This document shows, piece by piece, positions 1-39,525 of a DNA stretch of 39,525 bases (position 1 is the stretch's first letter; every line of letters starts with the position of its first letter). The notes under the pieces are model-generated. The model was given only the letters and a program-made list of their open reading frames with translations, did no database searches and was not told the origin of the DNA. A program made the position numbers and the translations under genes. The DNA lies in the IMG/VR virus record IMGVR_UViG_3300042539_000943, positions 1 through 39,525 of that record; one strand, given 5' to 3'. This DNA comes from a virus.

Positions 1-542
1 TAATAATCAACCAATGAAATTAAATCTTTCATATAAAAGAAATCCATTAGTTTATCTTGATGAATGATAATAGGTTCTTTGTTTATGTACCGTTTTATAT
101 TTCCTTTAATAAATCGTGTATCTAATTCGTTTTCATCAAAAGCGGCAAATATTCTAATATTGTAAAAATTTTCTTGTTCCAATATAGATTTAGCTATAAC
201 TCGTTTACTTAGACCATATGGAGATTCTGGTTGAGTTATTTCTGCACCCGAACCAAAGTGGATTAATTTTCCAAATCTATCCCTACAATTGAGCAGGTTA
301 TAATACATTTGAAGGTTATTATCCATATCCTTCCAGGTTTCTTGTTTAAATCTATCCCCCCCACTTACAGCGCAATGAATTACTACATCAAAGTATTTGT
401 GTTTTAGATATGAATCCAGTATTTTAAAGTGATTTAAATCAAAATTATTTCTGGTTAGTGTGGTTATTTCATATGAATTTTTTAATGAGTTATATAAACT
501 TTTGGCTATATAACCATTGCCGCCTGTTATTAATATTTTCAT
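1..542 (-). CDS. NAD(P)-dependent sugar epimerase/dehydratase (extended SDR), partial
   Basis: The gene runs off the left edge, so only about the first 180 residues are seen. Translation from the ATG at 542 begins MKILITGGNGYIAKS, a Rossmann GxxGxxG nucleotide-binding loop. Further on come an HCA segment, a YGLSK motif that fits the catalytic YxxxK of SDR enzymes, and a DFFYMKDL segment typical of NDP-sugar epimerases/dehydratases. Its start overlaps the stop of the upstream kinase-like gene (ATGA, positions 539-542), so it is translationally coupled to the sugar operon. The substrate cannot be read from the sequence; an NDP-sugar in surface glycan synthesis is the likely class. Confidence 0.85.
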   Translation of the reverse strand, partial: MKILITGGNGYIAKSLYNSLKNSYEITTLTRNNFDLNHFKILDSYLKHKYFDVVIHCAVSGGDRFKQETWKDMDNNLQMYYNLLNCRDRFGKLIHFGSGAEITQPESPYGLSKRVIAKSILEQENFYNIRIFAAFDENELDTRFIKGNIKRYINKEPIIIHQDKLMDFFYMKDLISLVDY

Positions 543-1477
543 AATTCTTCTTTTATATATTTAATCATACCTTTATGAGTAGACTCAATATCATCTTCTA
601 GTAATATTACTGTTGATTTAGGGTAGTATATTTTAAATAGGTCAGGTAGTATACTAATTTTTTTAGATATACCTCCAAGTAATAATATTTCACTAAATTC
701 AGGGATAAAAGATTTATATTGTAAAACAAATTCTTTTAAAATTGAACCTAATAGATTTTGAATATTAAAACTACCTTCGTTTATATTAGATATACTTCCC
801 CCAAAATTATAATTTCGAGATTGTTTAAAGACATTTAAATTTAAATTTAATGAACTGTGTATTACATTTTCAATTTGGATATTACCCATTAATTCAAACA
901 TATTAATCCCTATAGATTGAAATAATTCTTGAAATGTTAAAAACATTCTTCCTGAAGGGAAATATCTTTCTATTTTATTTAATGTGATAATCTGAGAACC
1001 TGTCCCCATATTAATAGCTACAGAGTTTTGGGTAAGGTTAATAGATTTAATAACACAATCTGTGTCTCCAAGTGAGCTATATATAGGTGTAGATAAAACA
1101 TTTCCTATGATTTCTAGTTTATTTGAATAGTCAGAAGAATTAGTAAATGGGGAATGATGGATATGTGGTTTAGCATTAAATAAACCACTTATCATACATT
1201 TATCTCCCTTATTAGATTGAAAAGATTTCCAAGAGTAGTAAATATTTTCAACATATGAACCTCCTAAGATAGTACATATAATAATACCATCAACCTTTTC
1301 ATGTAAAGAAACAATATTAAAAAGAATATTTAATAATTCAACTTTAGAAATTTTATTAACTTTAAAAAAAGGAGAAGGAATTATTTGTCCTTTAACATAT
1401 TGGTCTTGAGTTTTATTATAAACAGCACATTTAATGTATGTGGCCCCAAAATCAATTAGTAAATATTTCATACACAT
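539..1477 (-). CDS. Sugar kinase-like protein (ASKHA/FGGY-type fold)
   Basis: 312 residues. The N-terminus MKYLLIDFGATYIKCAVY is an actin-like ATPase phosphate-1 motif, AINMGTGSQI near residue 155 fits phosphate-2, and EILLLGGISKK near residue 265 fits the adenosine motif, in the order seen in FGGY and related sugar kinases. It is shorter than a typical FGGY kinase (about 500 aa), so a ROK-like or minimal sedoheptulose-kinase-like enzyme is possible. A second ATG six bases downstream (1471) is an equally good start. The gene overlaps the 3' end of the sugar-phosphate cyclase gene by about 26 bases. Inference: it phosphorylates a sugar or cyclitol made by the neighbouring enzymes. Confidence 0.7.
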   Translation of the reverse strand: MCMKYLLIDFGATYIKCAVYNKTQDQYVKGQIIPSPFFKVNKISKVELLNILFNIVSLHEKVDGIIICTILGGSYVENIYYSWKSFQSNKGDKCMISGLFNAKPHIHHSPFTNSSDYSNKLEIIGNVLSTPIYSSLGDTDCVIKSINLTQNSVAINMGTGSQIITLNKIERYFPSGRMFLTFQELFQSIGINMFELMGNIQIENVIHSSLNLNLNVFKQSRNYNFGGSISNINEGSFNIQNLLGSILKEFVLQYKSFIPEFSEILLLGGISKKISILPDLFKIYYPKSTVILLEDDIESTHKGMIKYIKEEL

Positions 1478-2477
1478 TCTTAATAAGTAAATCGTCTATT
1501 AAACTATTAACAAAAATTGTTGTCCCAATCTCAGGTACAACAACAAATGATATCACTCCATTTGTAACCTTTTTATCAGTTTTTATATTATTGACTAATT
1601 TTTCAATATTTATATTCTTTATTTTATCTAAACTAGTAAAATTAGATATAAGATTACTAATTAAAGGAGATTTAGTATAAATTTTATTTATTACTTCAAT
1701 ACCTAACATAACTGCTTCTCCATGAGGAATACTATAATTAGTAAGGGTTTCAATTACATGCCCAAATGAGTGACCATAATTTAATGACTTGCGTTCTAAA
1801 AGTTCAAATTCATCATATTCAATAACTGCTTTTTTAATAGATAGAGCATGAAATATACTAGTTTCTAAATCCCAGTTGTTGATATTACTAACATAATATT
1901 CTCCTCCGATAAGAAATAATTTAACAATTTCTCCATATCCTGATGTTATGTCTTGAGATGATAGGGTTGATAAAAAATTTGTATCAATAATCACTTTATC
2001 TGGGGATGAAAATAAAGCTAATTGGTTTTTATATTTTTTAAAGTTTAAGGCGGTTTTACCTCCAATGCAACTATCACATTGTGATAATAATGTTGTAGGA
2101 TAAAAAACCCATTTAATACCTCTTTTAAAAGTTTTAGCGGTATAGGCTCCAATATCTTGAATAATTCCTCCCCCAATCACTATCAATGTGTTGCCTTTAT
2201 CAAAATTATATTTTAATAATGTTTCACAGACATCTAAAACAGTTTCAATACATTTGTTTTCTTCTGTGGCATCAATAATTATTAGTTTAGAATGATGTAT
2301 ATTATAAAGTTGCTGTATATTTTTATCTACTAGTACAACTTGTTCTTCAGTAAATGTATTTTTAAATGGTTCAAATATTACATCATAATTTTTAGGATGA
2401 GAATAAACTGTGAATTTAGATGTTTTTTTTACAGATGTTTCTAATTCTGTGTTTTGAATAAAAAATTTATTTGTCAT
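1452..2477 (-). CDS. Sugar-phosphate cyclase (3-dehydroquinate synthase-like)
   Basis: 341 residues, the normal length for the DHQS superfamily, which cyclises a sugar phosphate using NAD+ and a metal. GGGIIQDIGAYTA (102-114) is the NAD-binding region, PTTLLSQCDSCIGGKTALN (127-145) the substrate loop, and E183 (SGYGEIVK), H236 (NYGHSFGH) and H252 (PHGEAVMLG) match the three metal ligands. The canonical DHQS GDxxGF segment is here QDIGAY, and the gene sits in a glycan cluster rather than with shikimate genes. It may therefore be a specialised cyclase (for example one acting on a heptulose phosphate, giving a cyclitol) rather than AroB; that is inference. It overlaps the downstream SDR gene's stop side and the kinase start. 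Confidence 0.85.
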   Translation of the reverse strand: MTNKFFIQNTELETSVKKTSKFTVYSHPKNYDVIFEPFKNTFTEEQVVLVDKNIQQLYNIHHSKLIIIDATEENKCIETVLDVCETLLKYNFDKGNTLIVIGGGIIQDIGAYTAKTFKRGIKWVFYPTTLLSQCDSCIGGKTALNFKKYKNQLALFSSPDKVIIDTNFLSTLSSQDITSGYGEIVKLFLIGGEYYVSNINNWDLETSIFHALSIKKAVIEYDEFELLERKSLNYGHSFGHVIETLTNYSIPHGEAVMLGIEVINKIYTKSPLISNLISNFTSLDKIKNINIEKLVNNIKTDKKVTNGVISFVVVPEIGTTIFVNSLIDDLLIKNVYEIFTN

Positions 2478-3106
2478 AATCCTTTTAATGTATAACCACC
2501 ATCTATGTTTATGTTTTGTCCGGTGATAGAATTATTATATTGAATTAAATATAAACAAAAATTAGCTATTTCCAAGGGATTTGTAAGACCTAATGGTATA
2601 TTTTGATTTAGATAATTAATACGTTCTTGAGAATTGTTTTGTCTAGTTAAAGGGGTATCAACAAAACCCGGTGATACCATATTAACTTTAATATTATTTG
2701 AGGCTTTTTCTAAAGCTATAGTCTTTACAGCCCCTAACAAAGCATGTTTAGATGTAGCGTACTGGATTCGGTTTTCTTTAGTCATAGTAGCATATAATGA
2801 CCCAATTGCTATAATATTAGAATTGTTTTTAAATTTTAATTGACCACATAACTCAATAAAACTAATTGTATTAATTTTAAATATATTGTATAACTCATTT
2901 AATACCACATTATCATGTGATTTTAAATCATTAGCCCCAGCACAATGTATAAAACCATCTATTTCAGGATAATGAGTCACATCAAACTCTTTGTTTAAAT
3001 TTAGTTCTATTGAAGAAGGAGATATTACTTCAATATTAGCTTTTTTTAAAACATCAACTATTGTTGAACCAATTCCTCCATTTCCTCCTGTTAAAAATAT
3101 AGTCAT
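2474..3106 (-). CDS. Classical short-chain dehydrogenase/reductase
   Basis: 210 residues. TGGNGGIG (6-13) is the TGxxxGIG cofactor loop, HCAGAND (54-60) stands in place of NNAG, and S103, Y116 and K120 (YATSK) form the catalytic triad; the C-terminal TGQNINIDGGYTL is a typical classical-SDR ending. The family reduces or oxidises alcohols with NAD(P)H. It overlaps the cyclase start by 4 bases and lies one base from the ThDP-enzyme gene, so it is in the same operon and probably reduces a keto intermediate made by those enzymes. The substrate is unknown. Confidence 0.88.
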   Translation of the reverse strand: MTIFLTGGNGGIGSTIVDVLKKANIEVISPSSIELNLNKEFDVTHYPEIDGFIHCAGANDLKSHDNVVLNELYNIFKINTISFIELCGQLKFKNNSNIIAIGSLYATMTKENRIQYATSKHALLGAVKTIALEKASNNIKVNMVSPGFVDTPLTRQNNSQERINYLNQNIPLGLTNPLEIANFCLYLIQYNNSITGQNINIDGGYTLKGL

Positions 3107-3107
3107 A

Positions 3108-4844
3108 TTAAAAAGTATCTGATATAAACATATCTGTTAAAGCCCCAGGAATAATTTTGCCATCAGGGCCAATTCCCTTATGGGTTACTTTTGGCTCATG
3201 TCGTTCTTTTGGATGGGTAAATACTTCCACCATACATGGACCTTTAATTTCCATCATATTTTTTAACACATCTTCTACTTCATTATTATTTTTAATACTA
3301 AGATAATGGATATCAAATGCGTTTGCAACTTTTTTAAAGTTAGGAATTGTTACTCCTGTTGTTGGACTACTTGCGAATTCTTCTCCATTAAAAAATGCTT
3401 CTTGTGATAATTTAATTGATAAATATCCATCGTTGTTTATTAATATAATCTTTACTGGTAAGTTATATCCTTTTATAGTTTCAAGTTCTTGTAAATTCAT
3501 CATAATACTACCATCTCCCTCTACGCATATTATATCTTGTTTATTATTACCTATACAAGCACCTATTGCTGCTGGTAGCCCATAACCCATACTAGCACAA
3601 CCAACGTTTGTAAATAATCTTTGGTCTTTATTTAGTTGGTATGTTTGTAATGTTATAACGTGAGCCGTACCATTACTAGTAACTATAGGAGTATTTTTAA
3701 ATATTTTAGGTGCTTTACTTACTAAATAATAGAAACTAGCATATCCTTTTAATTGCTCATGTTTTGGATGATAATACTGTTGTGTTGCTCTAGTTTCAAG
3801 AACAAATGATTGCCATTCAGATATATCTAAAGTATAATTCGTATCACTAATACCAGAGAAGAAATTTTTAAGGTCAGTTATAATAGCTAAATCAATATTG
3901 AATTTATGTTTTTTAACTTCAAATACATCAATATCTACAAATATTTTCTTTGAATTAGGAGAAAATTCAGGAATATTATAGCCTGTCATTTTAACAGGTA
4001 ATCTACTACCTAATGATATAATTAAATCAGCTTCTTGAACTATTTTATTGGATGTTAACTGGCCTAAGATACCAATTCTGCCACTATAATATTCTAAAGT
4101 ATTATCAACAGCATCAACACCTGAATGAGGTCCTGTTACTACTGGTATTTTTGTTTTAGTTAGGAATACATTTAATTCATTATAAGTGTTAGATAATCTA
4201 ATTCCATTACCTACTATAACTAGTGGTTTTTTGGACTGTTCAAGTATTTCTTTGAAACACTCTAAAATTTGTTCTGGGCAGTCATAGTTTGGAGTAGGGT
4301 AAAATGTACTTAATTGGGTATCTTCATCCACATTAGCACCTTGTATATCTAAAGGTATGTCTAACCAAACGGGACCAGGTCTACCTTCTAAAGCCATTTG
4401 ATAAGCTTTTTCTAATTCACTAAATATAGAATTAGCATCAGTAACCATCTTAGCATACTTAGTCATAGGTTTAACTATACTAATAATATCAAATTCTTGG
4501 TCACCTATTTGTCTACATCCTGTTCCTTTAGATAGTTGATTAGAAGGTACTTGCCCTGAAATAATAATAGAAGGTATACTATCTAACCATAAACCAAGCA
4601 AACCTGTTATAGTATTTGTACCCCCAGGACCTGTGGTTACAACACTAGTAGCCATTTTATTGGTCATTCTATAGTATCCTTCACTAGCCATTAGTGCTGC
4701 TTGCTCATGATGAGGACAAATAACATTCATATTAGATTTACGTAAAGAATCTACTAAATGAATGCAGCCTCCACCTGATATGGTGAAGGCTGTGTTAATT
4801 CCTTTTTTTTCTAAAAAATTTATAATAATATCCGAAACTTTCAT
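3108..4844 (-). CDS. Thiamine-diphosphate-dependent enzyme, acetolactate synthase-like
   Basis: 578 residues with the three-domain layout of pyruvate-decarboxylase/acetohydroxyacid-synthase enzymes. E47 (HHEQAALMASEGYYR) is the conserved Glu that activates the cofactor; VVTTGPGGTNTITGL follows; the ThDP/Mg motif runs from EGDGS (442-446) to INND (469-472). No regulatory subunit is nearby, so a biosynthetic AHAS role is unlikely. Known relatives in sugar clusters, such as YerE, add a two-carbon unit from pyruvate to a keto sugar, giving a branched sugar; that role here is inference. Its start overlaps the stop of the NeuB-like gene by one base (TAATG). Confidence 0.88.
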   Translation of the reverse strand: MKVSDIIINFLEKKGINTAFTISGGGCIHLVDSLRKSNMNVICPHHEQAALMASEGYYRMTNKMATSVVTTGPGGTNTITGLLGLWLDSIPSIIISGQVPSNQLSKGTGCRQIGDQEFDIISIVKPMTKYAKMVTDANSIFSELEKAYQMALEGRPGPVWLDIPLDIQGANVDEDTQLSTFYPTPNYDCPEQILECFKEILEQSKKPLVIVGNGIRLSNTYNELNVFLTKTKIPVVTGPHSGVDAVDNTLEYYSGRIGILGQLTSNKIVQEADLIISLGSRLPVKMTGYNIPEFSPNSKKIFVDIDVFEVKKHKFNIDLAIITDLKNFFSGISDTNYTLDISEWQSFVLETRATQQYYHPKHEQLKGYASFYYLVSKAPKIFKNTPIVTSNGTAHVITLQTYQLNKDQRLFTNVGCASMGYGLPAAIGACIGNNKQDIICVEGDGSIMMNLQELETIKGYNLPVKIILINNDGYLSIKLSQEAFFNGEEFASSPTTGVTIPNFKKVANAFDIHYLSIKNNNEVEDVLKNMMEIKGPCMVEVFTHPKERHEPKVTHKGIGPDGKIIPGALTDMFISDTF

Positions 4845-5920
4845 TAAATGATATCGTTTTTAGTTAAAGGTGCGTCTTTCTTTAAATCTTTGTTTAAGAT
4901 AAAATCACTATCAAAATATTCTCTAGAAGTAATATGTTTTATTTCTTTTTGATAAGGGATAGCACTATATAAATGCTCTACAGTTATTTTTGTACCTTTA
5001 GCTAAGTCTTGTTTTAAATAAAGACCTCTATAAAGTGATTCTAAATACTTAGATTCTTTTTCATCAATAACTCTTCTTTCATTTAATGATGTACCACACA
5101 TGATTTTAGCTTTATTAAAAGCTTTAAACCATTCATCTATTTGACTAGGCAATGAACAATAATTTGATACTTCTTTTTGCTCGTGACCTGCTGGATAAGG
5201 GATGTCAATATGCCTTTCCCAAGTTCTAGCTCCTTTAGCATATGAAATATACATTGAAGAATACCAATCATGATATTCATGAGTTGATAACCCAATAACT
5301 AAATATGGATATTTTTGTTTTAGATAATCAATTTGGTCTAATTCTAATTCATTATCTTCACTTGGATACTTTGATACACAGTGATTAATAGCTATAGGTA
5401 TATTACGGTTAGTAAAAAACTTTATAACGTCATCAATTTGTTTATCATTAGCTCCACCTGTAGATATAATTACAGGCTTTTTAGTACTAGCTATTTTATT
5501 TAATAATAACCAGTCATTGATGTCTGAGCTGGCTATTTTAATAAGTGGTAAGTTCATTTGTACACACCAATCAACTGATTTTTCATCAAATGGGGTTGAC
5601 ATTGGGATACAATCATATTTTTTAATATAATCAATTAACTCCTTAAACTCATCATATGTTAATTTTGTTTTAGAAGTCTTTTGAATATATCTAGTACGCT
5701 TAGGCAAAGTAGCTAATTCTATATCTTTACCTTCTTGTTTAAAATCTTTATGAATAAAATTATCCACATCCCTAAACTGTAATTTAATAGCTGCTTTAAT
5801 TTTATTCTCCTTAACAACCTTAGCAAATTCTTTTACAATTTGTTTTCCTCTGCTTAAAGAACCCCAATGGTTGTTAGCTAACTCTAATACAAACAGATTT
5901 TCAAAAATTTTATTACTCAT
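4844..5920 (-). CDS. N-acetylneuraminate synthase-like protein (NeuB family with SAF domain)
   Basis: 358 residues. The family condenses phosphoenolpyruvate with an amino sugar to give a nonulosonic acid. The TIM barrel shows ELANNHWGS, IPMSTPFDEKSVDW, IKIASSDI, INHCVSKYPS and GLSTHE, which follow NeuB motifs in order (the usual GLSDHT is GLSTHE here). ERRV near residue 287 and the C-terminal SAF segment (GTKITVEHLYSAIP) are also NeuB features. No CMP-transferase (NeuA) or NeuC gene is seen in the window. The substrate might be unusual, since KLQFRDVDN replaces the common KFQ motif. It lies 18 bases downstream of the FkbM gene. Confidence 0.85.
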   Translation of the reverse strand: MSNKIFENLFVLELANNHWGSLSRGKQIVKEFAKVVKENKIKAAIKLQFRDVDNFIHKDFKQEGKDIELATLPKRTRYIQKTSKTKLTYDEFKELIDYIKKYDCIPMSTPFDEKSVDWCVQMNLPLIKIASSDINDWLLLNKIASTKKPVIISTGGANDKQIDDVIKFFTNRNIPIAINHCVSKYPSEDNELELDQIDYLKQKYPYLVIGLSTHEYHDWYSSMYISYAKGARTWERHIDIPYPAGHEQKEVSNYCSLPSQIDEWFKAFNKAKIMCGTSLNERRVIDEKESKYLESLYRGLYLKQDLAKGTKITVEHLYSAIPYQKEIKHITSREYFDSDFILNKDLKKDAPLTKNDII

Positions 5921-5938
5921 AATAATTTATTGTTTTAT

Positions 5939-6466
5939 TTATTTTTTCTCAGCAAATAATACTTTCATTGGTGGTGCGTGAACTAAATCAACTGTAGCTA
6001 TAATTTCATACCCCAAAGTATTAAATTTATCCATAAACGCATTGTAGAGTTCATCATTATGAGTTTCTAAAGCATAGAAATCAATACTAGTAAATTCTTC
6101 ATCGTTTAATTCTAAAAATACTCTTTCATATCCTTCGATATCACATTTAACAACTTTTGGTTGATAAGTAGCCATAATATCTCTTACAGTTTGTACACTA
6201 TCAATAGAAGCATGAATTGCGGTAACTGGCATTTTTGGAGTTATGTTTTCATTGTACCAATTAATTTCATTAGCGTCAATGTCAAATGCAATTACTTTTG
6301 AAGCACCTAATTCAACTAACCATTCTGGTGTAGTTGGCCATGATGGGTCTCTGTATTCAACGGTTTCCCAACGTCCGCAACCTAAGTCAATTGCTACTTT
6401 ACCTTTACATTTAATGTATCCCCAATGCAGTGAGGGTTTTTCTGAGTCTGTTTGTTTATGTATCAT
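5939..6466 (-). CDS. FkbM-family SAM-dependent methyltransferase
   Basis: 175 residues. KVAIDLGCGRWE near residue 23 is the SAM-binding motif I, IAFDIDANEINWY the acidic loop, and VKCDIEGYERVFL near residue 108 the FkbM signature. The family O-methylates sugars and other small molecules. The start at 6466 lies in a duplicated 31-bp leader (see 6460-6517), so an upstream copy of the same start reads only six codons before a stop. Its GC content looks higher than that of the neighbouring cyclase and kinase genes, which suggests a separate origin. Confidence in the family is high; the methyl acceptor is unknown. Confidence 0.85.
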   Translation of the reverse strand: MIHKQTDSEKPSLHWGYIKCKGKVAIDLGCGRWETVEYRDPSWPTTPEWLVELGASKVIAFDIDANEINWYNENITPKMPVTAIHASIDSVQTVRDIMATYQPKVVKCDIEGYERVFLELNDEEFTSIDFYALETHNDELYNAFMDKFNTLGYEIIATVDLVHAPPMKVLFAEKK

Positions 6467-6517
6467 TTTATTTATTTTAATTTAATTTGTGTATCATTTT
6501 ATTTATTTTAATTTAAT
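6460..6517. repeat. 31-bp tandem duplication of the FkbM leader and start codon
   Basis: A 27-base stretch at 6460-6486 recurs exactly at 6491-6517 (period 31). On the minus strand both copies carry the same A-rich leader and an ATG-ATA-CA start. The downstream copy opens the FkbM gene; the upstream copy gives a six-codon frame ending in TAA. Confidence 0.9.
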
Positions 6518-6579
6518 ATCTGAATTCCAACCTTAGGACTTTTGCATATAGTCTTATCTATGTCAATATATATTACCAT
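6508..6579 (-). pseudogene. Remnant of a HAD-family phosphatase gene (N-terminal 23 codons)
   Basis: Starting at the ATG at 6579, which overlaps the TAA stop of the RmlB-like gene (ATGGTAA), the frame reads MVIYIDIDKTICKSPKVG and stops after 23 codons. YIDIDKTIC is the DxDxT nucleophile motif found at the very N-terminus of HAD-type sugar/capsule phosphatases. Nothing else of the domain remains before the FkbM gene. Seen: the motif and the stop. Inferred: a phosphatase gene once sat here and was deleted down to its first codons; the tandem duplication beside it may mark the deletion joint. Confidence 0.6.
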
Positions 6580-7523
6580 ATAAATTTATTTTTATAGTAT
6601 TCAACAATTAAAGGTAATTCTTTATCAAATTTTACTTGTGGTTCCCAACCCAATGCTTTTAATTTAGAATCATCTAAAGCATATCTAATATCTTGACCTA
6701 TTCTAGAATATGACCAATCAATATATTTATTTATATCTTCTGAATTTATATTATTTAATATAAGTAATTTTTTTATGGTATCCAAATTACTTTGTTCAAA
6801 ACCTCCACAAATATTATAAATTTCATTTTCTACTCCTGATTCAATGATTGTTATAATAGCATCAGCAGTATCTTGAGCATGTAACCAATTTCTAATTGGT
6901 GTACCATTATTATGTAATGGAATTTTTCTTCCCAATTTAAGATACTTACATGCTTTAGGGATAAGTTTTTCAACATATTGACCTATACCATAATTGTTAG
7001 TTGGGCGAACAATAATGTAAGGTAAGTTATAAGTACGAGCCCAAGCTAACACTAACATATCTGCTGCGGCTTTTGTAGCTGAGTATGGGTTTGATGGTTT
7101 TAATAAATCCGTTTCAATATGTTCACCCTCTTCAATATCACCATAAACTTCATCGGTACTAAAGTGTAATAATGTTGGTTTACTTATATTTTCTCCTCTA
7201 TGATTTTTAATCAGTTCTAACAAATTGTGAACCCCATTTATATTGGAGTGAACAAAATCATCACTGTTTGCTATTGAATTACCGACATGAGTTTCTGCGG
7301 CAGTGTTAATTACATAATCACAATCGTATAAAAATTTTAAATCATTTATATCACAATTAACAAATGAAAAATTTGGGTATTTTTTAAATTCTACTAATAA
7401 GTCTTTGTTTGCGGCATAAGTTATTTTATCTACACCTTTAACATACCAACCCAAATCTAAACAAGTTTTGGTTATGTAAGAACCTATGAATCCTAAACAA
7501 CCGGTTACATATACTATTTTCAT
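6573..7523 (-). CDS. dTDP-glucose 4,6-dehydratase-like NDP-sugar dehydratase (RmlB family)
   Basis: 316 residues, extended SDR. TGCLGFIGS (8-16) binds NAD, NTAAETHVG matches RmlB, STDEVYGD carries the active-site Thr-Asp-Glu of RmlB, YSATKAAAD holds the catalytic Tyr-Lys, and VRPTNNYG and RNWLHAQD complete the pattern. These enzymes turn an NDP-hexose into its 4-keto-6-deoxy form. It overlaps the downstream-acting aminotransferase-family gene by 4 bases (ATGA), which fits a pathway where the 4-keto-6-deoxy sugar is the substrate of the next enzyme. Confidence 0.9.
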   Translation of the reverse strand: MKIVYVTGCLGFIGSYITKTCLDLGWYVKGVDKITYAANKDLLVEFKKYPNFSFVNCDINDLKFLYDCDYVINTAAETHVGNSIANSDDFVHSNINGVHNLLELIKNHRGENISKPTLLHFSTDEVYGDIEEGEHIETDLLKPSNPYSATKAAADMLVLAWARTYNLPYIIVRPTNNYGIGQYVEKLIPKACKYLKLGRKIPLHNNGTPIRNWLHAQDTADAIITIIESGVENEIYNICGGFEQSNLDTIKKLLILNNINSEDINKYIDWSYSRIGQDIRYALDDSKLKALGWEPQVKFDKELPLIVEYYKNKFIW

Positions 7524-8662
7524 TTGTTAAAAAATTCTTTTATCTTATCACAAACATAATCTACGTCCTCAATTGTCATACCATGATGCGCTCCTAACAA
7601 AAATCCATTTTTCATAATAGTATCTGAATTTTGAAATGGGTGAAGATATTCTCTATAGATTGGATGTCGGGTTACATTCCCCGCAAAGGTTACTCTTGTT
7701 TGAATATTATTATCTTCTAAAAAGTGAAGCAACTCATATCTCTTTTCAGTTTGTAGCGGGATTGCTAACCAATTTGGTTTAATACTATCATCAGGTAACA
7801 ATATTTCCTCTACATCTTTCAGATTTTCCAAATATCTTTCAATATTATCTCTTCTGATTTTTTCAAACTCACCAAACCTATCTAATTGAACAAGTCCAAA
7901 TGCTGCATTCATTTCCGATGATTTCATATTGTAACCCAAAACACCATACAAAAACTTATAATCGTATGGTATCCCATCAACACTATGATTGAATCTATCT
8001 GACATTGCTTCGGAGTTATCACCAATCCTACCCCAATCTCTAAATTGTAAGCAAGTATTACGATATTTTTCTTCATTAAACATCACCATACCACCTGCTC
8101 CTCCGGCAGTAATAACATGCGATGCATAAAAGCTTGTAGTAGCAATATCCGTTTCGGGTGTGTGAGTAACCGTATCAGCCGAATCTTCAATTAAAATGAT
8201 ATCTTCTCTACCCATATCAATTAAACCCTCTTTGATTTTTTTCCAATCAGGCTTATTACCAATCAAATTAGGTAACATTAGGACTTTAACATCATCAGTT
8301 ATTACACTCAATACCTCATCTACATTTGCTACATAAGTATTCAAATCAACATCTACAAATATAGGCACTAAACCCAGCTGAATTATTGGTGCGAGTGTTG
8401 TTGAGAAAGTACAAGCGGGTGTAACCACTTTAGTCCCTTTTGGAAGGAGTAAACTTGCTAAAGCAAGTAAACATGCCGATGAGCCTGAGTTTACAAATAC
8501 ACCATATTTTTTTCCAAAATATTTTGCAACCCTTTCTTCAAACTCAATTGATTTCGGACCAAATCCCGCTAACCAACCTGAACGTAAGCATTCAACTACT
8601 GCTTGAATTTCTTGTTCCCCATACGATTCAAATTTGTTGGGGGCGTACCATATTTTTTTCAT
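7520..8662 (-). CDS. DegT/DnrJ/EryC1-family PLP enzyme, probable sugar 3-dehydratase (Lys replaced by His)
   Basis: 380 residues, fold-type I PLP enzyme. NSGSSACLLAL (58-68) is the phosphate-binding loop and LIEDSADTV holds the PLP-contacting Asp. At the position of the Schiff-base lysine the sequence is SFYASHVITAGGAGG, so residue 182 is His. The same swap marks the 3-dehydrases RfbH (E1) and ColD, which remove the C3 hydroxyl of a 4-keto-6-deoxy sugar rather than aminate it. With the RmlB-like gene next door, a route to a 3,6-dideoxy (or 3-deoxy) sugar is likely; no E3-type reductase is seen nearby, and the exact substrate is inference. Confidence 0.85.
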   Translation of the reverse strand: MKKIWYAPNKFESYGEQEIQAVVECLRSGWLAGFGPKSIEFEERVAKYFGKKYGVFVNSGSSACLLALASLLLPKGTKVVTPACTFSTTLAPIIQLGLVPIFVDVDLNTYVANVDEVLSVITDDVKVLMLPNLIGNKPDWKKIKEGLIDMGREDIILIEDSADTVTHTPETDIATTSFYASHVITAGGAGGMVMFNEEKYRNTCLQFRDWGRIGDNSEAMSDRFNHSVDGIPYDYKFLYGVLGYNMKSSEMNAAFGLVQLDRFGEFEKIRRDNIERYLENLKDVEEILLPDDSIKPNWLAIPLQTEKRYELLHFLEDNNIQTRVTFAGNVTRHPIYREYLHPFQNSDTIMKNGFLLGAHHGMTIEDVDYVCDKIKEFFNK

Positions 8663-9685
8663 TTATACCCCAAGAAATTTTATTTTAACTTGATTATTTT
8701 CTGTGATTTTACAATTACAATAAGGAAAATGGTGATTAAAATATATATTAATCAGTTCTTTATTTCTTTCAATATACGTTTCAATTGTTGGGTTTACGGG
8801 CACGACAAAGTCCCCAAAGTCGCCCCAAGGATAATGAATATATTCGTTATTTATTTTTTTAGAATATTTATAATACCAATTGTCGTGCCATGTTGTTTTA
8901 TGGAAACCCAGAGTATTTTGGTCCCAATAAGGATGCCAATGGTCAATTTTATAATTAAAATTAATTTCAAATATTCTAAATATATAACCAATAACATCAT
9001 CCATGTGGAGATATGCCATCTGATTCATTTGAAAAAAATGATGAATATGTTCTTCAAATATAACTTTTAATATTGAATCCCATAAATCGTAAAATAACAT
9101 GAGGTGGTCTTTGTTTTCAAAACTAAATGTGGTAAGTTGTATTTCTAACCAATATTCTTCTTTTGGCAATATAAGATGTGGGAATTTTAATTTTAAATAA
9201 TCATTAATAAATCCACTAACAGTATTAATATAATGTCTTGGTAGACCTAATTTAGTTGTAAACATTGCTGGTTCAATTGTATTAAAATAATTATCTATTA
9301 ACAATTCATTGTCAGTTATAAAAGAATTATTGGGTAAATATTTAAATTTTAATATGTTTTTTTCATACATATATAGCAAAACAAATCTAAATGTTGTGTT
9401 GGGTAATAATGTGTTTTTTTCGCGATAAAAATCCCAAAAATTTCTAACATATTCGGTATCATTTGATTCTTTATAAAAAATTTCATAAGTGTTACTCCAT
9501 TCGTGATTTTCTCTTAATGAATCTAAACTAACTATATTATAATCTAATTTATATTCTTCATAGATTTCATCATTATCAACAAAATATATCACTTTCTTTG
9601 CAATGTTAGGATTTGATTCTATAAAATTTAAAAATCTAGTTTTAAAATGGGCGGTACCCCAAATTACTTTGAAAAATGTGAACAT
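8663..9685 (-). CDS. Uncharacterised protein with a Rossmann-like N-terminus, in the sugar operon
   Basis: 340 residues, directly adjacent to the DegT-family gene. The N-terminus VIWGTAHFKTRFLNF...VIYFVDNDEI resembles the short Rossmann-like domain (WGxG...FVDND) found in sugar-modifying proteins and before some FkbM and PglD domains. The rest is rich in Trp, Tyr, His and Phe (for example DHWHPYWDQNTLGF and HKTTWHDNWYY) and I do not recognise it. Context suggests a sugar transferase or glycan-binding role; that is a guess. A 61-base gap with no clear signal separates it from the next gene upstream. Confidence 0.6.
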   Translation of the reverse strand: MFTFFKVIWGTAHFKTRFLNFIESNPNIAKKVIYFVDNDEIYEEYKLDYNIVSLDSLRENHEWSNTYEIFYKESNDTEYVRNFWDFYREKNTLLPNTTFRFVLLYMYEKNILKFKYLPNNSFITDNELLIDNYFNTIEPAMFTTKLGLPRHYINTVSGFINDYLKLKFPHLILPKEEYWLEIQLTTFSFENKDHLMLFYDLWDSILKVIFEEHIHHFFQMNQMAYLHMDDVIGYIFRIFEINFNYKIDHWHPYWDQNTLGFHKTTWHDNWYYKYSKKINNEYIHYPWGDFGDFVVPVNPTIETYIERNKELINIYFNHHFPYCNCKITENNQVKIKFLGV

Positions 9686-9746
9686 CTTGTCTTCTTAGTT
9701 TAAGTTATTTATATTAATTTATTAATCGATATTTCCGTATTAATAA

Positions 9747-10484
9747 TTACAAAAATTTTGAAAAAAAACTTGATTTTGGTTTTTCTAATTCACTATTTTT
9801 AACATATACAGTCTGCCTACCCCACAAAACCTTTACATAACCATTTTCTAATAAGTATGGTGTTAGTAACTTATCTTTACCACCAAGGTCGGTATCAAAA
9901 TCAGTGTCATCAATTGAAATTAGATGAATATCTGACAGTTTATCTTTTGCAACCATGAAAGCCTCTAAATGTTTTTCCGCAAAAGAATCCGTCCCAACGT
10001 CCCAACCATCCAAAAACAATAAATCAATTTTTTTATTAAAATTTTTTAAAAAATCAATACCATCTTGTGGTATGTGTATGTGTAAATTACTCGGAATTGG
10101 TTCTTTAATATGATATTCATAAGAGCTTTCTATTTGTTGTTTACACATTGGGTCAATATCGACAGTGTAGACTTCAAAACCTTCTCTAACCCAGTAATAA
10201 GTTGAATGACCATCTTGACAACAAGGTGGGGCATCTTTACTTTCTAATTTCATCGAATTGTTATGGTAAGAAATACAATTTTGAGTTAATTCTCGTCTTG
10301 TTGAACCAATTTCAACAACAACGTTTCCACCTATTATTTTTAACAATTCAACGGTTTTTGTAATCCACGGTGCGGGATAATTTCTAATAGAATTTTCCTC
10401 GTGTGTTAAACTATTGTGGTCCCAATAGTAGGTTGTTTTTTTAAAATTATCACACGCTTTTAATACTTCAATAAATTTATTCAT
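9747..10484 (-). CDS. Class I SAM-dependent methyltransferase-like protein
   Basis: 245 residues. NVVVEIGSTRREL near residue 54 is in the position of SAM motif I but has GST in place of GxGxG. VYTVDIDPMCKQQ is the acidic loop and IDLLFLDGWDVG plus ISIDDTDFD match motifs of the Methyltransf_24-type family. It lies 12 bases downstream of the glycosyltransferase gene and belongs to the same minus-strand operon, which suggests methylation of a sugar. The ion or sugar specificity cannot be read. Confidence 0.65.
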   Translation of the reverse strand: MNKFIEVLKACDNFKKTTYYWDHNSLTHEENSIRNYPAPWITKTVELLKIIGGNVVVEIGSTRRELTQNCISYHNNSMKLESKDAPPCCQDGHSTYYWVREGFEVYTVDIDPMCKQQIESSYEYHIKEPIPSNLHIHIPQDGIDFLKNFNKKIDLLFLDGWDVGTDSFAEKHLEAFMVAKDKLSDIHLISIDDTDFDTDLGGKDKLLTPYLLENGYVKVLWGRQTVYVKNSELEKPKSSFFSKFL

Positions 10485-10496
10485 ACTTTAATTTTT

Positions 10497-11852
10497 TTAT
10501 TTTAATTTTATTTCTTTTCTTTCAGCCCAACCTCTTTCAGGTGAATGGGCCCAAAATACCACTCTTGATGGTTCTTTTTCAATATAAAACATTTCTTCAT
10601 AGTGAATTTGATGTCCATGTGTTAGAAAATTCTTTAGTTGCCCATTGTCAATGTACTTACTAAATATCGACTCCCCGTTTTCATCATCATATGCGACCAA
10701 AATAAAGTCATAGTCGTTTTCAGGTAAGTCTTCTCTATTAATTGTTACTAAGTAATAAAATGAGCGAGTAAATGAATTTTCCCATTCTTCTTCTGTTTCA
10801 AATTGTGGGTTTGGTGGTGGTTTATCATCAATTGTCCATTTTTGAAACGCTCTATTTTTAAAGTGAATACCAGCATATTTTTCATAATCACGAACAGTTC
10901 TTACTGTACCTAAACCATATGGTCCTAAATCATGACCATTATCTTCGCCTGTTAACATTTGTCTTATCCTCGAACGACCAACTTCCTGTTGTTTCCACCA
11001 CATAGGTTCACCTCTTTTGTGTTGGTCATCCCAAACCAATTTTCCGGCTCTTTCTTCTCTCATTGTTGCATGCCAAATTACGACTTTATGTGGGTGAAAT
11101 AAATCGTATCCATATGTGAAACTCCTCACAGATAAATTTATTTCTTCACCAGCAAAGAAAATGTTTGGGTCATGTCTAACCTCTTTCGCCCATTTGTTTG
11201 GACCAAAACAAAAATGACCACTAATAAATCTTGCGGGATATGGTTTGGTTAAATGTTGCCAACCACCCCTAACACCACTTGGTCTTATGAAAATGGTACC
11301 GTGAGGATAAAAACATTCTGCTCTCGAAAACCAAGGTTCTTGAACACGTTTTTCGGGGTCATTAAATGGGTCGTAATATGGTAAATAACCACATATTAAT
11401 GGATTATGACCATCATTTTTTAATTCATGATACCAACCAATTAACGTACTGTCCCAATTTTTATCAAATCTATGATGTGAGTCTAATTGACAAACAAATT
11501 CTTCATCTGTTAGTAACTCATCGTTGATGATACCTCTAGCATATGCTAAACCTTTTGCTTCGGTGTACACGATGTCTTTGATTTTAAATCTTGGGTCGTT
11601 CCTATAATCATCAACATTATCAAAACCGTCTTCAGGGTGATATTGTCTACATATCCCAAAATGTATTCTTTCGGGAAATTCAGCATTTTCTAACGCACTT
11701 TTAATTGTTGGAATTAATTCTGGTTCTCTGTATGCAGGTAGATGAACCAAAATTCTTTCTAATTTCGATACTTTTGGTGTTGGAGTAATTTCCACCACTT
11801 CAACACTAAAATCTAAATTAAAGTTTTCCTTCGAGTCTTTCACCCCATCCAT
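10497..11852 (-). CDS. Glycosyltransferase of the GlcNAc-transferase family (PF11397-like), copy 2
   Basis: I place the start at the ATG at 11852 (451 aa), which overlaps the preceding gene by 35 bases; an upstream in-frame ATG at 11942 would overlap it by 125 bases and add 30 residues that look non-homologous. LVHLPAYREPELIPTI opens the nucleotide-sugar fold, and CQLDSHHRF carries the DxH metal/sugar motif; FFAGEEINLSVRSFTYGYDLFHP and VIWHA follow, as in the family. A C-terminal ~100-residue beta-rich region is shared with copy 1. The family adds GlcNAc or a related sugar to proteins or glycans. A tandem duplicate of the next gene. Confidence 0.85.
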   Translation of the reverse strand: MDGVKDSKENFNLDFSVEVVEITPTPKVSKLERILVHLPAYREPELIPTIKSALENAEFPERIHFGICRQYHPEDGFDNVDDYRNDPRFKIKDIVYTEAKGLAYARGIINDELLTDEEFVCQLDSHHRFDKNWDSTLIGWYHELKNDGHNPLICGYLPYYDPFNDPEKRVQEPWFSRAECFYPHGTIFIRPSGVRGGWQHLTKPYPARFISGHFCFGPNKWAKEVRHDPNIFFAGEEINLSVRSFTYGYDLFHPHKVVIWHATMREERAGKLVWDDQHKRGEPMWWKQQEVGRSRIRQMLTGEDNGHDLGPYGLGTVRTVRDYEKYAGIHFKNRAFQKWTIDDKPPPNPQFETEEEWENSFTRSFYYLVTINREDLPENDYDFILVAYDDENGESIFSKYIDNGQLKNFLTHGHQIHYEEMFYIEKEPSRVVFWAHSPERGWAERKEIKLK

Positions 11853-13074
11853 GTTCAGCGGAGTGGGGCCAAACAACCCATTTCGCAACTCTTTTTGTTG
11901 TTTCGAAACTTCTCCATAGTTTACAGTATCCATCTTTATCATTTTTCATATTTTTTATTTCATTTGGATTTGCATCCTGTCTAAAAATTTCATTACCCTC
12001 TTCATCTTCAAATGCGACCGCCCAAAAAGTATAATCATCATATGGAACATCGTGATATCCAATATCAATACAATGTTTAAATCTAATTGAAAATGAGTTT
12101 TCATAATCCTCTTGATTTTCAATGACAGGGTTTGGTGGATATCTTTCGTCAAGAGTATATTGTTGAACGCCTCTTTTCTTAAAAGATATACCCGCATATT
12201 TTTCATAATCTTCTAATGTTCTATGTGAACCAAAACCATAATCACCCCAATTTATATTATTGTTATCGATTTCCATTCCAAAAAGTTTTCTGTTTTTATA
12301 ATAACAGTAATCATTTCTTTTTGGCCAATCTTTGTCATCATCCCATTGTTTTATTGAACCCCTTCGAGTATAATAATGCCAAATTATTGTTCTATGTAAA
12401 TGAAATAAGTCATAACCCCACGTAAATGACCTAACAGCAACAGATATTTCTTCACCATGGAAGTAATATTCAGGGTCATGAGGAACTTCTATTGCGTGTT
12501 GACCTAACGTAAAACAAAAATGGGCAGAGTAAAATCTGGCACCAACCGGTTCTGTTCTTTCTTTATAATCATCTATGGATGATGGTAAAAAATGGATATT
12601 TCCATCAGGACTGAATCTATCGAAATTCATTCTCCATGGAACACTTTCTCTACTACTATAATCCGAACCGGGTTCATAATGTGGAATATAACCAGTTAAC
12701 ATCGGTTTCGGGTAACCTTTTTCTTGCAACCTCGTTAATTCCAATTTTAATTCGGTGTCCCAATTTTTTGTAAATCTGTGGTGGGAATCTAATTGAAGGG
12801 TGTATTTTTCATTATTATATTGTTGTTGAAGCAAGTTTCTCGCCCAACATACTCCCTTTGACCTTTTATAATTTATATCAATTATCTTAAATCTTGGGTC
12901 ATTTTTATATTCATCCAAATTATCCCATTTATCTTCTTCTGAGTGTTGCCAAGCAATTGAAAACACCAAATTATCAGGGTTTTCCGCGTTATCCAAACAG
13001 TCTTTTAACGTGGGTAGAAGTTCGGGGTCTCTATATGATGCAATTTGTACGAAAATTTTTTCATTATTTGACAT
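11818..13074 (-). CDS. Glycosyltransferase of the GlcNAc-transferase family (PF11397-like), copy 1
   Basis: 418 residues, the first gene of the minus-strand operon. FVQIASYRDPELLPTL, LQLDSHHRF (DxH motif near residue 95), YFHGEEISVAVRSFTWGYDLFH and IIWHYYTRRG follow the same order as copy 2. The C-terminal domain ends WPHSAEHGWGERLEGKL, matching copy 2's WAHSPERGWAERKEIKL, so the two arose by duplication and then diverged. The upstream 98-base gap shared with the divergent gene at 13173 presumably holds the operon promoter, but I see no clear match on this strand. Confidence 0.87.
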   Translation of the reverse strand: MSNNEKIFVQIASYRDPELLPTLKDCLDNAENPDNLVFSIAWQHSEEDKWDNLDEYKNDPRFKIIDINYKRSKGVCWARNLLQQQYNNEKYTLQLDSHHRFTKNWDTELKLELTRLQEKGYPKPMLTGYIPHYEPGSDYSSRESVPWRMNFDRFSPDGNIHFLPSSIDDYKERTEPVGARFYSAHFCFTLGQHAIEVPHDPEYYFHGEEISVAVRSFTWGYDLFHLHRTIIWHYYTRRGSIKQWDDDKDWPKRNDYCYYKNRKLFGMEIDNNNINWGDYGFGSHRTLEDYEKYAGISFKKRGVQQYTLDERYPPNPVIENQEDYENSFSIRFKHCIDIGYHDVPYDDYTFWAVAFEDEEGNEIFRQDANPNEIKNMKNDKDGYCKLWRSFETTKRVAKWVVWPHSAEHGWGERLEGKL

Positions 13075-13152
13075 AGATATCTAATTTTAGAGAAAAAATA
13101 TACATTAATATGAACATTGTAAAGTGAAATTTTGATTTATCAATCTTTATTT

Positions 13153-13170
13153 GTATACTTTATAAAAAGA
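13153..13170 (+). promoter_or_regulatory. Candidate promoter GTATACTTT-TAAAAA-GA
   Basis: GTATACTTTATAAAAAGA sits two bases before the ATG of the gene at 13173. Nearly the same string recurs at 34591-34610 before the nuclease cassette. Two copies only, so the promoter reading is inference. Confidence 0.35.
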
Positions 13171-13172
13171 CC

Positions 13173-13526
13173 ATGAATAACTACCCCAAAATCGTAGTAG
13201 ATAAAACAAATGAACTTGTTGAGGTACTTGTAGATATCAATTTTTTCGAGGAAAATGAACTTGAAATTGATTCTTCAATTATTGATTTAATATGTAAAAA
13301 ATTGGTAATAAAGTTTATCGACGGACAATTATCCGAGGATGAGTATGTTTACGATTCCTTTTCAGAAGAAGAGGTCTCAAATTTACTGAACGAAATAATT
13401 GTTTTGGGTACTCTAAATTCTCTAAAAGAAAAAGGAATTATAGATTCAATAGAAAATGAGAACAATGAAGAAATGTTCTTTCTTACAAAAGAAGGAAAAG
13501 ATTTAGCAAGTAAAATTATTAAATAA
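13173..13526 (+). CDS. Small protein with a winged-helix-like C-terminus, unknown function
   Basis: 117 residues, no family recognised. The N-terminal half is acidic (EENELEIDSSIIDL, EDEYVYDSFSEEEV). The C-terminal half, TLNSLKEKGIIDSIENENN followed by MFFLTKEGKDLA, has the helix-turn-beta-wing look of a winged-helix domain, as in small transcription regulators, but the match is weak. It faces away from the sugar operon and meets the next gene tail to tail with one base between them. Confidence 0.6.
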   Translation: MNNYPKIVVDKTNELVEVLVDINFFEENELEIDSSIIDLICKKLVIKFIDGQLSEDEYVYDSFSEEEVSNLLNEIIVLGTLNSLKEKGIIDSIENENNEEMFFLTKEGKDLASKIIK

Positions 13527-13527
13527 A

Positions 13528-13860
13528 TTACTTGTTTGTTTTCTCATCAACTGATTGTTGATGATTGATTTTTTTATGATTTTTAACTTTAACTTTCAAA
13601 GTTTTTAAGGTATTGTGAGATTCAACCAAATTGGTGTATATGGATTTTAATCGGCCGTTTGTTAATGTTTTTAATCCGTCAGGGATTGCGTCCTCAAATT
13701 TTCTAAACTCTTTTATTGTTTCCAATATTTGGGATTCCAACTCGTCCATTTTAAATTGTACACGATTATAATCCGTTCTACTTACTTTGGATGTCTCCTC
13801 CAATAAAATATTATTTAAAATTCTTAATACCGTTTTTTCTTCAATTTCTTTGTTCACCAT
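13528..13860 (-). CDS. Small helical protein, possible capsid-targeting-like N-terminus
   Basis: 110 residues, mostly predicted helix, with a Lys/His-rich tail (VKVKNHKKINHQQ). The N-terminus VLRILNNILLEETSKVSR contains I-L-L-E followed by ET, which fits the (I/L)-x-E site seen in the late block, but the surrounding peptide is not as close as in those proteins. An ATATTTAT box lies five bases before the start codon (13866-13873). Function unknown. Confidence 0.6.
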   Translation of the reverse strand: MVNKEIEEKTVLRILNNILLEETSKVSRTDYNRVQFKMDELESQILETIKEFRKFEDAIPDGLKTLTNGRLKSIYTNLVESHNTLKTLKVKVKNHKKINHQQSVDEKTNK

Positions 13861-13865
13861 ACCAG

Positions 13866-13873
13866 ATAAATAT
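13866..13873 (-). promoter_or_regulatory. ATATTTAT box
   Basis: ATATTTAT on the coding strand, five bases before the ATG at 13860. Spacing is the same as for the genes at 25807 and 28792. Confidence 0.5.
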
Positions 13874-13932
13874 TTTGACTTTTTAGTTTGGTAAATTATT
13901 AATCTTTTTTTATATTTTAAAAAAAAACAAAA

Positions 13933-14994
13933 ATGAAATTATTCGATTTTGATGACATATTAATTTGTCCAACAAGATTTTCAGACATTCGCTCAAGAAG
14001 TGAGATAAACGTAAGATATGTTGATGGTATGTTGCCATTAATGACTGCACCAATGGACACGGTTATCAGTTTAGATAATTTCCATTATTTTAAAGACCAA
14101 GGAATCGTACCCGTGATTCCCAGAATCGAACATCCAGACAAAGATTGGTGGGATAATGATAGATTTTTTTCATATGGGATTGAAGATTTTGAAAGAATAT
14201 TTCTTGACAATACCGTGTCGTCAATTAATGGAAAACCAATTTTGGTTCTTATTGATATTGCAAACGGACACATGAAAGATTTATACAATATTTCTATTGA
14301 TGCAAAAAATAAATACGGTGACCAAATGAAACTTATGGTTGGAAACATCGCTAACCCCGATACTTACTTTGAATATGTCAAATCAAATTCCATCGATTAT
14401 ATTCGAATCGGGATTGGAAATGGTAACGGATGTTTAACCACGGTTCAAACGGGTATTGGTTATCCAATGGCATCGTTGATTGAAGAATGTAGACGGATTA
14501 AATTAAAATATGGTAAATCAAACTCATCAAAAATTGTTGCTGACGGTGGATTTAAAAAATATTCTGATATTATAAAAGCGTTAGCTATTGGTGCTGATTT
14601 TGTGATGTTGGGGTCCATCTTAAATAAATGTTTAGAAAGTGCTGGCGAAACAAGAAAACACAGAGATTCTACTCTTGGTGGATATGAACTTATAAACCAA
14701 CTTTCTCAAGAAACTAAAAGAATGTTTGATGTTGATATACCGTTATTTAAAACATTTAGGGGGATGTCAACCAAAGAAGTTCAAATGGGTTGGGGAAAAA
14801 AGACACTAACAACTTCAGAGGGTATTGTTAAAGAACAAATGGTTGAGTATACCGTAGAAGGGTGGGTCGATAATTTTCAATCGTATTTGAAGTCAGCAAT
14901 GAGTTACACCGGAAAAAAAGAACTCCACCAGTTCATAGGTGGAGTTGAATACAATCACATTACCGAAAACGCGTTTAGAAGATTTGATAAGTAG
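13933..14994 (+). CDS. IMP dehydrogenase/GMP reductase-family enzyme
   Basis: 353 residues, close to GMP reductase (about 345) and lacking the CBS pair of most IMP dehydrogenases. LMTAPMDTV, GIGNGNGCLTTVQTGIGYP with Cys at 167, IVADGGFKKYSDIIKALAIGADFVMLG and FRGMSTKEVQ follow the family in order, and EGIVKEQMVEYTVEGWV is the C-terminal flap. GYP after the Cys loop is more GMP reductase-like than IMPDH-like. The usual GPGSxC is GNGNGC, an odd loop that could alter specificity. The family interconverts purine nucleotides; in a phage it would adjust the guanine pool or feed a modified nucleotide. Read-through meets the next gene tail to tail. Confidence 0.85.
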   Translation: MKLFDFDDILICPTRFSDIRSRSEINVRYVDGMLPLMTAPMDTVISLDNFHYFKDQGIVPVIPRIEHPDKDWWDNDRFFSYGIEDFERIFLDNTVSSINGKPILVLIDIANGHMKDLYNISIDAKNKYGDQMKLMVGNIANPDTYFEYVKSNSIDYIRIGIGNGNGCLTTVQTGIGYPMASLIEECRRIKLKYGKSNSSKIVADGGFKKYSDIIKALAIGADFVMLGSILNKCLESAGETRKHRDSTLGGYELINQLSQETKRMFDVDIPLFKTFRGMSTKEVQMGWGKKTLTTSEGIVKEQMVEYTVEGWVDNFQSYLKSAMSYTGKKELHQFIGGVEYNHITENAFRRFDK

Positions 14995-15228
14995 TTACTC
15001 TACTCTAAATTCTTTATCTTCCTGACTATCAATTGCATTGTCTCTTTTCATACCTTCTTTAATGTAGGTACGAATAAGTTTTGACACGGTTATATTTTTT
15101 TTATCAGCGACTTTTTCAATTTCTCGAAAGTACGCTGGTACCACTCTAAAGGATAACATCCTAACCAATTGTTTTGACTTTGGTGTATTTGGTGTTTCAA
15201 ATCCTTCTTTAAATTCATTATCCTTCAT
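14995..15228 (-). CDS. Ribbon-helix-helix-like small protein
   Basis: 77 residues. LVRMLSFRVVPAYFREIEKVADKKNITVSKLIRTYIKEGMKR (shown in parts: beta strand MLSFRVV, helix A PAYFREIEKVADKK, helix B ITVSKLIRTYIKEG) has the strand-helix-helix layout of MetJ/Arc repressors. It would be a DNA-binding regulator. An ATATTTAT box is at 15246-15253, eighteen bases before the ATG. Target unknown. Confidence 0.6.
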   Translation of the reverse strand: MKDNEFKEGFETPNTPKSKQLVRMLSFRVVPAYFREIEKVADKKNITVSKLIRTYIKEGMKRDNAIDSQEDKEFRVE

Positions 15229-15245
15229 ACAATTAAACTTTTTTT

Positions 15246-15253
15246 ATAAATAT
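15246..15253 (-). promoter_or_regulatory. ATATTTAT box
   Basis: Exact ATATTTAT on the coding strand, 17 bases before the start of the RHH-like gene at 15228. Confidence 0.4.
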
Positions 15254-15304
15254 TTGGAAATTCTCTTTTTTTTCGTTATGTTTTAAATAAAAAAAATAAA
15301 TATC

Positions 15305-15664
15305 ATGTCAGTAGAAAAACCACAACAAATTAGTGCAGTTAAAGAATGTGAGGAACGTTATCCTGAAACAACTTATGAATTTAAAAAAATTTTAAAAGAA
15401 CAATACGAGTTGTTCTGTAAAAAACAATTAAACTATGGTCCCGATAATATTTCGGTCGGTACTAGATTAGAAACTGAAGAAGAATTGAGACTATCTCAAA
15501 CGGGTATTTGGTTTAGAATGAATGATAAAATTCAACGTTTAAAACAATTGGTTTTATTGGGGAAACAAGACAATGTTGGTGAGAGTGTTATTGACACTTA
15601 TTCCGACTTATCGGTTTATGCTATTATTTCCCAAATTGTTGCCAAAGGAAAATGGGCGAAATAA
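15305..15664 (+). CDS. Nmad1/DUF1599-like protein
   Basis: 119 residues. LNYGPDNISVGTRLE, GIWFRMNDKIQRLKQLVLLG and ESVIDTYSDLSVYAIISQIV follow the pattern of DUF1599, named nucleotide modification associated domain 1 because it recurs beside phage base-modification genes. The helical fold resembles MazG-like/all-alpha nucleotide pyrophosphatases, though I cannot see a full metal-binding set. Likely a nucleotide-handling protein. Neighbouring purine-nucleotide and P-loop kinase-like genes fit that reading. Confidence 0.7.
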   Translation: MSVEKPQQISAVKECEERYPETTYEFKKILKEQYELFCKKQLNYGPDNISVGTRLETEEELRLSQTGIWFRMNDKIQRLKQLVLLGKQDNVGESVIDTYSDLSVYAIISQIVAKGKWAK

Positions 15665-15679
15665 ATAATATAAAACAAA

Positions 15680-15687
15680 ATATTTAT
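15680..15687 (+). promoter_or_regulatory. ATATTTAT box
   Basis: Exact ATATTTAT, 19 bases before the ATG at 15707. Its last bases form part of an earlier in-frame ATG (15686), which supports the later start. Confidence 0.4.
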
Positions 15688-15706
15688 GTTTAAACGAGAA
15701 AACATA

Positions 15707-16087
15707 ATGAAAATAAATTTAACCAATAACTGGGTTGCTCAGTTTATAGACAATATCGGCAAAAGTGTATTAAGCAACATAGAAACGGATAAGTATTTCT
15801 CACTTAATAGTGAGAAAAAAATGGTCACACAATATCTTGTTTTTAAGATAATACTTAAAAATGTTAGTTTAAAAATAAAAGATTTTAACGAGTCTGTTCC
15901 CATTATCATAAACTTTCTTTTGAAAAGAAGTGAAGAAAATGAAAATTATGAATTTGCGGAAATCATAAAAGACATCAAATTAAATTATGACAAACTCGTA
16001 GAAATGAATACCGCATCAATTAAACCAAACACCACCACAAAAAGAACCATTACGGTAACCAATAAATCGAACGAAAATAAAGATTAG
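15707..16087 (+). CDS. Small protein of unknown function
   Basis: I prefer the ATG at 15707 (MKINLTNNWVAQFIDNIG, 126 aa) because an ATATTTAT box overlaps the earlier in-frame ATG at 15686. The protein is predicted mostly helical, with a Thr-rich basic tail (TTTKRTITVTNKSNENKD) that looks unstructured. No family recognised. It overlaps the 3' end of the next, opposite-strand gene by 4 bases. Confidence 0.5.
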   Translation: MKINLTNNWVAQFIDNIGKSVLSNIETDKYFSLNSEKKMVTQYLVFKIILKNVSLKIKDFNESVPIIINFLLKRSEENENYEFAEIIKDIKLNYDKLVEMNTASIKPNTTTKRTITVTNKSNENKD

Positions 16088-16290
16088 TCAATAATTTCAG
16101 CGTCCTTTATTTCCTTTAGAAATAAATAATAGCTTTCGTTTGTTTGTCTTGAATTTTGTCTGACAACTGTATCTATTTTCCAAATAGATTTTAATTCATT
16201 TATTGAGTCTTGAGATATATGAGATTCTTTTACTCTTCTATCAATATAGAATAATTTGTTTTGGAAATTAAACAGTTCTTTACAAAGCAT
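16084..16290 (-). CDS. Small protein of unknown function
   Basis: 68 residues, no recognised domain. It lies one base after the stop of the NUC1-type endonuclease gene (16292) and ends tail to tail with the plus-strand gene, so it is the last gene of the short minus operon 17448 to 16084. No signal peptide or membrane segment. Confidence 0.5.
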   Translation of the reverse strand: MLCKELFNFQNKLFYIDRRVKESHISQDSINELKSIWKIDTVVRQNSRQTNESYYLFLKEIKDAEIID

Positions 16291-16291
16291 A

Positions 16292-16897
16292 TTAATGTTT
16301 ACAATTTATTTGATGTTCCGCCCATTTTTTTGTTGGTTTAACATTTTCAAATTTGTAACATTTCCAAGAGGTGGATTTGGTAAAATTGATGTGTTTCACA
16401 AGAAAAGTTGGTACGGTTGCACCTGTAGATAATTTCTGTGATTTTTCATCAAAAATCAAGTCTATTTTAATTACCAAATTTTCTTTATCGTCCCAAACCC
16501 TTTCTTGTTCTTCAAGAAGTCTCCATTCTCCTCTATTTAAATCTTGATTTTGTAATGCACAATTTAAATATGAAAATGTTTGTTTTAAGTTTTCCATATT
16601 ATCAGAAAAACTAGCGGCTGGTGCTAAATGACCTTTGTCCCATTGATTATTTTTATAATCAAAATTATCTGATGTTTTTATATTTGGTTCAGTGTAAAAA
16701 TCCATAGAACCTCTATTAACAGTTGTGGGTCTATTTTTTGAGTGATATATCAACCATATGGGTTGTTCTAATTTTTGGGAGTAGTGTACCTCAAAAACGT
16801 TGTTTTTTACATGTACTTCGTCTTTATTTGCTTGTAGAGATGTGGTTAAAAAAAGAACCACAAATAGAAAAATCGGGTTTAAAAGTTTTTTTATCAT
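16292..16897 (-). CDS. Secreted DNA/RNA non-specific endonuclease (NUC1 family)
   Basis: 201 residues. Residues 1-23 (KKLLNPIFLFVVLFLTTSLQA) form a signal peptide, so the enzyme acts outside the cytoplasm. DKGH (87-90, His90) is the catalytic DRGH motif with Lys for Arg, in the context WDKGHLAPAASFSD, and LNCALQNQDLNRGEWRLLE supplies the metal-binding Asn region. The family cuts DNA and RNA with one metal ion. Its start overlaps the kinase-like gene by 4 bases. A phage-encoded exported nuclease could degrade periplasmic or released DNA at lysis; that use is inference. Confidence 0.85.
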   Translation of the reverse strand: MIKKLLNPIFLFVVLFLTTSLQANKDEVHVKNNVFEVHYSQKLEQPIWLIYHSKNRPTTVNRGSMDFYTEPNIKTSDNFDYKNNQWDKGHLAPAASFSDNMENLKQTFSYLNCALQNQDLNRGEWRLLEEQERVWDDKENLVIKIDLIFDEKSQKLSTGATVPTFLVKHINFTKSTSWKCYKFENVKPTKKWAEHQINCKH

Positions 16898-17448
16898 AAA
16901 TTGTTTTCTTGTATGTAATTAAATATCTGAATAGCAGTATTTGGACATACAGGAAACTCAATAAATGAAATGTTGTGTGATTCTAAACTCGTTTTAATTG
17001 TGTTATCGATTATTTTTGATTGTTCTAAATTTTGAAATCTACCATTTTGATTAAAAGAACTATCGTCTCTTTTTAGAAATATGTTTAAATTGTTATATTT
17101 TTTAAAAAGACTATAAATGAAATGGTCAAAGGATTCTCCATAAAAAATTCCAGGATATTCTGGTTTCTCGTTATAAATGTTTTTGTATACTGTACCTAAT
17201 ATAATTGGTGAATCCACTAATATATATTTTACCTTACCATATAATCGACTAATGTTTCTGTGTTGATTTGCAGTAATGAAAAATTGGTCTTTAATGGTTG
17301 AATAGTTTTCTTCCCATGCGATGATTTTTGGATATTCAAATGTTAATTCAACATCCATATGATTTTTCTTCATAAGGGTAAATAATTCAGCACTTTGCGT
17401 TGATTTTCCAATACCGGGTCCACCAAAAAAATTAATAATCAAACTCAT
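16894..17448 (-). CDS. P-loop NTPase, nucleotide/nucleoside kinase-like (AAA_28-type)
   Basis: 184 residues. FFGGPGIGKSTQSAELF (7-23) is a Walker A motif at the very N-terminus and VKYILVDSPIILGTVY a Walker B-like strand (DSP as in deoxynucleoside kinases). The later NIFLKRDDSSFNQNGRFQN fits a lid with basic residues. The layout matches small kinases of the AAA_28/NadR group often found in phages. Its substrate is unknown; nucleotides or modified bases are possible given the neighbours. First gene of a three-gene minus operon. Confidence 0.7.
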   Translation of the reverse strand: MSLIINFFGGPGIGKSTQSAELFTLMKKNHMDVELTFEYPKIIAWEENYSTIKDQFFITANQHRNISRLYGKVKYILVDSPIILGTVYKNIYNEKPEYPGIFYGESFDHFIYSLFKKYNNLNIFLKRDDSSFNQNGRFQNLEQSKIIDNTIKTSLESHNISFIEFPVCPNTAIQIFNYIQENNL

Positions 17449-17510
17449 TTATAAAATATAAAAATAAAAAATCAATATAAAAACAACACCGAGAAAAAAA
17501 CGGTAAATGT

Positions 17511-18077
17511 TTAACAATTTTTTGTTACTGAATCGAAAATAAAAATAATTTCATTCAATGAATCATAAGAAAAACATTCTGAATAACCAGAAAAATTTTC
17601 CATTAATGGTTTAAATTTTTTTATGTTATATTTTTGTTTTAACTTATTTTTTATTGTTTCTTCCAATTTTTCCGCGTCTTTTGTATGAATTCTACGTAAA
17701 ATTGATTCGACTTGATAACCTTCGTACCCATATACTTTACTAAAACGTCTAAAAATGTATTTTTTTGATGTTATTCCAACCTTTACAAAAATATTACCGG
17801 TTTTTTCTTCTTTTATTATCACCAAATACAAAGATTTAGGTACGCTTTGAATTTTTTTTTCTCTATCTAATGAATATTTTTTGATTTTTTTTATTGCATA
17901 TTTCTTAGCATCTTCTAATTTTAAAAATTCTTTTACTTCTCTATTTGGGTTTGGAAAATGTTTTTTATATTTAATTGAATAAATGGTTTTACCATTATCT
18001 ATAACAAAAACTTTACTTTTTTCTTTGGTTTTTTCATAAATTGAATAAAATCCAATTTTTAATATTAACTTATCCAT
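17511..18077 (-). CDS. GIY-YIG-like (T5orf172-type) nuclease domain protein
   Basis: 188 residues. The C-terminal half has LYLVII...KVGITSKKYIFRRFSK, then ESILRRIHTKDAEKLEETI, then FSGYSECFSYD. This spacing matches the GIY-YIG-related T5orf172 family: Tyr-strand, KxGxT, Arg, Glu, and the terminal G-x-x-ECF. The N-terminal half is basic and lysine-rich. Such proteins are often free-standing homing nucleases. The isolated position between a tail-to-tail junction and a divergent late gene fits a mobile gene. Confidence 0.65.
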   Translation of the reverse strand: MDKLILKIGFYSIYEKTKEKSKVFVIDNGKTIYSIKYKKHFPNPNREVKEFLKLEDAKKYAIKKIKKYSLDREKKIQSVPKSLYLVIIKEEKTGNIFVKVGITSKKYIFRRFSKVYGYEGYQVESILRRIHTKDAEKLEETIKNKLKQKYNIKKFKPLMENFSGYSECFSYDSLNEIIFIFDSVTKNC

Positions 18078-18151
18078 CTATAATATATACACGAATCGTT
18101 ACAATACATAATTTTAATGTATTTATTATATAAATAATACAAATAAATAAT

Positions 18152-19771
18152 ATGAAATTTCAAGAACTTATATTTGGTGCACTAACTGAAGAAATTAAAA
18201 ATAAAAAACTTTTAGACACTTTAATTCTCAAATGGAACGATGAATATAAAGAAATGAATCCAGGCGCAACTGAAATTCCACAAGAAGAGGTAAATAATGT
18301 TTATGATGGTTTTTTAAAAATTCAAGGAGGTTTAAGACCTGAGTTACCACAAGTTATAACTTTTTTAAACCATTTTGATGGTAGATTTGGTAGAACTTCG
18401 TTTGATGAACTGAATCTAAAAGATTTAACAAAATATACATACAAACAAATTAAATTTTTATTAGGTGAATATAATGAAGGTAATCCAGTAAATGTAAATG
18501 TGGATGTATTTAGTGGAAAAGATACCAAACCAACCCCCGAAAGGATAGAAGCCTCTAAAAAACTATGGACCGGTGAAGATAATTTGATTTTTTCAGAAGG
18601 AGGTTTAAGAGTTTATGAACCTAAAAATCAACAAACGTCAATTAGGTATGGTTATTACTATCATACGATTTATAAACAAGCAATGGGGTATCCGCAAGAT
18701 TATCCTGACACTAATATATCACCATGGTGTGTTACGTGGAGATTTGATGATATGGGAAAAACGAATCAGTGGGTCTCTTATAGGAGTGCACAAAGAAGAA
18801 CTTTTTATTTTGTAATTGATGAAAATAAAGACATCACCAACGAATATTTCATATCTACAATACAAAATGACCCTACTGTGAGCAGTGGTTTTAGAATAAC
18901 ATCGTTAAAAAATAATGGAGATAACGTAAAAACTTGGGATGACATTGCCCAAATTTATCCACAATTAAAAAATCAAAAATCGTTATTTGTTTCCGTACCA
19001 TACAAAGAAGAGGAAGAAGCGGTAAAAGATGAAATAGGTCGAATTAATGAAATAATTGGTCATGAATATGAATTTAGAAGACAACCTAGAAATATAAAAG
19101 AGAGGTTCATTGAACGAGGTGGGGTTTTAACAAAACCAGAATCTTGGCAATCCATGGATGAAAATTTAAGAAATGTTTATATTATCCTACCTGGATTAAA
19201 TAATAACAGTTTACTTGAACGTTTTTCTACAATGAATTTTGTCAAAGAAATAAAAAAGGTAGAACGAACATGGAAATATTTAGACAAACAAATTAAAAGA
19301 TTTAATACAAGGGGAGTTTCGTACTTGGTTGATAAATTATTTGAAAATGAATTTACAAATATAAGAGTAAGTATCGATAACCCAAGTATTTTTTTATATA
19401 AAAGTAAAAGGGATGATAAAGTTGGGATATTTGATACAAGAACATTCGATTGGTTGGAATTAGGCGGAAAAACATATAGTAACAAATATGATGATATGAT
19501 AAAATCTGGTGATGGTGATGTGTATTTTGAAGAATCAACGGGTAATGTTTATATTGTTGAACCATTTTGTCATGGTGGTAGGAATAATGATGAATCTGAT
19601 GATTGTTTTTATGTTGTATATCCACAAGACAATCCAAAAGACGGTCACTTTATGTCAAATAAAAAGTTTATGGAACTTCAAAATATATTAGTTCCTGAAG
19701 AAGAGATGGCACAAAATAGAAGTGACAGTCCAAAAGACTATGCTGACATAAAAGAAAAATGGGGACTTTAG
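18152..19771 (+). CDS. Large protein with a WCVTW motif and possible capsid-targeting-like N-terminus
   Basis: 539 residues. The first 14, MKFQELIFGALTEEIK, contain L-T-E after a helical start and resemble (weakly) the (I/L)-x-E peptides of the late block. Residues 189-225 read NISPWCVTWRFDD, then NQWVSYRSAQRRTFYFVID. This WCxTW motif, followed by an aromatic-rich strand, also occurs in the protein at 23971. No enzyme family is recognised. The stop codon lies inside a terminator hairpin shared with the convergent endolysin gene. Confidence 0.6.
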   Translation: MKFQELIFGALTEEIKNKKLLDTLILKWNDEYKEMNPGATEIPQEEVNNVYDGFLKIQGGLRPELPQVITFLNHFDGRFGRTSFDELNLKDLTKYTYKQIKFLLGEYNEGNPVNVNVDVFSGKDTKPTPERIEASKKLWTGEDNLIFSEGGLRVYEPKNQQTSIRYGYYYHTIYKQAMGYPQDYPDTNISPWCVTWRFDDMGKTNQWVSYRSAQRRTFYFVIDENKDITNEYFISTIQNDPTVSSGFRITSLKNNGDNVKTWDDIAQIYPQLKNQKSLFVSVPYKEEEEAVKDEIGRINEIIGHEYEFRRQPRNIKERFIERGGVLTKPESWQSMDENLRNVYIILPGLNNNSLLERFSTMNFVKEIKKVERTWKYLDKQIKRFNTRGVSYLVDKLFENEFTNIRVSIDNPSIFLYKSKRDDKVGIFDTRTFDWLELGGKTYSNKYDDMIKSGDGDVYFEESTGNVYIVEPFCHGGRNNDESDDCFYVVYPQDNPKDGHFMSNKKFMELQNILVPEEEMAQNRSDSPKDYADIKEKWGL

Positions 19772-19781
19772 TCCCCATTTT
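19757..19781. terminator. Bidirectional rho-independent terminator
   Basis: AAATGGGGAC-TTTA-GTCCCCATTT forms a perfect 10-bp stem with A-tract and T-tract on the two sides. It lies between two convergent genes; the upstream stop codon is in its loop. Confidence 0.85.
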
Positions 19782-20613
19782 ACATTAATAAAGAATAATA
19801 TTCTTTAAAGTGTTTTATACGGTCGGTTAAACCAATAGTTCCTCCGTTAACACATTTTGTAACCGCAGTAACCGACGCATCTGTCGCGTCTTTACATTTA
19901 GGTAAACAACGTTGAAAAAACCACGCTGCTGACAACAACGCGTATTTGGTTGACACTAAATCAGGGTTTGACACCAAATCTTCATTTATGGCTTTACCAA
20001 ACGCAACGTAATTGTCTTTTCCTGTCAATTGAATATAACCGCGGCCTCTAAATTTAAAACCTTCTTTTGTCGATTCAAGACCATTACCCATTCTACCACC
20101 GTAAACACGAGATGCAATTGCTTCGGGTTTTCTTTGATATTGTTCCGCCAATTGGTCTGTTGGAAAATATTTTGCAAAGATTCCTCTTAAACCTTTAGCA
20201 GAATAATTTAAATTTTCTTGTGTAACTTTAAACCCACCTGATTCATGACCACATTGTGATAAAAAATGTGCGAGTTTTAATGGTGTATCTATTTTAAACT
20301 TTTCAGCGGTTTCAGGAATCATAGCAATAACATTATCGGGTATGTGTCCTTTTAATTTTTCCAATTTTAATCCACCAAGATTAGGGATTGGTGATGGTTC
20401 TGTTAGTACAGTTTTAATTTGTTGTTTTTCTTCACCAAACATTTTTGACCAAGTCCCATCACCAACGATACCATCGGCAGTTAATCCTTTAGAGGCTTGC
20501 CAATTTTTTACCGCCATTTCTGTTCCTGAACCAAATACACCATCAGGTTTTAATCCTAATTTTGATTGTAATTTTTTAACATCTTCACCGGTTGAACCTT
20601 TTTTCAATAACAT
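19780..20613 (-). CDS. Endolysin: peptidoglycan-binding domain plus GH19 glycoside hydrolase
   Basis: 277 residues. Residues 1-58 (KKGSTGEDVKKLQSKLG, GVFGSGTEMAVKNWQ, GIVGDGTWSKMF) form a PG_binding_1 domain. From about 88 the GH19 (chitinase class I/endolysin) domain shows HFLSQCGHESGGF with catalytic Glu124, then ENLNYSAKGL and FRGRGYIQLTGKDNY. It would cleave glycan strands of the cell wall at lysis. No signal peptide, so a holin is needed (one lies at 32.0 kb). It is transcribed toward the convergent gene and shares its terminator. Confidence 0.93.
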   Translation of the reverse strand: MLLKKGSTGEDVKKLQSKLGLKPDGVFGSGTEMAVKNWQASKGLTADGIVGDGTWSKMFGEEKQQIKTVLTEPSPIPNLGGLKLEKLKGHIPDNVIAMIPETAEKFKIDTPLKLAHFLSQCGHESGGFKVTQENLNYSAKGLRGIFAKYFPTDQLAEQYQRKPEAIASRVYGGRMGNGLESTKEGFKFRGRGYIQLTGKDNYVAFGKAINEDLVSNPDLVSTKYALLSAAWFFQRCLPKCKDATDASVTAVTKCVNGGTIGLTDRIKHFKEYYSLLM

Positions 20614-20629
20614 TTTTTATATATTTTTA

Positions 20630-20653
20630 ATATTTATTATTATACTATAAATA
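20630..20653 (+). promoter_or_regulatory. Late-promoter-like region: ATATTTAT box and TATAAATA
   Basis: ATATTTAT at 20630-20637 and TATAAATA at 20646-20653, the latter two bases before the ATG at 20656. TATAAATA is identical to the T4 late promoter -10 element. The 42-base gap is shared with the divergent endolysin gene. Confidence 0.5.
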
Positions 20654-20655
20654 CC

Positions 20656-21126
20656 ATGAAAAAAATTATTTTAACAGAATCACAAATAAAAACATTAACT
20701 GATAAGTTAATCAATGAATCGTCTTATTTATCAACTAATGATGAATTCAATATTGAATGTGAGGTGAATTTAAACTATTACAATGCCACATATAAACAAG
20801 GAGAAATAAACCACATTATAACATCAAATATACAATTAACCCACAATATTGATATGGATGTCAGGAGTTATGGGATTAGAGATATTTCAATCTACAATTT
20901 AAAAGGACCATCTGAAATTGAATTAGAAATATATTACTATGGAGAAAATGATGAAAATTTGGAAGATGTAATTACAGTTCCCTTAAATTGGGAAAATGTT
21001 GAAATGCAAAAAGACGAAGATTTAGATTACATTGGAATTAGTAATGACATACAAATCGATATAGAAAATGATGAAAATGGTGATTTAGTTGTTACCGGTA
21101 TTATTGTTAACTATAATTCGATTTAA
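20656..21126 (+). CDS. Protein with capsid-targeting-like N-terminus, class KIILTES; unknown function
   Basis: 156 residues. The N-terminus MKKIILTESQIKTLTDKLINE then SS matches the peptides of the genes at 27061, 27540 and 30584 and ends in I-N-E, a T4 gp21-like cleavage site. The remainder is rich in acidic and beta-forming residues (for example DISIYNLKGPSEIELEIYYYG) and would be a small beta-rich mature protein. No enzyme motif seen. The shared N-terminus and unrelated remainder point to a targeting tag. Confidence 0.65.
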   Translation: MKKIILTESQIKTLTDKLINESSYLSTNDEFNIECEVNLNYYNATYKQGEINHIITSNIQLTHNIDMDVRSYGIRDISIYNLKGPSEIELEIYYYGENDENLEDVITVPLNWENVEMQKDEDLDYIGISNDIQIDIENDENGDLVVTGIIVNYNSI

Positions 21127-21198
21127 CATTTACATTTTATTATAGTTTATTATATTTATAATTGACCTTGTGGTTGAAGTCGAAGTGTCTTTTAGGGC

Positions 21199-21238
21199 AT
21201 TTGAGTTGGAATTGATACCAACAAATTCGGGTTCAAAT
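21199..21238 (+). other. Possible RNA hairpin in the leader of the zinc-ribbon gene
   Basis: ATTTGA (21199-21204) can pair with TCAAAT (21233-21238), enclosing GTTGG-8-CCAAC (21205-21222) and an unpaired AAATTCGGGT. It lies in a 131-base gap and starts 59 bases before the ATG at 21258. Looks tRNA-T-arm-like at the end but does not fold as a tRNA. Confidence 0.3.
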
Positions 21239-21257
21239 ACAAAAAATATAAGGTAAA

Positions 21258-22031
21258 ATGAATAAAAAAATTTCAATCAACAGTGGTCGTGCTGTGCCAC
21301 AATCTTTTATTACCAAGGGTAAACAAAGATTAAAACAACACATAGACACCGTGTTTCTTAATAACGGTGATGAGTTCGAAATTGAACTTTTTAATCCAAC
21401 ACAAAATAAAGTTTTAGCCAAGATTAAACTGAACGATAAACACATCGGTAGTGGTATCATACTTCGTCCTGGTGAACGAGTTTTCCTCGAAAGGTACTTG
21501 GACGAGGCTAAGAAGTTTTTGTTTGAAACTTACGTTGTAAATGGAAATAATAAAGAAGTACTGAAGTCGATTGCAAAAAATGGAGAGGTTACTGTCGAAT
21601 TTTATGACGAAGAAACCATAAATTATGGTTATTCTCCTTGGTGGTCCAATAACAATACTGTCACCAAATTAGATAATCTTTATAATAATACAAGTTTTAC
21701 CAATGTAAATTTAGTTGGTACATTAAATACTAATTATTCATATGTAAATGATACTGTATTAAGTAATGTTAATCACACAAAATCTATAACAAATGAAATT
21801 AGAGAACTTGAAACAGGTAGAGTTGAGAAAGGGTCTGAATCAAACCAATCGTTTGTTTATGACAACAGTAATTTTAAAATTCATCCATATGTTATTAATC
21901 TTTGGAAAATTAAACCTAATAGTACCAAAATCTTTATTAGTGAGGATTTGGTCGTTTATTGCACAGAGTGTGGTGCAAAACGTAAAAAAGATAACCATAA
22001 GTTCTGTCCACACTGCGGAACAAAATACTAA
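21258..22031 (+). CDS. Protein with C-terminal zinc ribbon, unknown function
   Basis: 257 residues. The N-terminal two thirds is beta-rich (DEFEIELFNPTQNKVLAKI, GERVFLERYLDEAKKF). A Ser/Thr/Asn-rich linker near 125-185 joins it to CTECGAKRKKDNHKFCPHCG (235-254), a clear CxxC-x14-CxxC zinc ribbon. Such C-terminal ribbons occur in phage and bacterial proteins of many roles. I do not recognise the N-terminal domain. A bidirectional terminator follows. Confidence 0.65.
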   Translation: MNKKISINSGRAVPQSFITKGKQRLKQHIDTVFLNNGDEFEIELFNPTQNKVLAKIKLNDKHIGSGIILRPGERVFLERYLDEAKKFLFETYVVNGNNKEVLKSIAKNGEVTVEFYDEETINYGYSPWWSNNNTVTKLDNLYNNTSFTNVNLVGTLNTNYSYVNDTVLSNVNHTKSITNEIRELETGRVEKGSESNQSFVYDNSNFKIHPYVINLWKIKPNSTKIFISEDLVVYCTECGAKRKKDNHKFCPHCGTKY

Positions 22032-22055
22032 TAATAAACTAATCACAAGGTCATT

Positions 22056-22082
22056 AAAAGGGTTACAATTTGTAACCCTTTT
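22056..22082. terminator. Bidirectional rho-independent terminator
   Basis: AAAAGGGTTACA-ATT-TGTAACCCTTTT is a perfect 12-bp stem with T-tract on the plus strand (TTTTTT to 22084) and A-tract on the other side. It separates convergent genes. Confidence 0.88.
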
Positions 22083-22376
22083 TTATTGAAAATTTACTGG
22101 TATTGATTTAATATCAGAAATGGTAATGTTTTTTAAAGGTAAAGTTCCGTGTAACATAGGTTTAAACACACCTTGCATATGTAAAAATTGAAAGTAGTAA
22201 AATAAATATTTTGAATCAACTCTATCTTTATATTCATCTTTTACTTTAACACCAATATTTTCTTCATAAAATTCTTTTAATGGTTTTCCAACCGTATCTT
22301 CGGAACCTTTCCTTTGTAACCAAAAATCCGCATCCGGAAAATTAGTTTTAAAAATACAAATATCACCTATTTTCAT
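22083..22376 (-). CDS. HsdS-like target-recognition fragment
   Basis: 97 residues. IFKTNFPDADFWLQRKGSEDTVG, then DSKYLFYYFQFLHMQG, then LHGTLPLKNITISDIKSIPV resemble the second half of a type I restriction specificity (HsdS) target-recognition domain, where the closing GT...NIxxxDIxxIxV motif is conserved. It is far too short for a full HsdS (about 400 aa), and no HsdM or HsdR is present. Small HsdS-like proteins of this shape occur in large T4-like phages; their function is unclear. It overlaps the start of the next gene upstream by 4 bases (ATGA). Confidence 0.65.
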   Translation of the reverse strand: MKIGDICIFKTNFPDADFWLQRKGSEDTVGKPLKEFYEENIGVKVKDEYKDRVDSKYLFYYFQFLHMQGVFKPMLHGTLPLKNITISDIKSIPVNFQ

Positions 22377-23974
22377 ATTTCATTTAATCTTTCACTTAAA
22401 TATTCATTAAATTCATTACGATTTATATCGGGAGTCCACCTATTATCTAAACTAAATATTGGTTTATCACGATAATCTCCCAATATTTCATCAAAAACAC
22501 ACGCAGGGTCCTCATCACAATTTTCAAAATATTCATTAACTTCGACATCACCAAGACCCGTTTTATGAATCACATCTTTTAAATCGATTTTTATAGTGGC
22601 ACCAGTATCGTCTAATTTTAACACTTCACCATATTCACTAAGAGCATTTTTTAATTCTTTAATTGCGTAGTTGTAATAACTAGAACTCGCCGCATCATTA
22701 TAAGTATCACTTAATGCGTCTCTAATTTCATAATTATCATCATATTGTTCAATTAAATCTTTTAATGACATGTCAGGGTCGTATTCATTACCTGATTTTA
22801 TTTTTATTAAATTTTCTATGGTTTCATAGTTTTCTTTATTTACTTCATATTCAAGAGCGGATTTCCATTCACCATAATCATTGTCGTAAATATCCCAAAA
22901 ATCCCCCGATAACAATGTTTCAATAAAATATACTTTTTTGGTTCTACCATACTCATCTTTAGTTTGTCTAATTGCCCAATCACCTTCAACATAAAATCTC
23001 ACTCTATCTGGTTCAATCTTCAATTCAAAAACCATTTTTGGTTCTTGGAAATCCTTTATAATTCCCATTTCAAATAGTTTTTTCTGTAGACTACGAGTAT
23101 TGAATAATGCTGGTTTAACATTATATATTTGTCTTATTTCTTCTTCAGATAAATCGGTGATTTTAAAATCACTTGAACTATCGTATTCGGAACCGAACCC
23201 GTTAATATTTGTATTTAAAATTAAATCAACAATATATGGGTGAAGTTCTGATTTTGGTTTACTGTTTTTTGGTCCTTTTAATTGATAGATAATATTGTCA
23301 TCTTTACCAACCGCGGCGGTGAGATGACTTTTATTAAGTGTGTAATTATCCTTTATTTTTTTGGTTTCTCTAAGTGAATATACCGTATTGTTCAAACCGG
23401 TTCTTCCGCAATGACCCATTCTGTTGCACTCCTCTCTAGAATCATTGGTTTTTAAATTTGTCCAATAAAACCCAATACCATCTGAATCTCGATAATCCCT
23501 TAATATTTCATTGTTTTCAACATAATTTATATCTCCCTCTCCTGATGTTAATTCATTGTGCCATTTTCTTGATTCACTATAAAGTTCATTAAAATTTAGA
23601 TTTTTATATTGAGAAACGTCACCATTTAATCCAATACGAATCCAATCCATAATTGAAATAATATTACTTCTCATTCCATTTACACCACTTGACCTATTTA
23701 TCGCATCCACACCCATTTCTTTTCGATAATTTGCATCTGTTCTGAATAATTCTCTTAGTCTTTTTTCTTCTTCCTCTGGAAGACTACTCATAAAACGTTC
23801 AAAATTAATTTCAGCGAACACATTGATTAGTTTATTACCCAAAAAAATTGATAAATTACCGGCCAGTCGTGTTAAAAGGTCAGCATTATCTTCACTAAAA
23901 CCTAATTTTTTAATTAGGATGTCTTTTTTGCTGGCTTCTAATATTAATTCTTCAATTAATAATAATGTTTTCAT
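22373..23974 (-). CDS. PcfJ-like Cys-motif protein with capsid-targeting-like N-terminus
   Basis: 533 residues. The N-terminus MKTLLLIEELILEA is the closest in the window to T4 internal-protein peptides (of the form MKTYQEFIAEA), with I-L-E before A. Residues 183-205 (CNRMGHCGRTG, YSLRETKK) then SHLTAAVG and IIYQLKGPKNSKP follow the Cys-HC, SLR, LT, Q-x-x-G-x-x-N order known in PcfJ-like proteins; that match is inference. It overlaps the next gene by 4 bases and is likely co-transcribed with it. Activity is unknown. Confidence 0.6.
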   Translation of the reverse strand: MKTLLLIEELILEASKKDILIKKLGFSEDNADLLTRLAGNLSIFLGNKLINVFAEINFERFMSSLPEEEEKRLRELFRTDANYRKEMGVDAINRSSGVNGMRSNIISIMDWIRIGLNGDVSQYKNLNFNELYSESRKWHNELTSGEGDINYVENNEILRDYRDSDGIGFYWTNLKTNDSREECNRMGHCGRTGLNNTVYSLRETKKIKDNYTLNKSHLTAAVGKDDNIIYQLKGPKNSKPKSELHPYIVDLILNTNINGFGSEYDSSSDFKITDLSEEEIRQIYNVKPALFNTRSLQKKLFEMGIIKDFQEPKMVFELKIEPDRVRFYVEGDWAIRQTKDEYGRTKKVYFIETLLSGDFWDIYDNDYGEWKSALEYEVNKENYETIENLIKIKSGNEYDPDMSLKDLIEQYDDNYEIRDALSDTYNDAASSSYYNYAIKELKNALSEYGEVLKLDDTGATIKIDLKDVIHKTGLGDVEVNEYFENCDEDPACVFDEILGDYRDKPIFSLDNRWTPDINRNEFNEYLSERLNEI

Positions 23975-25776
23975 AAAAATCTTTTAAATTTCATAACCGA
24001 TTCAAAAAGTTTGTATCTTGTTAAATATTGTGGAAGATTTTCAATTCTAACCAAACCATCGTTTTTTTCGTTTGTCTTTTTATTTAAGTGGTTTACAAAT
24101 ACTGATTCTTTTTCACAATCAACCTCTTTATTTGGTATTTCAATTTTAAATTCATCATTTTCAAAAGTTGTGGACCCTTTCATTAATTTATTAATAATAT
24201 TATTTAAATCCATTCTTAATTTAATACATTTTTGTGAAAATTCATCTTCAGATAAGTATTTGAAAAAAACGTCAATATCAAACTCAATATCATTATAAGA
24301 TGGGAGTGTTCTTTCCCAATCATAAAACTCATCACCGTAATCTGTAGGTATGTCGTAGTAATAAATAAAGTTATCAAAAAAATCTGTTATATTTTCAATT
24401 TTTGTTATATTGTTTTCTATTATGTATTTTAAAAAATATCCAATATTCACTTTTAATGTTGAATAATATCCCGCATCAAAAATAATATACCTTTCAATTT
24501 TTTCTATCTCCTCTTGCATTCTTCCTTCGAAATTTGGGGCGTTTAAATCGCAATATTTATCGATATATTTCTCCCTAATTTTTTCATTATTAACAAAATT
24601 ATCGAATAATAAATCGTAAAATCTTTCATAAGTATTTGTACCAAATTTTTGATATATATCATTTTTGTTTTCATTATAGTATTCTTCAAATAATGGTTTT
24701 AAATAATTCTCACCCAAATCTTCATTATCGATATCACTAAAATCATTATAAACAAAATCATAGGATTCACGTTTCTCCGCTCTATATTGTGATAAGATAT
24801 TATCAACACTATCCAAATCACCATTTAATCTTTTATACGGAAATAGAATTCTCCCCCCTTTAATTTCATCCACTTTTTGAATACCATTGGTTTCGGATTG
24901 AATAAGTTCTTGAATTTTTTCATAATTTTTCGTTTGGATTGCAACCACCAATTCATTGGCACTTTCAGATGAAATTTTTGACATTAAAGTTTCAATGTCT
25001 TTATCGTTTAACACATACATTCGAGCAATCTCTTCTGAAATTTCTTTAATATCAACACTTTCTTTTAATAAACTTGGGAAAAAGAAATATTTTATTTCAG
25101 GGCCATTAGCAAATAACCAATTAACATTTATTTGTTTATCGTTCACATCCATAAATTGGTCGGTTGGAAAATGAAATTGATATTTTTCATTTAAATCCGA
25201 ATTATTAATGATGATATACAGGGGGCCTGATTGATTGTATTGTCTAAATCTATTTGTTCTACCTCTAAAATTAGGATTTAATGATAAGGGTCCCCATGTT
25301 GTGCACCATTGAGTATTCACACCCAAATAACAAGCGGCTTTTTCTGTTTTGGGTATAAGTATTGTCCATTCATTTCCTTCAAAAACTTTTTCATATTCAT
25401 TTGGTGATAATGAACGAATAATTGTGGACAAATCCACCGTATTTTTAACATAATGTTTTGATATATATGGAAAAATATCAGCAATTGTTTGAATATTTTT
25501 TATATCCAATGAAACTTTATGTTTATATACGTATGTCAGATATTCGGTTGCTTTTGGCAGGTCCTCCATTTTCATATTTCCATTTCTAAAAATATTTAAA
25601 AGGATTTTTGAATAAGGACCGATTTTATCGATTCTATCTCCTGATAATTTTGACGCGGGGTCTGATGACACAATTTTTTTAAACGTATCAAATGGGATAT
25701 CGTTATAGTATTTGTTATAAATTTCCTCCGGTGTTGCCTCCAATAACAACGTTTCCAACACATTAATTAGTTTCAT
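23971..25776 (-). CDS. Large protein with WCTTW motif and capsid-targeting-like N-terminus
   Basis: 601 residues. MKLINVLETLLLEATPEE at the N-terminus carries L-L-E before A. Residues 150-161 (YLGVNTQWCTTW) then NRFRQYNQSGPLYIII, KYQFHF and MDVNDKQI form the Cys-motif domain also suggested in the proteins at 18152 and 22373. The C-terminal half is acidic, Tyr-rich and unrecognised. The start lies inside a 16-bp palindrome shared with the divergent gene at 25807. Likely the first gene of the minus operon 25776 to 22083. Confidence 0.6.
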   Translation of the reverse strand: MKLINVLETLLLEATPEEIYNKYYNDIPFDTFKKIVSSDPASKLSGDRIDKIGPYSKILLNIFRNGNMKMEDLPKATEYLTYVYKHKVSLDIKNIQTIADIFPYISKHYVKNTVDLSTIIRSLSPNEYEKVFEGNEWTILIPKTEKAACYLGVNTQWCTTWGPLSLNPNFRGRTNRFRQYNQSGPLYIIINNSDLNEKYQFHFPTDQFMDVNDKQINVNWLFANGPEIKYFFFPSLLKESVDIKEISEEIARMYVLNDKDIETLMSKISSESANELVVAIQTKNYEKIQELIQSETNGIQKVDEIKGGRILFPYKRLNGDLDSVDNILSQYRAEKRESYDFVYNDFSDIDNEDLGENYLKPLFEEYYNENKNDIYQKFGTNTYERFYDLLFDNFVNNEKIREKYIDKYCDLNAPNFEGRMQEEIEKIERYIIFDAGYYSTLKVNIGYFLKYIIENNITKIENITDFFDNFIYYYDIPTDYGDEFYDWERTLPSYNDIEFDIDVFFKYLSEDEFSQKCIKLRMDLNNIINKLMKGSTTFENDEFKIEIPNKEVDCEKESVFVNHLNKKTNEKNDGLVRIENLPQYLTRYKLFESVMKFKRFL

Positions 25777-25801
25777 ATTTATATAAATATCCGATATTTA
25801 T
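25775..25801. promoter_or_regulatory. Divergent start region with 16-bp palindrome and two ATATTTAT boxes
   Basis: ATATTTATATAAATAT (25775-25790) is a perfect palindrome holding one ATATTTAT for each strand, the minus one six bases from the ATG at 25776. A second plus-strand ATATTTAT is at 25794-25801, five bases before the ATG at 25807. Confidence 0.6.
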
Positions 25802-25806
25802 GTAAT

Positions 25807-27081
25807 ATGGACAATATTATAAGAAAGATATTAAGAGAATATGTTGAAAATTCTTCAGTTGACGAAGCTCAACATATATTCACGAATGAACATGCAAAAA
25901 ATAGATTATATAGTCGATTACTTAATGGTAAATTTCATTTAGAAAAAGTTGTAAATGCTGGTGACCCCAAGGCATTAAATGTTTCCCGACCATACACAAA
26001 AATGGTTGGAGAATACGTTTTACCTGAAGATGTAATGGATAGTATTAAGAATAAAATAGATGAATTATATAAATTTGATTTCCCAAAAGACAAGAAATAT
26101 TTGGTTGTTTTAAAAAAATTAAATATTAATATTGATGACCCAAATATAAAATGGTCAAGTGAGGAAATAAAAAATGAGACAAGTGATGAATCATTGAACA
26201 AAAAAATAATGGGTTTTTACATAAGACCAATTACAGAAAAAGATGATGATAAATTTCATGGTAACATTATATGTGTTAGGATTGATAATGATATTATAGA
26301 AACAATCATGTGGGTGAGAGAATACCAAATTAAAAATAAAACAAAAGAGGAGTTCGGTGGATTTGATGAAATATTAACAATGGATAATGATGTAAAAAAT
26401 ATTAATGATTATTATACCTATGTTGATGATGTGAATTCACAAAGAAAAAAAGAAGAAAATCCAACTCCTCAAAATTACAGATTCGATTCGGATGTTAGTC
26501 GACAACTCAATGTTGCTCGAATGGAGGCCAAAAGAAAAAAGGAAGAAAAAGAAAAATTAAAACAGGAAAAAGAAAAGTTTAATCAAGAAAAAGAAGATAT
26601 ATTAAAAGGTGGTAGATTTGAGTATTCTCTTAGTAGACAATCACTCAGAGAACTTAAAAATATGTTTAAAAGAGATTCGATTCAGTATTATGATGGTGAT
26701 GAATTTGATTCAATGGATTCTTTTGCGTTTTATCCTGATGAATATGATAAACTAATGGATATTCTTTCCGTTAAAAACCTTAATATAACTTATATCGACC
26801 CCAAAGGAAGAAAAAGGACAATAACATCTCCAAGATATGAAAAATACAAAGTTGGTTTATTTGGAATGGGCCACATTCCCGGTATTTTTTCAGAAAAATC
26901 AAATTTTATGACTCCCTATCAAAAAGAATTAACCAATATTATTAATGACCCAAAATTAAAAGAAAGGGATGGTAAAATTTATAATTATGGATTAAGAAGT
27001 ATAAATGATTCAAAACAAGAAAACCAATATTTGTTTGATTTTATTAGAGATAACTATATATCAAGCATTCTTGAGCAATAG
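25807..27081 (+). CDS. Large protein with possible capsid-targeting-like N-terminus and coiled coil
   Basis: 424 residues. MDNIIRKILREYVENSS opens with a short helix and L-R-E; a weaker match to the peptide family. Residues 236-260 (ARMEAKRKKEEKEKLK, QEKEKFNQEKEDI) form a charged coiled coil. The flanking regions (HAKNRLYSRLLNG, RRQSLRELKNMFKRD) are not recognised. The stop overlaps the opposite-strand gene's stop by about 20 bases. Function unknown. Confidence 0.6.
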   Translation: MDNIIRKILREYVENSSVDEAQHIFTNEHAKNRLYSRLLNGKFHLEKVVNAGDPKALNVSRPYTKMVGEYVLPEDVMDSIKNKIDELYKFDFPKDKKYLVVLKKLNINIDDPNIKWSSEEIKNETSDESLNKKIMGFYIRPITEKDDDKFHGNIICVRIDNDIIETIMWVREYQIKNKTKEEFGGFDEILTMDNDVKNINDYYTYVDDVNSQRKKEENPTPQNYRFDSDVSRQLNVARMEAKRKKEEKEKLKQEKEKFNQEKEDILKGGRFEYSLSRQSLRELKNMFKRDSIQYYDGDEFDSMDSFAFYPDEYDKLMDILSVKNLNITYIDPKGRKRTITSPRYEKYKVGLFGMGHIPGIFSEKSNFMTPYQKELTNIINDPKLKERDGKIYNYGLRSINDSKQENQYLFDFIRDNYISSILEQ

Positions 27082-27543
27082 TTCACCCAATACCTCAATT
27101 TTTCCAACCAATTTCTGAAACTCAACTTGACTAATATTCATCTCCTTTTTTGTTGATGAATTAAGTTTTTCCAAGAGTTCTTTGTATTCTTTTTTTGCAT
27201 CTTCCATATTTAATTTACCTTCTGATGCTTTTTTGTAGTATGGAAGTTTAACAACAAAATGGTGATAAGTTAACATGGAAAACCCACCTTTTTCTTTTGC
27301 GTTATCTGATATTTTTTTTGCTCCACCCATTCTGGTTTCCGCAAATTCTTCAAACTTCTCCAATTTTGATTCCGTAATCCCTTTTACTTCCTTATCGTAT
27401 TCTTTGAATCTATCGGGATTTGACATCATTGCATTTTTCGGAAATAATCTTTTTTTTCTGGTGTTCGCAAAGGTTCTAGCTCTTTCTTCGATTTCTTTAT
27501 CGATTAAGTTTTTTAATTGTGATTCCGTAAAAATGTATCTCAT
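27061..27543 (-). CDS. Lysine-rich protein with capsid-targeting-like N-terminus
   Basis: 160 residues. MRYIFTESQLKNLIDKEIEERA matches the KIIITESQLKNLI peptide class, ending in I-E-E. The remainder is helical and basic (KKRLFPKN, KYYKKASEG in parts, KKEYKELLEKL). Such a basic helical body would suit DNA association in a head, as with T4 internal proteins, but no domain is recognised. It overlaps the upstream gene by 4 bases and the convergent gene by 21. Confidence 0.62.
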   Translation of the reverse strand: MRYIFTESQLKNLIDKEIEERARTFANTRKKRLFPKNAMMSNPDRFKEYDKEVKGITESKLEKFEEFAETRMGGAKKISDNAKEKGGFSMLTYHHFVVKLPYYKKASEGKLNMEDAKKEYKELLEKLNSSTKKEMNISQVEFQKLVGKIEVLGELLLKNA

Positions 27544-27932
27544 ATGGTATCTCCAAGATTTTTAATTATTGGATTTTTCATGAATTTATTAAATGTTTTT
27601 CTCAATTGAATTTGTCCCTCATTTAAATTTAAACCAAAATCGGTATTTTCAAATGTTTCTTCTGTACCATACTCTTCCATATCACCTTCCATACCTTTTG
27701 GGTGGTTCATTTTATGAATATCTTCTGGGTCAACAAATTTTCCACCAACAACATCAACATTTAATTTGTTATCAGAATCTTCTCCTGATTTCAATCTATC
27801 ATACATATCACCAGCGGCTTGCAAATCTTCAAAATCGATTTCATCCGCTTCTGGATTTAAATTCATTTCGTTTAATGACCTTCTTTTAATTAGGTTTTTC
27901 AATTGTGTTTCAGTTATTATGATTTTTTTCAT
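27540..27932 (-). CDS. Acidic protein with capsid-targeting-like N-terminus
   Basis: 130 residues. MKKIIITETQLKNLIKRRSLNE then MN is the archetype of the peptide class, ending L-N-E. The body is acidic (ADEIDFEDLQAAGD, GDMEEYGTEETFENTDF). A second L-N-E followed by G (NLNEGQIQLRK) lies near residue 105, so proteolysis could cut twice. An ATATTTAT box is at 27950-27957. Function unknown. Confidence 0.65.
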   Translation of the reverse strand: MKKIIITETQLKNLIKRRSLNEMNLNPEADEIDFEDLQAAGDMYDRLKSGEDSDNKLNVDVVGGKFVDPEDIHKMNHPKGMEGDMEEYGTEETFENTDFGLNLNEGQIQLRKTFNKFMKNPIIKNLGDTI

Positions 27933-27949
27933 TTTGTTGTTTTTTATAT

Positions 27950-27957
27950 ATAAATAT
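27950..27957 (-). promoter_or_regulatory. ATATTTAT box
   Basis: Exact ATATTTAT on the coding strand, 17 bases before the ATG at 27932, followed by TATAAAAAAC. Confidence 0.45.
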
Positions 27958-27983
27958 CAGAAAATTCAACCGGCGCCCGAGGT

Positions 27984-28775
27984 TCAAAAATTAAAACCAA
28001 ATCCAATGGATAGATTGGGAACAGAGATAATTGATAGACTTAGATTTCCATTTAATATGTCTTTATTGTATAAAACCCCAATGGAAATTTGTGGGGTTGT
28101 TATGGACTTGCCCATTATATTATAATACCCATCATTCCCCAAAATATAATATTCGTCAAAATATTGTGGATATTCTCTATAATTCACAATTCCAAATCCC
28201 AAATATGGGACAAAGTCATTTATTTCTTTTCCGTATCCAACGGTAAATTCATAAAATGTCCGGTCGGTTTTAATATATCTATCGTTCCATCTTTTAACGT
28301 CATAGATTGAGATGTTTTCATAGACATAAAAACTGGTTAATGGAAATTTAAAGGTTGAAATAAATCTATTTTCATTTCCAACGGAATAATAAAACCCCAT
28401 TCCGGTTTCATAATTTTTATTTATTGGGAAAGTTATTCCAAGAGTATTTTCAAATGATTTTGATGGTGATTTTTGTCTATTTAATGAATAATTTCCACCA
28501 TAGTTATAATAATTATTTATTTGTGGTGGGTTTATATCATATCTCCATGGAGAATAAATGTATGGTGAATTCCATCTATTATAGATAATTGGAGGGTTGT
28601 ACTGGTGTCTTATTGGTGGTCTATATCGATAATCATATCTATTGTTTTGTGTCCCAGTTGAACCATTTCTTTTTGCAATTTTTTCATTTATTTCGGAATT
28701 TTGTCCAAAAAGAAATAATGGAAATAATAAAAACAAAAAAATGGATTTTATTTTAAAAAATTGTTTCATATACAT
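27984..28775 (-). CDS. Outer-membrane beta-barrel-like protein with signal peptide
   Basis: 263 residues. MKQFFKIKSIFLFLLFPLFLFGQ is a signal peptide ending in FGQ, typical of Bacteroidota. Residues 40-75 are Tyr/Pro/Asn-rich (YRPPIRHQYNPPIIYNRW), and the rest alternates polar and hydrophobic residues with repeated Tyr-ended strands (ETGMGFYYSVG, TVGYGKEINDFVPYLGFGI, SIISVPNLSIGFGFNF). The final Phe is typical of an outer-membrane barrel. A phage-encoded barrel could alter the host surface; the role is inference. An imperfect box (ATATTTAA) lies before its start. Confidence 0.7.
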   Translation of the reverse strand: MYMKQFFKIKSIFLFLLFPLFLFGQNSEINEKIAKRNGSTGTQNNRYDYRYRPPIRHQYNPPIIYNRWNSPYIYSPWRYDINPPQINNYYNYGGNYSLNRQKSPSKSFENTLGITFPINKNYETGMGFYYSVGNENRFISTFKFPLTSFYVYENISIYDVKRWNDRYIKTDRTFYEFTVGYGKEINDFVPYLGFGIVNYREYPQYFDEYYILGNDGYYNIMGKSITTPQISIGVLYNKDILNGNLSLSIISVPNLSIGFGFNF

Positions 28776-28778
28776 TAA

Positions 28779-28786
28779 ATATTTAT
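28779..28786 (+). promoter_or_regulatory. ATATTTAT box
   Basis: Exact ATATTTAT five bases before the ATG at 28792; this decides the start over earlier in-frame ATGs that would overlap the divergent gene. Confidence 0.55.
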
Positions 28787-28791
28787 CTTAT

Positions 28792-30192
28792 ATGAAAATT
28801 GTTGGAAGAATACCGAAAAAACTAAAATTCATGACCATATTAAATGAATTGCATGAACAAGAAATGTCTTTGGAAGAAGTTTCATGGATGAAAGATGTTA
28901 ACGAAAAAATAAGGGAAGGAGAGATACCTTTAACACCAACAATTGTTAAGAAAATTTTGGGTGAACCAAAAATAATTGAAACATTTCATGTTACGGACGA
29001 AATACATCTTGATGATTTTAAAAAAATATTGGGAAAAAGAAACCCAATTTCAACACTTACCTATTTTTCGGAAGAGAGAATAAAAGATGCCTATGGTATT
29101 AAAACATTTGGTGGAATTATTTTTAAGGTTAAAGGAATTTTGGATTTTGCATCCAATTACGATATCATGTCAACCGTTGACCCTTCGTTAAATAGAAGAT
29201 GGATAAGGTCAGATTTGTTGTCACAAAGTTTATCTGTTGAATATAATAACACCAATAGAAGGATTGGGTATCCGAGTTCAACAAATGATTATAAAAAATA
29301 TTTTGAAAATTTATATAGACTTATTGACAAATATAAAGAAACAATACAAGAAAAATTAATTGATTTAATATTTGTATATGGTGTGCATGAAGAATGGAAT
29401 GAGTTACTCGTAAGAAATATACAGGTACAAAGTGTGGCATGGTTTCCACATAGAGTAATGGATAAAGATTCAACACTTCAAAATTTAAAATCAATCACCC
29501 CAAATATTTTTACCTTCAACGATGAAAATGAAATGTTGGAATGGTTTATAAAGAATGGTGGTCATATCGAAACCACAAAATTTAAAGATGAATGGTCAAA
29601 AAATTATGACATTAAATCATTGGAAAAAAACAAGAATTATATCATATATAAAATATTAACCGATAAAAATTATTTGATAAATAACATTGATAATAAAGAT
29701 TTCATAAATACATTAATTACGTTTGACACCCCCGATTTTAGGGTAATTTTTTCCAAATTAAAAAATAAAAATGAAATTTTTAATATTATTAAAATATTTT
29801 TATCAATGGATAAATTTATCGCCAACTACGGATTTAATGTTCGAGATATGATAGATTTGTTCTTGACACAATTTACTGATAACGATGAAAAATTTAATTG
29901 GTTTGTTAATAAAATATTCTCATTGCCAAATGTTTATATTAGTTCTTGGGCCGTTGGAAAATTAATTGAAATCTCTGGTGATAATAGTGAAAAAATGATA
30001 GATAAAATGTTATCATCAAAAAGTTTTTTGCAAAATCTTAGAGAACCATCTTCCGTAAGAATGTTATACCATTATTCGGATGACAAAAAAAAGGTAATGA
30101 ATATTATATCAAATAACTCCACCACGTTTGATGAAGAATGGTGGAAAAATGATAGATTTCTTAACAGGGATATAAAATATAATTTTCTTTAA
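28792..30192 (+). CDS. Putative ADP-ribosyltransferase-like late protein
   Basis: 466 residues from the ATG at 28792. The N-terminus has ILNE followed by LHEQ, a weak (I/L)-x-E site. Residues 63-90 (IETFHVTDEIHLDDF, RNPISTLTYF) then GIKTFGGIIFKV and, near 200, YGVHEEWNELLVRN have the order H, S-T, E expected for ADP-ribosyltransferases of the R/H-STS-ExE class. T4 Alt is a packaged ART, so a head-delivered ART is plausible, but the match is motif-level only. The C-terminal half is unrecognised. The stop overlaps the next gene's by 4 bases. Confidence 0.5.
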   Translation: MKIVGRIPKKLKFMTILNELHEQEMSLEEVSWMKDVNEKIREGEIPLTPTIVKKILGEPKIIETFHVTDEIHLDDFKKILGKRNPISTLTYFSEERIKDAYGIKTFGGIIFKVKGILDFASNYDIMSTVDPSLNRRWIRSDLLSQSLSVEYNNTNRRIGYPSSTNDYKKYFENLYRLIDKYKETIQEKLIDLIFVYGVHEEWNELLVRNIQVQSVAWFPHRVMDKDSTLQNLKSITPNIFTFNDENEMLEWFIKNGGHIETTKFKDEWSKNYDIKSLEKNKNYIIYKILTDKNYLINNIDNKDFINTLITFDTPDFRVIFSKLKNKNEIFNIIKIFLSMDKFIANYGFNVRDMIDLFLTQFTDNDEKFNWFVNKIFSLPNVYISSWAVGKLIEISGDNSEKMIDKMLSSKSFLQNLREPSSVRMLYHYSDDKKKVMNIISNNSTTFDEEWWKNDRFLNRDIKYNFL

Positions 30193-30554
30193 TAAAGAAT
30201 CTGATTGTATTTTTTAAAAATTGTTTGACCTCGAAACCATCGATTGTTTAATTGTGGTGTTGAAAATTCAATAATATCCACAATGGTTAATAAATCATCA
30301 TTGTCCAAATTCTCCAAATGGGGATTATCAAAATATTTGTATCTGGTTTTTTCCAAATCAAATAAAATTGTTTTATATGAATTATAAAATAATTTTAATT
30401 CATTTAATAACTTTTCAATATGCAATAAATGTGGTGATAATCGTTTATCATTAAATGATTCATCCACCTCTTTTAAATAAGCATATAAAATATACTCCTT
30501 ATGTTCAAAATCTATTGGTGATTGAAAATACCAATTAATTGGTAATAACTCCAT
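30189..30554 (-). CDS. Conserved-looking phage protein, unknown function
   Basis: 121 residues. MELLPINWYFQSPIDFEHKEYILYAYLKEVDESF and RLSPHLLHIEKLLNELKLFYNSY (given in parts) look like a conserved family in large phages, but I cannot name its function. This is one of few genes here with a real ribosome-binding site: GGGAGG at 30561-30566, six bases before the ATG. Helical throughout. Confidence 0.6.
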   Translation of the reverse strand: MELLPINWYFQSPIDFEHKEYILYAYLKEVDESFNDKRLSPHLLHIEKLLNELKLFYNSYKTILFDLEKTRYKYFDNPHLENLDNDDLLTIVDIIEFSTPQLNNRWFRGQTIFKKYNQILY

Positions 30555-30583
30555 AATGAACCTCCCATATGGATTTAAAATGA

Positions 30584-31441
30584 TTATTTTCTTTTTCTTC
30601 CCCTAAGAACCTTGTTCCAATTCTTACTGTTCACATCGTTCTCATTAATGATGTTATTGATAACATTTTTTAATTGAGTCTCCGTTATTTTAACCACTTT
30701 CTTATTTTCCCTTAATGGGGTCGAAGCGTTTACACCCTGCACTCTTCTTAATGTTCCTTGATTTGGATTTACTTTTGGCATTGCATAACTCGGTAAATTT
30801 GCAACATCTTGTGTGTTGTCTATGGCCGGTTTTGATTGTGCCATTGGCGCGGTTTTTCTTGTTAATTTAACAAACTGTTCCGCTCTTGCACCAGGAGAAT
30901 TATATTGTGTATTTGTCCCAACAACACCTTTTGCAATAAAGTTAATATTTGTCATACCACTTTCCTTAAGTGCTTTTATCATGTTATTGGCCCTTCTTAA
31001 TGCCAATGCGTTGTTGTCATATCCTTGTGCACTTCCAACCGCAGATGCTCCACCCAATACATCCACCGTTGTTTGTGGTGTAAGACTTTTAACAGCGGTT
31101 AATGCTGTCTGAAATTCTTTGCTGTTTTTATTTATTGTCGATTTTCCTGTGTCAAATAAATTTGAACCCAATGTCATGGTTTGACCTGGTTTCCATACCA
31201 ACTGAGACGGTTGTCTTCCGTGTTGGTCGTTGTATGATTGAATATCTTTTCTCGCATCAGAACCAACCGGTTTATACCCGCCCGTATCCAATGGTTTGTT
31301 TGCATTTTTTAAAAAATCCAAGTTTGGTTTGGTTAAATCTTGCAAAGATTTATTTGTGGGTAAATCTGAAATTCTTTGTTCAGATATTGTTTTACTAATT
31401 AATTTAATAAGTTCAGATTCGGTAACTTTAATTTTTCTCAT
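30584..31441 (-). CDS. OmpA-like domain protein with capsid-targeting-like peptides at both ends
   Basis: 285 residues. MRKIKVTESELIKLISKTISE (1-21) is the N-terminal peptide, ending I-S-E before Q. The centre (about 83-195: LGSNLFDTGKSTI, VDVLGGASAVG, NNALALRRANNMIKAL) is an OmpA C-terminal, peptidoglycan-binding domain. Residues 249-269 (VVKITETQLKNVINNIINE) repeat the same peptide, preceded by TPLRE, near the C-terminus. So the tag occurs twice, as if a second tagged protein had been fused on. A role at the cell wall, in the virion or during lysis, is inference. A near-match box (ATATTTAT with one change) precedes it. Confidence 0.75.
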   Translation of the reverse strand: MRKIKVTESELIKLISKTISEQRISDLPTNKSLQDLTKPNLDFLKNANKPLDTGGYKPVGSDARKDIQSYNDQHGRQPSQLVWKPGQTMTLGSNLFDTGKSTINKNSKEFQTALTAVKSLTPQTTVDVLGGASAVGSAQGYDNNALALRRANNMIKALKESGMTNINFIAKGVVGTNTQYNSPGARAEQFVKLTRKTAPMAQSKPAIDNTQDVANLPSYAMPKVNPNQGTLRRVQGVNASTPLRENKKVVKITETQLKNVINNIINENDVNSKNWNKVLRGRKRK

Positions 31442-31471
31442 GTATATAAATAGTTTTAAACTTTAAAAATA

Positions 31472-32005
31472 TCAAATTATTTTTTCAATATTTTGGATAA
31501 CATTTTTATTCCAAACACAACCCGAAGCAACATCCCAACCATAATACCAATCTAACTCCCTTCTCGCTGGCCACATATATGGTGATATTTCAATTCCACC
31601 ATATGAATTTGAAACTTTTTTCCAATTAATTTGGGTAAATACATGGGTTTTCACACCAAATTCTTTATTAAAAGAATACAGTTTTTCCAAAGTATCAATC
31701 ATTAACATATTTGATTCATTTAAATCTATCTTAAATATGTTATCGTATTCCCAATCGGGCATTTCACTTCGAACCCAATCAATCCAAGAAACACCAATTC
31801 CATACCATAAACCTTTTGGTTTATAACCTATCTCTTGATTATTAAATTCCCTAAAATTGATTGTAGTATCTTCTGTCATAATCAATCTTGATTCGGAATA
31901 TTTGTCCAAAATCAATTGATAACCTTCTTCAGATACTTCGTTAATATCAGAATTAACGGATTTCATTATTGATTTAATTCTATTTATATTTTCTTGTAGG
32001 TTCAT
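31472..32005 (-). CDS. Protein with capsid-targeting-like N-terminus, class NIxRIKxxM
   Basis: 177 residues. MNLQENINRIKSIMKSVNSDINE then VSE is a second peptide class, shared with the gene at 33182. The body has KPKGLWYGIGVSWIDWV, INWKKVSNSYGGIEISPY and DWYYGWDVASGCVWNK, a Trp/Gly-rich pattern I associate with an uncharacterised family. It overlaps the holin gene start by 4 bases. Function unknown. Confidence 0.6.
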   Translation of the reverse strand: MNLQENINRIKSIMKSVNSDINEVSEEGYQLILDKYSESRLIMTEDTTINFREFNNQEIGYKPKGLWYGIGVSWIDWVRSEMPDWEYDNIFKIDLNESNMLMIDTLEKLYSFNKEFGVKTHVFTQINWKKVSNSYGGIEISPYMWPARRELDWYYGWDVASGCVWNKNVIQNIEKII

Positions 32006-32436
32006 TCATCGACATGTTTATGTTTATCAATTTTTTCCAAAATTTCATTTAACAATCCCGATTTTATGTAACCTGAAAGTGATGCATTTTTCATGGCGCT
32101 TATTAATTGGAAAACCATAAATGGAACAATAATAACTTCACTTAACCATGATGTTCCCATAAAACCCTTTTCAATCATTAATACCACAGTTAATATTAAC
32201 AACCAAACAAAAGTGTTTTTTAATATACTTAACGCCTTATGTGTCTTAAAACCTTCCCTCTTTGTTCCAGCAATTATTCCAAAAATCCCATCTAAAAACA
32301 TTACACCAATAACCGCCAAATATTGGTCGGAATTGTTCATGTATAAATTAAAAAAATAAGAACAAATAAAAGCCAAAAGTGCGGTAAATGATGTTGTTAA
32401 AAAAACAAAAGGGTCCGTTAATGAATTCAATTTCAT
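32002..32436 (-). CDS. Holin-like membrane protein (phage_holin_4-type)
   Basis: 144 residues with four predicted membrane segments: about 12-30, 40-56, 70-88 and 98-115. FLDGIFGIIAGTKREGFKTHKALSILKN matches the D-x-x-x-G-I-x-x-A-x-K-x-x...S pattern of the holin 4 family, which forms inner-membrane lesions that let endolysin out. The C-terminal tail is charged. It starts 4 bases inside the upstream gene; translation is coupled. It is 12 kb from the endolysin. Confidence 0.75.
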   Translation of the reverse strand: MKLNSLTDPFVFLTTSFTALLAFICSYFFNLYMNNSDQYLAVIGVMFLDGIFGIIAGTKREGFKTHKALSILKNTFVWLLILTVVLMIEKGFMGTSWLSEVIIVPFMVFQLISAMKNASLSGYIKSGLLNEILEKIDKHKHVDE

Positions 32437-33107
32437 AATGGTTGATTTTCCATTCGATTAAAGAAATCCATAAATGTTTTTTTCGATTCATTTATCATTG
32501 GATTATCTTGATTTTCTGGTTCATTTTGTTGTACCTCTTGATTCATTGCATCGGTCATTGATTTGGTAAGAGATGTATACACATCTTCACCATATCTACC
32601 CATAATATCATTTTCATCACGAAGGTCAATGAATTGTCCTCCCACCATGAACCCAAGAACATTTTTAAGATTAATTGACCTCCATGCTCCTTTTGATGCC
32701 ATTGCTTTCATTTCGTCGGCGTTCATCTCAGGATTTTCATTTCTTAACCTCTTGAGTTCCTTTTTATATGAATTAACATCCACAACCTTTTTAAGGTCAT
32801 GATTCATTTCCACATTCATTTGAGCGTCGGTCTTTTCTCTATCACTTGGAACATATGAACTTAGATTTTTTCTAATCAACATGTGTCTTACCGTTCCGTC
32901 CTTTTTAACAAACGCAACACTCACCATCTTGTTTTTATCGATTGAATCTCTTAATCTTTGAAGGTCATCCCTTTCATTAAACCCCTCGTAATCCAAATCA
33001 TCCTCTTCTAATTGACCTTCATTTAATGGTTTTCTGTAACCGTGTGTTTTGTGTTGTTCGAGAATCTGAATTTTCTCTTCGTCGGTTAAACTAAAGTTCT
33101 TATACAT
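32433..33107 (-). CDS. DUF2693-like protein with capsid-targeting-like N-terminus
   Basis: 224 residues. The N-terminus MYKNFSLTDEEKIQILEQHKTHGYRKPLNE then GQ is a third peptide form. Residues 62-150 (VSVAFVKKDGTVRHMLIRKN, VVDVNSYKKEL, GAWRSINLKNVLGFMVGG) match the KKDGTxR...WRS core of a T4-type phage SH3-like protein family. NPMINESKK near the C-terminus gives another I-N-E. An ATATTTAT box is at 33126-33133. Function unknown. Confidence 0.6.
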   Translation of the reverse strand: MYKNFSLTDEEKIQILEQHKTHGYRKPLNEGQLEEDDLDYEGFNERDDLQRLRDSIDKNKMVSVAFVKKDGTVRHMLIRKNLSSYVPSDREKTDAQMNVEMNHDLKKVVDVNSYKKELKRLRNENPEMNADEMKAMASKGAWRSINLKNVLGFMVGGQFIDLRDENDIMGRYGEDVYTSLTKSMTDAMNQEVQQNEPENQDNPMINESKKTFMDFFNRMENQPL

Positions 33108-33125
33108 TGATTTGATTTTTAATAT

Positions 33126-33133
33126 ATAAATAT
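33126..33133 (-). promoter_or_regulatory. ATATTTAT box
   Basis: Exact ATATTTAT on the coding strand, 18 bases before the ATG at 33107. Confidence 0.45.
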
Positions 33134-33181
33134 CTTATATGTTTAATAATTTAGATTGACGATTAAAAAAAAATTCTTTAA

Positions 33182-33727
33182 TTAAAAATCAGAATCAGGG
33201 TCATCATAGTCAATATCTGACTCTTTTTCTTGAATCTCATCATTAAAATTATCATACATAAATTCTTCTCCTGACATTCCATTACTCAATTGAACCTTAA
33301 GGAAATTTGTAATATCCTTATCTTTGTATAGAACAGTATTACCACTTCCCTCAATAAATTTGGAATATGTTAATCTTGTGATATCGAATTTATATTCCGC
33401 AAAATCCCATGAAGGAGGATAACCCGGGTCACCCCCTGGAAGATACATAACACCGGAACTGTAACTAGACCTACTGGTGTAATTAATATCAAATTCATAT
33501 GTTAAAGTCTCATCCCCCTCTTCGTCCTCAATCATAAACTCCCCATCGAAAGCACTAACAGAATAATCATAAAGTTCGGGATTTTGAATAAACTTATTAA
33601 GAACTTTGGTAATACCCTGCCTAACCTCCAATGAAATCTCGGGTTCAATTGGGTTATCAAATGAACCCTCATTAATGGTGTTCATCATTTGTTTTATACG
33701 TTGAATGTTTTCGTTTAAATTTTTCAT
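33182..33727 (-). CDS. Acidic protein with capsid-targeting-like N-terminus
   Basis: 181 residues. MKNLNENIQRIKQMMNTINE then GS parallels the gene at 31472 and ends I-N-E before G. The body is acidic and aromatic (EDEEGDETLTYEFDINY, MYLPGGDPGYPPSWDF), with a Glu/Asp-rich tail. No family recognised. An ATATTTAT box is at 33745-33752. Confidence 0.65.
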   Translation of the reverse strand: MKNLNENIQRIKQMMNTINEGSFDNPIEPEISLEVRQGITKVLNKFIQNPELYDYSVSAFDGEFMIEDEEGDETLTYEFDINYTSRSSYSSGVMYLPGGDPGYPPSWDFAEYKFDITRLTYSKFIEGSGNTVLYKDKDITNFLKVQLSNGMSGEEFMYDNFNDEIQEKESDIDYDDPDSDF

Positions 33728-33744
33728 AATGTTAAATAATATAC

Positions 33745-33752
33745 ATAAATAT
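33745..33752 (-). promoter_or_regulatory. ATATTTAT box
   Basis: Exact ATATTTAT on the coding strand, 17 bases before the ATG at 33727. Confidence 0.45.
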
Positions 33753-33766
33753 TTTAATAAATAAAA

Positions 33767-33791
33767 AACCCCACCATTTTGGGGTGGGGTT
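33767..33791 (-). terminator. Rho-independent terminator
   Basis: On the minus strand AACCCCACC-7-GGTGGGGTT forms a perfect 9-bp stem followed by TTTTATTT. It ends the gene at 33799-34311. Confidence 0.85.
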
Positions 33792-33798
33792 TGGTGTC

Positions 33799-34311
33799 TT
33801 AACCGAACCCACTCTCCGCTCTTCTATTTCGTTCGTCACTATAATGAATTTCATTTTCCCTATTGACTTCTTTAACGGCATCGTTAAATGACAAAAAAGA
33901 ATCTTTGTGACTTAAAATAAATTTTAACGCATCCTCATATCCAAATGTTTGTGATGTTCCTTTTTCATCGTTATCCTTATACGTATGGATTTCTATTTCC
34001 TCATCATTTATGAAATAAATATTAAAATCCATGTGACCCTTGCATCTAATAAAATATTCATTACCGTCAAATGTTTCCAACAAAATATCGTTTTTTTCTA
34101 AATCATTTTCCATTGATTTTTTAATATTAAAGTCTTCTTTATCATATCTAGGTTGTTCATCATAATCCGGTTCCGATGGTTCACTATAATCTCTATATTG
34201 TGAATGGGTCATCATTGGTTCACCATCATCGTTAAAAGGTTGTTCATTCATTAATTTTTTCATCATATTTTTTATTTGATGAATCTCTTCCTTTAATGTT
34301 TGTTTTTTCAT
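33799..34311 (-). CDS. Acidic protein with capsid-targeting-like N-terminus
   Basis: 170 residues. MKKQTLKEEIHQIKNMMKKLMNE then QPF ends in M-N-E, a variant of the site. Residues 25-55 (DDGEPMMTHSQYRD, EPDYDEQPRYDKEDF) look unstructured; the centre FDGNEYFIRCKGHMDFNIYFI is beta-rich. First gene of the minus block (box at 34325-34332), with its own terminator. Function unknown. Confidence 0.62.
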   Translation of the reverse strand: MKKQTLKEEIHQIKNMMKKLMNEQPFNDDGEPMMTHSQYRDYSEPSEPDYDEQPRYDKEDFNIKKSMENDLEKNDILLETFDGNEYFIRCKGHMDFNIYFINDEEIEIHTYKDNDEKGTSQTFGYEDALKFILSHKDSFLSFNDAVKEVNRENEIHYSDERNRRAESGFG

Positions 34312-34324
34312 GATATTTTTTTAA

Positions 34325-34332
34325 ATAAATAT
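34325..34332 (-). promoter_or_regulatory. ATATTTAT box
   Basis: Exact ATATTTAT on the coding strand, 13 bases before the ATG at 34311. Confidence 0.45.
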
Positions 34333-34590
34333 ATTCTAAATAAAAAAAACGGCATTTACTATTTTTTTAAAAATTTACCGGAAATTCTAGAAAGGGTTTT
34401 TGGTCTTTTTTCAAATTTTTAGATTTTTTCCCAAAATTTTTTTTTCAGAAATAGGGGTTACTTTTAAGTTTTCAGATTTTTTCTGGAAAATTTCCAGAAC
34501 GGATTTTCAATAAAAAGTCAATTTTTCAGATTTTTTCCGGAAAAATTTCTGTTAAGGTATTGTCCCCCTTTTTATTCTCCTTTTTTTTTC
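34333..34590. other. Non-coding A/T-tract region with repeated AGATTTTTT-C motifs
   Basis: About 260 bases without a gene. TTTTTAGATTTTTTCC and TTTTCAGATTTTTTC recur near 34417, 34474 and 34523, each followed by GGAAA-type runs that pair with TTTCC, so several weak hairpins are possible. The end (34539-34569) recurs downstream of the cassette. Confidence 0.6.
34539..34569 (+). repeat. Left copy of the direct repeat flanking the nuclease cassette
   Basis: GGAAAAATTTCTGTTA then AGGTATTGTCCCCC. The right copy (36909-36939) agrees at most positions and ends in the same TATTGTCCCCC. Confidence 0.6.
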
Positions 34591-34610
34591 GTATACTTTT
34601 TAAAAAAAGA
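34591..34610 (+). promoter_or_regulatory. Candidate promoter GTATACTTT-TAAAAA-GA
   Basis: GTATACTTTTTAAAAAAAGA, four bases before the ATG at 34615; almost identical to the string before the gene at 13173. Confidence 0.35.
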
Positions 34611-34614
34611 AGAA

Positions 34615-35592
34615 ATGATAGGAAAAAACAATCAAAAGAAATTAAAAGAAAAGAGACGATTTATCCTAAGTAGATTGGTCGAATTGGGCCACCTACCACC
34701 AAATAAAGAAGAATACACTTCAGAACAACAAGTTATATATGACAACATAGTCAATTTAGATTTTAGTTATTGGGAAGAGGTAAAAAATAAATATGGATGG
34801 GGCGTTAGAGAAAGGCTATCTCCCGACGAAATTTATTTTAGAGAAAAAAGAGCGCGGGTTAGAAATTATCTTAGGGAAAATAATATTCTACCACTATATG
34901 GTCAACCACTCAATGACGAGCAACAAAAAATAATTGATGAAATTGAAAAAAACGATTTTACTTATTTCGAGAAATTAAAAATAGAAAAACGACAAATTCT
35001 TAAAGAGAATACACCTTTACCTAAAAACAATGATGAAGTAAAATCTCCTAAGGTTATTAATGAAAAACCCAAAAAATTAAGTGATTTGCCCGGTTATACC
35101 GCAACATCCCTACCCAAAAATGTTTTCCATAGACTCAGAATGTGCCAAATTTTACCACCATTAGGTGATGAGTTAAATGAAACCCAACAAATGATTGTGG
35201 ATGACGTTAATAAAAATTGGTTGGGTAAAACAAAAAATCATTATGTTATTAAGTACGTTGAACACAGTACCCCTGAGGGTAGGTTGTTATATAGACTTTA
35301 TAAATCTCATTTGGATTTTGGTTTTAATTTTAACCTCACAATTAATGACATCGTGATTCCCGAAAAATGTCCATTATTGGAAGTACCTTTATCTACCGAC
35401 CCGAAAGATTTTAATAAACCAAATTATTATACATGTGATAGAATCGATTCATCTAAAGGTCTTGTAAAAGGTAATATTCAGGTTATTTCATTAAGAGCAA
35501 ACAAGATGAAAAATAAGGCAACAGAAAACGAACTTTTAATATTTGCCACAAATGGTTTAAAAATTTTAAATTCTATTGAAAATGCGTTATAA
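34615..35592 (+). CDS. HNH/endonuclease VII-like nuclease with three N-terminal repeats
   Basis: 325 residues. Three ~40-residue repeats (about 14-56, 79-121 and 168-206) share the pattern L...I/LP...L...EQQ.I.D.I..NDF.Y. The C-terminal domain from 250 reads KCPLLEVPLS, YTCDRIDSSKGLVKGN and VISLRANKMKNKATENEL, the core of a widespread phage HNH/endonuclease VII-like family (CP-x-L...DRIDxxKGYVxGN...SxRAN). It would cut DNA; a homing role is likely. It overlaps the next gene by 17 bases. Confidence 0.75.
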   Translation: MIGKNNQKKLKEKRRFILSRLVELGHLPPNKEEYTSEQQVIYDNIVNLDFSYWEEVKNKYGWGVRERLSPDEIYFREKRARVRNYLRENNILPLYGQPLNDEQQKIIDEIEKNDFTYFEKLKIEKRQILKENTPLPKNNDEVKSPKVINEKPKKLSDLPGYTATSLPKNVFHRLRMCQILPPLGDELNETQQMIVDDVNKNWLGKTKNHYVIKYVEHSTPEGRLLYRLYKSHLDFGFNFNLTINDIVIPEKCPLLEVPLSTDPKDFNKPNYYTCDRIDSSKGLVKGNIQVISLRANKMKNKATENELLIFATNGLKILNSIENAL

Positions 35593-36382
35593 GTACAATG
35601 AATATAAAAAAACTTGGTCACAAGCCAACAAATCAATAATCAATTTAAATAAAAAAAGAAGTGAATTAAAAACTAATTTGATTGATGTTGGGATTTTACC
35701 TAAAACCTACCCATACACAAAAAACCAAGAAGAATTAATGGATAAATTAAAATCGAATGATTTTGATGATATATTATCCCTTTTAAAAGAAAAAAATAAA
35801 GAGGTAAGAAAAAACAAATCCATAGAACGGAAAAAAATTATAAAAATTAAGAAGCAGACTGAAAAGGTTGACAAAAACAAAAGAAAAATTGAGGTTAGAT
35901 TAAATAAAATGGTGGACGCTGGTATATTACCAAAGGACTACCATAATTTAGAAACTGAACAACACAAAGTAATATATGATTTGGCGGTAAATCATTTGAC
36001 CCTACCACCACAAAAAATTATTTGGGAGTATATTAACGACGCAAACTTACTGACAAAACAAAAATATGTACACACTAAATTAAAGACAAAAGTATCTAGA
36101 GATTATTATAAGAAAAAAGGTAAATTCATGGACATTAAACCTGAAGATATCATTATAAATGAATATTGTCCATTTTTAGGTATTAAAATTGATTATAATA
36201 CCCACTCAAAAGAGTTTTTTAATAATGACTCACAAAGTGTCGATAGAATAGAAAATAGTAAGGGTTACGTAAAAAATAACGTATGGGTAATTTCACGATT
36301 GGCAAATCTTATGAAAAACGACGCAACAACTGAACAACTTAAAACTTTTTGTAAAAATATAATTTTAATGTATGCAAAATAA
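35576..36382 (+). CDS. Paralogous HNH/endonuclease VII-like nuclease with two N-terminal repeats
   Basis: 268 residues (an ATG six bases later is equally possible). Repeats at about 30-72 (LIDVGILPKTYPYTKNQEEL) and 106-146 (MVDAGILPKDYHNLETEQHK) belong to the same family as the first gene's. The nuclease core is YCPFLGIKIDYN, SVDRIENSKGYVKNN and VISRLANLMKNDATTEQL. A Lys-rich linker (74-105) separates the repeats. It overlaps both neighbours, so the three genes form one operon. Confidence 0.75.
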   Translation: MKMRYKYNEYKKTWSQANKSIINLNKKRSELKTNLIDVGILPKTYPYTKNQEELMDKLKSNDFDDILSLLKEKNKEVRKNKSIERKKIIKIKKQTEKVDKNKRKIEVRLNKMVDAGILPKDYHNLETEQHKVIYDLAVNHLTLPPQKIIWEYINDANLLTKQKYVHTKLKTKVSRDYYKKKGKFMDIKPEDIIINEYCPFLGIKIDYNTHSKEFFNNDSQSVDRIENSKGYVKNNVWVISRLANLMKNDATTEQLKTFCKNIILMYAK

Positions 36383-36839
36383 ACCGATACCCGATTTTGA
36401 AAACGACTATTGTTTAACCGACGATGGTATGGTAGTGGATTTACAAACAGGTAAATTTAAAAAATATTACTTTAGAGGTAACGATACAAAACCTAGAGTG
36501 GATTTATATAAAAATGGTAGACTCGAAATTTCCATGTATGTTGAAGATTTGATATGTGAAACTTTATTTGGTAAGATTGCTAAAGGATATTATAAGTTAA
36601 AATTCAGGGACGGGGATGAAACTAATCTATCATTAAGTAATATTGAGATTTACGCGAACGACTCTTATGAAACAAAAATCCAAATTAAGAAACCAAAAAA
36701 AATATACCATCTCACAATTGACGGTTCCGTGGTAATTAACCAAAATGAAATTGATGAGGTGATTGAGTTAAACACTAAGAACTCATTAGAAAGAGAAAAA
36801 ATGAGGAGAGAACGTACCAAAAAAAGACCACTTTCCTAA
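36372..36839 (+). CDS. NUMOD4/HNH-associated-like protein lacking a nuclease core
   Basis: 155 residues. IPDFENDYCLTDDGMVVDLQTGKFKKYY is like the NUMOD4 motif at the start of phage HNH homing enzymes, and YVEDLICETLFG plus RDGDETNLSLSNIEIY match the region around the second HNH helix (LV...F...DGxxxNxxxxNL). The catalytic His pair is missing, so it may bind DNA without cutting. The C-terminus is basic (REKMRRERTKKRPLS). It overlaps the upstream gene by 11 bases. Confidence 0.6.
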   Translation: MQNKPIPDFENDYCLTDDGMVVDLQTGKFKKYYFRGNDTKPRVDLYKNGRLEISMYVEDLICETLFGKIAKGYYKLKFRDGDETNLSLSNIEIYANDSYETKIQIKKPKKIYHLTIDGSVVINQNEIDEVIELNTKNSLEREKMRRERTKKRPLS

Positions 36840-36908
36840 TTTTTGAAAATTTTTTCGGAAATTTTTTTTTCGTTTTTGACCATAAAGTCGAATTTTGGAA
36901 AAATTTCC

Positions 36909-36939
36909 GAAAAAATTTCGGCTAGACTATTGTCCCCCC
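36909..36939 (+). repeat. Right copy of the direct repeat flanking the nuclease cassette
   Basis: GAAAAAATTTCGGCTA then GACTATTGTCCCCC, imperfect copy of 34539-34569, same orientation. It begins 70 bases after the last cassette gene. Confidence 0.6.
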
Positions 36940-36969
36940 TATTTAGACCCCCAAAAAACATATTAACGA

Positions 36970-37025
36970 GGGGGGATACGGGAGGGGGGAGGGGTACACC
37001 CCTATGGTAGGGGGTAGGTACGGGG
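36970..37025 (+). other. G-rich tract with G-quadruplex potential
   Basis: G-runs of 6, 3, 6 and 4 at 36970-36994 separated by 1-4 bases, then further runs of 5 and 4 at 37010-37014 and 37022-37025. This is the most GC-rich spot in an AT-rich window. AGGGG-4-CCCCT can also form a short hairpin inside it. No gene from 36840 to 37413. Confidence 0.7.
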
Positions 37026-37054
37026 AGTTACTCTTCAGGGGACCTGGTAATGTA

Positions 37055-37098
37055 TTTGTCTGGATACGTTTCCAATGGTAACACAAATTCCAGACAAA
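37055..37098 (+). repeat. TGTCTGG/CCAGACA hairpin, copy 1
   Basis: TTTGTCTGGA (37055-37064) is the inverse of TCCAGACAAA (37089-37098). Interior differs from copies 2-4. Confidence 0.75.
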
Positions 37099-37155
37099 AA
37101 TTTTGCTGTCCCAGGGATGTCAAGTTGTTCGTGAAAAATTATTTTTCACCGATGG

Positions 37156-37185
37156 TTGTGGGTATGAAATTTGTTTGTATATTTG
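37156..37185 (+). promoter_or_regulatory. Bacteroidota-type promoter P1
   Basis: TTG at 37156-37158, 19-base spacer, TATATTTG at 37178-37185 (TAnnTTTG -7 class). Its 45-base neighbourhood is nearly identical to P3. No gene follows before terminator T1. Confidence 0.8.
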
Positions 37186-37189
37186 TGTG

Positions 37190-37252
37190 TTGTTTCATAG
37201 TTTAAAGGTGGAACCCTCACCAAGGATTATCAATCCTTCGGTGGGGGTTTTT
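37190..37252 (+). ncRNA. Candidate short RNA from P1 (about 60 nt)
   Basis: Between P1 and terminator T1 there is no start codon with a shared leader and no open frame. The transcript would be about 60 bases, two thirds of it the terminator stem (37212-37252). Expression is inferred. Confidence 0.45.
37212..37252 (+). terminator. Terminator T1 with extended stem
   Basis: AACCCTCACC / GGTGGGGGTT plus an inner AAGGATT-3-AATCCTT stem, then TTTTT. In place of the GAAA loop of T2-T5. Confidence 0.85.
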
Positions 37253-37334
37253 AATTTTATATCGGATTGGGAAGGGAATCCAGACAGATTTTGAAAAGTC
37301 CCGTGGATATCTATTCCTTTGATTGTTAATAACT

Positions 37335-37343
37335 TGTGGATAA
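37335..37343 (-). other. DnaA-box-like TTATCCACA upstream of P2
   Basis: TGTGGATAA on the plus strand, the perfect complement of TTATCCACA. Similar sites lie at 38528 (TGTGAATAA), 38057 (TGTGGATTA) and 39158. Confidence 0.4.
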
Positions 37344-37351
37344 ATTATTCG

Positions 37352-37379
37352 TTGTCTATTTGTTTTTTTATTATATTTG
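37352..37379 (+). promoter_or_regulatory. Bacteroidota-type promoter P2
   Basis: TTG at 37352-37354 and TATATTTG at 37372-37379, spacer 17. The leader TTAAACCTTTTACCTT precedes the ATG at 37414. Confidence 0.75.
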
Positions 37380-37413
37380 TGTCTTCAATTTTCACTCTTA
37401 AACCTTTTACCTT

Positions 37414-37704
37414 ATGTTCACCAAAGAAGAAATCCAAAACAACCTTCGTTCCAACCCGAAGTGGATTCATCGTTCTCTTGTTGTCCTATATGAACGACAG
37501 ACCTCCGATGAACAACAGACAGGTCAGACCTCCGTTTACAACAATAGGGGGTTCAATTCCTCCGATAGTCGGTATCTAACCTATTGTTCAAAGTGGGTAC
37601 TATCGGGTCGTACACTCAACGAGAAACACCTCCAAAAGTGTGGTAGTCGTTTACCAAAGTATTGGAAACAAATCCAAGACCTCATCAAAGAAAAGGGTAA
37701 CTAA
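37414..37704 (+). CDS. Small early protein of a conserved phage/plasmid family, unknown function
   Basis: 96 residues. MFTKEEIQNNLRSNPKWIHRSLVVLYERQTSDEQ, then GFNSSDSRYLTYCSKWVLSGRTLNEKHL, is a pattern (LYERQTxDEQ...GFNxxDxR...GRxL) that I recognise from phage and plasmid proteins of unknown role. Driven by P2 with the shared leader. The stop codon lies in a hairpin (37688-37715), then T2 follows. Confidence 0.7.
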   Translation: MFTKEEIQNNLRSNPKWIHRSLVVLYERQTSDEQQTGQTSVYNNRGFNSSDSRYLTYCSKWVLSGRTLNEKHLQKCGSRLPKYWKQIQDLIKEKGN

Positions 37705-37715
37705 ACCCTTTTCTT
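37688..37715 (+). terminator. Hairpin over the stop codon of the gene at 37414
   Basis: AAGAAAAGGGT-6-ACCCTTTTCTT, 11-bp perfect stem; the TAA is in the loop. Weak T-tract, so T2 may be the main stop. Confidence 0.65.
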
Positions 37716-37724
37716 GTATTATGA

Positions 37725-37753
37725 AACCCTCACCGAAAGGTGGGGGTTTTTTT
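37725..37753 (+). terminator. Terminator T2
   Basis: AACCCTCACCGAAAGGTGGG then GGTT and a T-tract: 10-bp stem with one G-U pair closed by a GAAA tetraloop. Confidence 0.9.
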
Positions 37754-37793
37754 GTTTTATCAAATTCTGATAGTCTGAAGACTCAAGGGGAAA

Positions 37794-37848
37794 TTTTGTC
37801 TGGAAAAGGTGTATGACACTTATCTTGTGTTATGGAAATCCAGACAAA
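37794..37848 (+). repeat. TGTCTGG/CCAGACA hairpin, copy 2
   Basis: TTTGTCTGGA at 37795-37804 pairs with TCCAGACAAA at 37839-37848. Interior holds GTGTATGACAC, itself a 4-bp hairpin. Almost identical to copy 3. Confidence 0.8.
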
Positions 37849-37902
37849 TATTTTACGGTGCCTAAGATGTCAAGTTCTTGAAGAATTATTTTTCACCGAT
37901 GG

Positions 37903-37932
37903 TTGTGGGTATGAAATTTGTTTGTATATTTG
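37903..37932 (+). promoter_or_regulatory. Bacteroidota-type promoter P3
   Basis: TTG at 37903-37905, spacer 19, TATATTTG at 37925-37932. Near-duplicate of P1. No gene before T3. Confidence 0.8.
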
Positions 37933-37937
37933 TGTGA

Positions 37938-37990
37938 AGCATTTTTTCATGATTTTAGTTTTGACCCTCACCGAAAGGTGGGGGTTTTTA
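37938..37990 (+). ncRNA. Candidate short RNA from P3 (about 55 nt)
   Basis: As for P1: only a short segment separates promoter and terminator. An ATG at 37950 would read straight through the terminator and lacks the shared leader. Confidence 0.45.
37963..37990 (+). terminator. Terminator T3
   Basis: GACCCTCACCGAAAGGTGGG then GGTTTTT; same GAAA-loop stem as T2. Confidence 0.88.
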
Positions 37991-38012
37991 TTTTTATCTT
38001 GGATTGGAGGAA

Positions 38013-38063
38013 ATCCAGACAAATTTCCAACGACACGGGATGGAGAGGTTTCGGAATGTGGAT
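38013..38063 (+). repeat. 51-bp exact repeat, copy 1
   Basis: Identical to 39113-39163. Begins ATCCAGACAAATTTCC and ends TCGGAATGTGGAT, just upstream of P4 and P6. Confidence 0.95.
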
Positions 38064-38082
38064 TACTTATTTATGTAAAAGG

Positions 38083-38112
38083 TTGTGTATTATGGATTTA
38101 TGTGTATATTTG
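38083..38112 (+). promoter_or_regulatory. Bacteroidota-type promoter P4
   Basis: TTG at 38083-38085, spacer 19, TATATTTG at 38105-38112. Leader TTAAAACCTTTATT before the ATG at 38132. Confidence 0.8.
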
Positions 38113-38131
38113 TATCGTTAAAACCTTTATT

Positions 38132-38302
38132 ATGAAAAACATTTTTTGGATATTGGTTGTGGTGTTAATTTGGGTGTTATTAATGTTATTCCCTATGTTC
38201 TATGAATACAATAGGGAAAAAGTCCATCCAATGGTCGGATATTTTTGTCTTATTTTTCTTTGTCTTGGATTGTTCTTTGGGTTAAGTAAGATAAAAGATT
38301 AA
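38132..38302 (+). CDS. Small two-span membrane protein
   Basis: 56 residues from the ATG that ends the shared leader. MKNIFWILVVVLIWVLLMLF and YFCLIFLCLGLFFGL are two membrane segments joined by a short charged loop (EYNREKVHP). The host-facing role is unknown. Earlier in-frame ATGs overlap the promoter and terminator, so 38132 is the start. Confidence 0.7.
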   Translation: MKNIFWILVVVLIWVLLMLFPMFYEYNREKVHPMVGYFCLIFLCLGLFFGLSKIKD

Positions 38303-38318
38303 GTAACACAACACAAAT

Positions 38319-38347
38319 GACCCTCACCGAAAGGTGGGGGTTTTTTG
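38319..38347 (+). terminator. Terminator T4
   Basis: ACCCTCACCGAAAGGTGGGG then GTTTTTT; same GAAA-loop stem. Confidence 0.9.
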
Positions 38348-38385
38348 TTTTATCAAAATCTGATAGTCCGGAGTCTCTGGTTGGA

Positions 38386-38439
38386 TTTTGTCTGGAAAAG
38401 TGTATGACACTTATCTTGTGTTATGGAAATCCAGATAAA
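38386..38439 (+). repeat. TGTCTGG/CCAGACA hairpin, copy 3
   Basis: TTTTGTCTGGA at 38386-38396; partner is TCCAGATAAA (one base changed, G-U pair possible). Interior close to copy 2. Confidence 0.78.
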
Positions 38440-38564
38440 AATGCATGAGGACGACAGGTGGGTGTTCCACATAAAAAATCCAGACAGAATTCAAATCCCC
38501 ACTCGGTGTTCGTGTTGTGTTATAGAATGTGAATAAATTGTGGAAAACTTTTTTATCCAAATAG

Positions 38565-38594
38565 TTGTATGTAACAAATTTTGTATTATATTTG
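38565..38594 (+). promoter_or_regulatory. Bacteroidota-type promoter P5
   Basis: TTG at 38565-38567, spacer 19, TATATTTG at 38587-38594. Leader TTAAACCCTTTATT before the ATG at 38635. TGTGAATAA and TGTGGAAAA lie upstream. Confidence 0.8.
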
Positions 38595-38634
38595 TATATC
38601 AATTCGGTGGTCGAATTGTGTTAAACCCTTTATT

Positions 38635-38922
38635 ATGAAAAAAAGTTGGTCGATGTCCGATGATTCGGATTTTGATAGGGTAATCCTTACCCGTGATTTT
38701 GAAAAGTCACATTTGACCCCTCGTAGGATTGGGGTCTTAAAGGAGTTTGTTTCCCGTCACAATGAGGAGAACCGATACCCTTATGGAGTTTCCCCGAACG
38801 GGTATCGTTACACTTGTGGTTGTTCCCACGATTGTTGTGGGTGTCTTACTTCGGACACGATGTCACTACACTTCACACGGAACAATGTCGTTGTACGTCG
38901 GGAACAAAGTTTTAACTATTGA
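38635..38922 (+). CDS. Small Cys-rich early protein
   Basis: 95 residues from the ATG after the shared leader. MKKSWSMSDDSDFDRVIL, then YRYTCGCSHDCCGCLTSD, a dense Cys/His cluster that may bind zinc. No family recognised. Longer frames start inside P5, so 38635 is preferred. Confidence 0.65.
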   Translation: MKKSWSMSDDSDFDRVILTRDFEKSHLTPRRIGVLKEFVSRHNEENRYPYGVSPNGYRYTCGCSHDCCGCLTSDTMSLHFTRNNVVVRREQSFNY

Positions 38923-38946
38923 CCCACGTTTAACCTTGTGTTACAA

Positions 38947-38976
38947 AACCCTCACCGAAAGGTGGGGGTTTTTTTT
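38947..38976 (+). terminator. Terminator T5
   Basis: AACCCTCACCGAAAGGTGGG then GGTTTTTTTT; same GAAA-loop stem. Confidence 0.9.
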
Positions 38977-39010
38977 GTTACAATTTTTGGTCAGATGACG
39001 GGATGTGGGA

Positions 39011-39065
39011 TTTTGTCTGGAAAAGGTGTATGACACTTTCAATGTTGGTGGGAAATCCAGACAAA
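39011..39065 (+). repeat. TGTCTGG/CCAGACA hairpin, copy 4
   Basis: TTTTGTCTGGA at 39011-39021 pairs with TCCAGACAAA at 39056-39065. Shares GTGTATGACAC with copies 2 and 3, differs after it. Confidence 0.78.
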
Positions 39066-39112
39066 AATGCGGAAGGACGACAAGGTTGACAAGTGTGTCT
39101 TACATACAAAGA

Positions 39113-39163
39113 ATCCAGACAAATTTCCAACGACACGGGATGGAGAGGTTTCGGAATGTGGAT
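39113..39163 (+). repeat. 51-bp exact repeat, copy 2
   Basis: Identical to 38013-38063; runs into TGTGGATAA (39158-39166). Confidence 0.95.
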
Positions 39164-39184
39164 AACTTTTTATTGGTCAGGTGG

Positions 39185-39214
39185 TTGTATCTAATGAATC
39201 TTTTTGTATATTTG
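39185..39214 (+). promoter_or_regulatory. Bacteroidota-type promoter P6
   Basis: TTG at 39185-39187, spacer 19, TATATTTG at 39207-39214. Leader has a doubled TTAAACCCTTT before the ATG at 39243. Confidence 0.8.
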
Positions 39215-39242
39215 AATTGTTAAACCCTTTAAACCCTTTTTT

Positions 39243-39515
39243 ATGTTGTTACTTGATTTAGTTCTTGAAGAGTCCATCGGTAAACGAGTTCGTTGTATCA
39301 GTATGGAAAATGACCCCAATCCTATTGAACCTAATACAATAGGAACGATATACCACTATGGTTGTGGTATTCTCAATGTGGAGTGGGATAATGGTCGTAC
39401 ACTTGGTTTGATTGTTGATAAGGATAAGTTTGAAATTCTTGAAGAAACGAGAAGACCTCATCATTATCAATTGGTGTTACGGAAAGATGTCCTTGAACGG
39501 AATCTCAACTCATAA
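39243..39515 (+). CDS. DUF4314-like small protein
   Basis: 90 residues. IGKRVRCISMENDPNPIEPNTIGTIYHYG, then NVEWDNGRTLGLIVDKDKFEIL follows the DUF4314 pattern (GxRVxLxxMxDPxxxxxGTxGTV...WDNGxxL...D), an SH3-like small domain found in phages and mobile elements. The start follows the shared leader. No terminator is seen before the window ends. Confidence 0.75.
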   Translation: MLLLDLVLEESIGKRVRCISMENDPNPIEPNTIGTIYHYGCGILNVEWDNGRTLGLIVDKDKFEILEETRRPHHYQLVLRKDVLERNLNS

Positions 39516-39525
39516 GTTGGATAAC

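Follow-up and report, generated by a model that had tools for sequence, protein, structure and literature searches.

Putative cleavable capsid-targeting tags of several classes on proteins of an uncultured virus of bacteria

The internal proteins IPI-III and Alt of phage T4 carry capsid-targeting sequences that are cut by the prohead protease gp21 (PMC9026906). There is C-terminal processing of Alt and gp21 as well, and the propeptides of gp21 itself are merely suspected to be targeting signals (PMC9026906). In ϕKZ and SPN3US, glutamate-directed prohead proteases (gp175 and gp245, respectively) strip propeptides from head proteins, some of which are candidates for ejection; the motifs there are S/A/G-x-E in ϕKZ and A-x-E in SPN3US, and several SPN3US propeptides are longer than 100 residues (PMC5694885). 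In phage P1, which apparently lacks a separate scaffold, the first 30 residues of DarB are enough to direct a reporter into the head (PMC9024508). The protease and scaffold of herpesviruses share a C-terminal tail that docks on the shell and is later cut off, and this shared tail arises from overlapping genes. In the open-access literature on capsid targeting, propeptides and scaffold tails we found nothing evidently describing the tag classes or the scaffold-like tag reported here; subscription papers and preprints were outside the scope of that search.

Up to fourteen proteins encoded in the window (the whole stretch of 39,525 nucleotides that was analyzed, from an uncultured virus of bacteria) bear at their N-terminus a short peptide that terminates in (I/L/M/V)xE. 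As in T4, there is a short N-terminal peptide, a (here predicted) cut site of the L/I-x-E kind, a gp21 protease and a variety of cargoes. The window phage and its relatives differ from T4 in having a much larger number of candidate cargoes and tags that fall into four classes or more. A given body can carry different tags, some tags are internal or probably C-terminal, two cargoes can be fused, and one class resembles the scaffold C-terminus. The initial annotation likened a window peptide to that of T4 internal proteins; this is a resemblance only, as no sequence homology has been demonstrated. The start of T4 gp24, MAKINELLRE, is class 3-like by eye.

We consider it likely that these peptides are T4-like capsid-targeting tags, enlarged and diversified, that are cut by gp21 after loading; cleavage, docking, packaging and injection are all inferred. 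The existence of tag classes, their exchange at the junction, and the presence of gp21 in a genome whose gp23 has a matching site are shown by sequence. In the proposed mechanism, a short, flexible and probably helical end peptide would dock the cargo onto the prohead core, and a gp21-type protease would cut after (I/L/V)-x-E, here often INE or LNE. Because the protease would remove the tag, the cargo would remain loose within the head until its injection together with the DNA. The tags would form several classes moving between cargo bodies as modules, and the class 2 tag could also sit C-terminally behind an LxE site. The cleavable capsid-targeting reading is supported by tag swapping at (I/L/V)xE, the recurrence of the classes and the gp23 site INE/A (a slash marks a predicted cut). 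The T4-type principle is itself already known, and the tags would greatly extend it.

The observation of N-terminal peptides in the initial annotation was largely right and is confirmed here with corrections. All ten proteins that it named, and four it considered weaker (18152, 25807, 28792 and 13528), are present with the coordinates and N-termini it gave, although it counted "at least eleven". Its description of the proteins as adjacent failed in part, since untagged genes are interspersed (the endolysin 19780, 21258, 22083, 27984, 30189 and the holin 32002). Its three tag classes are correct but incomplete, additional types being FxLT(D/E)EEK, FDLKKFLVEN and LAGI. The claim that the bodies are unrelated held only partly, as a WC-containing domain is apparently common to 23971 and 18152 (E 2e-4 and probability 45% by hhalign); the alignment of 22373 with 23971 is limited to the first 22 residues (probability 6%). 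Its capsid-targeting interpretation is supported, with cleavage, packaging and delivery still inferred. A T4-type propeptide has about 7-65 residues and ends in L/I-x-E, and thirteen of the fourteen tags conform, ending in INE, LNE, ISE, ITE, ILE, LLE, LTE or LRE; the exception, 33799, ends in MNE, which fits the (I/L/M) of the initial annotation but lies outside the T4 rule.

Four window proteins carry class 1 tags, with profile scores of 26-33 (internal 99% threshold 1.5). These are protein 20656-21126, with MKKIILTESQIKTLTDKLINE/ (20656..20718, +; score 26.4), the OmpA-domain protein 30584-31441 (PF00691, E 4.5e-6), with MRKIKVTESELIKLISKTISE/ (31379..31441, −; 27.7), protein 27540-27932, with MKKIIITETQLKNLIKRRSLNE/ (27867..27932, −; 32.7), and protein 27061-27543 (30.8). 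The OmpA-domain protein has a second, internal class 1 tag near its C-terminus, KVVKITETQLKNVINNIINE/ (30641..30700, −), identified by the profile at residue 248 of 285 (score 29.4). In 27061-27543 a 58-residue propeptide (27370..27543, −) ends KGITE/SK and precedes a conserved, all-helical cargo body (27061..27369, −), termed family B. Here ITE58/S is a better-placed site than IEE, and in relatives the body begins after ITE/, LEE/ or LRE/.

Class 2 tags are present on three window proteins (scores 18-33, threshold 6.1): 31472-32005 (phrog_8582, E 1.1e-16), with MNLQENINRIKSIMKSVNSDINE/ (31937..32005, −; 25.2), 33182-33727, with MKNLNENIQRIKQMMNTINE/ (33668..33727, −; 32.8), and 33799-34311, with MKKQTLKEEIHQIKNMMKKLMNE/ (34243..34311, −; 18.0). 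The class 4 tag MYKNFSLTDEEKIQILEQHKTHGYRKPLNE/ belongs to protein 32433-33107 (33018..33107, −), whose WYL_2 match is under the curated cut-off; its assignment is based on a tag swap and an AF2 model, in which a helix (residues 9-21) and a low-confidence stretch (22-45) precede the folded body. Convincing Pfam or PHROG families are lacking for most tagged proteins, the exceptions being OmpA in 30584, phrog_8582 in 31472 and phrog_2267 in 32433, and PDB sequence searches with 28792 and 23971 gave nothing useful.

Three class 3 assignments were made through homologues. Protein 22373-23974 has MKTLLLIEELILE/ (23936..23974, −; class 3 score 7.7, threshold 5.1), and its homologue G010 1984 has MNFKNLLSELLVE/ANK. 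Both 23971-25776, with MKLINVLETLLLE/ (25738..25776, −), and 18152-19771, with MKFQELIFGALTE/ (18152..18190, +), are under the class 3 threshold; the former has the homologue G005 111973, MKLKLLFEELLVE/ATP, and homologues of the latter start with MRFTEILFDTLLE/, MKIKNLIYDLLLE/ and MKITDLLLE/. The short tag MDNIIRKILRE/ of protein 25807-27081 (25807..25839, +; class 3 score 6.8, same threshold) resembles MKDLIRQILRE/, found in family B. Homologues of protein 13528-13860, with tag MVNKEIEEKTVLRILNNILLE/ (13798..13860, −), have VLYE/, LLNE/ and VILE/ in the equivalent position. The weak candidate MKIVGRIPKKLKFMTILNE/ of protein 28792-30192 (28792..28848, +) is supported by nothing beyond its own sequence.

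Part of a 107-kb contig matches the window at 99.98% identity, and we scored this contig with class 1, 2 and 3 profiles built solely from other genomes, the window's own genome being excluded. This search of all proteins gave results well above expectation for class 1 (ten matches vs. 1.3 expected) and class 2 (four vs. 1.3). For class 3 there were six matches vs. 1.3 expected, some of which look spurious and none of which is 23971 or 18152; this class is poorly separable by sequence and depends on homologues. Among 1064 proteins of five genomes, the class 1 profile had 26 matches above a score of 14 (1.6 per shuffle), 23 of them starting at residue 1-3 (11 of 14 among non-seeds). The class 2 profile had 19 such matches (1.2 per shuffle); the best 12 comprised nine N-terminal matches (eight being seeds), two at the extreme C-terminus and one at residue 116 of an ORF at a contig edge. 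Internal class 2 matches also occur, for example in one orthologous family at residue 73. Searches of phage records by tblastn gave no match for a class 1 peptide and only immuto records for a tag of immuto, a cultured relative. Immuto is a Flavobacterium phage with Flavobacterium sp. LMO8 as host, and its tags have predicted sites such as LINE, LLKE and IITE.

Motif tests on the 109 proteins of at least 90 aa in the 107-kb contig showed (I/L)NE near the N-terminus in 13 (shuffle mean 3.6; 0 of 500 shuffles reached 13). The bare (I/L)xE motif at residues 10-40 was found in 48 (shuffle mean 38.4; 12 of 500 shuffles reached 48). Because the bare rule is hardly enriched, we rejected the notion that an xxE close to an N-terminus always marks a cut site. 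Comparison of N-terminal 25-mers between non-homologous proteins of the contig gave 16 of 5352 pairs scoring at least 36, vs. 2 and 1 for two internal segments and 3 for the C-terminus; some of the 16 pairs are signal peptides or nucleotide-binding starts. The same test was not positive in G010 (5 pairs vs. 1, 2 and 6). Some patterns were composed after the sequences had been seen, and related genomes are non-independent samples.

The strongest evidence, comparative in kind, is tag swapping on family B bodies. This family has 416 confirmed IMG/VR relatives, and 49 of the 60 distinct ORFs examined have (I/L/V)xE at the tag-body junction, with varied tags ahead of the same body; a further seven have (I/L/V)xE solely inside the class 1 tag. 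The base rate of (I/L/M/V/F)xE in internal windows of 13 residues is 0.216. Similarly, the 32433 body has the class 4 tag in the window and a class 1 tag in the homologue G012 169662. In L144 two cargoes are fused, with QINE/SMKLTDILTE/ between them. From these comparisons we infer that tags behave as modules that can be detached from their cargo, with the junction at xxE. The AF2 model of family B has a pLDDT of 53 for the first ten residues and 95-99 for most of the body; Foldseek searches of the PDB with this body and with the model of 32433 gave no match at E <= 0.001. The N-terminal likeness could also be explained as the debris of ordinary homology or recombination, such as shared leader domains or gene fusions, without any targeting. 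In favor of this, the tag genes lie together (at 20.6-34.3 kb of the window), and in the propeptide of 27061 a class 1 tag is joined to a stretch common to the C-terminus of a neighboring G005 gene. Against it, the same classes are kept in distant phages on unrelated bodies, and there are a conserved xxE junction and a C-terminal counterpart of the tags. We regard this explanation as very unlikely.

The initial annotation had named the absence of a prohead protease as refuting its reading. The contig containing the window encodes a Peptidase_S77 protein of the T4 gp21 type (PF03420, E 4.5e-23), next to gp20 and gp23 and to a protein that occupies the position of gp22. H89, S152/S153 and D178, matched by eye, are invariant in six gp21 sequences including that of T4; a His-Ser-Asp triad is named in PMC5694885. 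The gp23 N-terminus, LYENQASYLINE/AA, is kept in the five contigs of the lineage examined, and the predicted cut, LINE/AA, sits near the position of FLTE/AE in T4 (by eye). We infer from sequence alone that this predicted INE/A site is of the same kind as the tag junctions. A gp21 was found in 16 of 21 family B contigs of at least 100 kb vs. none of 34 random contigs, five of which are at least 100 kb and 29 shorter (Fisher p 0.004 against those five); two family B contigs (215 and 131 kb) lack gp21, for which we have no explanation. The same tag classes recur in related phages bearing gp21. A search of the window alone for the HK97-type protease (PF04586) found none, as expected for a fragment. 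A search for the phrog_207 protease in five class 1 contigs gave no match, but it gave none in controls either, and three of these five contigs have the same protein start as gp21-positive contigs.

These observations bear on a second alternative, that the tags are uncut virion anchors (in the portal, neck or shell) in which xxE is simply part of a helix. Several class 1 proteins without a later xxE (e.g., MKIIITEEQLKKIKSDDFEEF, G005 126082 and 129682) favor anchors, as does a distant PA5oct relative of 23971, a virion protein identified by ESI-MS/MS with the start MKLFEVFTLYE/D, which is listed as structural. However, most family B ORFs (49 of 60) keep xxE at the junction whatever the tag, the genome encodes gp21, and gp23 has the same INE site; we therefore consider anchors unlikely. 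The PA5oct virion data as a whole give only weak support for a link between tags and the virion. Neither the short-tag pattern (4 of 93 ESI-MS/MS proteins vs. 8 of 297 ORFs, p 0.31) nor any (I/L)xE at residues 8-22 (18 of 93 vs. 52 of 297, p 0.40) was enriched, and a third pattern gave p 0.033 without correction for the three patterns tried.

The class 2 helix resembles the C-terminus of the scaffold gp22, and is also found at protein C-termini after LxE. In immuto, gp22 ends in SEQVSRWQKLAGIIK and two tags are SEQFKRMQFLAGIITES and SEQFRRMQKLAGIITES. A scaffold-like motif had 8 matches vs. 0.25 expected. The gp22 end is one of them, six others lie at residues 9-12, and the last is at residue 121 of the contig-edge ORF mentioned above. 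In PA5oct the protein in the gp22 position ends EELRRLAGIK, and the virion protein EST35_0203 starts with MFNINDILRLAGVQAVKE. Matches between gp21 tails and the class 2 profile are weak (ten-start tail fractions 0.011-0.46), and the likeness of the T4 gp21 and gp22 tails is not significant (p 0.08). The class 2 tag probably imitates the docking helix at the gp22 C-terminus, an inference from sequence alone without binding data. Like the shared tail of herpesviruses, the gp21 and gp22 tails may be alike, dock and be cut off, but here the genes are separate and many cargoes have similar helices.

A third alternative is that the tags serve some other destination or process within the infected cell, for example recruitment to a replication compartment or to a host protein. 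It is favored by the tagged cargo of the relative G005, which includes a PolyA_pol/CCA-type nucleotidyltransferase, an HD hydrolase and a pterin dehydratase, enzymes that could act at any stage. The match of class 2-type tags to the gp22 C-terminus in three lineages and the co-occurrence of tags with gp21 argue against it, and we hold it to be very improbable. If the capsid-targeting reading is true, genomes of uncultured T4-like phages would be enough to list the proteins that they inject, among them these three G005 enzymes and many proteins with unknown function, and phage heads could be loaded with proteins by means of several new tag classes. The tags also offer a testable answer to how the prohead core recognizes its cargo. 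In a bolder reading, on which we would not commit either way, a wide range of T4-related phages turned the C-terminal docking helix of the scaffold into a transferable address label that can be cut off. The label would have been copied to the N- or C-terminus or between the domains of dozens of unrelated proteins, and a protease site would separate it from the cargo. The head would therefore be a programmable loading compartment whose cargo list could be read directly from the genome.

Tags also seem to be present at the C-termini of some proteins. Protein 32433-33107 has a possible C-terminal tail, SKKTFMDFFNRMENQPL, after INE/ (32436..32486, −), where the AF2 model has low confidence at residues 195-202 and a helix at 203-220. 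A possible tail of 27540-27932, GQIQLRKTFNKFMKNPIIKNLGDTI, follows LNE/ (27543..27617, −) as read from the sequence; it is like the 32433 tail by eye, with no statistical test. The possible tail of 23971-25776, KLFE/SVMKFKRFL (23974..24000, −), lies in a region where the alignment has the consensus LFES..KFK.

A T4-like chain of tag, core docking and gp21 cut is, by analogy, very probably the arrangement in this virus, with both the cutting and the packaging inferred. In T4, propeptides of 10-19 residues carry internal proteins to the core, gp21 cleaves after L/I-x-E, C-terminal cuts are also made in Alt and gp21, and the propeptides of gp21 are suspected of targeting gp21 (PMC9026906). A tag, that is, a short end peptide with a predicted cut after (I/L/V)xE (xxE), would likewise bring its cargo protein to the prohead core, and a gp21-type protease would then cut it off after xxE. 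The underlying principle is already known and the novelty lies elsewhere; within the literature searched, the tag classes, the swapping of tags on a single body, the placing of tags internally or at C-termini, and the resemblance to the scaffold tail are likely to be new.

The initial annotation proposed such tags and called for a search for such a protease, and the N-termini it named are all present in the sequence. Its main worry, a missing prohead protease, is also answered, since the window, a complete 39.5-kb virus record, matches bases 65753-105277 of the 107-kb IMG/VR contig G002 over its full length (99.98% identity), and G002 encodes a T4-type head cluster of terminase, portal gp20, a gp22-position protein, gp21 protease (PF03420, E 4.5e-23) and gp23 (PF07068, E 6.8e-66). 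The gp22-position protein had no PHROG match, and neither PF03420 nor PF07068 was detected on G001, a 70-kb fragment 99.8% identical to the window over 38.4 kb. The gp23 matched 2502 phage records, those with the best coverage or identity including Microcystis phage Mel-JY01, Rhodothermus phage RM378 and Flavobacterium phage immuto. A gp23 cut is predicted at LINE/AA (slash, predicted cut) near residue 60 in five printed contigs of the lineage and at VSE/A in immuto.

The strongest evidence is the exchange of tags on shared bodies (window proteins are named by start coordinate). The body of 27061 is preceded by ITE/SK in the window, LEE/SK in contig G005 and LRE/AK in immuto. An IMG/VR scan yielded 416 confirmed relatives of this body (family B); the 80 retained comprise 60 distinct ORFs. 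With a body anchor, [ILMVF]xE was found in the prefix of 56 of the 60; L140 had none in its prefix, and three missed the anchor (L099 is truncated; L106 has VQE and L111 LME there). In seven of the 56, sorted by eye (L100, L118, L119, L121, L125, L130 and L138), the site lies solely within a class 1 tag, leaving 49 ORFs with xxE at the tag-body junction. The tags are diverse, with 23 distinct short ones included, and some of the ORFs are closely related. On the body of 32433 (34 confirmed relatives, 28 distinct ORFs), the window has a class 4 tag, G012 and others have one of class 1, and L194 has an FDLKRFLVEN tag; in L174, L175 and L177-L179 this body sits within proteins of 569-795 residues. 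Orthologues of 18152, 22373, 23971 and 13528 have xxE at the matching place, with the exception of the 18152 orthologue in G010 (xxE at residue 9). In the predicted structure of the family B body, mean pLDDT is 53 over the first ten residues, and values are 95-99 for most of the body, which is all-helical; the 32433 model (mean pLDDT 74) runs from tag helix through a low-confidence stretch containing the LNE site, a folded domain and a second low-confidence stretch to a C-terminal helix. Neither model had a PDB match with E <= 0.001.

Several observations concern these same proteins. L144 fuses a protein with a metallopeptidase-like motif (HEMAHELLHW) to family B cargo through QINE/SMKLTDILTE/, a complete second tag within the ORF. 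At 27370-27543, the 27061 propeptide has RKKRLFPKNAMMSNP..DRFKEYDKEVKG in common with the C-terminal end of G005 129682, a tagged gene for a pterin dehydratase, and the propeptide could conceivably reflect a fusion or deletion that joined genes. The tagged proteins at 23971-25776 and 18152-19771 probably have a common WC-containing domain of unknown function, and for the 23971 copy there are further matches in Pseudomonas jumbo phages and in Salicola phage SCTP-2.

The tags fall into class 1, (K)KIIITESQLKxLI..., class 2, ENIxRIKxMM..., the short class 3, MKxLxxLLxE, and class 4, FxLTDEEKxxIL..., as in 32433. Among 1064 proteins of G002, G012, G005, G010 and immuto, the class 1 profile gave 26 matches scoring >14 (12 of them seeds) vs 1.6 expected per shuffle, and 23 of the 26, including 11 of 14 non-seeds, start at residue 1-3. 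The other three are at residue 248 of 30584, followed by IINE, residue 285 of G005 234029, and residue 28 of G010 28494, where a methionine suggests that the ORF was called too long. Profiles made without the window's genome found four class 1 and three class 2 window proteins far above internal thresholds, with class 3 only marginal by sequence; within the block at 539-13074 they marked, weakly, a single small overlapping ORF. Bare [IL]xE at residues 10-40 is only weakly enriched in G002 proteins of >=90 aa (48 of 109 vs 38.4 on average after shuffling, with 48 or more in 12 of 500 shuffles), and [IL]NE occurs there in 13 of 109 vs 3.6 (none of 500 reach 13). When N-terminal 25-mers of non-homologous proteins were paired (score >=36) and compared with three control segments, there were 16 pairs of 5352 in G002 vs 2, 1 and 3, some being signal peptides or nucleotide-binding starts, 49 of 32878 in G005 vs 7, 11 and 7, and 13 of 11926 in immuto vs 3, 2 and 3. 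In G010 there was no N-terminal excess, since 5 of 6898 pairs compare with 1, 2 and 6.

Tags of the class 2 type also resemble the scaffold tail. The immuto gp22-position protein ends SEQVSRWQKLAGIIK, to be set beside the two immuto tags SEQFKRMQFLAGIITES and SEQFRRMQKLAGIITES. A motif composed after these sequences had been seen matched eight times in 1064 proteins vs 0.25 expected. Six of the matches fall at residues 9-12, another lies at residue 121 of a G010 ORF at the contig edge, and the last is the immuto gp22 end itself. The gp22 of the window's lineage has NPQFKRMKDLMSKIK as its end. Judged against all positions, the top class 2 score among the final ten has a chance of 0.0014-0.0057 in this lineage and 0.0035 in immuto. 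Within genomes, gp21 and gp22 tails are alike (shuffle p 0.0005 in G002, 0.0115 in G005, 0.0025 in G010 and 0.0105 in immuto; reached by 0 of 2000 shuffles in G012), with p 0.08 for T4. The class 2 core profile matched 15 of 778 C-termini vs 3.9 expected, with [ILMVF]xE directly before nine of the 15 (base rate 0.216). This small, partly orthologous sample takes in gp21 tails and some chance-looking matches; from it we infer, from sequence alone, a docking helix that may serve at either end.

PF03420 was present in five of ten other contigs having a strict class 1 start; among the negatives, G004, G006 and G009 have the same protein as positive contigs over the 120 residues printed, and the remaining two are 29 and 11 kb. 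It was also present in 16 of 21 family B contigs of >=100 kb; of the five lacking it, G014, G015 and G022 share identical ORFs with positive contigs, and G030 and G033 are unexplained, though possibly fragments. Among 34 contigs picked by random 15-mer, five of them >=100 kb, PF03420 was absent throughout. Three rival readings each account less well for the xxE junction and the gp21 link: that the peptides are uncut structural anchors is unlikely, and that they are recombination debris, or direct proteins to another cellular address, is very unlikely.

For the T4-like chain, virion data come from phage PA5oct. Part of 23971 matches EST35_0205 (residues 55-217), an ESI-MS/MS virion protein starting MKLFEVFTLYE/D. 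The PA5oct gp22-position protein ends EELRRLAGIK, and MS-detected EST35_0203 starts MFNINDILRLAGVQAVKE; the LAG motif is also internal in EST35_0203 and MS-detected EST35_0235, and occurs in ClpA-like EST35_0298, which has no MS mark and is presumably unrelated. Neither short tags (4 of 93 MS proteins vs 8 of 297, p 0.31) nor [IL]xE at residues 8-22 (18 of 93 vs 52 of 297, p 0.40) were enriched among PA5oct MS proteins; a third pattern gave 14 of 93 vs 23 of 297 (p 0.033, uncorrected). The MS-negative set derives from our own ORF calls.

Elsewhere in the window, 539-13074 is, on sequence alone, a surface-sugar type block (epimerase, aminotransferase, thiamine-pyrophosphate enzyme, glycosyltransferase-like), and 17511-18077 encodes a GIY-YIG/T5orf172-type endonuclease (PF10544). 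Two adjoining related genes at 34615-36382 (28% identity) have HNH-like C-terminal motifs by eye, and the low-coding 36800-39525 contains several 105-130-bp repeats of 82-89% mutual identity.
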